Part shown: positions 1 to 64,000 of the stretch, one piece after another | How the letters are laid out: the number at the start of each line of letters is the position of its first letter | How positions within the stretch are numbered: position 1 is the stretch's first letter | NCBI GenBank assembly: GCA_018389105.1 | Contig: JACATO010000605.1 | Coordinates: 868,001-932,000 of the forward strand | From: Nautilus pompilius | Lineage: Eukaryota; Mollusca; Cephalopoda; Nautilida; Nautilidae | Direction of reading: 5' to 3' | Length of the DNA stretch: 64,000 nucleotides | The notes under the pieces: model-generated | Seen by the model: the letters and a program-made list of their open reading frames with translations, nothing else | Databases searched by the model: none | What the model was told of the DNA's origin: nothing | Program-made: the position numbers and the translations under genes

Positions 1-1489
1 AACATTGATTCCAATATATTTCTGTCTGCTGTGTTTCCATCTTGCACTGATCCGTAATTGTTCAGCCATATTGTAACATAAACATGAGAAAACCGTTTGG
101 TTACTGCGAGGAAAATCCGCTATATTAAGAAGTAGACGAATATAAACAGCGTGGTTACTGTCCGAATGAACGCCGTATCTACGGCGGTGGTGTTGCTGTG
201 GCAAAAAGAGATTATCAGAATGTCCTAATAAGTAATTAAGACGATTTTAATGCTTCTAAGAAACGAGCAGGAAATTAATGAATTGCTGGGTAAAAATATA
301 TTTTGATAGTTGTTGAGAAAAGAATAGAAATTAAGCAAATATCGTAAAACACTGTTTGCATTTCTTATAACAAAGTATTTCTTTCATCATATTTATACTT
401 TTAGACAACTCACAAACGAAAACCATTCCCTCGGTAAGTACATTTTTCCTTTTATAGTTCATGAAATATTTTCTTGCTAAATTCACGTTTGTTTAGAAGA
501 TCTGGTGAGTTAAGAGGAACTCTATACATTGTCAGTATTTAAACACAATCAGCTGGTAATCAGATCTGTCTACATTTATCCTAACTTGGGCCGTACTCTC
601 ACAATGTCGATAATATTGGTGGTGTTCAACCACGATAAAGATAATCTGGATAAAAATACATACCAAAAATCATAACAAATTCTGTCAATAAGACTAAAAT
701 AGAATAAAACCAAATGTCACTGGCCCAGATTCTGCAATGGCGCAGCATCTGCACGGAAAAGTTTCTGCTGATGGTAATGACCTCGTGTTGCTCTAGTTTA
801 TGGCAGATGTAGATCGATCAAGAATTTTGAAGCGAAACGGTATAAATCTTAACAGTTAAAGAAAGTTTTAATTTAACTATATTTTACATTTTTATATATA
901 TATATATTTTTATGCTCAAAATTAATTTTAATCTTGCAATTTGATTGGTTCATTCATTCGACTTTATAAAGGTACTCCATCCGTAGAGATAGCACGTCGT
1001 TTACTTCGTACCTGTAAGGCCGCATACGTGGCCAAAACAACTAAGTTTGTGATCCACAACCGTACGATTCATCCCATTTTATTTAGCGGAACATCAAGAT
1101 AATTTTCTTGATTTTCCAAAGAAAACATTTCAGATACAACCAATGAAGCATGGTATTATTGAGAACTTGATGCAGTATTATCATGCTACTTTTCTGATCC
1201 ATTATGTGGACTAAGACAGAGAAATCTCGTTGCAACATGCTGGATGAATTTAAGAATCTGCATTGAATCTGATACAATTGAAGTCCAAAGAATTGGGCAT
1301 TTGCTCACCTTCCCTGGAATTTCAAAAAATACATTTTATAAAGACGACTAATTAAAAATTCAAACTTTAATACAGCGCTTTTCAATGGCTACCATTTCAC
1401 ACTTCAATTAAAAGGTGCGATCTTCTATTCTCAGTTCGGAATTTCCTTATAACCATCTGAATGAATGCAGTTTGGTTAGCATTGATCTT
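1..1489. other. No gene recognised
   Basis: AT-rich sequence with only short chance open frames. I see no splice-bounded coding segment, no RNA gene and no recognisable repeat. It may be flank or decayed terminal sequence of the hAT relic that follows. Confidence 0.4.
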
Positions 1490-3300
1490 TTCATGACGAA
1501 CACTCATCATGCACAAACCAGATACACATTCTTCGGATATAGTCGATGGAAACTATGTTTCTAGCATTCACATGCTACTAAATAGACGTTCAACTTTTTC
1601 ACAGAGCGATTAGAATAATTTTATGCATTGCAGGATAAATATGGCGTGCTTGAGAACCTCCTCTAGTTCCCACATCCCTCATGTTTCTTGGCTCCCATCT
1701 TACACTATGTCCTCGCTTTTTCCTAAAATTAGTTCGGCGCAAACTTTAAAATTTGGGGTGAATGAAATAATAGGAGGCAGAAGTGCGGTTTGTCCTCTTC
1801 GGTAATTTGGCTTTGAAGCGACAAGGCGATTGAATCCAAATACGGTTCATAAATTGAGTAGCGGAAATAATTTTTAGATATCAGAACTTCCAGTATTTGA
1901 CCGATATCTCTGACGTCCACACGGGAGAACCAGTTCAATTTCGACCTTCTTTGCAATTGTCTGTACTTTATCGAACATGTCCTCAGTGAAACAAAACTCC
2001 ACTTCCCTTCAGAGATCTTTAAACACCAAAAGAAATTCACAAATGTGTCTGCTCACATCCATCATATTCAGTTGGACAGCGTAGAGCGGTATTTCCGAAT
2101 AATTAATAATATTATTCAGCGAAAACGGGACGGTTACTGCTCCTGCCGTACATCGTAACTGATGGCGATTCTGAAAAATGGTATCTGATGCTGCATCTGC
2201 CAGTATGTCTAACTGATGAAAGACTTTTTCAAAATTATCGACAAAAATTGTAATGCTCTTGTGTTTGCAGGTCTATCAATTTTAACAGAAAATTGGTACA
2301 TTAGGAATTCTTCTTCTTTGCGGGAAAGATTTCATGATGAATTTGACTGTTTCAAAAGTGTCTGGAATATCAGCGACAGAATTCAAATTGTTGACCATGA
2401 GGTTCAGTTTGTGTGAGGAACAGTATACAAATGTTGCTTTAGAGTAAATCCGCCCTCTTTACCATCAACATTGGTGCATCCATTATACACCTTCCCCCAA
2501 ATAATTTGTCCACGTCTAGACCGACCAAATTTCCTATATGTTTCAGATATTTGGTTTGCAAATCGCAGTCGCGTTCATCTCATTCGAGAAAACAAATCTT
2601 AAAAATTGCTCTTGTATCACAAATCTGCTCTCTTCAAATCAACAAAACGTTCGCCAATTGATAATTGCTCCGTCCTCAACGTTTCTGCAGTATCGTTTGC
2701 GATCATCATAACTGCAATGCCATTGTTGGATGAAGCAACAATTTCGTCCTTAATAGTTTCCTCATACAGGTGGATAACCTAATTCTGCGTGTGGATTGAT
2801 GTATAGCTGGTGCTGGCTATTCCCTGCTCCAGTGAATTTTTTCTGTCAATACCGCGTAGGACGATGTCATGTGTACTGCAGAACAAAGCAGTAGACCCTA
2901 TTAAAAATGGCATGGCAGGATTTTTCTTAATCTTGCGCTTGGTTCCATCATTCAGTTTAGACACAACATCCAAATGTGGATTTCCTTTATCGCTAAAATA
3001 CTAGCTGTACTTTGTTTTCCTTCTTTATGCCATTTGTTTAAAATATTTTGGTGCATTGTCTTGGAAGTATTGTAGAAGCTGCTAGGTGGAAGAGTCTTGT
3101 AATCCACAATGCACAGGTGGACGAAAAACTGTGCCGTATGTACATATATATCCTCTTGCGGATGGGGGGAATAAGGACGCCATGGCCAATGTTGTCTTTG
3201 GAAAATATGCTGTAAACATCGTGTTCCTTTATCGCTCTTTTAAAATCGTGATGAACAAGACGAGTGTGGGCTCCCTTGCCTGACTTGTACCTGAACCAAT
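1490..3300 (-). pseudogene. Decayed hAT-family transposase (ZMYM1/DUF4371-like)
   Basis: Minus-strand translation, pieced across frames, gives several hallmarks of the ZMYM1-like hAT transposase group. Around 2973-2779 there is a segment with FLIGSTALFCS followed by DIVLRG, matching the family's 'I..ILFCG...IPLRGH' stretch. Around 2510-2330 there is a YNGCTNVDGKEGG-like stretch, then after a frame change CSSHKLNLMVNN, matching 'GYDGASNMSG' and 'HC.AHSLNL'. Around 1930-1740 a segment reads YFRYSIYEPYLDSI, like the C-terminal 'YFRVTIFIPFLD' region. Stops and frameshifts interrupt every part, so the copy is dead. The family match is from remembered motifs; the boundaries are approximate and I found no terminal inverted repeats. 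Confidence 0.6.
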
Positions 3301-4558
3301 TTGTGAATTTTCCTTATGAATTGAGGTCTGACCAACCTCGAAACTGGTTATCGGTCTAGGCTGGTTGTCAGGGTGGAACTGGTTGGTGGTTCTGGTTTTA
3401 ACTCCACACAGTCTCTACTCTCTAATATTTCTATTTATTTGGCAGCGTCGTTTTCATTGAGATTGACAGTATTCTGGCTAGGAGATTTCGGTTTAAAGAA
3501 TTTCATAATATATTTATTGCAAACCATCACAAATTTATACTGTGACAGATAAATAGTTTTCTTGAACTGTTATATAATTCCTACCAGAATTGAATTCATA
3601 TGTAGTAATGAACACCAGTTTTATCAATAAGGAGATTTTTAACCATATAAAGTTTTACCTAAGATTTTGGCTTTTTTCTTCAAATAGTTGGTACTGAAAC
3701 ATTTAAAATGTAACACAAATTCAGGATACAATCTAAAAAACAATAATATTAATAAATTACTGTGGTGAACAGAAATACAGTCACACTACATATATTTGTT
3801 TGGTGTACTAAATACGGGCTAATATAGTTGGTACTATTCAGAAAACAGTTGATATCTTCAATAACAATTTTATCTTTGGTTTTAAACAAAGTTAAGAACA
3901 AATTAATGAAACGAACTTCTTCCATATTAATACCATTGTTGATATAATCATCACAAGAAAATAAAAATAATTTAGGATTAGTTTATTACAAACAGATAAA
4001 GCTTAGATTATTGAAACTGTCCTTTTCTTTTTAGGCAAACGTTTGTAGAAATCAAGTATGGGAAAGTACCAATATTTAAAGAAAACATTGAACAACCCAA
4101 TGTTATTTCAATGTTTAAAAAATACATACCAGAAAATCTTCATAACTAATAGCTTCCCAGTATTAATGTTTAGTTAGACTCTTCTGGAAGTCAAAATTCT
4201 ACAAAGTATGATGAATGTGTTAGAAACATTTTCTAAAAAGATTCCTAGAATACTTAGTAATATATACCATCTCAACCATAAAGGGAGAAAACAGAAGATC
4301 TAGTTGCCTAATTTGACCTGTGGACTCTTATGAAAGTTTTACGTTTAGATATTTTGTAAAGATGTTTTCAGTAATTCTGTTCAATTTTTCAGGAATGATT
4401 TACGAAATAAGATAGTAACAAATGATTATTCAAAAATAAACTGAATGCATAATTTTTAAACAAGAGATTTCTTAAAGTTAATACTTTTTGCTTTTCTATC
4501 ATTTTGTTTGTATATTATTCATATATAGTGAGTATATTGTCTTTGTTTTATGTTTCAG
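3301..4558. other. No gene recognised
   Basis: AT-rich sequence, presumably intronic or intergenic. No splice-bounded coding segment, RNA gene or clear repeat seen. Confidence 0.4.
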
Positions 4559-4587
4559 CCGTAAGCGTCTTTTTCGTGGTCCATCAG
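4559..4587 (+). CDS. Candidate microexon of coiled-coil gene, copy 1
   Basis: A 29-nt segment lies between a good acceptor (TTTTATGTTTCAG) and a donor (CAG|GTAATG). Read with one leading base it encodes RKRLFRGPS and leaves the gene in phase 1. That is the phase needed to join the exon at 8929. The introns after this exon and after the 8929 exon share a diverged repeat module, which suggests an exon-intron unit was duplicated. The exon is too short to be certain of, and no start codon or upstream exon was found. Confidence 0.35.
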
Positions 4588-4627
4588 GTAATGTATCCCA
4601 TCTTCAAAATATTTTTTACTCCCTTAC

Positions 4628-4797
4628 TTTAGACTCCGTCAGAGATCTAATGGTATTTACTCTTGTGGAGATAAATATATAGTGATACTTCTAACTTAAC
4701 TGCTGAGTCAGCTTTAGACTCTGTCAGAGATCTAATGGTATTTACTCTTGTGGAGATAAATATATAGTGATACTTCTAACTTAACTGCTGAGTCAGC
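4628..4797. repeat. Two tandem copies of an 85-bp unit
   Basis: Units 4628-4712 and 4713-4797 are identical except for one base (ACTCCGTC against ACTCTGTC). Near-identity implies a recent local duplication inside the intron after the candidate microexon. The unit contains the CTTCTAACTTAACTGCTGAGTCAGC motif type that recurs, much diverged, at 9075-9710. Confidence 0.95.
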
Positions 4798-5270
4798 TTC
4801 AACATGATGACCTGACTTGTTCTGCTGAATTTGTAGTCAAAGTCTCACGGTTAGCCTGCCTCATTTTATTAATTAGGAATTTGTTTCTCTTTAACCACTT
4901 AATTAAGTGATGACATTCCATTTTATGAAATCTTATTGTGAATGCTTAGTATAAAAAGAATTTATTTTATCTTGAGACTTGTCAGAAAAAAGTTTGTGTT
5001 TACGATCTCAGCTTGTAAATATCATTAAGATGTCTTCTTTGGTCGATAGCTCTGAAGAAATATTTTCCTGGCCATCTATCCTGCCAAAATTGTTTCATGA
5101 TCCTTGAACCAATATTCTTTCCATTAACTGTAAGCACTCTATAACTCTCCTCTTTAGTAGCCAACAAAGATGCTAAGCTGGTTGGGTTATGAACTTATCG
5201 GTTCTCATATTTGTCTTCCTAGCTGTTTTTACAAGAAACATTCACGACAAAGTTAACATTTTCTAAGGTT
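4798..5270. repeat. Diverged intronic module, paralogous to 9700-10040
   Basis: The stretch around 5041-5260 aligns by eye with 9821-10040. Shared landmarks are GCTGGTTGGGTTAT, then CTCATATTTRTC, then a Thr/Ser-type AACAYTCAC block and an AGTTAA...TTTTGG/TTTTCT end. Similarity is patchy with indels, so this is an old duplication. It follows the microexon at 4559 just as its partner follows the exon at 8929. Confidence 0.55.
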
Positions 5271-8200
5271 ACGCAAATTGCACTGAAACATTATATGGCT
5301 GACGTAGCGTCAAGATGTTATTTTGGAAATACTGAGAACTTTCTGATGATAGTGAATAATTCAACACTTGAGATCAATGAACAATTTTCGAGTTAGCAGA
5401 AAAAGCATCCTAACACCTTAGATTATAAACATTGATAGGTTTAAGAATTATGGTTATTGATGAAAACACTTTTATTATTCATAACTGTGCGATTAACCGG
5501 CTTACCACCAAAAGATTAGTAAGTACAATTTTTGCGTGCTTATAATTCTTGGAAGTAACAATAACATGCATTACACGTAGATCTAAAGAAAAGCATATAT
5601 TTCATTAAAGGCTATCAATAAAAATCTGTATTCTACTTAATGCTGCATACTACTACATGATCAACACTTCTTTAAACAAACGTTTAAAACTTTAATGTAC
5701 ATGTTACCGTACTATCATTTTTAACTCAAACTTTCATTATCGAAGGTTTCGTTCCTAATTAGGCTGCTAAGAAAATTATAAAACAAATCTCACTTACAGA
5801 ACTTTAGAGTTCAGGAATTTTATACCATTTTTAAAAAAGATATAACAAATTAATCTGCGTGTTGACTAATTTTCGATGTAGTCACCATCAGTGTTTGCTC
5901 TTGATAAGGACTGTTTTTGGAGTGTAATAATATTAATTGCATTGTACGTTTCTACTTTTCTGGATAGAATACACAATTGAAGCCAATCTTGAAATGTCAA
6001 ACTGCCTTTTGATAAGATATATTCGTATGCTTTCTGACTAACGCGTTAGACTATTTCGCCACCACACCACCGCCTATTTAGATTTTACCTTTTATGATAT
6101 TTAATCTTTCCTGTCGGTTAGAAGGGGTACACATTCTAATATCCTTAATACTTGGTTTTCTTAGTGCCATGTGTGGTAGAGCCAGGTGAATCATATCCTT
6201 ACTTTAGCAGCGCTACCCCTGATCAAACGTAGTGCATTCTGTACTCTCAAAATGTTGATTGTATGGCCAGGTATTATCCGTAAGAGCTGACTTATTCTTT
6301 TGACCGACCGCTGCTCTCCTTGTTTTATATACTGTGATTTTGGTACTTTTATTTGTTTTGAAAATGTATTTCACAGCCACATTTAAAGACAATGGAGTTA
6401 AATACTGTTCTTGGCGCTCATTAAGTTTTGCTTTAATACCCTGTATATTAAGGAATTAAGTCAGTACCATAGAAAATGAACTTGATCTTAAATTACCTGC
6501 TGATGGCACAAGCATTTCGAATGTTTCTAAAATGTAGAAAATAAACCTTTTATTACTCTTTAGTAGATTTTAAAAAAATCTCGCCTAGAAAGCTATTCTT
6601 CTTCACAAAGCTGTAATGATATGTTGGTTTTCTAGTCCTACTTCTGCATCATGGCATATTTACTGTTTCTGCTCTAAGTGAAAGCCATTAAACTATTCTC
6701 TAGATTTTCTGATGATGACTGAATGCAGACGACGAAGTATACTAACGTTAAAATGCACTTTTGAAATAGTTTACACCACCAAACGATTTGTGGGCAAAAA
6801 TTCAGTGTACACGTAATTGCCGGAGGGAACGATTCAATTCATTCTATGTAAATCTTGAGAAAAGGAAAAGTTTTATTACTGACCAGAAACGAAGAATTTT
6901 CCATTCGAAATAAAAATTGTCCATTCATATATAACCCACATTTTATTTTAGCAAATTTAAGCTGCAGAAATATTTATTGTACCACTGTATTTTGAGAAGT
7001 CTCTCTTTGTCTACTATTTATGTAATAAAAACACTAATTAACTCTGTAACACATAAAGCATTGATAGTTTTAGCGTTTTACTTAGAGAGGTGAACACAAC
7101 TGGAAACCTGTTTTATGTTTTATTTGGAAGTCGGCCACAATGATGAAGGTCAGAGACAGGTTCATAAATTTCCATGGAAAATTAGTAAATTATTTATGCC
7201 GTCAAAGTACTCAGAAATTAATTTTTACATTAATGCTGCTGCTTCCCCATATGTAGTCAGAGCCATGTTGCTTATTGAAACCCCATTCTTTTCAGTAGGA
7301 TGTTGGATCCACCCTGCTGTCTTAGTTTTGTAAGTCCTGCTCTGATAAATAGATTATCACCTCCGGTGTCCATTTTCCATCACTACTTGCAGGAATACCT
7401 TTTTGGGAAGCCTCATTGATAATCACTAGAAAAACGAAAATTATCTTTCTAAATATCAGTACTATTAAAATATTTCACTAATTATTTTTTGACATTGCTT
7501 GGAGTCGTCGTAATAATTTATTTAACTGAGCCTTCGGTGTTTAGTTAATTATCAGCTTTTAGGTTTTTGCTTTCTTTTTCACTACAAATGCAATTCCAAA
7601 GTGTTACTTTCTACTTTAAAAAAGCTTTTATGCCTATTCGGCTGCTAAATCGCTTTAGTCAAATTTCAGGTTAGCGTTTTAGGACAGATATAAATTAAAT
7701 TATACATTTTCGTTATATATATAAAATGTTATGATGATATGTCTTTCCATGATTACTTGATTATTGTCTGTTGTTCCAATCTTAGATATTTATTTACCTT
7801 AAGATTTTTTAAAATCTAATTATAAATGCAGAAATAATTAAAGATATATCATATTGTTTTTTTAATATAATTTATTAACCATTCAGGAGATATATAAGTA
7901 CACAAATACAAAGTGTAGCTTTTATCAAGTACTGTAAACAGAGCAACAATAAATAAAGAATTACACATCATAATTTTCACTTTGAATAGGCTGAAAATTT
8001 TAGAATCATGTCTGCTGCACAATTACATACTGCCATGTTATTAAATAAAACACTCTCCACATCGGCAAATATCTGTCATGATTACGTGGATTCTCAGTTT
8101 CCTACCTCGACATTGTCAATGTATTAGTCATCAATTTAATAACTAGAATAGTTTTAAAGGGTTCGCACTGTGTATTCAGTTTATAGATGACTGCTTTCCT

Positions 8201-8928
8201 CGATGTTGGCTGAATAAAAAATCCACTTAAAAATTTGGTATCTTCTAATCTCAAACATCTGACGAGAGTTTGAAGTCTTTATATGCCATCTTAAGTTATT
8301 GAAAATTTAGTTATTACTAGGGGCATTCAAATAAGTTGTGGCTGAAATTGCGCCACTCTACTTGTTTTAAGTCGGGTTCCATTCGAAAATTTTAAATTTT
8401 AATACGTCTCCTACCACGTGACCTGTTATGTCAGCATCTTTCGTGTTTTGGATGTTAGTCCCCTACAGAAAATTAGGGAATAAACTGGAGGTGGCAAATA
8501 TAAAATTTTTGTAAATTTAACTAATTACGCTTGAAATCACAGTACAGATTATGGTTCTTTTTCGAATGATTAAGGTTAAGTATAAATTGTTCAATTATTT
8601 TTTTGAATATCTGCCGACTTTTTTGTATTTGTCTTGGTTAAATGATATAATTATTGTCTGATTTAAGGAGTAAATAGATAAATACTGGTTGTCATCATCT
8701 TGTTTTCCAACGTAAAAAATATTAGGAAAGAAATTAGTTAAAATTTCTGCTATCTTTCCTAAATCTTGAATCCAACTTTTACACCTGATTAAACAAACGA
8801 TATTGAGCATAAAATATTTCACTTTTCAAGAATGGTTAAAATTACTTGGAAATTATCTGATCTTTAAGATATATTTATTTGATTTTTCAGAGGAAAAAAA
8901 GATTAATGCTTCATATGATTTATTTTAG
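5271..8928. other. Intron-like sequence, no gene recognised
   Basis: About 3.7 kb of AT-rich DNA with short open frames only. A 72-codon frame at 7115-7333 has no family resemblance and no splice signals at useful positions. A TGTAGTCAGAGCC motif at about 7253 resembles the 9075-9710 repeat. Confidence 0.4.
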
Positions 8929-9003
8929 CAAAAAAACTTCCAAGAATCACTGAAACCAGTCCGCATTCAAGATCACCCGTACCAAAACCACCCACGTCTA
9001 AAG
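8929..9003 (+). CDS. Exon: Pro/Ser/Arg-rich N-terminal segment, copy 1
   Basis: The 75-nt exon follows acceptor TGATTTATTTTAG and ends at donor AAAG|GTAAAA. It encodes KKLPRITETSPHSRSPVPKP plus PTSK, a basic, proline-rich segment likely disordered. The exit phase (1) matches the entry phase of the exon at 13965, giving a continuous ...SK-G-FSDMEDEYEKE junction. No counterpart was found upstream of gene copy 2. Confidence 0.5.
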
Positions 9004-9074
9004 GTAAAAACAAAATTGGCTAAAACAGGAAGTAAATGTTTCCTGAGTACCTATTTTTTCCATAAATTTTCTAC

Positions 9075-9710
9075 TGGTGCTTCTCAGTATATAGTCAGAT
9101 CTTCACTGCAGGCTTAACCCTTGTGGCTGGTGCTTGCCAGCGTGTAGTCATCTCCAATAACGTAATCACAGTGTTCTCAACATGTAGTCAAAGTCTTACT
9201 ACTATCTTAACTGTAGTATCTCTAGCTATGAAGATGTGACGTCAGTTAACTGCTTATTTAACATTGCTTTTTAAAGCTGTTTCCAGAGCCATCTCGCCAA
9301 CTTGTCTAGTAGTTGGTATGTTGTCAGAGCTACAGTGACAAAATACCTTTGCTGCTGCTAAATATATAACCAGAGCACGACTGCTAACATAACTCTGTTG
9401 CTGCTGCAAATGTAGTCACAGAACCACTAATAATATTAACCCTTTGCTGTCTAATATGTAAACAGATTGATATGGCTACCTTAACCTTGGTACATCTCAA
9501 CATGTACTCAGCTCCATATTGCTAACTTGATTATAGTACTTCTTGATAGATAGGGAAATTCCACTACAAACTTCATCTTTGACGTAGAAGAATATGAACT
9601 GAGAGCTCCACTGTTATCTTATATATCGAGTATCTCAACATAACGTCAAATTCTAACTTCTAACTGCTCTCTTAACTGTAGTACTGCCGAATATGTAGAG
9701 CGTTCCAATC
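9075..9710. repeat. Strongly diverged tandem repeat, unit roughly 60 bp
   Basis: A motif of the form 'CTGCTGAATATGTAGTCAGAGC' then 'CACTGCTAACTTAACT' recurs many times with heavy divergence, for example near 9090, 9180, 9365, 9410, 9455, 9500 and 9690. Related motifs occur at 4690-4860 and near 7250. It looks like an old minisatellite in the intron after the 8929 exon. Unit length and copy number are estimates by eye. Confidence 0.6.
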
Positions 9711-10109
9711 CTTAAGATTTCGGATGTATTTTCATAAAATTTTATTTGGAATACATAGTATTTAATACAAATTACTTTTGATCCTGAGACTCTCAGATAT
9801 AAAAATTTTCGTTAAGTCGTTTTCTTTCGGTTGATGGTGTTGAAGAAAGAAACTTTCCCGGTCTCATAGTTCCCCAAAGTGATACTAAGCGGCCTGTTAA
9901 TTACTAGTTTGTACACCATCTGCCACGCAAGCGGCTTTCTCCAGACGCTTGGCTGGTTGGGTTATATATCTGTTGGCGCTCATATTTATCATTTTAACTC
10001 TATTCAAAATAACACTCACTACATAGTTAAAAATTTTGGAAACTTATATAAATTGTATTAAGCCATTGTATGGGTTAGGGTAGAGTCAGGGTAGCATATT
10101 ACGGCCCCT
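9711..10109. repeat. Diverged intronic module, paralogous to 5041-5260
   Basis: The partner of the module after the 4559 microexon. It contains GGCTGGTTGGGTTATATATC and CTCATATTTATCATTTTAAC, which match the other copy with substitutions. A 60-codon frame at 9879-10061 lies over it but shows no family features. Confidence 0.5.
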
Positions 10110-11809
10110 TTTTAATATAAAATTTCGAAATCTAAATTTATCCTCTTGTAAATATTGGAAGATCATAAAACAACCACATTTACTCTCGCAGACATACAGA
10201 CATAAACACTCCACAGGAGCCAGTGATCTTTGGCGAAAACGTCTGTGTGTTGGGCGATAGGGCTGAGTTGGCAGCTGGACTCACGTAGCAGACATGTAAG
10301 CCTCAAGATAGACAAATGTTTTTCCGTGTTTGATCAGCACCTTGCAGGTAAATGACGTCACGGTCAGCCTTTTAAACAGCCAAACAATCTCAGAACATGA
10401 CTTAATCTACGAGGATGCGGTGAATGGCAATGTGATAATTGTCATCTTATTTTTTCTGTTGCTGGGAGAAAATGCCTTTTGTGAAATAGAAAAATTTTCG
10501 TGTCAAAGATTTATTTCCCTTTAATACTCAACAAAAACAATTCTCTTTTGAAATAACCATCGTTTTCAGCACAAAACTTCCCTTTTTTAAATTTATGAAG
10601 CAAATTAAATATTTTTCTTGCAATATAACAGTTAATAAAAGTCAGCGTTGTCACCACAGCAATAAATCGGGTTAAAATCTAAATTTATCTCCATTGCTTC
10701 TTTTCAAGAGGTTATTCATTTTCTTTCCCTTTTTAAAATTACAGTAAGTATAAACGTATATGAATATGCCGTGAAAAAAGCGGAAGAGAAAATAAAACCC
10801 TAAATACCTAGAATTAGGGTTATACAAGGATTGACAATTTTTAATTTGTAAATTCTACCCAGGTTATGCTAAACAAAAACCGTGAATCATGGAACAGTAG
10901 GAAATACTTGAATAGCAAATATTTGTCTGTCGTAGTAATTTCCCTAATTCCTGACACTCTGAAGAATTTTATGTAATTATCGAACTTTATAATATATGCA
11001 GGTATTGGATAAAATGTAAGCATAATTACCAGATGATCTTCGTGCTCAGGTTTCAATAGGAATTCAAATTTAATTGTTATACATTTAACTCTCGCCCATT
11101 CTTGCTTTCTTTACTACAAATCCCTGTCGTTTAACGCTAATCTTTAGTATACTCTTAGGCAATGAAATCATGTCGCTTCTCTTACTCAAACATACCTTAT
11201 AAGTCTGGATAACAGGTAGTAACTTCCTATTGGAAAACAAAAAAAAAACACTAGTTACTCTAAGCGTGCAAATCTTTGTTCTAAAACGAATCAAACAATC
11301 AGCAAACTGCGAATGTAAAGTTGTAATGAAAGTAGAGAATTGGGGCCAGGTTTTAACTAATAAATCGCCTATCAAGCTAAGAAAAAGGTTTTATTTATTT
11401 ATTTCAAATAAAGAAATATGTTTTTCGAAGTTATTTTTAACATAAGCCAGAGAATGGTTTATTTCGAATTTTCTGTTTCTCGTTTCAAAATTGCGACAGA
11501 TGCAAACGATCCGCCCTCTTCCAAGTTAACTTGATGGATAAACAGAGGCAGGGTTTTACACGCCTCTGTTTAAGACTTTGTGCCGTCACGAATGAGTCAC
11601 GTGTTCTTTTTATCGCAGTAAACCCCTACGCCATAGACGATTTTGGAAAAATAATGTGAAAACTTTCACTTTTTCTTTTTGAAGAAACTAATATTCATTT
11701 TAATTTACGAATAACATAAATATTCATAAGACTAAGAAATATTAATGAAAAATTCAAATATTTAACAAGTGAACAGTTGAATTAAAGTAAAAGAAAATTA
11801 TTTGCTCTT
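10110..11809. repeat. Segmental duplication block A, copy 1
   Basis: About 1.7 kb nearly identical to 42107-43811, in the same orientation and the same order relative to the coiled-coil gene. Differences are scattered single bases and 1-bp indels. Identity begins near AAAATTTCGAAATCTAAATT and ends at GCTCTT, just before 11810. Open frames inside it (minus 10841-11056 and 11085-11375) are preserved only because the copies are recent; their proteins show no recognisable domain. Confidence 0.92.
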
Positions 11810-11925
11810 TCAATTAATAGTTGTTTGAGGTGTTAAAACCAATCTGATGAAGTGTTTTCCCGAAAATACGGAGGTTGACATAAATGAAGAAGGAATACCA
11901 TTTGGGCTGGTCTACCTCACCCAAT

Positions 11926-12097
11926 GGTTCGATCCCCGGTGGGGTCGGAGGTACGTGCTGCTGCTGACATTCACTTACCCCCTGCCAACTCGCACTGGGC
12001 CAGCGCGGCAGAGTTTGGCCCATTACTCCCCATGAAATCTGGGGAAGGCCTATGTCCAACAACGGACCTCAACTGGCTGATGACGACGATAACGACG
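11926..12097 (+). mobile_element. 5'-truncated tRNA-derived SINE with 12-bp target-site duplication
   Basis: The element opens with GGTTCGATCCCCGG, which matches the tRNA B-box / T-loop consensus (GGTTCGANTCC). It ends with GGGGAAGGCCTATGTCCAAC...CTGGCTGATGACGACGATAACG, the tail type I recall from many arthropod SINEs and LINE 3' ends. The 12-base sequence ACCTCACCCAAT flanks it exactly at 11914-11925 and 12098-12109. This indicates insertion of a copy that starts at the B box and therefore lacks its A-box half. It is immediately downstream of block A and absent from copy 2. Confidence 0.75.
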
Positions 12098-12109
12098 ACC
12101 TCACCCAAT

Positions 12110-13329
12110 ATTTTCTCTACAAAAGTTATAATCCTTCAAAATAAATAAAAATTGACCGAAAAATGACAATTTTAACCTGTTTATAATTCGTCTCAAATGA
12201 GTATAGTGATTTTTATCTGGTATAAAATATAAAAAAACATACATCATAGGTTGAAAAAAGGCGATTATTCTCAAATGAGTACATTGTCTACACGATTACT
12301 GTCACTATTGTGTAAACTTAGTTTTCTGTAAATTTTGGGGATTTCTCTATCATTCGTTTTTGTTCAGAAGTGCATCAATGGCCTGATTAAAGTAATTCTG
12401 GATAATCTCTGCTTCCGATATGGCATTGTTCAAGTTCATATTTGTCGCGTAAGATTTGATAAAAACGCGTTCTATAATCCTTAATCAGTCGTGAAATGTC
12501 ATTTGTATTTGTCAGGGAAAGGAATGTGTGATGAGCATAGAAAACTTGTTTGTTTCATCTATTTCAGCAGCTGCCAGGAACTCACCACCTCTCCCAGATA
12601 AAGCAAATGGACCTGCCAACTTTCAGTGTTTCCAAGTCATTCTAAGATTATCTTTCGACTTCCTTTTTTCTGGAGCCTTTGTTTCTTCAGTTCTTTCTGT
12701 TTCTAGTTCCATGCAAGCATGTTTTCTAGAATTTTGCCCACCCAAAGTCTATACTGCTATACTCTCGGAAGAATCCTGGTGACCACTTGTTCATTATGTT
12801 AGCTGGTTTATCGTTGACTACTGATGCAGATACACTGAGAAGTTGATTCTCACCCTTCTCTGAAAGTTTATCATTTATTGTGTAAATATTGCGTTCGGCA
12901 TAAAGGTTGTAGATGAATGTTTGCTCAAGCTTATACGTATGTATCTGGGATTCTTAGCATATTTAGCATGGTATCTGAAGCTAAATATATTCCACTTTTT
13001 TCCCTAAAGCTTTCAGCAAGTGCAGGAATTATCATCTGTAGAAGCCTGACCACTTACGGTTGGCATGCATCCAAAGATCTCGTATAGTTCATCATCATAA
13101 TTTGTGCGCTGAAATCTCTTATTGCAAGCGAACTTTAATGTTAGTGCATCAACAAGCATGAGCAAAACCTGCATCGGTTTACGGCAGATAATTTACAGGT
13201 GTTGAAGAGTTGGAATGAGATTCATTTATAGGTTGTGTGAGTTGACGTTATGCTATAATAAAATATATCTTCTTAAAAAAGGATTTAATTTCACATGCGG
13301 CCTCTAAATTTCCAAGAAAGTAACTTTTG
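12110..13329. other. Intron-like sequence, no gene recognised
   Basis: AT-rich to moderately mixed sequence with an 84-codon frame (12528-12782) lacking family features. Some minus-strand stretches near 13030-13200 look faintly protein-like (DDELYEIFG) and might be an old transposon remnant, but I cannot place them. Confidence 0.35.
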
Positions 13330-14663
13330 AGAACAAGCAGATTTTGCTCCAACTTGAATGGCACAGACCTGTACTTTCTGATTATGGCGATGAAGTTAGT
13401 CTCTATCTAACGAGTCGATTGTTTTTAATAGGAGTAATTTGTAGAATATCGGGATTTTACCCTTATGAAATTTCACGTCTCTCTCCAACTTCCAATACGA
13501 CATTTCTAAAAGACAGGAGTCTGTCTTCATTAAAGTCAACTGTTTAACACTCATGTATTCCGGTGGACGAGGATTCTTTATAAATAATCTTATTTTCTGT
13601 GTGATTAAGTCATCAATAAAGTCTTTTATGAACAAAATAACTAAAATGTTTGTTAAATTATTTTGATTCCATGTTCAGATCACGTGACAACTAATTACTT
13701 TGAGTTGTACTAATATCATCCAAGACCAGCTTATATGCTTCATCACCGACAGTTTTGATACCTTAAAGATACAAAAGTATTGATATATTGATAATAGATA
13801 AGCTGATGATGCTGATCGACAAATAAGATCCGTGAACAGACAGTTACACATAAGTTAGCAGTGAAGAAAGTATCCACTTTCCTCTAACTGATCACAATTC
13901 CGTTGTAACTTAAAGAATGATTCGAGTAACGTGTTCTGTTTTCTTTCTGTTTTTTCTGGTTTAGGTTTCTCCGATATGGAAGATGAATATGAAAAAGAGG
14001 TAAAGTGTGAAGTGATGAATATGTTGAGCTTGTGCGAAGGTATTAGGGAGAATAGTTGGCGAGTGTTTTGAAACTGTCAACTTTTCTCTCTCAGATTATA
14101 ATGTTCTGAAGAGAATAGTTAAGAATTAATCAGTCTACATCTACGTTTTCTGGTTTATTGTCTAACGACTCCAATGAAATTTAAGAATTACAGCAAGAAC
14201 ATATTTAATATATTGATGTTACACAGACTTGAATTTCTTCTACCTGATTGCATTCAATAGGTAAAAATATTTTTAAAAAACGATAATTGAGATATTTTCA
14301 CTTAAATTTTCCTATTAAAACAAATTTACAAAGGTTTCTTCACATTTTTAAGTGAATATACAAAAATAAAATTCAGTTAATAATGAGAGCATATGAAAAA
14401 AAAACTGGTCATGGCAAAGGAAAATGAAACAATTAAAAGTAGATGTGCTTGTGGTTCTAACGACACGAATCGACACGAATTGTTCACGTGTTTGGAATCT
14501 TCTTATTTTAATCTCAGAGGTAAACAAGCAAGGAATTTTGCTGAATGTACACGCGTTTATTTCAGATGATTTCTGCGATGATTGCTCACATATCGATATA
14601 TCTGAGAATTTCATGTAAATTAAGAAAACTACGTTAAGACTTTATTTTTCTGTTTGATTCAGG
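13330..14663. repeat. Older, diverged part of the tandem duplication (copy 1)
   Basis: Aligns in order with about 46040-47319, at a much lower identity (very roughly 80-87 percent where clear) than block A or the 3' block. Landmarks: GGAGTCTGTC near 13517/46052, ATTGATATATTGATAATAGAT near 13780/46460, GAAAGTATCCACT near 13865/46558, GTGTTCTGTTTTCTTTCTG before the exon, and ATTAAGAAAACTAC near 14620/47270. It carries the small exon at 13965-13999. Confidence 0.8.
13965..13999 (+). CDS. Exon: acidic 12-residue segment, copy 1
   Basis: The 35-nt exon lies between TTTTCTGGTTTAG and GAG|GTAAAG. With the leading G from the previous exon it encodes GFSDMEDEYEKE. It aligns with the 35-nt exon at 46648 of copy 2 (DFLNMDVEYANE), at about 10 differences in 35 bases. 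It changes the reading phase from 1 to 0. Met at 13976 could be an alternative translation start. Confidence 0.65.
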
Positions 14664-15011
14664 TATATATTAGGAAGAATTTAGTATACGTCTGCTTAAT
14701 TCACGAAATTCACATGTTTAAAAGATCTTTTAATTAATCTTAACAAATCCATAGAAAATTTCTTAATATTTTGCTAAGGAATACAATTTAAATTAAGAAT
14801 CAGTGACCTTAAATGTATTATGCAATAAAATATGGTAATGTGTGCTATTGTAACATTACCAGGGGTAAGAATTTAAATGTGTTTGCCGTTAGATAACACT
14901 GTAAACCAATGATTTTGCCACCGGAACACTATCATGCTTACTTTGTAGTATTTCGCACGCTGATTTCAAATCTGAAAACCGTTTTACTCTAGGGCATCAC
15001 TTTTTTTAGTT

Positions 15012-16345
15012 ATGGCGAAAATTGTATATCCAGATTGTCCTTCTGCTTTGAAACCGGTCCCCCATGACATGGAAATTCCTGTTCCACTTCTTCCAGCAGC
15101 TCCTGCCCTAGAAAGTGATGAAAGTTCAGATGTCGAGTGCGATGATTCTGCTATGGATGAGCCACATAAGTCTGCATTGGACGAAGAAAAGCCGCACTTG
15201 CTAAATCAAGGAGAACTCAATGATTTGGTGACAGATTTATCACTGTCAAAGGATAAAGCTGAAGTGCTAGGCTCTAGACTGAAGGAATGGAATCTTTTAC
15301 AGAAAGGTATGAACATTTCCCATTTCCGTGATCGTCACACAAATCTGGCTGTTTTATTTCGAATAGAAAATGGTGTTTGTTTCTGTAGTGATGCAAACGG
15401 TCTCATGAGTGAACTGGGATATAAACATGTTACTGATGAATCGAGGTTATTTATAGACTGTAGCAAACTAAGCCTTAAAGCTGTACTGTTACATCATGGT
15501 AACCAGAAACCTTCAGTTCCTATAACTCATGCAGTTGGCTTGAAAGAGACATACGAGTCGATGGAACTCCTTTTGAAAGTGACGAGTTATTCGGATCATA
15601 AATGGAAAATTTGTGGTGATCTCAGTTATTTTTCTCCTCCTCGGATTGAAGCTATGGTATACAAAACACGTGCCTTTCTTGTGTCTTTGGAACAGCCATG
15701 ATAATGATGCCAACCAATACACTCAAAAAGACTGGCCTATGCGACAGGAACCTATAGTTGGCAGGTACAATGTGCAACATATACCATTGGTAGACCCTCA
15801 GAATGTCTTCCTTCCACCACTTCATATCAAACTCAGCCTTATGAAAAACTTTGTCAAAGCCATGAATAAAGACGGTGATGGCTTCAAGTACCTAAGAGAG
15901 AAGTTTGGTGCAGACAAAACTGAATCTAAACTCAAAGGAATTTTGTGGGCCCGAAATTCGAGAACTCATGCGTGATGACGAGTTCAAAAATAAGCTGAAT
16001 CCACTGAGCATTTATTTTAGTTGTACGGAACTTTCTTGGAAAATATAGAGCTGAGCACTATGCTGAGTATGTGGAAAACATGCTAATGGCATATCAGCGA
16101 ATGGGGGCCAGGATGTTTCTAAAGATGTATTTACTGCATTCGCATGTTGATTTTTTTCCCAAATAATCTAGGTGATGTTAGTGATGAGCATGGTGAAAGG
16201 TTCCACCAAGACATGAAGGTGATGCAAAGTAGATATCAGGGAAAATTCATCCCAACATGATGGGTGATTACTGTTGGTTCCTCCAAAGGGAGACCGATAC
16301 CTCACATAAGCGCCAGAACAAGTGTGTGAAACTTTTGAACATTTG
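15012..16345 (+). pseudogene. Frameshifted copy of a multicopy arthropod protein family, probably transposon-derived
   Basis: The first frame runs 15012-15701 (229 codons) and opens with an acidic segment. It then has LNDLVTDLSLSKDKAEVLGS, FIDCSKLSLKAVLLHHGN and WKICGDLSYFS. A second frame, 15613-15975, supplies CLWNSHDNDANQY, DWPMRQEP and LVDPQNVFLPPLHIKLSLMK. A third set of fragments to about 16345 supplies LHSHVDFFP, NLGDVSDEHGERFHQDMKVM and RYQGK. This order matches an uncharacterised protein family that I recall as highly repeated in arthropod genomes; a transposon origin is inferred from that abundance. At least two frameshifts and several stops make it nonfunctional. It sits in the intron between exons 13965 and 17222 and has no counterpart in copy 2. 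Confidence 0.7.
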
Positions 16346-17221
16346 GAATGTGCCTACTATGTAAGTTAAATGCGTTCCATATCTTCCATACTGCTTTTAT
16401 CAGTCTTTCTCTTGCAACTGTTGTCTGATCATGGCAAATATGTTTCACATTAGTCATTTGAATACTAAATATTGTTGTTCAAGTTTTATATAGTTCATAT
16501 AACATAAGTCATAATATAGCGTCAATGATGAAATTCCTCCTTATGCATATCTCAAAAACCTGACGTCCTAGCCAAATTCTGACTTCAGATTTGAAATCAG
16601 CACCCAAAATTTAGCTAAGATCACCCACGTTTTGCTAGTGGCAGACAGAAAGTTTCATTTTGTTGTCCAGTGTAATTGGAACCATTGCATGGATAATTAT
16701 GCAGATTTAATAAAATTTTAGTAAATTTTAAAGAAGTCTCGTTTGTAAACAAATAATGTGTCTTTTTAAATGATAAAGAAAAAAAAGTGACAAAACAGGA
16801 ACGAAAAATTACTGACAAAGGAGTCTTAAGGTATAAATTTCGGGCAAAATATAAGAAAACATTATGATTAAAATTACTTACAACAAGGAGACGGAAAGAA
16901 ATCAGAAGGAAATATTTGCAAATTAGAGGAGAATATACACTAATTTGTATGATCTATATGGAAAAGACATTTTTTCCACACCAAAAATCTTTTAATTTAA
17001 AATCAATTAGATGGAATAATAATATTTATTTGTTTTGCATATTTCAAAGAAGCCAATGCAACGTTTATTATATCCTCACCTTTTTATAAAGCCAGTATTG
17101 GAAAAAAAATTCAGATAAAGAAATAGCAGTGATTCTTCTTGTAAATATAATTAATATTCTAAAATCTCTGTCGTCGTTTCTGTTCGGTGTTTGCTGACTG
17201 AACTTTATAATGATTGTGTAG
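16346..17221. other. Intron sequence upstream of exon 17222
   Basis: AT-rich, no coding or repeat features seen. The last 30 bases contain CTGAACTTTAT, also found 17 bases upstream of the acceptor of the copy 2 exon at 47320, hinting that the two acceptors share ancestry. Confidence 0.4.
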
Positions 17222-17386
17222 GAAATGAAAAATGAGAATATCTGGCTGAGGAATGAGAACGACAAGCTTGAAAGAGAGCTGGACAAACAAATGATGGTTA
17301 TGGATTTCTACAAGGAAAAAAAGAACGAACGGAATGATATGATAATTGACCAAGATAATAGGATGAGGAGAATAGTAATAAAGAAG
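17222..17386 (+). CDS. Exon: coiled-coil segment (55 aa), copy 1 version
   Basis: The 165-nt phase 0-0 exon follows acceptor TGATTGTGTAG and ends at AAGAAG|GTGAGT. It encodes a highly charged helix-forming segment: EMKNENIWLRNENDKLEREL, then DKQMMVMDFYKEKK, then an Asp/Asn/Arg-rich end. Leu/Ile/Met spacing suits a coiled coil. The exon in the same position of copy 2 (47320-47463, 48 aa) has no visible similarity, although the adjoining introns are nearly identical from the first intron base. Confidence 0.8.
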
Positions 17387-20300
17387 GTGAGTTAACGACA
17401 AAGTCAGGATTTCAAACTTTCTGAGAGCACTTAATTGTAATCCACCCCTACAACCTCTTGACCGTCACTAAAAATTGAACAAAAGAGGTGACAAAAATAG
17501 AAAGGCGGACAACCGCCTAAAAACAAACAGAAGATAAATAATTTTAAATGATGTGTAATTTTGACATTTACACGTTAGAGTCAGTCTCCATACTGCCCCC
17601 ATGAGTCGAGAACACAAGTTGCTAACCAAAAGACCCCCAGCTTCTCTCCGAAATATTTAAATCGTGTGTCGTAGTGTAGATTGGCCTGTGGCTTTTTCGT
17701 ATTGGTAAGGTCAACTTGTTGCTAAAACTAATAAGTTGCCAGATATTACTGAAAGAAGAGGTCTATTGTAAAGGGAGAGTCAGAATAAGTAAGCTGTTTC
17801 GGGGTATATATTTTGTTGGTTTGCTCGGTGAGTGAGAAAAGAATTGTTTCGTTTTTTGAAAAGATAAAAAACAGATTGGAGTCTGTGGTTTGGCGTGAGA
17901 CAATAAAGTGAAGGACTGGTCACCAAACTTTGCTACATACAAAGTGTAAGCGAATAAGAATATGTTACTCCAGGAATTAACTAGGTCATATTGAAAAGAG
18001 AATGAGAGAGAGAGAGAGTCAAATTAAAGAAAATCAACATATCAAAAACAGTCGATGGAAAGTACTAACAATACGATAAACTGTTCTCTAGGAAACCTAA
18101 GGAGGAAGAAGGCATCCGTGTAAGAAATCTGAAATTCTCTTCACTCAAAGACAAAAGAATGCCTGACACTATGATGAATGAGAGGAAGGGTTAAAATGTA
18201 CAACTTAAAAAGGATAAATTCAAGGAAGAATCACATTTGTTTAAAAGATATCAAAAGAGAGAAAACAGTAGGAAACAACTTGGCATAGGTGATGTAGATT
18301 TGTAAGGAAATGTTATAAAACAAAACTGGTTGAAAATGAAGATATCCTGTAGTTATTCCCATGTAGAGAAAGTTTTCTTTGTAGAGATTGAAAAGTTTCC
18401 TTCACATTGTATCACTCTAAAGCTCGCAAGTCATATACCCACAAAAACCAAAAAAAATTAGTATTATAAAAGACACTTTATGGAATTTAACCAAAATAAT
18501 ATTGAATAAACGCCATATTGGAATACAGGTTTATCAAAACATTAAAATAAAAATTAAAAAACAAAGGAATTCATTCTCTCGATCTATTTATCACTCAGAT
18601 TGTTAAGTCGTGGTATCAAACTACCACATCCGGTTGGTTGCGTGCTCTCATTTCTCAGGAAGCCTCGCAGCGAATGTTCTTTCTATATTTACATAATTTT
18701 TCTTTTCATCGTCTTCGTGCTTCGCCACCTTAAAAATCTACTTCATAGTTTCTGAAAACTAAAACAGTGCTACAAATTTTGTCTCTCCGTCGTTTCTTAT
18801 GCCAAATAAAGTAAGAACAATTTATCTCTTTTTACTCCGCTTACAACAGAATGTCTGTTTCAGTAATACTCGGCAACTTTATCATCTTAGCAACAAATTT
18901 ACATCATTGCTGATAATGAAACACGATGGATCATCGCCAAGTAGAAAAGCAATGGCACACGGCGCCAGAGACGGTTCATCAGAAAGACACCCAGGCGATT
19001 TCATCTTTCGCAACCAGTGACTATGTACAGGATCAGGTGGACAATCTTTCGCTCGCTCTTCAAACGGGGATCGGGCAAAGGACCAGCATGCATGGTGCAG
19101 CAGAGAATCCCTTTATTATTAGAAAAATGGAGTACCTGGAGGAAAATGAAAAGGCAGCAAAAGAAAAACAGTGAAGAAAACATAATGCCAAAGTCGCGCG
19201 CCACACCAGGCCGTCCAAGACCCAGATTGTAACTTAAGCCCTCAAATCTAGCAGTCGTACTGGCTGTGTGGGCAAAAGAATGAAGATCTGTCTATGAACC
19301 ACGAGTGTCCTCAATCCAGGGGCTGTGAGCGGGGACTGTTTTATGTAATTCTCTTTTTATTTCGATTTCAAATTATCATCAATAAACTTTTGTTGTGCTC
19401 TGATTTATAAAGCCTAATCCGATACATAGTTGTGTTGAAGGCCGTACTGTTTTTCGTCGCCCTCTTTGACCATTTTTCTTGGAGGTGGTCTATGGGCGAC
19501 TACCTAGATTTCGTTTGTGGTAGGAGTAGCAATGGAACTCGATGAAATCAACGAAACCACTTAGCATCAGTGTCTTCCCAATTATGACACGCGCGCGCTC
19601 GGCACAAACTTTAAAAGTACCGAGATATTTGAACACAACAGAGCAAAGTTTGATCATCTTATTGAATTGAGAATTGTTAATGTTGTTTTCATGCCAGCCG
19701 TTCCACTTCGATACTTCGATGTCATTTTGATGAGTGGGAACTAAGCGACTAAAGACGTTCTTAAAAATTAAATTTCAGTGATTTAGGACAAAATTAAGGA
19801 TGATGTGAAAAGTGTTGCTTAGCATTTAGTGAGAAAAAACTGCGCCAAGAGACCCTAGTAAAAAGGAAGTTGAACATTTTGAAAAAAATCCAAATGATTG
19901 ATTTCACATCTGAAAGTATTTCAGTTCAACGTTCCTTGAATGCTGGCCCTATTGACCACCTTTTGGTTTTGTGTACACCTGACTTAAATATTTCAAATTT
20001 ATCCTGTAATGCCAGTAATCGGTTATCGGAGGAAAGTTTCCCACTAGGAAAATTTCGGAAGTTATTCGATTAATCCAGTGTGTAGAGGCGCTAACAGAAC
20101 AATATGCTATGCCGCGTATGTTGGGCCGTAAACGGCATTAATGGACGCTGCATAAACTTAGAACAAGAGCGATAGTTCTTTCGGGAAGTATATACATCTA
20201 CCGTTCATTTAACACCAATGTTCACAATGTTTGTGAAATTAAATCTCCCTTCCTTTTAATCATGGTTTATTACTGATTAAACTAAATAAGGAGAAACGTT

Positions 20301-20676
20301 CACAAGAACGTTAACCCAGTTTCATTGCTATAAATGCGGGATTCCGTAAACTGATGTATCTGTCTGTCAACCATCTGAAGTGTATATTACTCTTGGTGGT
20401 ATGTGCACTATCTAACTATGCATTCTGCTGATGTGACTAGTGTGTACTCTTACACTTATAGTGTTATAATTTGTCTCCTTAACTGTCCAGCTAACTAGCT
20501 CAAGACAAAACATTAATGTTTTCAGATTATTTTCCCCATATGAGACGCCATTATTCTGTTCATTCTCCTTAGTGATCATTTGTCTTAGCTCTCAATAAAG
20601 ATAAATGCAGTGAAAATCAAACAGTCATTTGTCATTTACTGAATAAGAAACTAAACGAAACTTTTTTGCTTTTCAG
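17387..20676 (+). repeat. Intron almost identical between gene copies (copy 1)
   Basis: From donor GTGAGTTAACGACAAAGTC to about 20560 the sequence matches 47464-50667 nearly base for base. It then decays over the last 100 or so bases before the acceptor CTTTTCAG. Notable differences are a (GA)n run 2 bp shorter here and a 30-base segment present only in copy 2 (49041-49070). An 82-codon frame at 18926-19174 lies inside but is frameshifted in copy 2. No transposon ends were found at the intron borders. Confidence 0.9.
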
Positions 20677-20811
20677 TTTACGCTCGATCATATAAAAAAT
20701 CAGAAATCTAAGAAAGAAGGTTCCTATTTTCCGATCATTCTTAAGCTTGCTTCTACTGTAAAAAACTATGAAATGGACAGTCAGAAGTTCAAGGACAAAG
20801 CTGAAGTAGAG
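20677..20811 (+). CDS. Exon: 45-aa segment, copy 1 version
   Basis: The 135-nt phase 0-0 exon has acceptor TTTGCTTTTCAG and donor GAG|GTAAGT. It encodes FTLDHIKNQKSKKEG, SYFPIILKLASTVKNYEMDS and QKFKDKAEVE. The copy 2 exon at 50726-50860 is exactly the same length and ends in the same way (VIE against AEVE), but its sequence is otherwise unrelated by eye. Confidence 0.8.
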
Positions 20812-21047
20812 GTAAGTGTCCCGGACATAGCGTTCATTCGTCCGTCTCGGACACCTGCTGCACAAACGTATTAATCTGAATGTACGAAATACGGACCCGA
20901 AGGTTTCATCGGAGTCCCTTCGTGGAGAAGATCTTCGGGCTTTCGATATTTCACTTATTTGCGTAATCACGGTACCATGGACACCCCACTAATTCCTATT
21001 TAGCAAATAAGATATCATCCTTATAGCAAACTGTTTCTTTAGTGCAG

Positions 21048-21149
21048 CAGTGGGATCAGTGGCGCTGTAAAGTGGACGAAGCAGTCACTCTCACACTCGA
21101 TGATGAGCAGATTGCGGAATGTCACAAGAGTCAGGCAAAAATGCTGGAG
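21048..21149 (+). CDS. Exon: 34-aa segment, copy 1 only
   Basis: The 102-nt phase 0-0 exon has acceptor CTTTAGTGCAG and a weak donor GAG|GTTGTT. It encodes QWDQWRCKVDEAVTLTLDDE and QIAECHKSQAKMLE. A homologous but stop-interrupted sequence is present in copy 2 near 51139, so the exon seems lost there. An alternative acceptor at 21042 would give another frame; the phase 0 reading fits the neighbours. Confidence 0.6.
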
Positions 21150-22399
21150 GTTGTTTTCACTTTTACGCCAAAATGAAAATTAAATTTACTTCATGACGTC
21201 GACGGGAACTGAACACGTGGAGCAACTACGCAAAGAAAAACAATGTTTCCATCATAATGAGTCAAATAGATTAGCACAGTCAGAGAGATATAGAATAAGC
21301 TAAGTCGTGACGAACGTTTTTCGCTATGTGGGATTAGTAATAATATTGTGCTCAGGTGTAGATGAAAATATCTAATTGGCTAGCATCATAAGATCTAAAT
21401 TGAACGTTGCTGTGTTGATTCTACAGAAAACAGCTGACTAAATCACCTGTCATTCAGAAAAATCTTTGGCAGCATAAACATAACAGGAAAGCTTCAACTA
21501 AGAGATAAACTCTAGAAATAATATCGGTCGCTAGGGAAGCAGGGACATGAATTGGAGAAATAAGCGAAAAGCTTGCAAATTGATTTAAAGAAATGTAGTC
21601 CACAAGACGGAACCTTCCATGATGGGAATTGCTGTGGAACACACGAGAACGCAGACAGCGCTTCACTGATATGACCACAGAGACAAAGACGACCAGGACA
21701 ACGGGATTAGAACTGTACAGCTGGAAAGCGGCAGATGAGGTGGGAATGGAGCCACAAGCTAGTGCCAGTTTAGAAGTATAGAAAACTTAAAGTTGCAGTC
21801 TTGCATATGGACAGCATCATCACCAAACATTTTCATCAAATTAAATGAATGACTAGCATCGGCCGAAAACAAACCAGCTGTGTACCTCAGAGTTAAACCA
21901 ACATTCAATGCATTCAGTGAAAATGTTTGACTAATATCAAAGAACAAAATGGAAAAGATTTTGAATCATCTTACGGTTCTACTTTGGCTTGGAGGCTGGT
22001 AACTTGAAACCAGCCCTTTCTTATGCATGACTTTGGGCATACGCGCAATTGTCGATATCTTTGCCTTTCAGCTGAGGTTATATTACCTAAACTGTATCCG
22101 AGTTTTTTCTGGTTAATTATTCCTTTACTTTATAAATGTTTCTCTTAGTATTGGTAGTTAGACGGTCCGTGTGCATTAAATGCTTCGTCATTTAAGGTAG
22201 CATTTGCAGATAAATTTATTATGACTACAGTTTATCCTCCGTTTATTAAACTATTCATCAGACTTCTTTAAAAGAATGTATCTTAAGAAATGAAAGTAAA
22301 TAATACTAACTATGGCAGTTGAATCGATTGACTACTAATAATCTTGTTGGCTTGTTTTTTTTTTTTCAATTACCAAATATATATTGTGATCTGTTTCAG

Positions 22400-22549
22400 A
22401 AATACATACAGTATGCGATGAGCATCCTAAGCCAACGAAATAATAAACTGAGGAAAAGGATGGAATATTTGAATACTTACCGTGACATTCATAGAAGGAT
22501 TGAGAACACAAAGCATGATGACCTAAAAGAATGTCGAACCACGTTAGAA
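22400..22549 (+). CDS. Exon: 50-aa coiled-coil segment, copy 1
   Basis: The 150-nt phase 0-0 exon has acceptor TGATCTGTTTCAG and donor GAA|GTAAGT. It encodes KYIQYAMSILSQRNNKLRKR, MEYLNTYRDIHRRIENTKHD and DLKECRTTLE. Strong helix character with basic and acidic alternation. It is identical to the copy 2 exon at 54667-54816. Confidence 0.85.
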
Positions 22550-23295
22550 GTAAGTGTCAAACCTGTTCTCAATCTTTTTATCTTCTGTAAAGAAAAATAA
22601 CCAAGTAGTACTTTTCCATTCTTTCTGAAAAGGGCGCCACAAGACAGTCGGTACTCGTTAAGCAGTATGCGTTAATATTTAATAAGAAAAGCAAGGAATC
22701 CTAAACAACCTTAAGAAAAGGAAAGTATAGATAGCTCCAGATTCTTTGTGCTATATCCAATTTAATCTTAATTAGTATAAGTTTTCTACTAAGATCAGAG
22801 TCACTTTAAATCTTTTTGTGTTGCGCTTGGATGTCCAATAAACTCATCAGTTTAGGAAAATTCTAGAAGAATAAACAATGTTGAAAATTACAAAGTAAAT
22901 CCGCGGTTTACCTGCTTTATTTAAAAATTATCTTTATAAAAATATAAATCAATCAATTCTCAGATCTTTTTTCTGAAATATCTACGCGAAAACCTCTGTA
23001 CATTTGTGTGCTGTTTTGTTATAAAATTTTTGGACATAAAGAAAAATCGAACTATTGTACAAAGATTGTGCGTGTATAAAAGTCATGCACTACGGAAAGT
23101 CTTGTGTAAATTTAATTCCGAGAAAAACATTACCTTTATAAATAAAGCTAATTTATTTGCGTCTGTACTGTCTCAAAAATGCATTTATTCCTGTTACATT
23201 AAGTGTAATTGTTTTTCCTAAATTCTCTCATCTGTTTAGATATTTCTGAAATTTCTTCACTTTTTACCTTCGCTATCTTGTTCTTGTTGATCTAG

Positions 23296-23394
23296 AAAAA
23301 AAGGAGAGAGACAAATGAATGTGAAAGGAACGTGGGCAAGCTGCAGATCACCACATATCAGCATATACTGATGGATTATGGAGAGAGGCTTGAG
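23296..23394 (+). CDS. Exon: 33-aa segment, copy 1
   Basis: The 99-nt phase 0-0 exon has acceptor CTTGTTGATCTAG and donor GAG|GTGCAG, which is weak. It encodes KKRRETNECERNVGKLQITT and YQHILMDYGERLE. If the donor is not used, translation stops two codons later. It is identical to 55563-55661. Confidence 0.7.
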
Positions 23395-23843
23395 GTGCAG
23401 TAAATATTTTAATTAAATCAAAATTTTCGATGATCTTACAGTTATAACAAATATTTTAATAATTAAGAACGAGAAAAAATGTGACCTTTCTGATACAAGC
23501 TGAATCTATTATTTACCAACATTTGAAAAAAATTAAATAATAAATAACTTATCCATGTAGCTCCATCAATAAGCTGGGTACTTGAAAGGATTTTTATCAC
23601 GTACTGAGAAGACAATGTTTTAGTAGATTTCTCATTCAAATTTGGATTGCAATTCAAAAAAGATAAGGAATCTCTGTTAAGTAAATTTAAGTTATATGAT
23701 TTAATTGGAATCAGACGAGCATCTGGAAAATTGCTGGATTCAGTATAAAAAGAAAAAGAGGAAAAATCAGAAAGTCCCAACTACAAGGCAGATAGTTTTT
23801 CTTCTTTCTTTGTCTTACCTAAGGATTCGGAAACATTACTAAC

Positions 23844-23950
23844 AATTTATTTCACACGTGACTTAAGATCAATTTATTTCACACGTGACTTAAGATCAAT
23901 TTATTTCACACGTGACTTAAGATCAATTTATTTCACACGTGACTTAGATC
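23844..23950. repeat. 27-bp tandem repeat, four units
   Basis: Units 23844-23870, 23871-23897 and 23898-23924 are identical 27-mers containing TTTCACACGTGACTTAAGATC. The fourth (23925-23950) lacks one A, so GACTTAAGATC becomes GACTTAGATC. The last unit forms the acceptor and first bases of the exon at 23948. Each unit contains CACGTG, an E-box core. Confidence 0.97.
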
Positions 23951-24046
23951 AATTTGCGGTGGAAATTCTTAAAGAAAATACTGTCATTTGAATTGCGAAA
24001 AAAAAGTATGTATAATTTTTTTGAGGAAGTAGAGTACGAAAAACGT
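23948..24046 (+). CDS. Exon: 33-aa basic/acidic segment, copy 1
   Basis: The 99-nt phase 0-0 exon has its acceptor TTTCACACGTGACTTAG inside the last 27-bp repeat unit and ends at an ideal donor, CGT|GTAAGT. It encodes INLRWKFLKKILSFELRKKS and MYNFFEEVEYEKR. The end resembles the short exons at 13965 (MEDEYEKE) and 46648 (MDVEYANE), suggesting an internal exon duplication. Confidence 0.65.
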
Positions 24047-24096
24047 GTAAGTGCAGTAGTGTAGATTTTGACTTTATTGTAAATTTGACATAAGAG

Positions 24097-24207
24097 CAGC
24101 TTAAACGACTGGAAAGTGATAGTGAAGAAGATCCCGTAGATGGGTGGAGTAGAAAATACAGAAGATTGGAAAATGACTTTAATGGCTTCGAGAAAAACAA
24201 ATTTTGA
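24097..24207 (+). CDS. Candidate alternative terminal exon, copy 1
   Basis: After a possible 50-nt intron (24047-24096) an in-frame phase 0 segment encodes QLKRLESDSEEDPVDGWSRK and YRRLENDFNGFEKNKF, then TGA. The segment is strongly charged like the rest of the gene. The intron would be at the lower size limit and its acceptor (ATAAGAG or GAGCAG) is poor. An AATAAA lies near 24786. It could be an alternative 3' end or a decayed exon. Confidence 0.35.
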   Translation, partial: QLKRLESDSEEDPVDGWSRKYRRLENDFNGFEKNKF

Positions 24208-26501
24208 ATTTTGTGGAATTTTTCTATAACCTGAATTATACATATGTAATGACGTTGATTAAAGCATCAGTTATGACCTGCTTCGGCTGATTTGTATAAT
24301 TGTCTGAGAAATCCCTTCTTTGTTTTCCAAGATGATTATCTAAAGAGCATGACTACGAACAACCAATATTGCCTTGAAAGAAAAAAGATCCCTGATTAAT
24401 CTGTGGAAAAAATCTAACATCGAAATTATTCTGTCTGACGGGTAAAAGCTACAGTACACATAGCTGAAACAGAGTGCCATAAAAAAGATAATAGAACAAC
24501 CTGACTATAAGAAGAACATAAATTATTACAAAATTTAATACAATCTGTTGAAAGGAGATTGAATAACATAATGAATGATTGTCCTGGCATTACACAAGAA
24601 TTCCCAAAGAGTATAACTCAATTACAGACAAAATTACTGCTCCAAAACTCCATATCACTAGAACTCCGCTCATCCACATTTTCAGCTGCATTAATTCCTA
24701 CTGTCAGATGCTTCCTGCAAATCTTCTAAAAATTTTGATTTCATCAGCAAGAAGACAGATTTGTTAGTCCGACTCATTTTTTGGAAATAAATAGAAATTC
24801 TATCATTATGTTTTTAGATAGACTACTGATCTCTACTGTAGAGTCTGTTCACTAACGCCTCTACAGACGAGGCCCTCTGTGTAGTGAGAACAAAACTATA
24901 GGAGGACGATAACTACAATGTATATTACTGACACACGATTATTGAATCAATACTTCCCAACAATTCTAATACTTCTTATATGAAGGCTGCTTCAATAAAC
25001 AGACTGAGACCGAGGAAGTATCGATGAGTGCACAGATGTCACCGATCTAAACTAACTTGCAGATGGATGACATCATTTACCAAACCAAAAATATGCGTGC
25101 GATATGTCAATGGTTATCATTGCTTATCACACAGTAAACTACAGGAATATGTTTCTACTATATAAAAACGGTATACACGTAGACATCAAATTTACCATTA
25201 AACGGCTGAGTACCAATAAGTTTCCATTCCTTAATTTAATAATCATATCCTAATCATCAAACGAGAAAAATCTAATTAAAAGAGTACGACAAAAGAAACA
25301 CAGCAAGATATATTTGCATCTGAACTACAATTTTCATGAAAGAATGAAAATAAGAATTATCAAATATTTTGTCAGATACGGTAATGTTTAAACTACTGGT
25401 GTTACACGAATCAAAGAAATACTGATATTCACATCTAAACAAAATGGATATCCAGTTTCATATGCTACGAATAACATGAACCAAAGCCAGGACTGAAGAA
25501 GAAGAGAAAAATACAAAAACATCGTAATAGCTTTTATCAACGGTACATCAAAACGGGTTTCGTCTGTGTAAGAGTTTAGCATCCGAGTTGTCTATTATCG
25601 TTATGGCAGGATACTTAAAGATCTGACCGGTTTATCTCATATTAACATAGGGCAGCTACAAATACAGTTTACGCACCCGTAATTGTGTGAAACAGTACAT
25701 GAGAGAAACAAAAAGACCCACCATAATTAGCGTGGAAAAACGGAAAAGTGGCACAAAGTAGAGATTTATAAAAGCCAACCTAACCCGATCGTGCCTGGTC
25801 ATGTAATAAACACATTCGAGGAAACAGTTGTAATTGCACAAAATAAAATCAACATTATCAAAATAAGCCATCTGATCTGCGTAGTGTAAAAATCAGATAT
25901 GTGATTAACCTATATTCAGACAAAAGTTGAACATAAACAAGCTGTTTAGTTAGTGGGGCGAATACCTAAGTGATTTAGTGGATACATAAATCGATTAAGA
26001 ATAAAAAGTTTCAAATCCACTCCTCCAAAGCTAAAAACTTTTTAATAAATCGCTGGTTTCATCACTTTTAAAGAAACCAAGCTCGCCAATGTTTAATTTT
26101 ACTCTGCCATAAGATAGAATTAAAATGATCATAACAGAAATCAAAAAGAAAAAATTTTCATACAATTAGGCATTTTCACTAACTATTGTTCTTCTAAAGT
26201 ACCAGGTGTGAATCTTATAGAAATATATGGAACGTGGACAACTTAAAAATATCACAAATAAAGAAGACTTTTGGAAAGTATTTAAAATCAGAATTAGCAA
26301 TAAAATAAGCAAACGTTTCAACTTGTTTTATTTTTTCATAAATATTGTAATGAAAACATTACCATTATAATATTTTTGTTACTTATTTATTTGAAAAAAT
26401 TAAATATATTTTCCATTATTTCATATAATTCATGATAAAGTAAAAATTCTTATGTTTTTGAATTCCAAAGTATAACTTTTGATGCTATCGGTTTATTGAA
26501 G

Positions 26502-26606
26502 GAGCGAACCCTCGATATACTACCCAAAGCAGCAAAAATGGAGGTTGAACTAGATATCATAGGAAGGAATCTGCTCAGAACGTTGAAAATCTTTGAACAG
26601 AGAAAG
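26502..26606 (+). CDS. Exon: 35-aa coiled-coil segment, copy 1
   Basis: The 105-nt phase 0-0 exon has acceptor GGTTTATTGAAG and donor AAG|GTAAAC. It encodes ERTLDILPKAAKMEVELDII and GRNLLRTLKIFEQRK. An acceptor 3 bases downstream would drop the first Glu. It is identical to 58768-58872 and clearly helix-forming. Confidence 0.75.
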
Positions 26607-27959
26607 GTAAACCTCGATAAATATTTCAGTTAACTGAATCTATCCGTTGCAAAATAGGAATCTATTATGGCTCCTACAAGGCCCCTGAGGCATAGAATTT
26701 CTTAACAGACAATTTTAATGTATGTACGTTATAACCATTGGTTAACAGTTGGCAAATTATTCCATGAAATTTTTAGTATTTCATTTTTAGAACTTTGCGG
26801 ATATATGATTGTGAAGCCTCGAAGTATTACCTGTTGTAGAAAGCTTACAGTATTTGATTGTGTCTACTCTTTCAAAACTATTAATTGTTTTAAAAACAAG
26901 TCTCCTTCTAATCATCTTGCACCCAAACTGGACACATTTAACATTTTCACTTGTTCATTATCTTCTAAATATTTACAACTTGAATACACTCAAAGTCACA
27001 TAATGTATAGAAATATGTGTAAAACTAAATAAACCACCCTTTTGTACGTTTAGCGTAATATCTTTACACGTAAAGTTGATAACTGTAACACTTTAACAAC
27101 GGTGGTTTTAAAGGGATAGCATTAGAATTTGGAGAAGGTAAACCGTCATTCTTTTTTCTGTGCCATCGTTTATCCACACCAGTTTGATGTTTAAATGGCA
27201 TAATTAAATAATATATATTAATTCCAGAAAAGAAATATGGCAAGAAATAGTTAAGTAGCTGTATGATCAAAGCAGAAACAAAAGTCCGACACAGAGACTG
27301 ACATAAATAAACAGACACCCTGATCAAACGATCAGAATAGATACAGGCCATGGGAAGCCTTCGAGTGTTGACGGCAGCGCATCAAACAGGGTTCCTGGTA
27401 CCTCAGAGAATTTGAGAAAGAATGTATTGCTTTTATTCGGCCGGAGGTTAGTAAAAGCCAGTCAAAAGCATTTTGGCAATGAACATTTCTCTGTCCAATA
27501 CAAGAGAATCTATGACAAGACCGTTCAAGTGGATCCTGGATGTCCATAGAGAACAGAAAGTATACTTTATATGTAGAGAGGAACTTGGAAACCTAAACCT
27601 GAGTGTAATGTAAAATAACACATGCAGGCGTCTATGAGAAATATCAAACGTTATCTCTACAGCATGAGGTACAACAAATGAGCGGTGACATGAAAATTAC
27701 CTCATGTCATGTCAGTTACGACTGTTATGGGAAAAGAATATGCTACTACTACATCTTCATATTATTAGTATCATTTAAATTCCTCCGATGCTTACAGACA
27801 GTGGTTGTACATTTATGTAGCGACATGTGGCACAAGAAAGATCAGTAAGACATATAGCTGTATAGTTAGTTATCTGTCTGTCATGATATATAAAAAAAAA
27901 CAATTCTGATTACATGACGCTAACAGCGTATGTTCTGCCAAGGAATTGTAAATTCTTTC

Positions 27960-28280
27960 CAATACGTAAATTTGGAGCCAAGCTTCGATACGTATAAAGA
28001 GAGCATTAATTTGAGAGAAGATGGCGCCCCGGCTCACACCAAACTTGCATCGCGAAGATGGAAAGAAAGTCAAAGCATTAAAAACAACTCTTCCATGAGC
28101 TGGTCACCACTGCGCATAAATTCCTGTGAGCAACTGTGAACCATATTCGAACAATCCTCACGAAAGTTTAAAAAAAACCCAATTTCACCGAATACCAAAA
28201 CTGAATCTTTCTTCCACAGTATTTCGTAATGTGTTGATTTCTTAATAAAAAGAATGGGCTGCACTACAAAATATTAACAT
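27960..28280 (+). pseudogene. C-terminal fragment of a Tc1-like transposase (copy 1)
   Basis: Plus-strand translation gives EDGAPAHTKL (Tc1 'QDGAPAHT/QQDNDPKHT' region), then WSPLRINSCEQL*TIFEQ (Tc1 'WPPLSPDLNPIEQLW.IF'). Near 28260 it gives GCTTKY followed by a stop, like the 'GGHTKY' C-terminus. The Asp-Leu-Asn-Pro part is mutated and stops are present, so it is dead. It lies in an intron inside block C, so the insertion predates that block's duplication. Confidence 0.65.
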
Positions 28281-30663
28281 CGATCATTTTGCTAGTGCTA
28301 TGTGTAGTTCATTTATTGTAATAGATGTATATATCCCGTCCAGAATATAAACATTAGAACAGTTTTTTTTTCTTGAATACAAAGTGTTTTATATAAACGA
28401 AACAAAACGGTGTCATCGCTCTATTTATAAGAGCAAAACAGATGACATGATGGACTCTCGCTCACAACACCTATTCATAATAAGGGTTGTCGGGCTCTTT
28501 ACTAAATACACATTAGAATTACGAGCGCCGTTTAATTAATCGAAACAATTTGCTTTTAAAAATTAATTTTATACTTTCAGTCTTCTCTCCCACGAGAGCA
28601 ATCGATTCAGTGAGTAAAATATTTCCATATTGAATAAAAAATTTATTTCTGTTAAATTAATTTGATTTTGAAATCTGGTAAGTTTGAAGAGACTTCTCAA
28701 ACGGGGACTATTAAACATAATCAGATAGTCAACTGGTCTGCTAAGAAAACTCAACCCTGACAAAGGCACTTGGTATGCAAGTATACACAAAACATTACAG
28801 AACATTATTTCAAAACAATTTGCATTAAGAAATACACAACAAATATTACTTCACAATTTTTGACAGAAAACATTAGCATAAAACTAAAGGCCACTGGCCC
28901 AGTTTATAAAAAAAAACTAAGATATCTTCATAAAGATAGCGCTGCTACTGATAATGTGTGTGCAAAGACTTAGTTGATCTCAGCATTGATGCCAATGAAG
29001 ATTTACCTGAGTAATTCATTCAAAACAACATCACTTAAAGAAGGTAAGCCGAAGCTCAAGAAGGATTAAGTAAGCAAAGGTAGAAAGCTGAAAGTAAATG
29101 AGTCCTGATTTAAAAGTTATAATTTTAATTACTACATAACCGTTAGGTTTATAAAGCATTGCCTCTTTAATTTCTTGCTCAATTTAAGATAGGTGGTAAA
29201 GCAACTGAGTGAGACATTTATTCTAAACAAAAAGTTCAAAATATTGCAGCTGCTGAATGTGACACACAAATGTGAAATTGCCTTTCTACACGATTCTGAA
29301 AACAAGGTTCATTTTCTCAATGCTCTCTAGAACAGCCTGTGTGAACAACGCCACCATCAACTGCGAACGGTAACATATCTTGACGTTGAAGATGCCTTGC
29401 TCGGATGATTTTCTAAAGCTCTGGCTTGAATATCTCAAATTCTGAGAGAATATTGCGAACAGAGACAAAAGGTCTTACAGCAAAACTTGATCCCAGATAG
29501 ATGACATATATCATTGGTTGTTAGACAGAAAGTGAACGGTGGAGATGAATGAGCTGCATGAAGAGAAAAACGATTTAAAAATCTTTACTCGAGTGACACT
29601 TCATTTATGAAGGCAAAAAGAGTTTGGTGGAATAACGTAACCTGCAGGCTTTTTATGGTAGCATATTGGAGGCTTTAAGTATTTCACAGTATAGAAAGCA
29701 CAGACATCAAGGTTGAAATAAATGCAATGGCGTTACCAGAATAAGGTCAATTTAGACAATTTGTAAGGGTATTTTATGTAGGCTCCTCCTGCCCGCTTGG
29801 AATGTTTTACTAAATAAGCTAATAGCATAACTATTTTTAGAAAAAGAGTGAATATTTAATTTTAACAAAAGATATTTAAATAAGTTTTTACATTTCTTTC
29901 CTTTCCGACATTATATCTAATATGTTCATCTACAGTGAATATACCTTTTTGTTCATTTTACAGTTCTGAAGAGTCCTATCCTGAGAGGTAAAGTATGAAT
30001 TTGCTGGCGAACCCTTCTCCATTAATTCATATATGGTCAGAACCAGCCTCATCAATTTCACTTTAAGATTAACTTTAATAAAGATGAACAATGTTCACAC
30101 ATATTGCCCAGTTTGCTCTGACAGCATCCTGAAATTATATTTTATTGTGTTATAACGATTGAATTACATATAGCGTCCGTGATTTCTTATTTGAAGAGGT
30201 TTTAAAGTATCCTTAAATAAATTTTTGTAACAGAGTAATATAAATTTTATGTGCAGAACTGAAAAAGAACTCTCTTATCTAAGGATTTTAACTTTTCAAA
30301 AATTCCGAGTTTCTGAACAATTTCAATTCATTAGCATTTGTCTTGAAGGCTCTCGTCACTTCTTCTCTATTGTCTTTTGCTTGCAATCTGAAAAGAATTT
30401 TACACATGCAATTGGACGATGCAACAAGACGTAATGATGGCATCGATATGACAGCGAAGAAAATATGGGCAGACGTTTTCTATAGCCAGTGGGATACAAG
30501 AGACCAAGTTTATTTTAAATGTCCGCGCAATTTGTGTTTATTAACGTAGAAGTTTGATTATCAAAGCGAAAACAAAGAATGAATCCGTTGTGTTTGCTGT
30601 TTATAAAAGACGTTCTCATCTCACTTTTCTATTTTTGTTAATCTAATCAATCATCTTTTTCAG

Positions 30664-30768
30664 CCCAATGATTGCTCTTCAACAAAGCCAATAATATCTG
30701 AGAAACCCTTTGATTGGAAGTGGACTCTGATTTTCCAGACAAATTTAATTGATATCTTCCATCTTTAA
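30664..30768 (+). CDS. Terminal exon, copy 1
   Basis: This exon has a strong acceptor (CATCTTTTTCAG), enters in phase 0, has 34 codons and ends in TAA at 30766-30768. It encodes PNDCSSTKPIISEKPFDWKW and TLIFQTNLIDIFHL. AATAAA follows 23 bases after the stop. The copy 2 exon (62902-63006) differs at three bases, all changing an amino acid. Confidence 0.65.
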   Translation, partial: PNDCSSTKPIISEKPFDWKWTLIFQTNLIDIFHL

Positions 30769-30790
30769 TGCCTTTTGTTTGTTAAATACT

Positions 30791-30796
30791 AATAAA
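30791..30796 (+). terminator. Poly(A) signal AATAAA, copy 1
   Basis: AATAAA 23 bases after the TAA of the proposed terminal exon. The position suits a short 3' UTR. The same signal is at 63029-63034 in copy 2. Confidence 0.5.
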
Positions 30797-31138
30797 ATAA
30801 CTTATTTTATTGGTAACGACTACCTAATACCATGGGAATTTAATATATTTTTTCTTCACTAATTACCGTTGCTGTATTTTTTATGTAAACATTTTACAAT
30901 AAAATAATTGAAAACCTGAAAACCAAAACGTGTTGTCGCTGTTGTCGGATTTCATTGCCTGTTGTAAGCTGTACTGTACAGATCATCTTTAATTGACCCA
31001 GATCTGTCAATTCCACAAAAGTGTGATGCTATTTACATTTCCATTAGATTTTACTACAACAAAACTGAGATGAAATAGCCAGTAAAATATAAGAATTTGT
31101 GCAGTTCAACAAATAACCTTTAAAGAATTAACAATACT

Positions 31139-31295
31139 GCATATTTAAAAAAATTGGGTCAATAAATAATTTGCTTTGACATATTTTGCCTTTTAAACCT
31201 GTAGGTGTGTCTTTATTTTATTAAGGTAACAGCTTGCCAGTATATCCTCAAAGAGACTGCGCTGTTCTTCTGCTCTTGACATTCTTATCTTTAGC
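31139..31295 (+). repeat. Repeat at the duplication edge, inverted copy at 63560-63714
   Basis: Starting at the first base after block C ends, TGGGTCAATAAATAATTTGC and TTTTGCCTTTTAAACCTGTA match the reverse complement of 63560-63714. The match continues with GCTCTTGACATTCTTA, with about 10-15 percent divergence by eye. Probably a dispersed repeat or an inverted remnant tied to the duplication breakpoint. Confidence 0.8.
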
Positions 31296-34200
31296 TTTCA
31301 CGCGGCTGCTCTTTTCACAGCCAATCTGATCTATTATACTATAACCACGTTTCAGTAATAAATATAAATTGTTACTTTGCCATAACACCATGATTTTAGC
31401 TGATGATAACTTATTAACACTGGCCTGCAGCACAAACTCCTGCCTGCATTTCCTCTCATGCTATTCCCAATGAACGTTAACATTCTCTGGTCGACTCCTA
31501 ATTCTGTGGATGCTAATCTGTAGATCAATAATATGGTTCTACTATTCGAAATTATCTTAAAGACGTTTGCAAAAGCTATTATCTATAGTTTAATTGTACC
31601 CTTCATCCAAAAGTTTAACGATCCTAAACAAAATCTTGTCTTTCTTTTTCAAGTGGCATTCTCTGTTATTGTACCACCTAATATGCACTTTACTTGATTG
31701 ATGACACTACATTTGCAAAACATTTAGTTACCTTTCATCGCACACTAGCAATTTATTCATCAGCATGATCTTTGAAGCCTGTTTTGTCGAGATGTATGGA
31801 ACTGTCAAGCATCAAATGGCATATTTTCAAATTTTGTTTTGTTGAAGATGCCGGTACCCGCAAAAATGTGTGACAGAAAAGGGGCGGGATTGAAACAGAA
31901 CTAATATTTTGCATGTTGGTTTGTAGGCGAACCAGTATTACTGACATTAACACTGAATGGTAAACTAGCTGAGCGATCATTAGGTAAACCATATAATCTG
32001 TTTGCTGTAGCATAATGTAGATTAACGGCGTTGATTCCATTTTCAGGTTTCTAAACTTTAGTGATACTATCGTTAACTTTTAGAATAAAGATTTTCGATC
32101 TTAGTTACCTTTGTAGGTATGAAAATATAATTAAAAGAGTAAACTCTGCCTTGTAAGTTTCTATGTTGCTTTTTTTACTACTAAATATCCAATTAATGAC
32201 ACTTTCCAATATTTTGAATATGTTATGTTCTGGTAATACTGTTCCTAATAACAGATCCATCCTGGAGACATTACAGGTTTTGTATACCTTTATCTATCGC
32301 ATTTTTTGGCTAGTTCTGCTTACTGAAAAGAAAAGCAACCACAGGTTCACTTCAGTCGCCAGTTTTCACCAACTTAGATTCTTAGTGCTCCGAAAATCTA
32401 TCCAAAGATTCCACTTCTAATATAATCAAACTGTGGCTCAGGTACACTGGTGAAATTTTAGTTGCGTGACCACATGATATTGATTTTCTACTTTTTTGTA
32501 GTTGTTTATCTCGAGTCCTAATTCCGTCCGACCATCCCAATAACTTGCCATCGGAAGAAATGATATCAACCCTCGGTTTCTTCTGAATTTACAGGTCATA
32601 AAACGTTTGAGATTCTTTTAAAAAATTCAGTGTATAAAATTGAAATAAATCCATAGATATTTGGACTTTCTTAGCATATATTTTTCTGGTAATGAAAAAA
32701 ACTTTTGCTTTTTTATTTCAACTAGCCTTTCAAATTTGTGATTCTGGATGTATATCAAATTAAATTAACATAATTTGTCAATTATTCTAAATAAATTGCT
32801 TTCCTAATAAAATTATTAAAAAATCATTAATTAAAGTAATGGTTTCTCTGAAAAATAAAACTATTTAAAATACTGATAAATTCTTTGGAATTATCAGTAA
32901 GAAGAACATTAGTGCTTTCCTTTTCTTTAAAGCTTAGATTTTAAGATTTTGTGTTCGTGTAAAGAAATCCATAAATATCAAAAAGAGTTCTTGGAATTTA
33001 TTCCGTTTTATGTAGATATAAAAAATCTCCATCAGTTGAAGCCAACATCCTTTAAACGTTTCTATCATAGGAAGATTGTTTGTGATGGCGACTGTCCCAA
33101 TTCTAGATTTAATTCACACGAGTAACTGTAAATCTTATCAGGTCTGCTATTTAAGCTTCCAAAAATTCTTAGCGCATGAATCGAACCAAATCAATGAGAC
33201 AAATGACTGAACCCCTTTTCTTTTTCCTACACAACACCGTTATTAACAGAATAACAGAAAAGCAATTTTTGTAATTGATACTGTTCTGTTGTATTTTTAG
33301 AGCAAAATAAAAATTACATAATCATGTAATAACTAACCTCCACACATTAAAACTTCTGGTTGGACATCGTAAAGGTTTTCTTCGAATTCGGGTTTATATG
33401 CAATCTGCTTTATTCTTAAAATATTCTCAAATCAGTCTGTACTTTTCAAAATTATTTAACAAAACAAAAGTTCAGTTTTCTTCTCATAACTTAGTTTTAA
33501 ATTCTTCTTTCAAAAATTATACTATTATTACACTAGCTTATTAGTCTGTTCTGCGTTACCTCTAAGTGATGAAATGATACACATTAATTTAAAAACAAAG
33601 ACAACAAATATATTCAGGTAAATGGTGATCGTCGTAGACTCAACAGCCCTCCCAAAGACTATCAGGAGGATAGCAAAAAGAAAAGTTCTTCAAAATCATT
33701 GATAATTTTCCAATAATGTAGGCGGTAATGAAAACTAAAAAATCTATGCTGCTTCACGTTTAAAATTGTCCGTTAACAAACTATGAGAACTTCGAATGGC
33801 ATTCTTACTAGGTATTTTATGAAACGTGTGCTGGATTTCCTGACATAAATATGATTACTTTCCGTCACCATAAATCATCAGCAAAAAATATCTGGCCAAT
33901 ACTTAAAAAAGTAACAATCAATAAAGAGAAAGCTCAGCAAAAACAAAAGGACACTTTTCCTTTTTGTTTCAAATTCATTCTTGATATTTAGCTTAAAGAA
34001 AGATTTTGTAAAACCTATTCTTTCTTGAATACTAATTCTATAGTCACAACAAAGATATAAGCAGGCCAGGATTTTTCACAGTTTTACCATCGAAATCAGC
34101 ATGGTATTGCTTAAATAACCAGGTGTAGTATTCAAAGCATCCTGTGTAGTTTCATTAGCAGTTGAACTAGAACGGTATTTTCAGTAATAAGTATTCTTAA

Positions 34201-34940
34201 AACAACTCCAAAAAATAAACCTTCATACTGTTTAGCTATATGATAATGTAATTTTTTCGTTTATTTGTATAAAGTGTGTGCACAATTCCATTTATATCTA
34301 ACCTCTTTAATTTTCCCCATTTTGTAGATAATTCAACATAAATTACAGATTACACTGTCATCTGCAAACTTGTAACACTTTCCAGTTTATTAATATTGTT
34401 ATTTACATGCATGAGGAATAAGACAAGGCCGCTAGAATACCTTTATTGATTAGGCCTGTAAAGGATTATTCATTCTATATCTAATTTCAGCGTATTTTTA
34501 AAGGTATGTAACCAGGAACACTATCAAAGATGACCGACATTAAAGAGTAAAAGGGATGTTATATTCATAATGTTTCACGCTTTCTCTTAAAACCAGATAT
34601 TTAAGTTACTGACAGTAATGTGTTTCATGAAACCACGGTAATGTTCATTCAGGACACTTTCTCTCTCGACAGAGATTAAACAACTTACATAAGTCACCAC
34701 AGAGTCTTTGAGTGCATTGAATGTATTATTTGTTTATTAGTAAAAGTATTAAATATCCCTTCTAAAATTAGAAATAATGAAATAATAGAATATTTAATTT
34801 CAAATATGAATCTTTGCTGATTAAAAATTAAAGGAAGAATTACAAATGAGTTGAGCTCAATTTTCTGAGCTGCAGAGAAAGCTGGTTAACATACAGTATA
34901 TGTACACAAAACTTTATTAATCTACTAACTGGCTGTACTA
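31296..34940. other. Intergenic, no gene recognised
   Basis: About 3.6 kb of AT-rich DNA. Frames at 31753-32040 (-, 95 codons) and 32163-32420 (+, 85 codons) show no family features or splice context. A transposon remnant cannot be excluded. Confidence 0.4.
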
Positions 34941-36206
34941 TTAGGTTGTTAGATAGTTTTGTCGTTTTTTTACCACAACAATGAGTTTTCACAACGTTGT
35001 TGAAAGTGAAGTTTATTAATCAAAGTGAGTTCCATTACAATCAATACACTTTTGGCAAGTGCATTTATACCATTTTGAAAAAAATTGGATTTCTGGAGTC
35101 AATAAACTGTTGGAAGGCAGTTTCAATTGCTGCTTCGTTGGAGAAGGATTTCATATGTAGGAAGCTGTCAAGGTGCTTGAAAAGGCAGCAACCTGTGGGA
35201 GAAAGGTCTGGTGAATAGGCTGGGTGAGGGAGAACTTCGTACCCCAATGTGTTCAGTTTCTGTAGAGTCATTTTTGCAGCATGGGGACGAGCATTGTGGT
35301 GGAGCAGAATTGGGCCTCTTCGATTCACCAATGCCGGCTATTTTTGGGAGAGTTTCTGATGAACACTGTTTAATTCACGACAGTATCTTTCAGCTGTGAA
35401 GGTTTTGCCAGGTTGCAAGAAGTTATAGTGGATGACACCAGTTGCAGTCTACCAGACAGTGACCATGACCTTCATTTGGTGGAAGCTGGGTTTTGGAATG
35501 TGGTTAGGCGCCTTGTCTCTGTCGAGCCAAGGTGTTGATCGTTTGCGATTAAAGAATCCATTTTTCATCACACGCAATGATTCGGTCAAGAAATGGATCA
35601 TGTTTGTTTCTTATGACAAACGAAGGCAGATCCCAAATTGACGACTTTTTGTTGTTCATTCAACTCGTGAGGTACCCACTTGTCAAGCTTTTTCATTTGG
35701 CCGATTGCGTCAAGATGCCGGGAAACAGTTGCAGTGATTACGTCAAGCTCTCCAGCGATTTTTCGCACTGTTTTTCTTGGATCATCTTCGATTGAGGTTT
35801 TCAGACGGTCATCATCACAGCTGGAAGGATGTCCGCTACGTTCCTTATCTTCGAGGCGCACCTCACCTGATTGAAACTTTGTGAACCATCATTGTACTGT
35901 GCGCGCATTTGCTGTGTCCTTGCTCCATGCTTGGTTAATGTTATGAGATGTCTCGCTCGCTTTGTGGCCTGGTTTGAACTCGTGAAGCAAAATGGCATGA
36001 AATACCTTTCTATCCATGCTTTATTCAGAACCCTAAAACAACTAACTATTTAATGATTTTGAACAGGTAGGTTCTACATAATGTATCCCAAAGATCACGC
36101 TACAAAACGATACATAACTTATTTAGATACACCTTCACATGCAGGCAAAAAATGAAACCCAAATTAACATAATATAAAAACCGACAAAACTTTTGTAACC
36201 ACCTGA
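34941..36206 (-). mobile_element. Decayed mariner transposon (irritans/Hsmar1-like)
   Basis: The length is about 1.27 kb, typical for mariner. Imperfect terminal inverted repeats (left TTAGGTTGTTAGATAGTTTT, right the reverse of AAAACTTTTGTAACCACCTG) are flanked by TA on both sides. Minus-strand fragments in family order follow. The N-terminal helix-turn-helix is at about 36020-35870. Next come RLEDKERSGHPSS, DDPRKTVRKIAGELDV and KLDKWVPHEL (35861-35640), then DEKWI near 35575. Last are LLHHNARPHAA, LGYEVLPHPAYSPDLSPTG and LFKHLD (35331-35150). The expected Asp of HDNARPH is His, and the Asp of SPTDYH is Gly. With several frameshifts, the transposase cannot work. Confidence 0.93.
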
Positions 36207-36477
36207 TAGTTAGGTTCAATTAAATTTTGTTTAGTTTTTATTTACTTTCAACGGTAACCCTGAAGATAAGACAGCTTGTTTGTGCAAAATTGTTATCAAA
36301 TTAACTAGAATTCTTTTCCGCCAAAAACGGAGAGACACCTTCTTGAACTAAAGAATAAGGTTGAGAGGTGAGCTACAACTGAAACCGTGTGGTTTGTAAT
36401 GCGGCGGCGTCAAACACCTCGCGTTTCCTCGCATTGAAGCACAAAAAGGAACCAAATATTTCTAATTTGCGCAAACC
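36207..36477. other. Spacer between mariner and minisatellite
   Basis: No features seen. Confidence 0.4.
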
Positions 36478-38768
36478 TCTGGATACTTCTCGCTGGTGAC
36501 AGTTCACCCAAACGATCCGGTTACTTCTCGCTGCTGACAGTTCGTCCAAACCCTTCAGTTACTTCTCGATGCTGACAGTTTACCCAAACCCTTCGGTTAC
36601 CTTTCGCTGCTGACAGTTCGACCAAATGCTCCGGATAGTTTTCCCTGCTGACATTCGCCAAAAACCCATCGTTACTTCTCGCTGCTGACAGTTCACCAAA
36701 ACCCTGCGGCTGCTTTTCGCTGAATACTGATCGCACAAAATCTTTCGATTACTTCTCACTGCTGACAGTCCGACCAAAGCCCTGGGTTACTTCTCCCTAC
36801 CGACAGTTCGCCAAAACCCTCCGGTTACTTCTCGCTGCTGACAGATCGACCAAATCCCTCGGCTACTTCTCGCTGCTGACAGTTCGTCCAAACCCTCCGG
36901 ATAGTTTTCACTGAAGACAGTTAGTCGAAACCCTCCGGTTGCTTTTCGCTGCTGTCAGTTCGTCCAAACCCTTCGGTTTCTTCTCACTGCTGACAGTTCG
37001 ACCAAACCCTTCTGTTACTTCTCGCTGCTGACAGACAGATCGTCCAAACCCCTCGGTTACTTCTCGCTGCTGAAAGTTCGCCCAAAACCTCCCGTTATAT
37101 CTCGCTGCTGACAGTTCGCCCAAACCCTTCAGTTACTTCTCGCTGAAAACAATCCGACCAAACCCCTCGGTTATTTCTCCCTGATAAGTGATCGCCAAAA
37201 AAATTCGGTTAATTCTCGCTGCTGTCAATTCCTCCAAACCCTCCGGTTACTTTTCACTCATGACAGATCGCCCAAACCCTACGGTTACTTCTCGCTGCTG
37301 ACAGTTCCACCAAACGCTCCGGATAGTTTTCTCTGCTGACAGTTCGGCAAAAACCCTTCTTTACTTCTCGCTTCTGACAGATGGTCCACACCCTCCGTTT
37401 GATTTTCGCTGCTGTCAGTTCACCCAAACCCTTTGGTTTGTTCTCGCTGCTGACAATCCGACCAACCCCATCGGTTACTTCTCGATGCTGACAGTTGGCC
37501 AAAACCCTTCGGATACTTCTCGCTGCTGACAGTCCGACCAAACGCTCCGGATAGTTTTCTCTGCTGACAGTTCGCCCAAAACCTTTCGGTTACTTCTCCC
37601 TGCTGAGAGTTCGCCAAAACCCTGCGGTTATTTCTCACTGCTGACAATCCATCCCATCACTCCGGTTGCTTTTCGATGCTGACTGTTCGTCCAAATCCTC
37701 CGGTTGCTTTTCGCTGATTACTGATCGCCCAAAATCTTTCGATTACTTCTCCCTACTGACAGTTCGCCAAAACCCTCCGGTTACTTCTCACTGCTGTCAG
37801 TTCGTCCAAACCCTTCGGTTTCTTCTCGCTGTTGACAGTTTTTCCAAAACCTTCGGTTGCTTTTCGCTGATTACTGATCGCCCAAAATCTTTCGATTACT
37901 TCTCCCTGCTGACAGTCCGACCAAACCCCTCGGATATTACTCGCTCCTGAAAGTTCGACCAAACCCCTCGGTTACTTCTTGCTGCAGTTCGCACAAACCC
38001 TCCATTTACTTCTCGCTGCTGAGAGTTCGCCCAAACACCTCGGCTACTTCTCGCTGTTGACAGTTCGTCCAAACCCACCGGATAGTTTTCACTTCTGACA
38101 TTTCGTCCTAACCTTCCGGTTGCTTTTCACTGCTGTCAGTTCACCAAAACCTTCGGGTACTTCTCGCTGCTGACAGTTCTGCAAAAACCTCCGGATAGTT
38201 TTCGCTGAAGACATTTCGTCCAAACACTCCGGTTGCTTTTCCCTTATGACTAATCGCCAAAAAACCTTTCGGTTACTTCTCCCTGCTGAGAGTTCACCAA
38301 ATCCCTCCGGTTACTTCTCGCTGCAGACAGTTCGTCCAAACACTCCGGTTGCTTTTCGCTGATGACAGTTCGTCCAAATCCTCCGGGTACTTCTCGCTTC
38401 TAAGAGTTCGCTAAAACTCACCGGTTACTTATCGTTGCTGTCAGTTCGTCCAAACCCTCCGGTTGCTTTTCCCTTATGACTAATCGCCCAAAAACCTTTC
38501 GGTTACTTCTCCCTGCTGAGAGTTCGCCAAATCCCTCCGGTTACTTCTCGCTGCTGACAGTTCGTCCAAACTCACCGGATAGTTTTCACTGCTGACATTT
38601 CGTCCAATCCCCTCGGTTACTTCTCGCTGCTGTCAGTTCGCCCAAACCCTTCGGTTACTTCTCGCTGCTGACAGTTCGTCTACACCCTTTGATTACTTCT
38701 CGCTGCTGACAGTTCATCCAAACCTTTCGGTTACTTTTCGCTTCTGGCATTTCGCCCAAACCCTTTAC
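36478..38768. repeat. 38-bp minisatellite, about 60 units
   Basis: The consensus unit is close to CGGTTACTTCTCGCTGCTGA followed by CAGTTCGCCCAAACCCTT. Neighbouring units are exactly 38 bp apart where checked (38653 to 38691). Variant units carry GATAGTTTTC, GTTGCTTTTC or GATTACTGATCG and recur as higher-order groups, for example near 36710, 37710 and 37870. GC content is well above the flanks. On the minus strand the unit has few stops in any frame, so open frames of 60-95 codons cycle through a 38-residue super-repeat. I see no promoter or start context that argues these are translated. Confidence 0.97.
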
Positions 38769-39579
38769 GCGGTCCCCTTTGGACTGCTGTTTCCAGAAAA
38801 ACAAGGCCGATATTATACTTCCATAGAAAACGAAATAATACACCGAACAAGACAGCTTAGTATTTCCTATTTTATGAATTTTAGATTATTCTGAACAATA
38901 AATTATGGATTATAGACATATAACTTGTAAATAAAAGGTTTTGAAAAATATATTATCATGCAATTATGTAAATGCCATTTTATTATTTGCTAAGACGAAA
39001 ATTATATAGGTTTGGAGAAAATCTGAGAATGAGAATAGCCTCTGTTTGCCATGTATTGGCTAATTTATGCGGATAAGTTTCGCTGCAAATACAGTCGATC
39101 ATGGATTCTTGAAAAGACTAGCCTACCCAGGTTTTTGTAGTGGTCAGGGAAACATACACTATTTTCTTGTCATGAAAATACAGATATCGCGTCTATTATA
39201 AATTAGTATAGGTCTCTTTTGTGTGTAGTATTTTTACCTACCAAATGCGCATAGAATCTATCGCCAGTAACTCAGTAAACCTTCCGACATTCACTGTCAA
39301 TCTTAAATGTCACCCACGTGTGAAAGAAGGTTAACAGGGCTAAAAGTTTTACGTGGACAGTCTTCTGTGCACGAAATAATTTCGAACGAAATTGCATTTG
39401 TTTAACATTATTTTTAAAAAGTATAATAGAAAATATTAACAAGATATTAGGTAAGGAAGGTATGACGTACAAACGTCAAAAATTTTACCTTTTTTATAAA
39501 TATAAGTGAGGAATAAAATGTATGCATTTGAAGAACCAGTCCGGTCAGAAATGAAAGAAATATTTTATATAACCCGATG

Positions 39580-39581
<2 letters not shown>

Positions 39582-39666
<85 letters not shown>

Positions 39667-39670
39667 ATTA
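39582..39670. repeat. (ATT)n microsatellite
   Basis: About 89 bp of TAT/ATT trinucleotide repeat with two interruptions (near 39621 and 39660). Confidence 0.97.
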
Positions 39671-41569
39671 CACATCTTCAAGCTTAGTGCATATACCCTT
39701 TAGTTAAAGGCTAAGGTCACAATAACACGGAGATCTGGTCATAAATCTCAGAAGAGCAATAACTTTGCTCATAAAAACCCAGTCGTTTGCAGATGCTATG
39801 CAGAAGTGGATCTTTTCAAAGCATTATTCCACTGTAACCGATAGATTTAAATAAACTGGAGAGTTCTTCATCAGAATATCCAATTAAGTATAAACAAAAG
39901 GTAAAAAAATTAACATTTTCAACCCTATTTGAAAATCCTATATAAACCCTGCAAGCCCTCTAGGTAACGATTCAAGCCCTTTAAATATTTTAGTTCAGCC
40001 CAGCCAGACACCGCTGCCATAAATAATGGACCTGACAACAGTGTTTCCAGTAGGTCCGACGACGCAGTTACTAGTAAATCTCACCGAACCAAAAGAATCA
40101 TAATGTTACTGAGAACTGAACTTCACCAAACGTAAACACGATTTGAACACTCGATGTTGCTGCTCGGTTTTCTGCCATCGTCTTGTCTGCTAGCACTGTT
40201 ATTCATCAGGAATCCAACATATATTTGTCTATTTTAATGTTAGGTTTTCTGAATTTATAGAAAAACATTCATTGACAATTCTTTGCGAGATTTAAAATGG
40301 AGTGCGACTCAGAGAGGGATGCTTAAAGCTTGTAAAATCCCGCAAGAATGACTAGCTGAGTGCATCAGCTTCTGTTCGTATTGTTTATTATCACTATTTC
40401 CTCGATAATTCAATTCTGCTTTATGCACCAAACTTCTCCATTACTGTCATTAAATTAACATAAAAAACAAGGGCGAACTATCATAGAGACGACGAATCTC
40501 ATTGCAGGAATTTATGCTGCTAGGACCTGCCGTCGTCTGACCAAAGTCTGGGCGGCACTACACTTTGTTCGCAGAGAGACGATATTAAGGATTAACTGTC
40601 GTAATTCTTGTGAAAAGTAACGCGAAGAAAACTCACCAGACTCTACTACACCAGCGCTTATCACACCCACACTCGTGACACGTCCAATAGCCACTCAGTT
40701 TTACTTAGTCGACTTCTGTAAATATTTATCCTTTTAAAAAGTTACAAAATAAGATAACGATCAAATTAAAGCTTTTAAATATAAACTGCAACAACTGAAT
40801 ATAATCCGCAAGAATCGTGGATGTATCTGAAATACCAAAAGAAATTCTGCGAAAATTGTCTTGCATTTTTTAATATTATCAACAAGGAAACGGTTTGTGT
40901 ACAAAAACATATTCCTATATAGATTCAGATAAACCATCGTGTGCTCGTTGTAAATTGGTAATGTATTCTCGAGTGGCTTTCCATATGTTTTGTTTTCTGA
41001 CGTCAATTACACGGTCGTAAGTAATTGGAGGCGCCCGATAAGCGAACAAAACTGATTTACTGCCTGAAGACAGTTAGCCATTGTATATACTTCTAAAATA
41101 TGCACGCGGTTGTATGACATCCAGATGCACGCAAAACAATTTTTATTTCTATGATTTCGATAACTGAGTTCTAACTTGTGAAGGTTCGATCGGGGACAGA
41201 CGGACGTATCCCATTTTGTACTTTGGTCGTGAGTGCAACGATCTCGCGCACAGCTTTTTATTCGTTTAGTTTTAATTTCATTGTCATCCGTTAACCAATT
41301 AAGCAGCTGCATTTTAGACAATGCCAAACGAAATGCTGCAGCCTTCACAGGAGTCAAAGCTTCCGTTCAGAAAATCGATCTGTTTTTCCTGCAGGATGAA
41401 GGCGTCTTTTTCGAAACATAACACCCTGATCTGACTGTAAAGGAGGGGCTGTATCTTGTGATATGCAGCTTAAAACAATCTAATGATTTCGTTGTACACT
41501 GTTTATCATTAATTAGTTTATAAAGCATTAATATATTGTAATTCTGAAATATGTAGAAACTTTTAACAT

Positions 41570-41745
41570 CTGGCAATTCTTTAAATATGTTAACCTTTAA
41601 TTATGCAGTGTTTCCATTAAATTCCATCCTGTAAATAATTGGCAATCCTTAAAAATGTGTTAACCCGATCGAACTGTAAATAATTGGTAATTGCTAAAAC
41701 TTAATAACTATATATAAGTTAACCCATAAATAGATCACCGGGTTT
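41570..41745. repeat. Three diverged tandem units of about 55 bp
   Basis: CTGTAAATAATTGGCAATCC...TTAACCC recurs at about 41630 and 41682, with a more diverged first unit near 41570 (CTGGCAATTCTTTAAATATG). Confidence 0.5.
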
Positions 41746-42106
41746 AATAGTTTGCTAACGCTAGAAAATCTGGAAAATTTTAAATATGAGCGTATCAACT
41801 CATAAGCATGCGGGCGTTCTATACGATGAAGATCCGTAAACATGACCGAGGAAACCTATCACAGTGTGTTCGGCTTTTAACGTAACGGTTCTTTTGAAGA
41901 CTGTCTAAAGTAACTTTCAATACACTACAATCAACTCTTCCAGTTTTCCGGATCACCCACATCAGCTTTCAGTTATTATTTAAAATACGTTGGAAGGAAG
42001 TAATCCACGAAGAAAATACTTTAATGATAAATTTCCTTTATTTTCGTGAACAATCATTTGTCAGTTATTAGTGAATTTAAAGAAGTTTCTAAAATGATGG
42101 TCATTT

Positions 42107-43811
42107 TTTTAATGTAAAATTTCGAAATCTAAATTTATCCTCTTGTAAATATTGAAAGATCATAAAACAACCACATTTACTCTCGCAGACATACAGACAT
42201 AAACACTCCACAGGAGCCAGTGATCTTTGGCGAAAACGTCTGTGTGTCGGGCGATAGGGCTGAGTTGGCAGCTGGACTCACGTAGCAGACATGTAAGCCT
42301 CAAGATAGACAAATGTTTTTCCGTGTTTGATCAGCACCTTGCAGGTAAATGACGTCACGGTCAGCCTTTTAAACAGCCAAACAATCTCAGAACATGACTT
42401 AATCTACGAGGATGCGGTGAATGGCAATGTGATAATAGTCATCTTATTTTTCTGTTGCTGGGAGAAAATGCCTTTTGTGAAATAGAAAAATTTTCGTGTC
42501 AAAGATTTATTTCCCTTTAATACTCAACAAAAACAATTCTCTTTTGAAATAACCATCGTTTTCAGCACAAAACTTCCCTTTTTTAAATTTATGAAGCAAA
42601 TTAAATATTTTTCTTGCAATATAACAGTTAATAAAAGTCAGCGTTGTCACCACAGCAATAAATCGGGTTAAAATCTAAATTTATCTCCATTGCTTCTTTT
42701 CAAGAGGTTATTCATTTTCTTTCCCTTTTTAAAATTACAGTAAGTATAAACGTATATGAATATGCCGTGAAAAAAGCGGAAGAGAAAATAAAACCCTAAA
42801 TACCTAGAATTAGGGTTATACAGGATTGACAATTTTTAATTTGTAAATTCTACCCAGGTTATGCTAAACAAAAACCGTGAATCATGGAACAGTAGGAAAT
42901 ACTTGAATAGCAAATATTTGTCTGTCGTAGTAATTTCCCTAATTCCTGACACTCTGAAGAATTTTATGTAATTATCGAACTTTATAATATATGCAGGTAT
43001 TGGATAAAATGTAAGCATAATTACCAGATGATCTTCATGCTCAGGTTTCAATAGGAATTCAAATTTAATTGTTATACATTTAACTCTCGCCCATTCTTGC
43101 TTTCTTTACTACAAATCCCTATGTCGTTTAACGCTAATCTTTAGTATACTCTTAGGCAATGAAATCATGTCGCTTCTCTTACTCAAACATACCTTATAAG
43201 TCTGGATAACAGGTAGTAACTTCCTGTTGGAAAACAAAAAAAAAAAACACTAGTTACTCTAAGCGTGCAAATCTTTGTTCTAAAACGAATCAAACAATCA
43301 GCAAACTGCGAATGTAAAGTTGTAATGAAAGTAGAGAATTGGGGCCAGGTTTTAACTAATAAATCGCCTATCAAGCTAAGAAAAAGGTTTTATTTATTTA
43401 TTTCAAATAAAGAAATATGTTTTTCGAAGTTATTTTTAACATAAGCCAGAGAATGGTTTATTTCGAATTTTCTGTTTCTCGTTTCAAAATTGCCGACAGA
43501 TGCAAACGATCCGCCCTCTTCCAAGTTAACTTGATGGATAAACAGAGGCAGGGTTTTACACGCCTCTGTTTAAGACTTTGTGCCGTCACGAATGAGTCAC
43601 GTGTTCATTTTATCGCAGTAAACCCCTACGCCATAGACGATTTTGGAAAAAATAATGTGAAAACTTTCACTTTTTCTTTTTGAAGAAACTAATATTCATT
43701 TAAATTTACGAATAATATAAATATTCATAAGACTAAGAAATATTAATGAAAAATTCAAACATTTAACAAGTGAACAGTTGAATTAAAGTAAAAGAAAATT
43801 ATTTGCTCTTC
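42107..43811. repeat. Segmental duplication block A, copy 2
   Basis: Near-identical to 10110-11809. Identity ends at GCTCTT, where the Tigger relic begins. Beyond the relic the sequence does not resume the copy 1 flank, so the transposon sits at the edge of the surviving homology. Confidence 0.92.
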
Positions 43812-45863
43812 TAGTATTGAGATTCCCCGACTTAAGTACGAGTTACGTTCCCCAGACCCTTACGTAGGTCGGATTTCATACTCTAAATAGCATAACAGTA
43901 CTGTAAAACTAGTCGTCAGGCCCAGATGTGCGAGCTGCTGAAGGTGCAGGAAATAATGAATGGAGAGACGAAGGGGATGGAGTGATGGAGATTGACTCTT
44001 GAGGTACTTTAGAGCAAGTCCGAGAAGGTTTATCAAACTTGTTAAAGCAGGCGTCGAGGGTTGATTAAACGGCTGCTCGCTTCACTTCTTCTTAAACGAT
44101 TTTATAGCAAGATAATCAATCTCGAATTAACTTTACGCAGTATTTCCACGTCCGGATCCATCTCCATCAGAGCAGCCCGTCCAGCATCACGCAAACTCAA
44201 GGTTTCTGCCAACCCCGTCGTCGTAAACTTCTCTCGATGTTCTCCGTCGGCAGGATCTCATTCACGGCGACCTTCTCGGTCTCCAACTCCATCAGGTTTT
44301 CCTCCGACAGCCCCTGTGGATGGCTGTCGGGTAACGTTTCCGCATCATTAGCCTCCACCTCCAGCCGGAATCGACGAGCCAAGCCGACGACGGTGTCCGG
44401 AAAGCTCTTGAAGTCGTGGACGAACTGAGGGCAGGGTTTCGTCCGGACGCGTTCGTATTCGCTGCCCTGACCTCTTCCTCCGCTGCTGCAATGTTCCTGA
44501 CGGCATGAAGGATACTATAGCACCCCCAGAACACTCAGCATCTCCAGCTCCTCTCATCGGTAGCCTTGATAGCCTGGGCAGATATGCGAAGGAGGTAGTA
44601 GGCTTTAAAGGTTGCGATGACGACCTGGTCCATTGGCTGCAAAATGTAAGTGGTTTTTGCCGGCAGGTAGACCACCTTCATGTCCGAATGGTAACCGTTG
44701 AGGGCTTTTCTTTGCAATATTCCTTCAACTCAGGAAACAGGTGGTCCCAGAACCACTCCTCAAAAATGTGCCTTTTCACCTAGGAACAGTCGTTGGACTT
44801 CTAAATGAGAGATAGGAACCATTACAGATGCCCTTGAAAGGCCGTGGATTCTCGGCGTGGTACACCAGCAGAGGCCTCAGCTTGAGATCCCAAGCATCAA
44901 CGTAAGGCCGCCCTTTGTCGCCATAAAACCAGGCATCGCTTTCTCCTCATTCGTAATGTAAGTCCCTTCCGGCATTTTCCCAAAAATAATCCTGTCTCAT
45001 CAACACTAATCACTTGTTCAGGTAAATACCTCCATCATCAATAATCTCAGCCAACATAATAGGAAATTATTTGGCCGCATCTTTATCAGCTCTTGCGATC
45101 TCGCCACTAACTTTCAGATTAAGCAGGTTTGCAAGAGCCCTGTACTGATTAGACCATCCATGAGTTGCCACAGAGGAACCCTCACTTATTACACCTTTTT
45201 AATTTTTAAGTCTTCATAGAGACTCTTGGCATTTGCCTGGATCAGGCTGAGCGGTGCACGCCGCTGGATTTGGTCTCCAATCCACACAGGTAACAATTTT
45301 TTTTCCATTTCCTCAATTAAGCCAGAGTGTTACTTTGTAATCCCTGTTGCTCTCTTTGAGGAAGATCCTTCAAATGTTCTTTAATTCTCTCCTTATCCTT
45401 CACAACCGTGTCTATCGTCGACGCGACCATTCCCATGCTATTTGCAATGGCAGTTAAACTAAGTCCACCCTGATATTTGTTTATAATGTCCACTTTTTCC
45501 GCTGTCGCGATCGTTTTACTCTTCTTCAATGCACCAGCACCTTTCACGTTACTTGTACCCTTGCTCGTGATTGCAACGGAAAAGTTACGCAAAAACCTTA
45601 TACAAAACGGATGTTTACGGATCACCAACACTCGAGATGCAGTTAAACGCGAGAGACTTAAAGACAAAGAAGATGCAGCGCGAGAGGAACGCTGGAGCCG
45701 CATAACACCCGCCACCACTGCGCAACTATAAGTAGTCCCGAATTCGCCTGTACGTAGAGAATTTACGCAGCTCGGATTTGTTCGGTAATTTCCAATGGGC
45801 TTTTACATATCCTAGAATTTACGTATGTCGGGCGTTACGTAACCCGAGGACTTTGTGTTGTAA
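43812..45863 (-). mobile_element. Decayed Tigger (pogo/Tc1-mariner) DNA transposon
   Basis: The minus-strand frame 45718-45317 contains KKSKTIATAEKVDIINKYQG, then LSLTAIANSMGMVASTIDTV and KDKERI. This is the CENP-B-type N-terminal helix-turn-helix of Tigger transposases. At 44717-44600 minus strand, VVYLPAKTTYILQPMDQVVI matches the family's 'LPPNTTSLLQPMDQGVI', whose Asp is the last catalytic residue. Middle parts are split over frames. The ends (CCCCGACTTAAGTACGAGTT on the left; reverse complement TCCTCGGGTTACGTAACG on the right) look like imperfect inverted repeats next to TA. At about 2.05 kb it is near full length but interrupted. GC content is higher than the surroundings. Confidence 0.9.
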
Positions 45864-46039
45864 TAGATTTACTTCACGCGCATATGCTGCACAGTGAAAA
45901 AACGTAACAAAAGACACAATTAGATTGCTTTTCGTTCTTTCAACTTCACTAATGGAAATCAAGTTTTCGAAAGATTTCTTTATTCTTTAACTCCAGGAGA
46001 TATAACAGGTAAGATTGAAACGTGTCAGATTATCCATTA

Positions 46040-47319
46040 AAGCAAAAGGCTGGAGTCTGTCCTCACTAAAGTCACCCGTTTACCACTCGGGTATCCCGGA
46101 GGAGAGCCGTTCTTTTTCGTGTAAGTCGTCGATGAAGTCGGTTATGGACATCTCTGAGCGATAATTTATCACGAATGGAGTAGATGAGATGGATATTTCA
46201 AGAAACCATCGTTGTACCCCATGCGTAGATGAATAGTTTTTTTCAGGAAACTAATTGAACAAAACAATAGTATTGTTATGGAATCTTGAAGGTCACTACA
46301 TCGACTGTAAAGCAGGCAATAATAATTAGAATCTTGTTTTGATTATTTAGATTGTATTTTCAGATCACATAATAAATATGTACTTTGACCTGCCCTAATG
46401 TCGTCTAAGACCAGCTTATACGATTCATCTCCGATAGTCTTGCCACCTTAACGATAAAAAGTACAGATATATTGATGATAGATCAGCTTATTGTTTCTTT
46501 AAATTGAATACTGTTTTCAAAATAAAGAAGATAGACAAACTAATCCCTGTACAACCAGAAAGTATCCACTCTCCTCCAACTGATCTCAATTCCGTGCTAA
46601 CTTAGAGAATGATTCGGGTAACGTGTTCTGTTTTCTTTCTGTTTTAGATTTTCTCAATATGGATGTGGAATATGCAAATGAGGTAACGTAGAAAGACTTG
46701 AATATGTGGAGCTTGTGTAAAGGTTGGCTAGTGTTCAGAAATTATCAATACTTTATTCTGATTTCATAATGTTCTGAAGAAAATAGTTCAGCTTTAAAAA
46801 TTAAACAATCGACGTCTATATTTTCTTATTAACATACAAAAACTCATAGTTTTACAACCTTCCAATAAAAATGAGATATCAAGAATAATAGTAAAAAATA
46901 GTTCGATTTAAAAAATACGGTTTGTCGCGAATGATTTACCACTTCATTGTCTGAATGCATTCAATTGGTAAATGTTATTTTGGTTATCTTTAATTTCCGT
47001 AAATAGAGAAAACTACCAGAGCTTTATTCACATTTTAAACGATTAAACGAATAAAATGTTTAAATAATAATGAAAGCATTTATGGCAAAGAAAAATTAAA
47101 CAATTTAAGGTAGACATGCTTGTGGTTTCTTACCACACGAATCAACATAAACTGTCCTTGTTTTAATTTTAGTAGGAGACAGAGAATTTTCTGAATGTAC
47201 ACTAGTTCAGTTCGATTGATTTCGCGATGGTTCCTATCACTTCTGTATTCATGAGAAAATCATACTGATTAAGAAAACTACTTGCAATTAATTTCTTTCG
47301 GGCTGAACTTTATTTTCAG
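46040..47319. repeat. Older, diverged part of the tandem duplication (copy 2)
   Basis: Aligns with 13330-14663 at reduced identity with indels and carries the 35-nt exon at 46648. The acceptor before exon 47320 aligns in position with a relic acceptor at 14663 in copy 1, after which copy 1 has no matching exon. Confidence 0.8.
46648..46682 (+). CDS. Exon: acidic 12-residue segment, copy 2
   Basis: The 35-nt exon lies between TTCTTTCTGTTTTAG and GAG|GTAACG. Entering in phase 1 it encodes (D)FLNMDVEYANE, homologous to GFSDMEDEYEKE of copy 1. Met at 46659 is a candidate start because no upstream exon is evident. Confidence 0.6.
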
Positions 47320-47463
47320 AATCCGAGTGATTCTCAAGATAGAATGATGAATGAGTGGACTGCTAATACAGCGAAATTGGAAAGTCTTGAAATTAGATCG
47401 AAAATAAACGAAAAAAATAAGCGTTTATTTTGTGAAAGAATTAAAGAATTCGAAAATAAACAG
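47320..47463 (+). CDS. Exon: coiled-coil segment (48 aa), copy 2 version
   Basis: The 144-nt phase 0-0 exon has a strong acceptor, CTTTATTTTCAG, and donor AAACAG|GTGAGT. It encodes NPSDSQDRMMNEWTANTAKL, ESLEIRSKINEKNKRLFCER and IKEFENKQ. It has the same helix-rich, charged character as copy 1's 17222-17386 but no alignable sequence and is 7 codons shorter. The next base begins the near-identical intron. Confidence 0.8.
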
Positions 47464-50400
47464 GTGAGTTAACGACAAAGTCAGGATTTCAAACTTTCTG
47501 AGAGCACTTAATTGTAATCCACCCCTACAACCTCTTGACCGTCACTAAAAATTGAACAAAAGAGGTGACAAAAATAGAAAGGCGGACAACCGCCTAAAAA
47601 ACAAACAGAAGATAAATAATTTTAAATGATGTGTAATTTTGACATTTACACGTTAGAGTCAGTCTCCATACTGCCCCCATGAGTCGAGAACACAAGTTGC
47701 TAACCAAAAGACCCCCAGCTTCTCTCCGAAATATTTAAATCGTGTGTCGTAGTATAGATTGGCCTGTGGCTTTTCGTATTGGTAAGATCAACTTGTTGCT
47801 AAAACTAATAAGTTGCCAGATATTACTGAAAGAAGAGGTCTATTGTAAAGGGAGAGTCAGAATAAGTAAGCTGTTTCGGGGTATATATTTTGTTGGTTTG
47901 CTCGGTGAGTGAGAAAAGAATTGTTTCGTTTTTTGAAAAGATAAAAAACAGATTGGAGTCTGTGGTTTGGCGTGAGACAATAAAGTGAAGGACTGGTCAC
48001 CAAACTTTGCTACATACAAAGTGTAAGCGAATAAGAATATGTTACTCCAGGAATTAACTAGGTCATATTGAAAAGAGAATGAGAGAGAGAGAGAGAGTCA
48101 AATTAAAGAAAATCAACATATCAAAAACAGTCGATGGAAAGTACTAACAATACGATAAACTGTTCTCTAGGAAACCTAAGGAGGAAGAAGGCATCCGTGT
48201 AAGAAATCTGAAATTCTCTTCACTCAAAGACAAAAGAATGCCTGACACTATGATGAATGAGAGGAAGGGTTAAAACGTACAACTTAAAAAGGATAAATTC
48301 AAGGAAGAATCACATTTGTTTAAAAGATATCAAAAGAGAGAAAACAGTAGGAAACAACATGGCATAGGTGATGTAGATTTGTAAGGAAATGTTATAAAAC
48401 AAAACTGGTTGAAAATGAAGATATCCTGTAGTTATTCCCATGTAGAGAAAGTTTTCTTTGTAGAGATTGAAAAGTTTCCTTCACATTGTATCACTCTAAA
48501 GCTCGCAAGTCATATACCCACAAAAACCAAAAAAATTTAGTATTATAAAAGACACTTTATGGAATTTAACCAAAATAATATTGAATAAACGCCATATTGG
48601 AATACAGGTTTATCAAAACATTAAAATAAAAATTAAAAAACAAAGGAATTCATTCTCTCGATCTATTTATCACTCAGATTGTTAAGTCGTGGTATCAAAC
48701 TACCACATCCGGTTGGTTGCGTGCTCTCATTTCTCAGGAAGCCTCGCGGCGAATGTTCTTTCTATATTTACATAATTTTTCTTTTCATCGTCTTCGTGCT
48801 TCGCCACCTTAAAAATCTACTTCATAGTTTCTGAAAACTAAAACAGTGCTACAAATGTTGTCTCTCCGTCGTTTCTTATGCCAAATAAAGTAAGAACAAT
48901 TTATCTCTGTTTACTCCGCTTACAACAGATTGTCTGTTTCAGTAATACTCGGCAACTTTATCATCTTAGCAACAAATTTACATCATTGCTAATAATGAAA
49001 CACGATGGATCATCGCCAAGTAGAAAAGCAATGGCACACGACCTGGAGTATTCTCATTTTTCACTCGCAAGCGCCAGATACGGTTCATCAGAAAGACATC
49101 CAGGCGATTTCATCTTTCGCAACCAGTGACTATGTAAGGATCAGGTGGACAATATTTCGCTCGCTCTTCAAACGGGAATCGGGCAAAGGACCAGCATGCA
49201 TGGTGCAGCAGAGAATCCCTTTATTATTAGAAAAACGGAGTACCTGGAGGAAAATGAAAAGGCAGCACAAGAAAAACAGTGAAGAAAACATAATGCCAAA
49301 GTCGCGCGCCACACCAGGCCGTCCAAGACCCAGATTGTAACTTAAGCCCTCAAATCTAGCAGTCGTACTGGCTGTGTGGGCAAAAGAATGAAGATCTGTC
49401 TATGAACCACGAGTGTCCTCAATCCAGGGGCTGTGAGCGGGGACTGTTTTATGTAATTCTCTTTTTATTTCGATTTCAAATTATCATCAATAAACTTTTG
49501 TTGTGCTCTGATTTATAAAGCCTAATCCGATACATAGTTGTGTTGAAGGCCGTACTGTTTTTCGTCGCCCTCTTTGACCATTTTTCTTGGAGGTGGTCTA
49601 TGGGCGACTACCTAGATTTCGTTTGTGGTAGGAGTAGCAATGGAACTCGATGAAATCAACGAAACCACTTAGCATCAGTGTCTTCCCAATTATGACACGC
49701 GCGCGCTCGGCACAAACTTTAAAAGTACCGAGATATTTGAACACAACAGAGCAAAGTTTGATCATCTTATTGAATTGAGAATTGTTAATGTTGTTTTCAT
49801 GCCAGCCGTTCCACTTCGATACTTCGATGTCATTTTGATGAGTGGGAACTAAGCGACTAAAGACGTTCTTAAAAATTAAATTTCAGTGATTTAGGACAAA
49901 ATTAAGGATGATGTGAAAAGTGTTGCTTAGCATTTAGTGAGAAAAAACTGCGCCAAGAGACCCTAGTAAAAAGGAAGTTGAACATTTTGAAAAAAATCCA
50001 AATGATTGATTTCACATCTGAAAGTATTTCAGTTCAACGTTCCTTGAATGCTGGCCCTATTGACCACCTTTTGGTTTTGTGTACACCTGACTTAAATATT
50101 TCAAATTTATCCTGTAATGCCAGTAATCGGTTATCGGAGGAAAGTTTCCCACTAGGAAAATTTCGGAAGTTATTCGATTAATCCAGTGTGTAGAGGCGCT
50201 AACAGAACAATATGCTATGCCGCGTATGTTGGGCCGTAAACGGCATTAATGGACGCTGCATAAACTTAGAACAAGAGCGATAGTTCTTTCGGGAAGTATA
50301 TACATCTACCGTTCATTTAACACCAATGTTCACAATGTTTGTGAAATTAAATCTCCCTTCCTTTTAATCATGGTTTATTACTGATTAAACTAAATAAGGA

Positions 50401-50725
50401 GAAACGTTCACAAGAACGTTAACCCAGTTTCATTGCTATAAATGCGGGATTCCGTAAACTGATGTATCTGTCTGTCAACCATCTGAAGTGTATATTACTC
50501 TTGGTGGTATGTGCACTATCTAACTATGCATTCTGCTGATGTGACTAGTGTGTACTCTTACACTTATAGTGTTATAATTTGTCTCCTTAACTGTCCAGCT
50601 AACTAGCTCAAGACAAAACATTAATGTTTTCAGATTATTTTCCCCATATGAGACGCCATTATTCTGTTTTTTTTCTTTAGTGATCAACTATCTTAGATCT
50701 CAAGAAGATGAATTATATTTTTCAG
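47464..50725 (+). repeat. Intron almost identical between gene copies (copy 2)
   Basis: The counterpart of 17387-20676. Identity begins at the first intron base and fades about 60 bases before the acceptor, near CGCCATTATTCTGTT. Confidence 0.9.
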
Positions 50726-50860
50726 AATCAAGTGTTGAAATTAGAGAAACAACTACATGAGATACATTCCAATATATCAGTTGCCATTTCGAAAGTGAAT
50801 AATGAACTAACGAATCAAAGAGCAATTAATGAAGAAATGAGTAACACAACGGTAATAGAG
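50726..50860 (+). CDS. Exon: 45-aa coiled-coil segment, copy 2 version
   Basis: The 135-nt phase 0-0 exon has acceptor TATATTTTTCAG and donor GAG|GTAATT. It encodes NQVLKLEKQLHEIHSNISVA, ISKVNNELTNQRAINEEMSN and TTVIE, a clear heptad-like coiled coil. Same length as copy 1's 20677-20811 but a different sequence. Confidence 0.8.
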
Positions 50861-51138
50861 GTAATTGTCCTCGATACATCGAATATGTTTTTTGTTGATC
50901 ACACTTTGCCTACAAAATTATCTTGTTCAAACATGCGTACTACTGATTGGATATCTTTATTAAAGTCACTTTAAACGGGATAATATGTCAGGTTTGTCGT
51001 AAAGTCTTCTTGGACCTTGTTCATGCCAATTCTCTACTTTCTCTTAAAAACTAAAGATGCTCCACTATCTTTATGATATAATGTTGTTTAGCACGCTATA
51101 TTTAATCGTCACGGCAGACTGCATTTTTTTTTTGAAAA

Positions 51139-51235
51139 CAGTACAATTGGGCTGTAAAGCGGGTGAGGAAATAACTTTCAATAATACTTGATGGTGAGCA
51201 AGATGTAGACACTCAAAGATAGGCAAACCACACAT
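51139..51235 (+). pseudogene. Decayed counterpart of exon 21048-21149
   Basis: CAGTACAATTGGGCTGTAAAGCGGGTGAGG aligns with CAGTGGGATCAGTGGCGCTGTAAAGTGGAC of copy 1, followed by matching CTTGATGGTGAGCA and CAAAGATAGGCAAA-type segments. The expected frame hits TAA after 11 codons. The exon appears to have been lost from copy 2. Confidence 0.6.
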
Positions 51236-51504
51236 TTTTTGCCTAAGGGTAAAAATTCATATTTTGATAAACGATGAAATAACTTCAAATTTGATTAAAT
51301 TTCAAATAATGTTATTTAATAATGAACACAAGTACTTATCTGAGCTGATTGCAAAGACTTCTCACTGTGTGATATTGTAGACGTTCGAATTTTTACATAG
51401 AGTTTGTTGGAATATACACGGTTATGAGGAAGTAATCATGCAGTGGATTATATTTACAATCATCATTGATTCTTTCTCTTGTGCTTTGTTGTTTCGTACT
51501 GTAG

Positions 51505-51689
51505 TTCCCAAAATGACCAACAGTTGTTGGCATAAATTTGCAAAAATGAAACGTGAGGAATTGCAAAACGTTTTTGAAAATATGAAAAAACGTGTGGAAA
51601 AAATGTCTAAACTGAGTGGGGCTCATTTTCAGCATTTATTGTGCTACATAGCTTATTGTAAGAATTGCTGTATTGAAATATTGAAATAA
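51505..51689 (+). CDS. Candidate extra exon or terminal exon in copy 2
   Basis: A good acceptor (GTTTCGTACTGTAG) precedes an open frame encoding PKMTNSCWHKFAKMKREELQ, NVFENMKKRVEKMSKLSG and a Cys-rich tail ending in TAA. The composition resembles the coiled-coil exons. However, it opens in phase 1 while the preceding exon ends in phase 0, so it does not join the model cleanly. Absent from copy 1. Confidence 0.3.
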
Positions 51690-53716
51690 AAACATAATAC
51701 ATTTTCCACTGCATAATTACTTCTTGGTTACCCTGTATGCGTAGCAACTGACTGTTTGTTATATTTACCTTAGCTAAAACCGAATGCACTCAAAAGTATA
51801 ATACTGTTATAAATATATAACTCCATATATTATATTAGTTTTCAAAATATTTCGCTTTCCGAACACCTAGTACTTACTTATAGCATAAATATAATCCAAA
51901 TTATATTTGTCGAAACAAGTATACTTTAAATTTTAAACGATAATATGAAGAAAAATTAGAAGTTCAAATCCCAGCATCAATATTGGCTGTCTACAGTATC
52001 TAAAGACTCTGAAAACACATCATTCTACTTGTGACGCAAAAGTACTAACTCAGTTACAGATACTGTAGTGAGTTTTGTAGCATAACACGTGATAATTGGA
52101 GTTATCTCAGATTACAGTTGTGACACTGACGCGGTAAATAAGCATAAAGTAATAGACATAAAATAATGCTTTTAATAACATCATCATGTAATTTCAAGAA
52201 ACGTTTATTAATGCCATTATTGTAAGCTTCAAATATTTCAATAAATGAATTTTTTAATCAAAGACAAGAACAGTTGATCAAATATCGTAAAATTTATTTA
52301 TAAGGTAAAAAAACTATTAACTAATTGACAATTCGTATATTGTGTATAAATAACGAAATAAAAAGAAAAAATTATGTTGTTATGACATTCAAATACAATA
52401 CGATCATTTTCGATGAAAATATTTTTTGTCTTCATTGCTGTTTCTTTCTCGAGTGCACAACATCAGTGAACATTAACACTTTTACCCCTTAATTAACAAG
52501 TGCCAGGAGTCAAGCTGATGAAAACTTCTCTAATAATATTCAAATCATAAATGCACGAGTCGAATTCCTTCCATACACAAGATGGTACCAGTAATACTTA
52601 ATTACTTTGAAATCAAAAACGTTCCCACGAGTGGTCATGCAAGGAAAAACTGCTTCTTAGCCAGGGCTAACAGGGTTTTCGTAAAGACCCATCAGGGCTG
52701 ACCTCGGTGTCCGCTCGCTCTTGTTTCCCAGCTCAGGGTTAGACAGCACCAGAAGATTCTAGGCCTGTTTAGCCACGTGTTGTGCTGCATCATCCAGAGC
52801 AAAAGAAGATACAATACGTTATTTAGAGTTATTAATACTTATGTCAATGATTATAGAAACATAAAGTGCATTTTACCATCCAATCACATTGAAGTACAGG
52901 CTGAGGTTCTAGTGCTCAATAGCTAAAAATAACGAGAAAACCCTGACCAGATAGCATCCTCGTGCACGTTAATGATTTTCCAGATGAATGCTCAGCGTCT
53001 CAAATTTCGGATTATTCTGTCGTGTTTCCTGAACTAAACCTGTGAGGTGCACATTTCTGCGTCTGCGTTTACTGCCGTCCACACAAATTCACTGCAGCCT
53101 GTTGGTTCAGGAACCACGACAGATTTAGTGACGGCATCATCATGGTGTGGCTAACTTGAAATATTCTAACAATGCGGTATCAATTAGATTTTTATCCCAA
53201 CAGTTTTTATTTAGATAATATTTACTATAGATTATACTGACACTACTGCTTGGCAGTGCTCGCCGCTACACAGCATGGGTCACAAGTTTTGTCAGGGAAC
53301 AAATTTAATGTCTTCTGCTTCTGTCAGCACCTGGTTATATTTTGCTCACCAAAAATATCTGAGGTTAGTTAAGTGATTGTATCGCAGAGCTGTCAGCAAC
53401 TTCCTGCAGCTTTGCAAAAGAAGTCAGTAACTTGCTGACTCTATGGATACCGTCAGCTAGGGATGTAATGCATGTGCCGTACCAAGAGGCGAGGCAGTCT
53501 TGTAGTCGCGCACTGTAACCATGGCGTCATGTGATGTAACATCGTTAAATGATGCAGGCATTAGGAAACAGAATGTTATTGTGAACGCTTCTCACTATCT
53601 TAAAACACGATTTCTGACACATTTCATATTCACATCAGCAGAGATTATCGTACAGACAACACATATCGTATTTAGATAAGAGCATCCCTTGCATTTTTTA
53701 AGTATTTGGATATTAA
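51690..53716. other. Copy 2-specific intron sequence
   Basis: About 2 kb with no counterpart in copy 1. The stretch 52640-53560 is richer in GC than its flanks and may be an inserted element, but I see no ends or coding motifs. Confidence 0.4.
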
Positions 53717-54666
53717 AGAAAACAGCTGACTAAATCACCTGTCATTCAGAAAAATCTTTGGCAGCATAAACATAACAGGAAAGCTTCAGCTAAGAGATAA
53801 AATCTAGAAATATTATCGGTCGCTAGGGAAGCAGGGACATGAATTGGAGAAATAAGCGAAAAGCTTGCAAATTGATTTAAAGAAATGTGGTCCACAAGAC
53901 GGCACCTTCCATGATGGGAATTGCTGTGGAACACACGAGAATGCAGACAGCGCTTCACTGATAATAGTCAATATGACCACAGAGACAAAGACGACCAGGA
54001 CAACGGGATTAGAACTGTACAGCTGGAAAGTGGCAGATGAGGTGGGAATGGAACCACAAGCTAGTGCCAGTTTAGAAGTATAGAAAACTTAAAGTTGTAG
54101 TCTTGCATATGGACAGCATCATCAACTAACATTTTTATCAAATTAAATGAATGACTTGCATCGGCCGAAAACAAACCAGCTGTGTACCTCAGAGTTAAAC
54201 CAACATTCAATGCATTCAGTGAAAATGTTTGACTAATATCAAAGAACAAAATGGAAAAGATTTTGAATCATCTTACGGTTCTACTTTTGCTTGGAGGCTG
54301 GTATCTTGAAACCAGCCCTTTCTTATGCAAGACTTTGGGCATACGCGCATGTGTCGATATCTTTGCTTTTCATCTGAGGTTATATTACCTAAACTGTATC
54401 CGAGTTTTTTCTGGTTAATTATTCCTTTACTTTATAAATGTTTCTCTTAGTATTGGTAGTTAGACGGTCCGTGTGCATTAAATGCTTCGTCATTTAAGGT
54501 AGCATTTGCAGATAAATTTATTCATCAGACTTCTTTAAAAGAATGTATCTTAAGAAATGAAAGTAAATAATACTAACTATGGCAGTTGAATCGATTTACT
54601 ACTCATAATATTGTTGGCTTGTTTTTTTTTCTCCAATTACCAAATATATATTGTGATCTGTTTCAG

Positions 54667-54816
54667 AAATACATACAGTATGCGATGAGCATCCTAAGCC
54701 AACGAAATAATAAACTGAGGAAAAGGATGGAATATTTGAATACTTACCGTGACATTCATAGAAGGATTGAGAACACAAAGCATGATGACCTAAAAGAATG
54801 TCGAACCACGTTAGAA
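54667..54816 (+). CDS. Exon: 50-aa coiled-coil segment, copy 2
   Basis: Identical in sequence, splice sites and phase to 22400-22549. The pyrimidine tract just upstream differs slightly (TTTTTTTTTCTCC against a longer T run), marking the start of the near-identical part of block C. Confidence 0.85.
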
Positions 54817-55562
54817 GTAAGTGTCAAACCTGTTCTCAATCTTTTTATCTTCTGTAAAGAAAAATAACCAAGTAGTACTTTTCCATTCTTTCTGAAAAGG
54901 GCGCCACAAGACAGTCGGTACTCGTTAAGCAGTATGCGTTAATATTTAATAAGAAAAGCAAGGAATCCTAAACAACCTTAAGAAAAGGAAAGTATAGATA
55001 GCTCCAGATTCTTTGTGCTATATCCAATTTAATCTTAATTAGTATAAGTTTTCTACTAAGATCAGAGTCACTTTAAATCTTTTTGTGTTGCGCTTGGATG
55101 TCCAATAAACTCATCAGTTTAGGAAAATTCTAGAAGAATAAACAATGTTGAAAATTACAAAGTAAATCCGCGGTTTACCTGCTTTATTTAAAAATTATCT
55201 TTATAAAAATATAAATCAATCAATTCTCAGATCTTTTTTCTGAAATATCTACGCGAAAACCTCTGTACATTTGTGTGCTGTTTTGTTATAAAATTTTTGG
55301 ACATAAAGAAAAATCGAACTATTGTACAAAGATTGTGCGTGTATAAAAGTCATGCACTACGGAAAGTCTTGTGTAAATTTAATTCCGAGAAAAACATTAC
55401 CTTTATAAATAAAGCTAATTTATTTGCGTCTGTACTGTCTCAAAAATGCATTTATTCCTGTTACATTAAGTGTAATTGTTTTTCCTAAATTCTCTCATCT
55501 GTTTAGATATTTCTGAAATTTCTTCACTTTTTACCTTCGCTATCTTGTTCTTGTTGATCTAG

Positions 55563-55661
55563 AAAAAAAGGAGAGAGACAAATGAATGTGAAAGGAACGT
55601 GGGCAAGCTGCAGATCACCACATATCAGCATATACTGATGGATTATGGAGAGAGGCTTGAG
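55563..55661 (+). CDS. Exon: 33-aa segment, copy 2
   Basis: Identical to 23296-23394, including the weak GTGCAG donor. Confidence 0.7.
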
Positions 55662-56109
55662 GTGCAGTAAATATTTTAATTAAATCAAAATTTTCGATGA
55701 TCTTACAGTTATAACAAATATTTTAATAATTAAGAACGAGAAAAAATGTGACCTTTCTGATACAAGCTGAATCTATTATTTACCAACATTTGAAAAAATT
55801 AAATAATAAATAACTTATCCATGTAGCTCCATCAATAAGCTGGGTACTTGAAAGGATTTTTATCACGTACTGAGAAGACAATGTTTTAGTAGATTTCTCA
55901 TTCAAATTTGGATTGCAATTCAAAAAAGATAAGGAATCTCTGTTAAGTAAATTTAAGTTATATGATTTAATTGGAATCAGACGAGCATCTGGAAAATTGC
56001 TGGATTCAGTATAAAAAGAAAAAGAGGAAAAATCAGAAAGTCCCAACTACAAGGCAGATAGTTTTTCTTCTTTCTTTGTCTTACCTAAGGATTCGGAAAC
56101 ATTACTAAC

Positions 56110-56216
56110 AATTTATTTCACACGTGACTTAAGATCAATTTATTTCACACGTGACTTAAGATCAATTTATTTCACACGTGACTTAAGATCAATTTATTTC
56201 ACACGTGACTTAGATC
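56110..56216. repeat. 27-bp tandem repeat, four units (copy 2)
   Basis: Same four units as 23844-23950, including the one-base-shorter last unit that provides the exon acceptor. Unit number has not changed since the duplication. Confidence 0.97.
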
Positions 56217-56312
56217 AATTTGCGGTGGAAATTCTTAAAGAAAATACTGTCATTTGAATTGCGAAAAAAAAGTATGTATAATTTTTTTGAGGAAGTAGAG
56301 TACGAAAAACGT
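56214..56312 (+). CDS. Exon: 33-aa basic/acidic segment, copy 2
   Basis: Identical to 23948-24046, with the same acceptor in the tandem repeat and the same CGT|GTAAGT donor. Confidence 0.65.
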
Positions 56313-56362
56313 GTAAGTGCAGTAGTGTAGATTTTGACTTTATTGTAAATTTGACATAAGAG

Positions 56363-56473
56363 CAGCTTAAACGACTGGAAAGTGATAGTGAAGAAGATCC
56401 CGTAGATGGGTGGAGTAGAAAATACAGAAGATTGGAAAATGACTTTAATGGCTTCGAGAAAAACAAATTTTGA
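56363..56473 (+). CDS. Candidate alternative terminal exon, copy 2
   Basis: Identical to 24097-24207; the same doubts apply (50-nt intron, poor acceptor). Confidence 0.35.
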   Translation, partial: QLKRLESDSEEDPVDGWSRKYRRLENDFNGFEKNKF

Positions 56474-58767
56474 ATTTTGTGGAATTTTTCTATAACCTGA
56501 ATTATACATATGTAATGACGTTGATTAAAGCATCAGTTATGACCTGCTTCGGCTGATTTGTATAATTGTCTGAGAAATCCCTTCTTTGTTTTCCAAGATG
56601 ATTATCTAAAGAGCATGACTACGAACAACCAATATTGCCTTGAAAGAAAAAAGATCCCTGATTAATCTGTGGAAAAAATCTAACATCGAAATTATTCTGT
56701 CTGACGGGTAAAAGCTACAGTACACATAGCTGAAACAGAGTGCCATAAAAAAGATAATAGAACAACCTGACTATAAGAAGAACATAAATTATTACAAAAT
56801 TTAATACAATCTGTTGAAAGGAGATTGAATAACATAATGAATGATTGTCCTGGCATTACACAAGAATTCCCAAAGAGTATAACTCAATTACAGACAAAAT
56901 TACTGCTCCAAAACTCCATATCACTAGAACTCCGCTCATCCACATTTTCAGCTGCATTAATTCCTACTGTCAGATGCTTCCTGCAAATCTTCTAAAAATT
57001 TTGATTTCATCAGCAAGAAGACAGATTTGTTAGTCCGACTCATTTTTTGGAAATAAATAGAAATTCTATCATTATGTTTTTAGATAGACTACTGATCTCT
57101 ACTGTAGAGTCTGTTCACTAACGCCTCTACAGACGAGGCCCTCTGTGTAGTGAGAACAAAACTATAGGAGGACGATAACTACAATGTATATTACTGACAC
57201 ACGATTATTGAATCAATACTTCCCAACAATTCTAATACTTCTTATATGAAGGCTGCTTCAATAAACAGACTGAGACCGAGGAAGTATCGATGAGTGCACA
57301 GATGTCACCGATCTAAACTAACTTGCAGATGGATGACATCATTTACCAAACCAAAAATATGCGTGCGATATGTCAATGGTTATCATTGCTTATCACACAG
57401 TAAACTACAGGAATATGTTTCTACTATATAAAAACGGTATACACGTAGACATCAAATTTACCATTAAACGGCTGAGTACCAATAAGTTTCCATTCCTTAA
57501 TTTAATAATCATATCCTAATCATCAAACGAGAAAAATCTAATTAAAAGAGTACGACAAAAGAAACACAGCAAGATATATTTGCATCTGAACTACAATTTT
57601 CATGAAAGAATGAAAATAAGAATTATCAAATATTTTGTCAGATACGGTAATGTTTAAACTACTGGTGTTACACGAATCAAAGAAATACTGATATTCACAT
57701 CTAAACAAAATGGATATCCAGTTTCATATGCTACGAATAACATGAACCAAAGCCAGGACTGAAGAAGAAGAGAAAAATACAAAAACATCGTAATAGCTTT
57801 TATCAACGGTACATCAAAACGGGTTTCGTCTGTGTAAGAGTTTAGCATCCGAGTTGTCTATTATCGTTATGGCAGGATACTTAAAGATCTGACCGGTTTA
57901 TCTCATATTAACATAGGGCAGCTACAAATACAGTTTACGCACCCGTAATTGTGTGAAACAGTACATGAGAGAAACAAAAAGACCCACCATAATTAGCGTG
58001 GAAAAACGGAAAAGTGGCACAAAGTAGAGATTTATAAAAGCCAACCTAACCCGATCGTGCCTGGTCATGTAATAAACACATTCGAGGAAACAGTTGTAAT
58101 TGCACAAAATAAAATCAACATTATCAAAATAAGCCATCTGATCTGCGTAGTGTAAAAATCAGATATGTGATTAACCTATATTCAGACAAAAGTTGAACAT
58201 AAACAAGCTGTTTAGTTAGTGGGGCGAATACCTAAGTGATTTAGTGGATACATAAATCGATTAAGAATAAAAAGTTTCAAATCCACTCCTCCAAAGCTAA
58301 AAACTTTTTAATAAATCGCTGGTTTCATCACTTTTAAAGAAACCAAGCTCGCCAATGTTTAATTTTACTCTGCCATAAGATAGAATTAAAATGATCATAA
58401 CAGAAATCAAAAAGAAAAAATTTTCATACAATTAGGCATTTTCACTAACTATTGTTCTTCTAAAGTACCAGGTGTGAATCTTATAGAAATATATGGAACG
58501 TGGACAACTTAAAAATATCACAAATAAAGAAGACTTTTGGAAAGTATTTAAAATCAGAATTAGCAATAAAATAAGCAAACGTTTCAACTTGTTTTATTTT
58601 TTCATAAATATTGTAATGAAAACATTACCATTATAATATTTTTGTTACTTATTTATTTGAAAAAATTAAATATATTTTCCATTATTTCATATAATTCATG
58701 ATAAAGTAAAAATTCTTATGTTTTTGAATTCCAAAGTATAACTTTTGATGCTATCGGTTTATTGAAG

Positions 58768-58872
58768 GAGCGAACCCTCGATATACTACCCAAAGCAGCA
58801 AAAATGGAGGTTGAACTAGATATCATAGGAAGGAATCTGCTCAGAACGTTGAAAATCTTTGAACAGAGAAAG
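58768..58872 (+). CDS. Exon: 35-aa coiled-coil segment, copy 2
   Basis: Identical to 26502-26606 in sequence, phase and splice sites. Confidence 0.75.
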
Positions 58873-60225
58873 GTAAACCTCGATAAATATTTCAGTTAAC
58901 TGAATCTATCCGTTGCAAAATAGGAATCTATTATGGCTCCTACAAGGCCCCTGAGGCATAGAATTTCTTAACAGACAATTTTAATGTATGTACGTTATAA
59001 CCATTGGTTAACAGTTGGCAAATTATTCCATGAAATTTTTAGTATTTCATTTTTAGAACTTTGCGGATATATGATTGTGAAGCCTCGAAGTATTACCTGT
59101 TGTAGAAAGCTTACAGTATTTGATTGTGTCTACTCTTTCAAAACTATTAATTGTTTTAAAAACAAGTCTCCTTCTAATCATCTTGCACCCAAACTGGACA
59201 CATTTAACATTTTCACTTGTTCATTATCTTCTAAATATTTACAACTTGAATACACTCAAAGTCACATAATGTATAGAAATATGTGTAAAACTAAATAAAC
59301 CACCCTTTTGTACGTTTAGCGTAATATCTTTACACGTAAAGTTGATAACTGTAACACTTTAACAACGGTGGTTTTAAAGGGATAGCATTAGAATTTGGAG
59401 AAGGTAAACCGTCATTCTTTTTTCTGTGCCATCGTTTATCCACACCAGTTTGATGTTTAAATGGCATAATTAAATAATATATATTAATTCCAGAAAAGAA
59501 ATATGGCAAGAAATAGTTAAGTAGCTGTATGATCAAAGCAGAAACAAAAGTCCGACACAGAGACTGACATAAATAAACAGACACCCTGATCAAACGATCA
59601 GAATAGATACAGGCCATGGGAAGCCTTCGAGTGTTGACGGCAGCGCATCAAACAGGGTTCCTGGTACCTCAGAGAATTTGAGAAAGAATGTATTGCTTTT
59701 ATTCGGCCGGAGGTTAGTAAAAGCCAGTCAAAAGCATTTTGGCAATGAACATTTCTCTGTCCAATACAAGAGAATCTATGACAAGACCGTTCAAGTGGAT
59801 CCTGGATGTCCATAGAGAACAGAAAGTATACTTTATATGTAGAGAGGAACTTGGAAACCTAAACCTGAGTGTAATGTAAAATAACACATGCAGGCGTCTA
59901 TGAGAAATATCAAACGTTATCTCTACAGCATGAGGTACAACAAATGAGCGGTGACATGAAAATTACCTCATGTCATGTCAGTTACGACTGTTATGGGAAA
60001 AGAATATGCTACTACTACATCTTCATATTATTAGTATCATTTAAATTCCTCCGATGCTTACAGACAGTGGTTGTACATTTATGTAGCGACATGTGGCACA
60101 AGAAAGATCAGTAAGACATATAGCTGTATAGTTAGTTATCTGTCTGTCATGATATATAAAAAAAAACAATTCTGATTACATGACGCTAACAGCGTATGTT
60201 CTGCCAAGGAATTGTAAATTCTTTC

Positions 60226-60546
60226 CAATACGTAAATTTGGAGCCAAGCTTCGATACGTATAAAGAGAGCATTAATTTGAGAGAAGATGGCGCCCCGGCT
60301 CACACCAAACTTGCATCGCGAAGATGGAAAGAAAGTCAAAGCATTAAAAACAACTCTTCCATGAGCTGGTCACCACTGCGCATAAATTCCTGTGAGCAAC
60401 TGTGAACCATATTCGAACAATCCTCACGAAAGTTTAAAAAAAAACCCAATTTCACCGAATACCAAAACTGAATCTTTCTTCCACAGTATTTCGTAATGTG
60501 TTGATTTCTTAATAAAAAGAATGGGCTGCACTACAAAATATTAACA
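60226..60546 (+). pseudogene. C-terminal fragment of a Tc1-like transposase (copy 2)
   Basis: Duplicate of 27960-28280, with the DGAPAHT motif at about 60283 and the same stops. Confidence 0.65.
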
Positions 60547-62901
60547 TCGATCATTTTGCTAGTGCTATGTGTAGTTCATTTATTGTAATAGATGTAATAT
60601 ATCCCGTCCAGAATATAAACATTAGAACAGTTTTTTTTTCTTGAATACAAAGTGTTTTATATAAACGAAACAAAACGGTGTCATCGCTCTATTTATAAGA
60701 GCAAAACAGATGACATGATGGACTCTCGCTCACAACACCTATTCATAATAAGGGTTGTCGGGCTCTTTACTAAATACACATTAGAATTACGAGCGCCGTT
60801 TAATTAATCGAAACAATTTGCTTTTAAAAATTAATTTTATACTTTCAGTCTTCTCTCCCACGAGAGCAATCGATTCAGTGAGTAAAATTTTCCATATTGA
60901 ATAAAAAATTTATTTCTGTTAAATTAATTTGATTTTGAAATCTGGTAAGTTTGAAGAGACTTCTCAAACGGGGACTATTAAACATAATCAGATAGTCAAC
61001 TGGTCTGCTAAGAAAACTCAACCCTGACAAAGGCACTTGGTATGCAAGTATACACAAAACATTACAGAACATTATTTCAAAACAATTTGCATTAAGAAAT
61101 ACACAACAAACATTACTTCACAATTTTTGACAGAAAACATTAGCATAAAACTAAAGGCCACTGGCCCAGTTTATAAAAAAACTAAGATATCTTCATAAAG
61201 ATAGCTCTGCTACTGATAATGTGTGTGCAAAGACTTAGTTGATCTCAGCATTGATGCCAATGAAGATTTACCTGAGTAATTCATTCAAAACAACATCACT
61301 TAAAGAAGGTAAGCCGAAGCTCAAGAAGGATTAAGTAAGCAAAGGTAGAAAGCTGAAAGTAAATGAGTCCTGATTTAAAAGTTATAATTTTAATTACTAC
61401 ATAACCGTTAGGTTTATAAAGCATTGCCTCTTTAATTTCTTGCTCAATTTAAGATAGGTGGTAAAGCAACTGAGTGAGACATTTATTCTAAACAAAAAGT
61501 TCAAAATATTGCAGCTGCTGAATGTGACACACAAATGTGAAATTGCCTTTCTACACGATTCTGAAAACAAGGTTCATTTTCTCAATGCTCTCTAGAACAG
61601 CCTGTGTGAACAACGCCACCATCAACTGCGAACGGTAACATATCTTGACGTTGAAGATGCCTTGCTCGGATGATTTTCTAAAGCTCTGGCTTGAATATCT
61701 CAAATTCTGAGAGAATATTGCGAACAGAGACAAAAGGTCTTACAGCAAAACTTGATCCCAGATAGGTGACATATATCATTGGTTGTTAGACAGAAAGTGA
61801 ACGGTGGAGATGAATGAGCTGCATGAAGAGAAAAACGATTTAAAAATCTTTACTCGAGTGACACTTCATTTATGAAGGCAAAAAGAGTTTGGTGGAATAA
61901 CGTAACCTGCAGGCTTTTTATGGTAGCATATTGGAGGCTTTAAGTATTTCACAGTATAGAAAGCACAGACATCAAGGTTGAAATAAATGCAATGGCGTTA
62001 CCAGAATAAGGTCAATTTAGACAATTTGTAAGGGTATTTTATGTAGGCTCCTCCTGCCCGCTTGGAATGTTTTACTAAATAAGCTAATAGCATAACTATT
62101 TTTAGAAAAAGAGTGAATATTTAATTTTAACAAAAGATATTTAAATAAGTTTTTACATTTCTTTCCTTTCCGACATTATATCTAATATGTTCATCTACAG
62201 TGAATATACCTTTTTGTTCATTTTACAGTTCTGAAGAGTCCTATCCTGAGAGGTAAAGTATGAATTTGCTGGCGAACCCTTCTCCATTAATTCATATGTG
62301 GTCAGAACCAGCCTCATCAATTTCACTTTAAGATTAACTTTAATAAAGATGAACAATGTTCACACATATTGCCCAGTTTGCTCTGACAGCATCCTGAAAT
62401 TATATTTTATTGTGTTATAACGATTGAATTACATATAGCGTCCGTGATTTCTTATTTGAAGAGGTTTTAAAGTATCCTTAAATAAATTTTTGTAACAGAG
62501 TAATATAAATTTTATGTGCAGAACTGAAAAAGAACTCTCTTATCTAAGGATTTTAACTTTTCAAAAATTCCGAGTTTCTGAACAATTTCAATTCATTAGC
62601 ATTTGTCTTGAAGGCTCTCGTCACTTCTTCTCTATTGTCTTTTGCTTGCAATCTGAAAAGAATTTTACACATGCAATTGGACGATGCAACAAGACGTAAT
62701 GATGGCATCGATGTTTTCTATAGCCAGTGGGATACAAGAGACCAAGTTTATTTTAAATGTCCGCGCAATTTGTGTTTATTAACGTAGAAGTTTGATTATC
62801 AAAGCGAAAACAAAGAATGAATCCGTTGTGTTTGCTGTTTATAAAAGACGTTCTCATCTCACTTTTCTATTTTTGTTAATCTAATCAATCATCTTTTTCA
62901 G

Positions 62902-63006
62902 CTCAATGATTGCTCTTCAACAAAGCCAATAATATCTGAGAAACCCTTTGATTGGAAGTGGACTCTGATTTGCCAGACAAATTTAATTGATAGCTTCCAT
63001 CTTTAA
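62902..63006 (+). CDS. Terminal exon, copy 2
   Basis: The 34 codons plus TAA encode LNDCSSTKPIISEKPFDWKW and TLICQTNLIDSFHL. Compared with copy 1 it has Pro to Leu, Phe to Cys and Ile to Ser changes and no silent change. Acceptor and stop are intact. Confidence 0.65.
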   Translation, partial: LNDCSSTKPIISEKPFDWKWTLICQTNLIDSFHL

Positions 63007-63028
63007 TGCCTTTTGTTTGTTAAATACT

Positions 63029-63034
63029 AATAAA
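63029..63034 (+). terminator. Poly(A) signal AATAAA, copy 2
   Basis: AATAAA 22 bases after the TAA, as in copy 1. Confidence 0.5.
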
Positions 63035-63375
63035 ATAACTTATTTTATTGGTAACAACTACCTAATACCATGGGAATTTATTATATTTTTCTTCACTAAT
63101 TACCGTTGCTGTATTTTTTATGTAAACATTTTACAATAAAATAATTGAAAACCTGAAAACCAAAACGTGTTGTCGCTGTTGTCGGATTTCATTGCCTGTT
63201 GTAAGCTGTACTGTACAGATCATCTTTAATTGACCCAGATCTGTCAATTCCACAAAAGTGTGATGCTATTTACATTTCCATTAAATTTTACTACAACAAA
63301 ACTGAGATGAAATAGCCAGTAAAATATAAGAATTTGTGCAGTTCAACAAATAACCTTTAAAGAATTAACAATACT

Positions 63376-63559
63376 ATCTTGTGGGGTTGTTTGATTCATG
63401 GTCAACCTTCGACTGGTCTTCAGACAATATCTCTATGCAATTGAAATTGTCTCAGTAAACCACACTTCTGCTCATATTTACTCATTATATCACATGGGTC
63501 TGTGATGGTTCAGTAGCTCCACCTCAGAGAATCTGCTAAACCAGTCTTTAAAACAAATA
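63376..63559. other. Flank after block C, copy 2
   Basis: Sequence not shared with copy 1 after the duplication edge. No features recognised. Confidence 0.4.
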
Positions 63560-63714
63560 TCACAGCTAAGAATGTCAAGAGCAGAAGAAAAATGCACAGT
63601 GTCTCTTTGAGGAAATGCTTGCAAACTGTTACTTTAATAAAATAAACACCTACAGGTTTAAAAGGCAAAATGTGTCAAAGCAAATTATTTATTGACCCAG
63701 TTTTTAAAATATAC
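63560..63714 (-). repeat. Inverted counterpart of 31139-31295
   Basis: The reverse complement contains TGGGTCAATAAATAATTTGC, TTTTGCCTTTTAAACCTGTA and GCTCTTGACATTCTTA, matching the sequence directly after block C in copy 1. Confidence 0.8.
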
Positions 63715-63789
63715 ATCACATTTGCCACAATAAAGTTTTAAACACTAACCAAATTTGTTTCTGATATTACTGTAGTCATAGGGAAGTTA

Positions 63790-64000
63790 TGTATCAGCTT
63801 CAGAAATATGCAGGAGGCTGTATGAAAGAGGGATCTATCATGAAGAACCATACTGTGCATTTCCTTGATCCACTTCCATGTTAAGAGCAGATAAACTGGT
63901 GTCATAAAAATGTTCCTTAGACACTAAATAACCGGAGCATTGTTTTTACTGATGAGCCGAAACTTAGCTTTCAGTGTGACTTACAACATCTATTTATGTA
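63790..64000 (+). pseudogene. Tc1-like transposase fragment, cut by window end
   Basis: Frames pieced together give RRLYERGIYHEEP near 63815, and near 63930 a segment reading as ALFLL / IVFTDEPKLSFQCD. The latter matches the Tc1 'VLFTDESRFSLQSD' block, whose Asp is the first catalytic residue. Stops and frame changes are present between the blocks. The element continues beyond the window. Confidence 0.6.

Follow-up and report, generated by a model that had tools for sequence, protein, structure and literature searches.

Two gene copies in the window (the 64-kb stretch of DNA analysed here), copy 1 (c1) and copy 2 (c2), probably belong to an old tandem family of coiled-coil-like genes and appear to have been homogenised patchily by gene conversion or unequal exchange. 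Two copies compared at one intron had suggested an undescribed diversifying system to the authors of an earlier note; the additional copies and the homogenisation of exons 5-7 speak for another reading, and the pattern is best explained by patchwise gene conversion and not by a new diversifying mechanism. As predicted from sequence, the family encodes a small orphan protein that is apparently not secreted.

Family members and predicted gene model

Genome searches detected further copies. One of them, c0, occupies the region about 18 to 2 kb ahead of the window; the same contig also bears one partial and two additional c0-type copies, and c4 lies on contig C96. Together c0, c1 and c2 form a tandem cluster within about 85 kb, with more copies on the contig; the description of c1 and c2 as tandem gene copies is supported. 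A match at C57:92113-92244 (E=3.3e-6, 71%) was rejected as a member, as the surrounding 3.1 kb aligned at only 52% identity (1,101 columns) and lacked a clear exon 1.

The intact-looking c0 harbors seven predicted coding exons, all in phase 0, which would encode about 280 aa from the ATG in exon 1 to a stop just past exon 7. The same chain of phase-0, coiled-coil-like predicted exons is common to c0, c1, c2 and c4, in agreement with the coil-like composition that had been proposed for the coding exons. Frame 0 is free of stops over 837 codons, while the two remaining forward frames contain 84/815 and 91/815; this count covers 22 of 27 exons (omitted were c1 exon 4, c4 exon 5, where a stop is present, and c2 exons 5-7 as duplicates), and the exon scan itself required open frames. 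Some members may be pseudogenes, given this stop in exon 5 of c4 and a 1-base gap in exon 5 of one c0-type copy. For the window copies the predicted exons are as follows.

Copy 1 exon 1: 13965..13999, + strand; acceptor, 11 nt of presumed 5'UTR, ATG, MEDEYEKE, donor GTAAAG; layout shared with c0, c2 and c4
Copy 2 exon 1: 46648..46682, + strand; MDVEYANE; within a 561-bp tract 95.7% identical to c0
Copy 1 exon 2: 17222..17386, + strand; 55 aa, phase 0; open frame with AG/GTGAGT sites, exon scan
Copy 2 exon 2: 47320..47463, + strand; 48 aa, phase 0; exon scan
Copy 1 exon 3: 20677..20811, + strand; 45 aa, phase 0; below the exon-scan threshold, length equal in c2 and c4
Copy 2 exon 3: 50726..50860, + strand; 45 aa, phase 0; exon scan; alignment with c4 exon 3 beats 200/200 shuffles
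Copy 1 possible exon 4: 21045..21149, + strand; weak donor GTTGTT; uncertain
Copy 1 exon 5: 22400..22549, + strand; 50 aa; identical in copy 2
Copy 2 exon 5: 54667..54816, + strand; exon scan and copy comparison
Copy 1 exon 6: 23296..23394, + strand; 33 aa, as in c0 and c4; identical in copy 2; weak donor GTGCAG
Copy 2 exon 6: 55563..55661, + strand; copy comparison
Copy 1 exon 7 to in-frame stop: 26502..26633, + strand; probable last coding exon; GT donor also at 26607; identical in copy 2
Copy 2 exon 7 to stop: 58768..58899, + strand; copy comparison
Copy 2 open segment: 51505..51689, + strand; ends with TAA overlapping AATAAA; stretch absent from copy 1

The presence of exon 4 in both window copies is doubtful: the copy-1 candidate did not align with exon 4 of c0 or c4 above chance, and the copy-2 counterpart near 51144-51228 is degenerate. 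The open segment at 51505..51689, for which no counterpart was identified, is possibly an alternative last exon or may be open by chance. Exon 5 measures 50 aa in 3 of 4 copies (c1 and c2 having the same sequence), and its helical periodicity reached p<0.05 (uncorrected) in all four, as was the case for 7/23 exons overall.

The earlier description of an unrecognised gene was borne out by the protein searches, in which no homologue was found. With the composite c1 protein 3 candidates were obtained, none at E<=10, and with the composite c0 protein 5,875 candidates, none at E<=1; Pfam yielded sub-threshold matches only, comparison of the c0 composite with the PDB by sequence gave nothing at E<=0.1, and tRNA and Rfam scans of the 64-kb window gave 0 matches. 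The predicted N-termini (MEDEYEKE, MDVEYANE and MDQQSRNQ) are charged or polar and run into the coil-like exon 2. Because a signal peptide was not apparent at the predicted start when the N-termini were read by eye, the comparison with secreted effectors or toxins is unsupported. An exon upstream of the predicted start may have been missed. Expression and function of the protein are presumed.

Near-identical blocks between the window copies

Intron 2 is one of three collinear near-identical blocks (A, B and C) between c1 and c2, and a further tract is common to copy 2 and c0.

Block A, copy 1: 10109..11809, + strand; 98.9% identical to 42106-43810; upstream of exon 1
Block A, copy 2: 42106..43810, + strand; alignment of copies
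Block B, copy 1 intron 2: 17387..20676, + strand; near-identical part 17385-20606
Block B, copy 2 intron 2: 47464..50725, + strand; near-identical part 47462-50713
Open frame of 82 aa inside block B, copy 1: 18926..19171, + strand; candidate ORF only, copy-2 version broken by indels
Block C, copy 1: 21422..31138, + strand; 98.8% identical to 53714-63375; 9.7 kb, with exons 5, 6 and 7 inside
Block C, copy 2: 53714..63375, + strand; alignment of copies
Tract common to copy 2 and c0: 46255..46815, + strand; 561 bp, 95.7%; includes exon 1

Alignment of 17377-20606 with 47455-50713 gave 98.0% identity over 3,263 columns. At the 5' edge, identity in 50-bp windows jumped from 0.48 (17337-17386) to 1.00 (17387-17436), exactly at the start of intron 2; the identical run extends 137 bp downstream of the exon-2 donor and only 2 bases (AG) upstream of it, so that block B starts within 2 bp of the donor. 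The 3' edge was found inside the intron, 70-116 bp before exon 3 in copy 1, as identity is perfect up to 20560, about 76% up to 20606 (11 differences in 46 bases) and then lost. The near-identity of the intron and the switch at its first base, as previously reported, therefore hold, but the match stops short of the downstream exon. The boundary of identity separates recently copied from old DNA, and it meets an exon edge at one place.

Intron 1 is old and diverged (66% identity between c1 and c2), and the stretch that begins where exon 3 ends and includes intron 3 reached a score of 154 (shuffled maximum 104; 50 shuffles). A 364-bp piece related to block A (85%) is found in c0, where it also precedes exon 1. 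Upstream of the 46255..46815 tract, c0 and c2 share only 75.5% identity over 139 columns, and just downstream no match was present among the matches listed. Predicted exons 5, 6 and 7, which lie in block C, are 100% identical between c1 and c2.

Within the blocks, substitutions are distributed unevenly. Block B has 16 in 1,774 bp followed by 0 in 1,400 bp (Poisson P ~3e-6), and block C has 26 in 945 bp, 0 in 6,434 bp and 10 in 2,338 bp (P ~4e-11 for the middle part, 22367-28800, which also has a few indels), with cut points that were picked in both blocks after data inspection. This unevenness makes more than one copying event likely. The blocks are sharp-edged tracts between tandem copies, and their differing ages rest on these post hoc cut points.

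Divergence of exons 2 and 3

That exons 2 and 3 of c1 and c2 have no alignable sequence was confirmed: for exons 2 and 3, respectively, the match was not above that of shuffled sequences at the nucleotide (p=0.65 and 0.78, 300 shuffles) or protein level (p=0.92 and 0.42, 300 shuffles), nor in global alignments (p=0.44 and 0.355, 200 shuffles). Nevertheless, they should not be called unrelated, as in four copies both keep the same place in the chain, the same phase and similar lengths (48-63 and 45-51 aa), and exon 3 of copy 2 aligns with that of c4 above all 200 shuffles and with that of c0 at p=0.005. For exon 3 of copy 1 the values against c4 and c0 were only p=0.08 and 0.06 (200 shuffles). 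Neither is there a general reversal of exon and intron conservation, since exons 5-7 are homogenised along with their introns and introns 1 and 3 are diverged.

Among c0, c1 and c4, global identities were 0.40-0.67 over exons 2-7 and flanks, some of them at chance level. With exons and introns drifted this far, constraint on the protein seems to consist mainly in keeping the frame open and in preserving its length and a coil-like composition. The family is an orphan coiled-coil-like gene with a well kept exon layout and little conserved sequence, and it can serve as a case for asking if length and composition are the only constraints on coil proteins.

Possible selection on the exons

Under diversifying selection, exons would outpace neutral introns while conversion keeps the introns alike. 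We consider this possible but unlikely. When copy 1 was compared with c0 and c4, its exons exceeded chance by less than the introns flanking them in 10/10 cases, which cover 5 distinct exons without exon 4. However, exons were above their flanks in 4/6 cases between c0 and c4 and in 1/4 for c2. The dN/dS ratio of c0 and c4 was about 0.88, near saturation, with a pN/pS bootstrap range of 0.67-1.32 (155 codons) close to the codon-shuffled null, and the codon-position test, likewise saturated, gave nothing significant in 6/6 pairs. In a protein-level version of this test third positions were seemingly better kept than first and second ones, which was discounted as the null favours positions 1 and 2. 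The identity of exons 5-7 between c1 and c2 also argues against such selection. Taken together, the data are only suggestive of exon change faster than neutral. Less likely again is a lineage-specific array whose coiled-coil exons would outpace neutral introns in diversification, with intron conversion, bounded by already non-homologous exons, keeping the array able to recombine; if true, the array would generate diversity in an intracellular coiled-coil protein in a self-organising way.

Origin of the patchwork

Three collinear blocks, the old sequence between them and their uneven divergence suggest gene conversion as the likely cause, as the earlier note had considered; exon exchange as the main cause was considered as well and then dropped. 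We infer the following course. Exons and introns of c0, c1 and c4 would have drifted far in an old family, and c1 and c2 would later have been homogenised in patches comprising block A, block B (intron 2) and the 9.7-kb block C with exons 5-7, while copy 2 came to share the tract including exon 1 with c0. Exons 2 and 3 would lie in unconverted patches and so have kept their old divergence beside an intron of 98% identity. At the 5' edge, alignable identity perhaps ended at the donor, with the shared donor AGGTGAGTT as switch point, or conversions running into exon 2 were perhaps lost. Patchy homogenisation of an old tandem family can in this way mimic reversed exon/intron conservation, and the family lends itself to the question of whether diverged exons are where conversion tracts tend to stop. 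Recombination usually requires high identity; the blocks adjoin sequence of about 66% identity, so the start of exchange is unexplained under the conversion reading. Under simple conversion, an edge exactly at the donor amounts to a modest coincidence.

A reverse history, in which the whole unit was recently duplicated (about 98-99%) and one copy then had its exon 1-2 and exon 3-4 patches replaced through conversion from another, older member, appears rather unlikely. Copy 2 did exchange with another member, as seen from its exon 1 region, and its exon 3 resembles those of c4 and c0 more than that of copy 1 does. A donor of exons 2-3 was not found for either window copy, and the c0 protein search (17 matches, all c0-type) could not have shown one. 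The alignments agree with the reverse history nearly as closely as with the conversion reading. Divergent haplotypes of one locus misassembled in tandem, or another assembly artefact, have little probability: near-identical c0-type copies also occur at the far end of the contig, but both window copies lie inside one 1.2-Mb contig, and their scattered substitutions, different insertions and 66% introns go beyond what ordinary alleles would show.

Two insertions of a mobile element or introner, each between unrelated exons, would account for a highly similar 3.2-kb sequence between dissimilar exons, and the 5' part of intron 2 of c1 indeed gave no alignment above shuffles with intron 2 of c4 or c0. 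This origin is nonetheless very unlikely, with a probability close to nil, because the 3' part of the intron can be aligned to c4 (score 343.5, shuffled maximum 150) and c0 (score 160, shuffled maximum 120; 30 shuffles each). In addition, a search of the genome (727.6 Mb, very common words skipped) with block B returned two long matches, which are the copies themselves, and one 35-bp match; no terminal repeats were found in it, only two internal inverted pairs, and it is collinear with blocks A and C. For the 82-aa open frame inside it, the protein homology search gave no candidate, and four weak matches (E ~0.5) were obtained against the PDB by sequence.

Comparison with known systems

In snake venom phospholipase A2 genes, introns are more alike than exons and the products are secreted toxins; the window genes have no sequence or structural link to them.

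Parallels of reversed conservation are already in print for Hessian fly salivary genes and primate L/M opsin introns. The SSSGP families of the Hessian fly are described as a tandem cluster in which introns and other noncoding parts are far more alike than coding parts, for which the authors propose noncoding homogenisation together with coding divergence; the products are small and secreted, share a conserved signal-peptide region and show strong positive selection (Chen et al. 2010, PMC2955719). The window genes are likewise clustered in tandem, but differ in that a conserved signal-peptide region is not apparent by eye and that only blocks A, B and C are alike while introns 1 and 3 are old and exons 5-7 identical between c1 and c2. 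Their dN/dS is about 0.9, near saturation (c0-c4). In the primate L/M opsin pair, according to a gibbon study, exons diverge more than introns because conversion tracts are mostly intronic, with exon divergence following the usual pattern under constraint (PMC3213168). Sharp-edged tracts between tandem copies are a shared feature. Here, divergence is lower in intron 2 than in exons 2-3, which does not extend to introns 1 and 3 or to exons 5-7, and exons 2 and 3 can no longer be aligned between the window copies.

In pea aphid cassette effector families, rapidly differing coding parts are reported to be divided among numerous exons of large genes, with a secretory signal that is conserved and, in the described locus, 33/37 exons at 15 bp or less (PMC7495047); neither a secretory signal nor mostly tiny exons were seen in the window genes. 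Synaptonemal complex proteins are presented as coiled-coil proteins of diverged sequence and conserved length and coil layout, with divergence attributed to neutral evolution (Kursel et al. 2021, PMC8598163). In contrast to these, the divergence described here is among copies in one genome and not between species, and no evidence of a link to meiosis was seen; the family is coil-like with diverged sequence, and its exon 6 measures 33 aa in all four copies.

Recently copied and old DNA in c1 and c2

Self-comparison of the window (C582:868001-932000; genome 727.6 Mb, 2,558 contigs) showed that the two tandem gene copies, c1 and c2, share three collinear near-identical blocks, A, B and C.

Stretches shared by c1 and c2 (window self-comparison; c1 / c2 coordinates, identity)
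10109-11809 / 42106-43810, block A, 98.9%
13636-14632 / 46321-47281, diverged stretch, 66%
17377-20606 / 47455-50713, block B (intron 2), 98.0%
21422-31138 / 53714-63375, block C, 98.8%

The near-identity of intron 2 described in the earlier note was thus recovered as block B. The note had identity begin at the exact first intron base, and the left edge does lie within 2 bp of the exon-2 donor (137 identical bases downstream, AG upstream). The right edge tapers off before the exon: identity is perfect up to 20560, falls to about 76% as far as 20606 and disappears from there on, 70-116 bp ahead of exon 3. Exons 2 and 3 indeed gave no c1/c2 alignment beyond shuffles at the DNA or protein level. 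The wider claim of diverged exons beside conserved introns was not borne out: intron 1 is 66% identical and intron 3 scored 154 where shuffles reached at most 104, and both are likewise old. The predicted exons 5, 6 and 7 (22400-22549, 23296-23394 and 26502-26606) lie inside block C with zero c1/c2 differences. Since introns 1 and 3 are old and these exons are identical, the contrast sets recently copied DNA against old DNA, not exon against intron.

Family members

Further paralogues were sought in the genome, as the earlier note had suggested. The 100 kb fetched on either side of the window contained a third copy, c0, which spans -19.7 to -1.9 kb in window coordinates. When the c2 exon-1 region was searched against the genome, 11 matches were listed, which take in c0, c1, c2, c3, c4 and a weak match on contig C57 that is not counted as a family member. 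The protein encoded by c0 exons 2-7 had 17 matches in the genome, every one of them on C582 (six in c0, one in c3, five in each of two further c0-type copies).

Copies outside the window and its flanks
C582:74994-75913, c3, partial, c0-like (c2 exon-1 search)
C96:54935-56356, c4, diverged copy (c2 exon-1 search)
C582 about 1.6-12.7 kb, first further c0-type copy, exons 3-7 matched
C582 about 24.2-35.4 kb, second further c0-type copy, exons 3-7 matched

Copy c4 is collinear piecewise along the gene (20 kb fetched). As c1, c2 and c4 were missing from the protein matches at E<=10, their exons have drifted far. Across exons 3-7 and flanks the two c0-type copies hardly differ from c0: the second has 1 substitution in 645 exon bases, the first 2 exon substitutions and a 1-base gap in exon 5, and its exon flanks add 2 further substitutions plus several gaps. 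Between c3 and c0 there are 22 differing alignment positions in 5.2 kb, none of them in exons 1 or 2. The two c0-type copies and the partial one (G000:C582:1608-35368 and 74001-79247; G000, this assembly) share a contig with c0, at a distance of about 770-850 kb from it, and may be either a recent segmental duplication or an assembly artefact.

Predicted gene

A scan on splice sites and composition, which required open frames, listed five phase-0 exons in c0, two in c1, three in c2 and four in c4; further predicted exons were placed through alignment or reading. Frame 0 contained 0 stops in 837 codons, compared with 84/815 and 91/815 in the other forward frames (22 of 27 exons; the count omits c4 exon 5, which has a stop and a GC donor, as well as c1 exon 4 and, as duplicates, exons 5-7 of c2), an openness that is partly a selection effect because the scan demanded open frames and these exons were excluded. 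In all four copies (c0, c1, c2, c4) exon 1 carries an ATG 11 nt past the acceptor and exon 7, unless spliced further, reaches a stop after 2, 8, 8 and 3 codons, respectively; c0 thus reads as a complete predicted protein, about 280 aa long. Exon 6 encodes 33 aa in 4/4 copies and exon 5 50 aa in 3/4, and exon 4 is clear solely in c0 and c4. Composition suggests a coiled coil; 7 of the 23 exons showed helical periodicity (p<0.05, uncorrected), and exon 5 of every copy was among them. Homology searches found no homologue of the predicted protein. Owing to the frame break, stop and GC donor in its exon 5 (G000:C96:65555-65707), c4 may be a pseudogene.

Origin of intron 2 and probable exchange between copies

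The 3' part of c1 intron 2 aligned with intron 2 of c4 (343.5, shuffled maximum 150) and of c0 (160, shuffled maximum 120) and is therefore ancestral; the 5' part was not above shuffles against either. A transposon inserted twice, the alternative named in the earlier note, would also place one intron sequence beside unrelated exons, but this homology and the genome search with intron 2, which found two copies and one 35-bp match (the search skips very common words), make it very unlikely.

Substitutions are clumped, with cut points set post hoc: 16 in 1,774 bp and then 0 in 1,400 bp for block B; 26 in 945 bp, 0 in 6,434 bp and 10 in 2,338 bp for block C. Copies c2 and c0 have a common tract of 561 bp (95.7%) that includes exon 1; upstream of it they are 75.5% identical over 139 columns, and just downstream no match was listed. 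Several exchange events of differing age between tandem copies would account for both the clumping and the c0/c2 tract. The near-identical blocks adjoin sequence merely about 66% alike. At the donor edge, either the donor sequence common to c1 and c2 may have served as the switch point, or conversions reaching into exon 2 may have been lost.

Rates of exon change

Excess similarity of exons over shuffles exceeded the mean flank in 4/6 exons for c0 against c4, in 0/10 comparisons of c1 with c0 or c4 (5 distinct exons, not counting exon 4) and in 1/4 of c2 with c0 or c4 (exons 2 and 3 only). The exon dN/dS, a check proposed earlier, was 0.88 for c0 against c4 (155 codons drawn from exons 3, 4, 6 and 7, omitting exons 2 and 5; bootstrap range of pN/pS 0.67-1.32); it is near saturation, since pS (0.417) and pN (0.383) are close to the codon-shuffled null (0.563 and 0.450). 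None of six pairs reached significance when codon positions were compared. The exons thus seem to be drifting roughly neutrally, and for the c1 lineage there is no more than a hint of change faster than neutral.

We regard the family as orphan, fast-drifting, coiled-coil-like genes with patchy conversion. The nearest printed parallels found are the SSSGP genes of the Hessian fly (PMC2955719) and the gibbon L/M opsins (PMC3213168); signal peptide and exon size set the pea aphid cassette effectors (PMC7495047) apart. Coil proteins that keep length while losing sequence are treated in PMC8598163.

Other elements

18926-19171, open frame of 82 aa within block B (c1), frame-broken in c2; c1/c2 differences cluster there, and no homologue was found
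14976-15975, 241- and 130-aa open frames of a dispersed repeat within c1 intron 1, with no Pfam match; similar pieces occur near 73, 82, 110 and -24 kb (window coordinates)
51505-51689, c2-only open segment whose TAA end overlaps AATAAA; the stretch is absent from c1
43811-45900, GC-rich insertion separating block A from exon 1 in c2, containing a CENP-B-type DNA-binding domain (minus strand); probably a pogo/Tigger-like transposon
34939-36208, 1.3-kb repeat, 86% identical to opposite-strand window-coordinate 144262-142977
36472-38764, minisatellite within a GC-richer stretch; its 38-bp unit is repeated about 60 times (73% matches)
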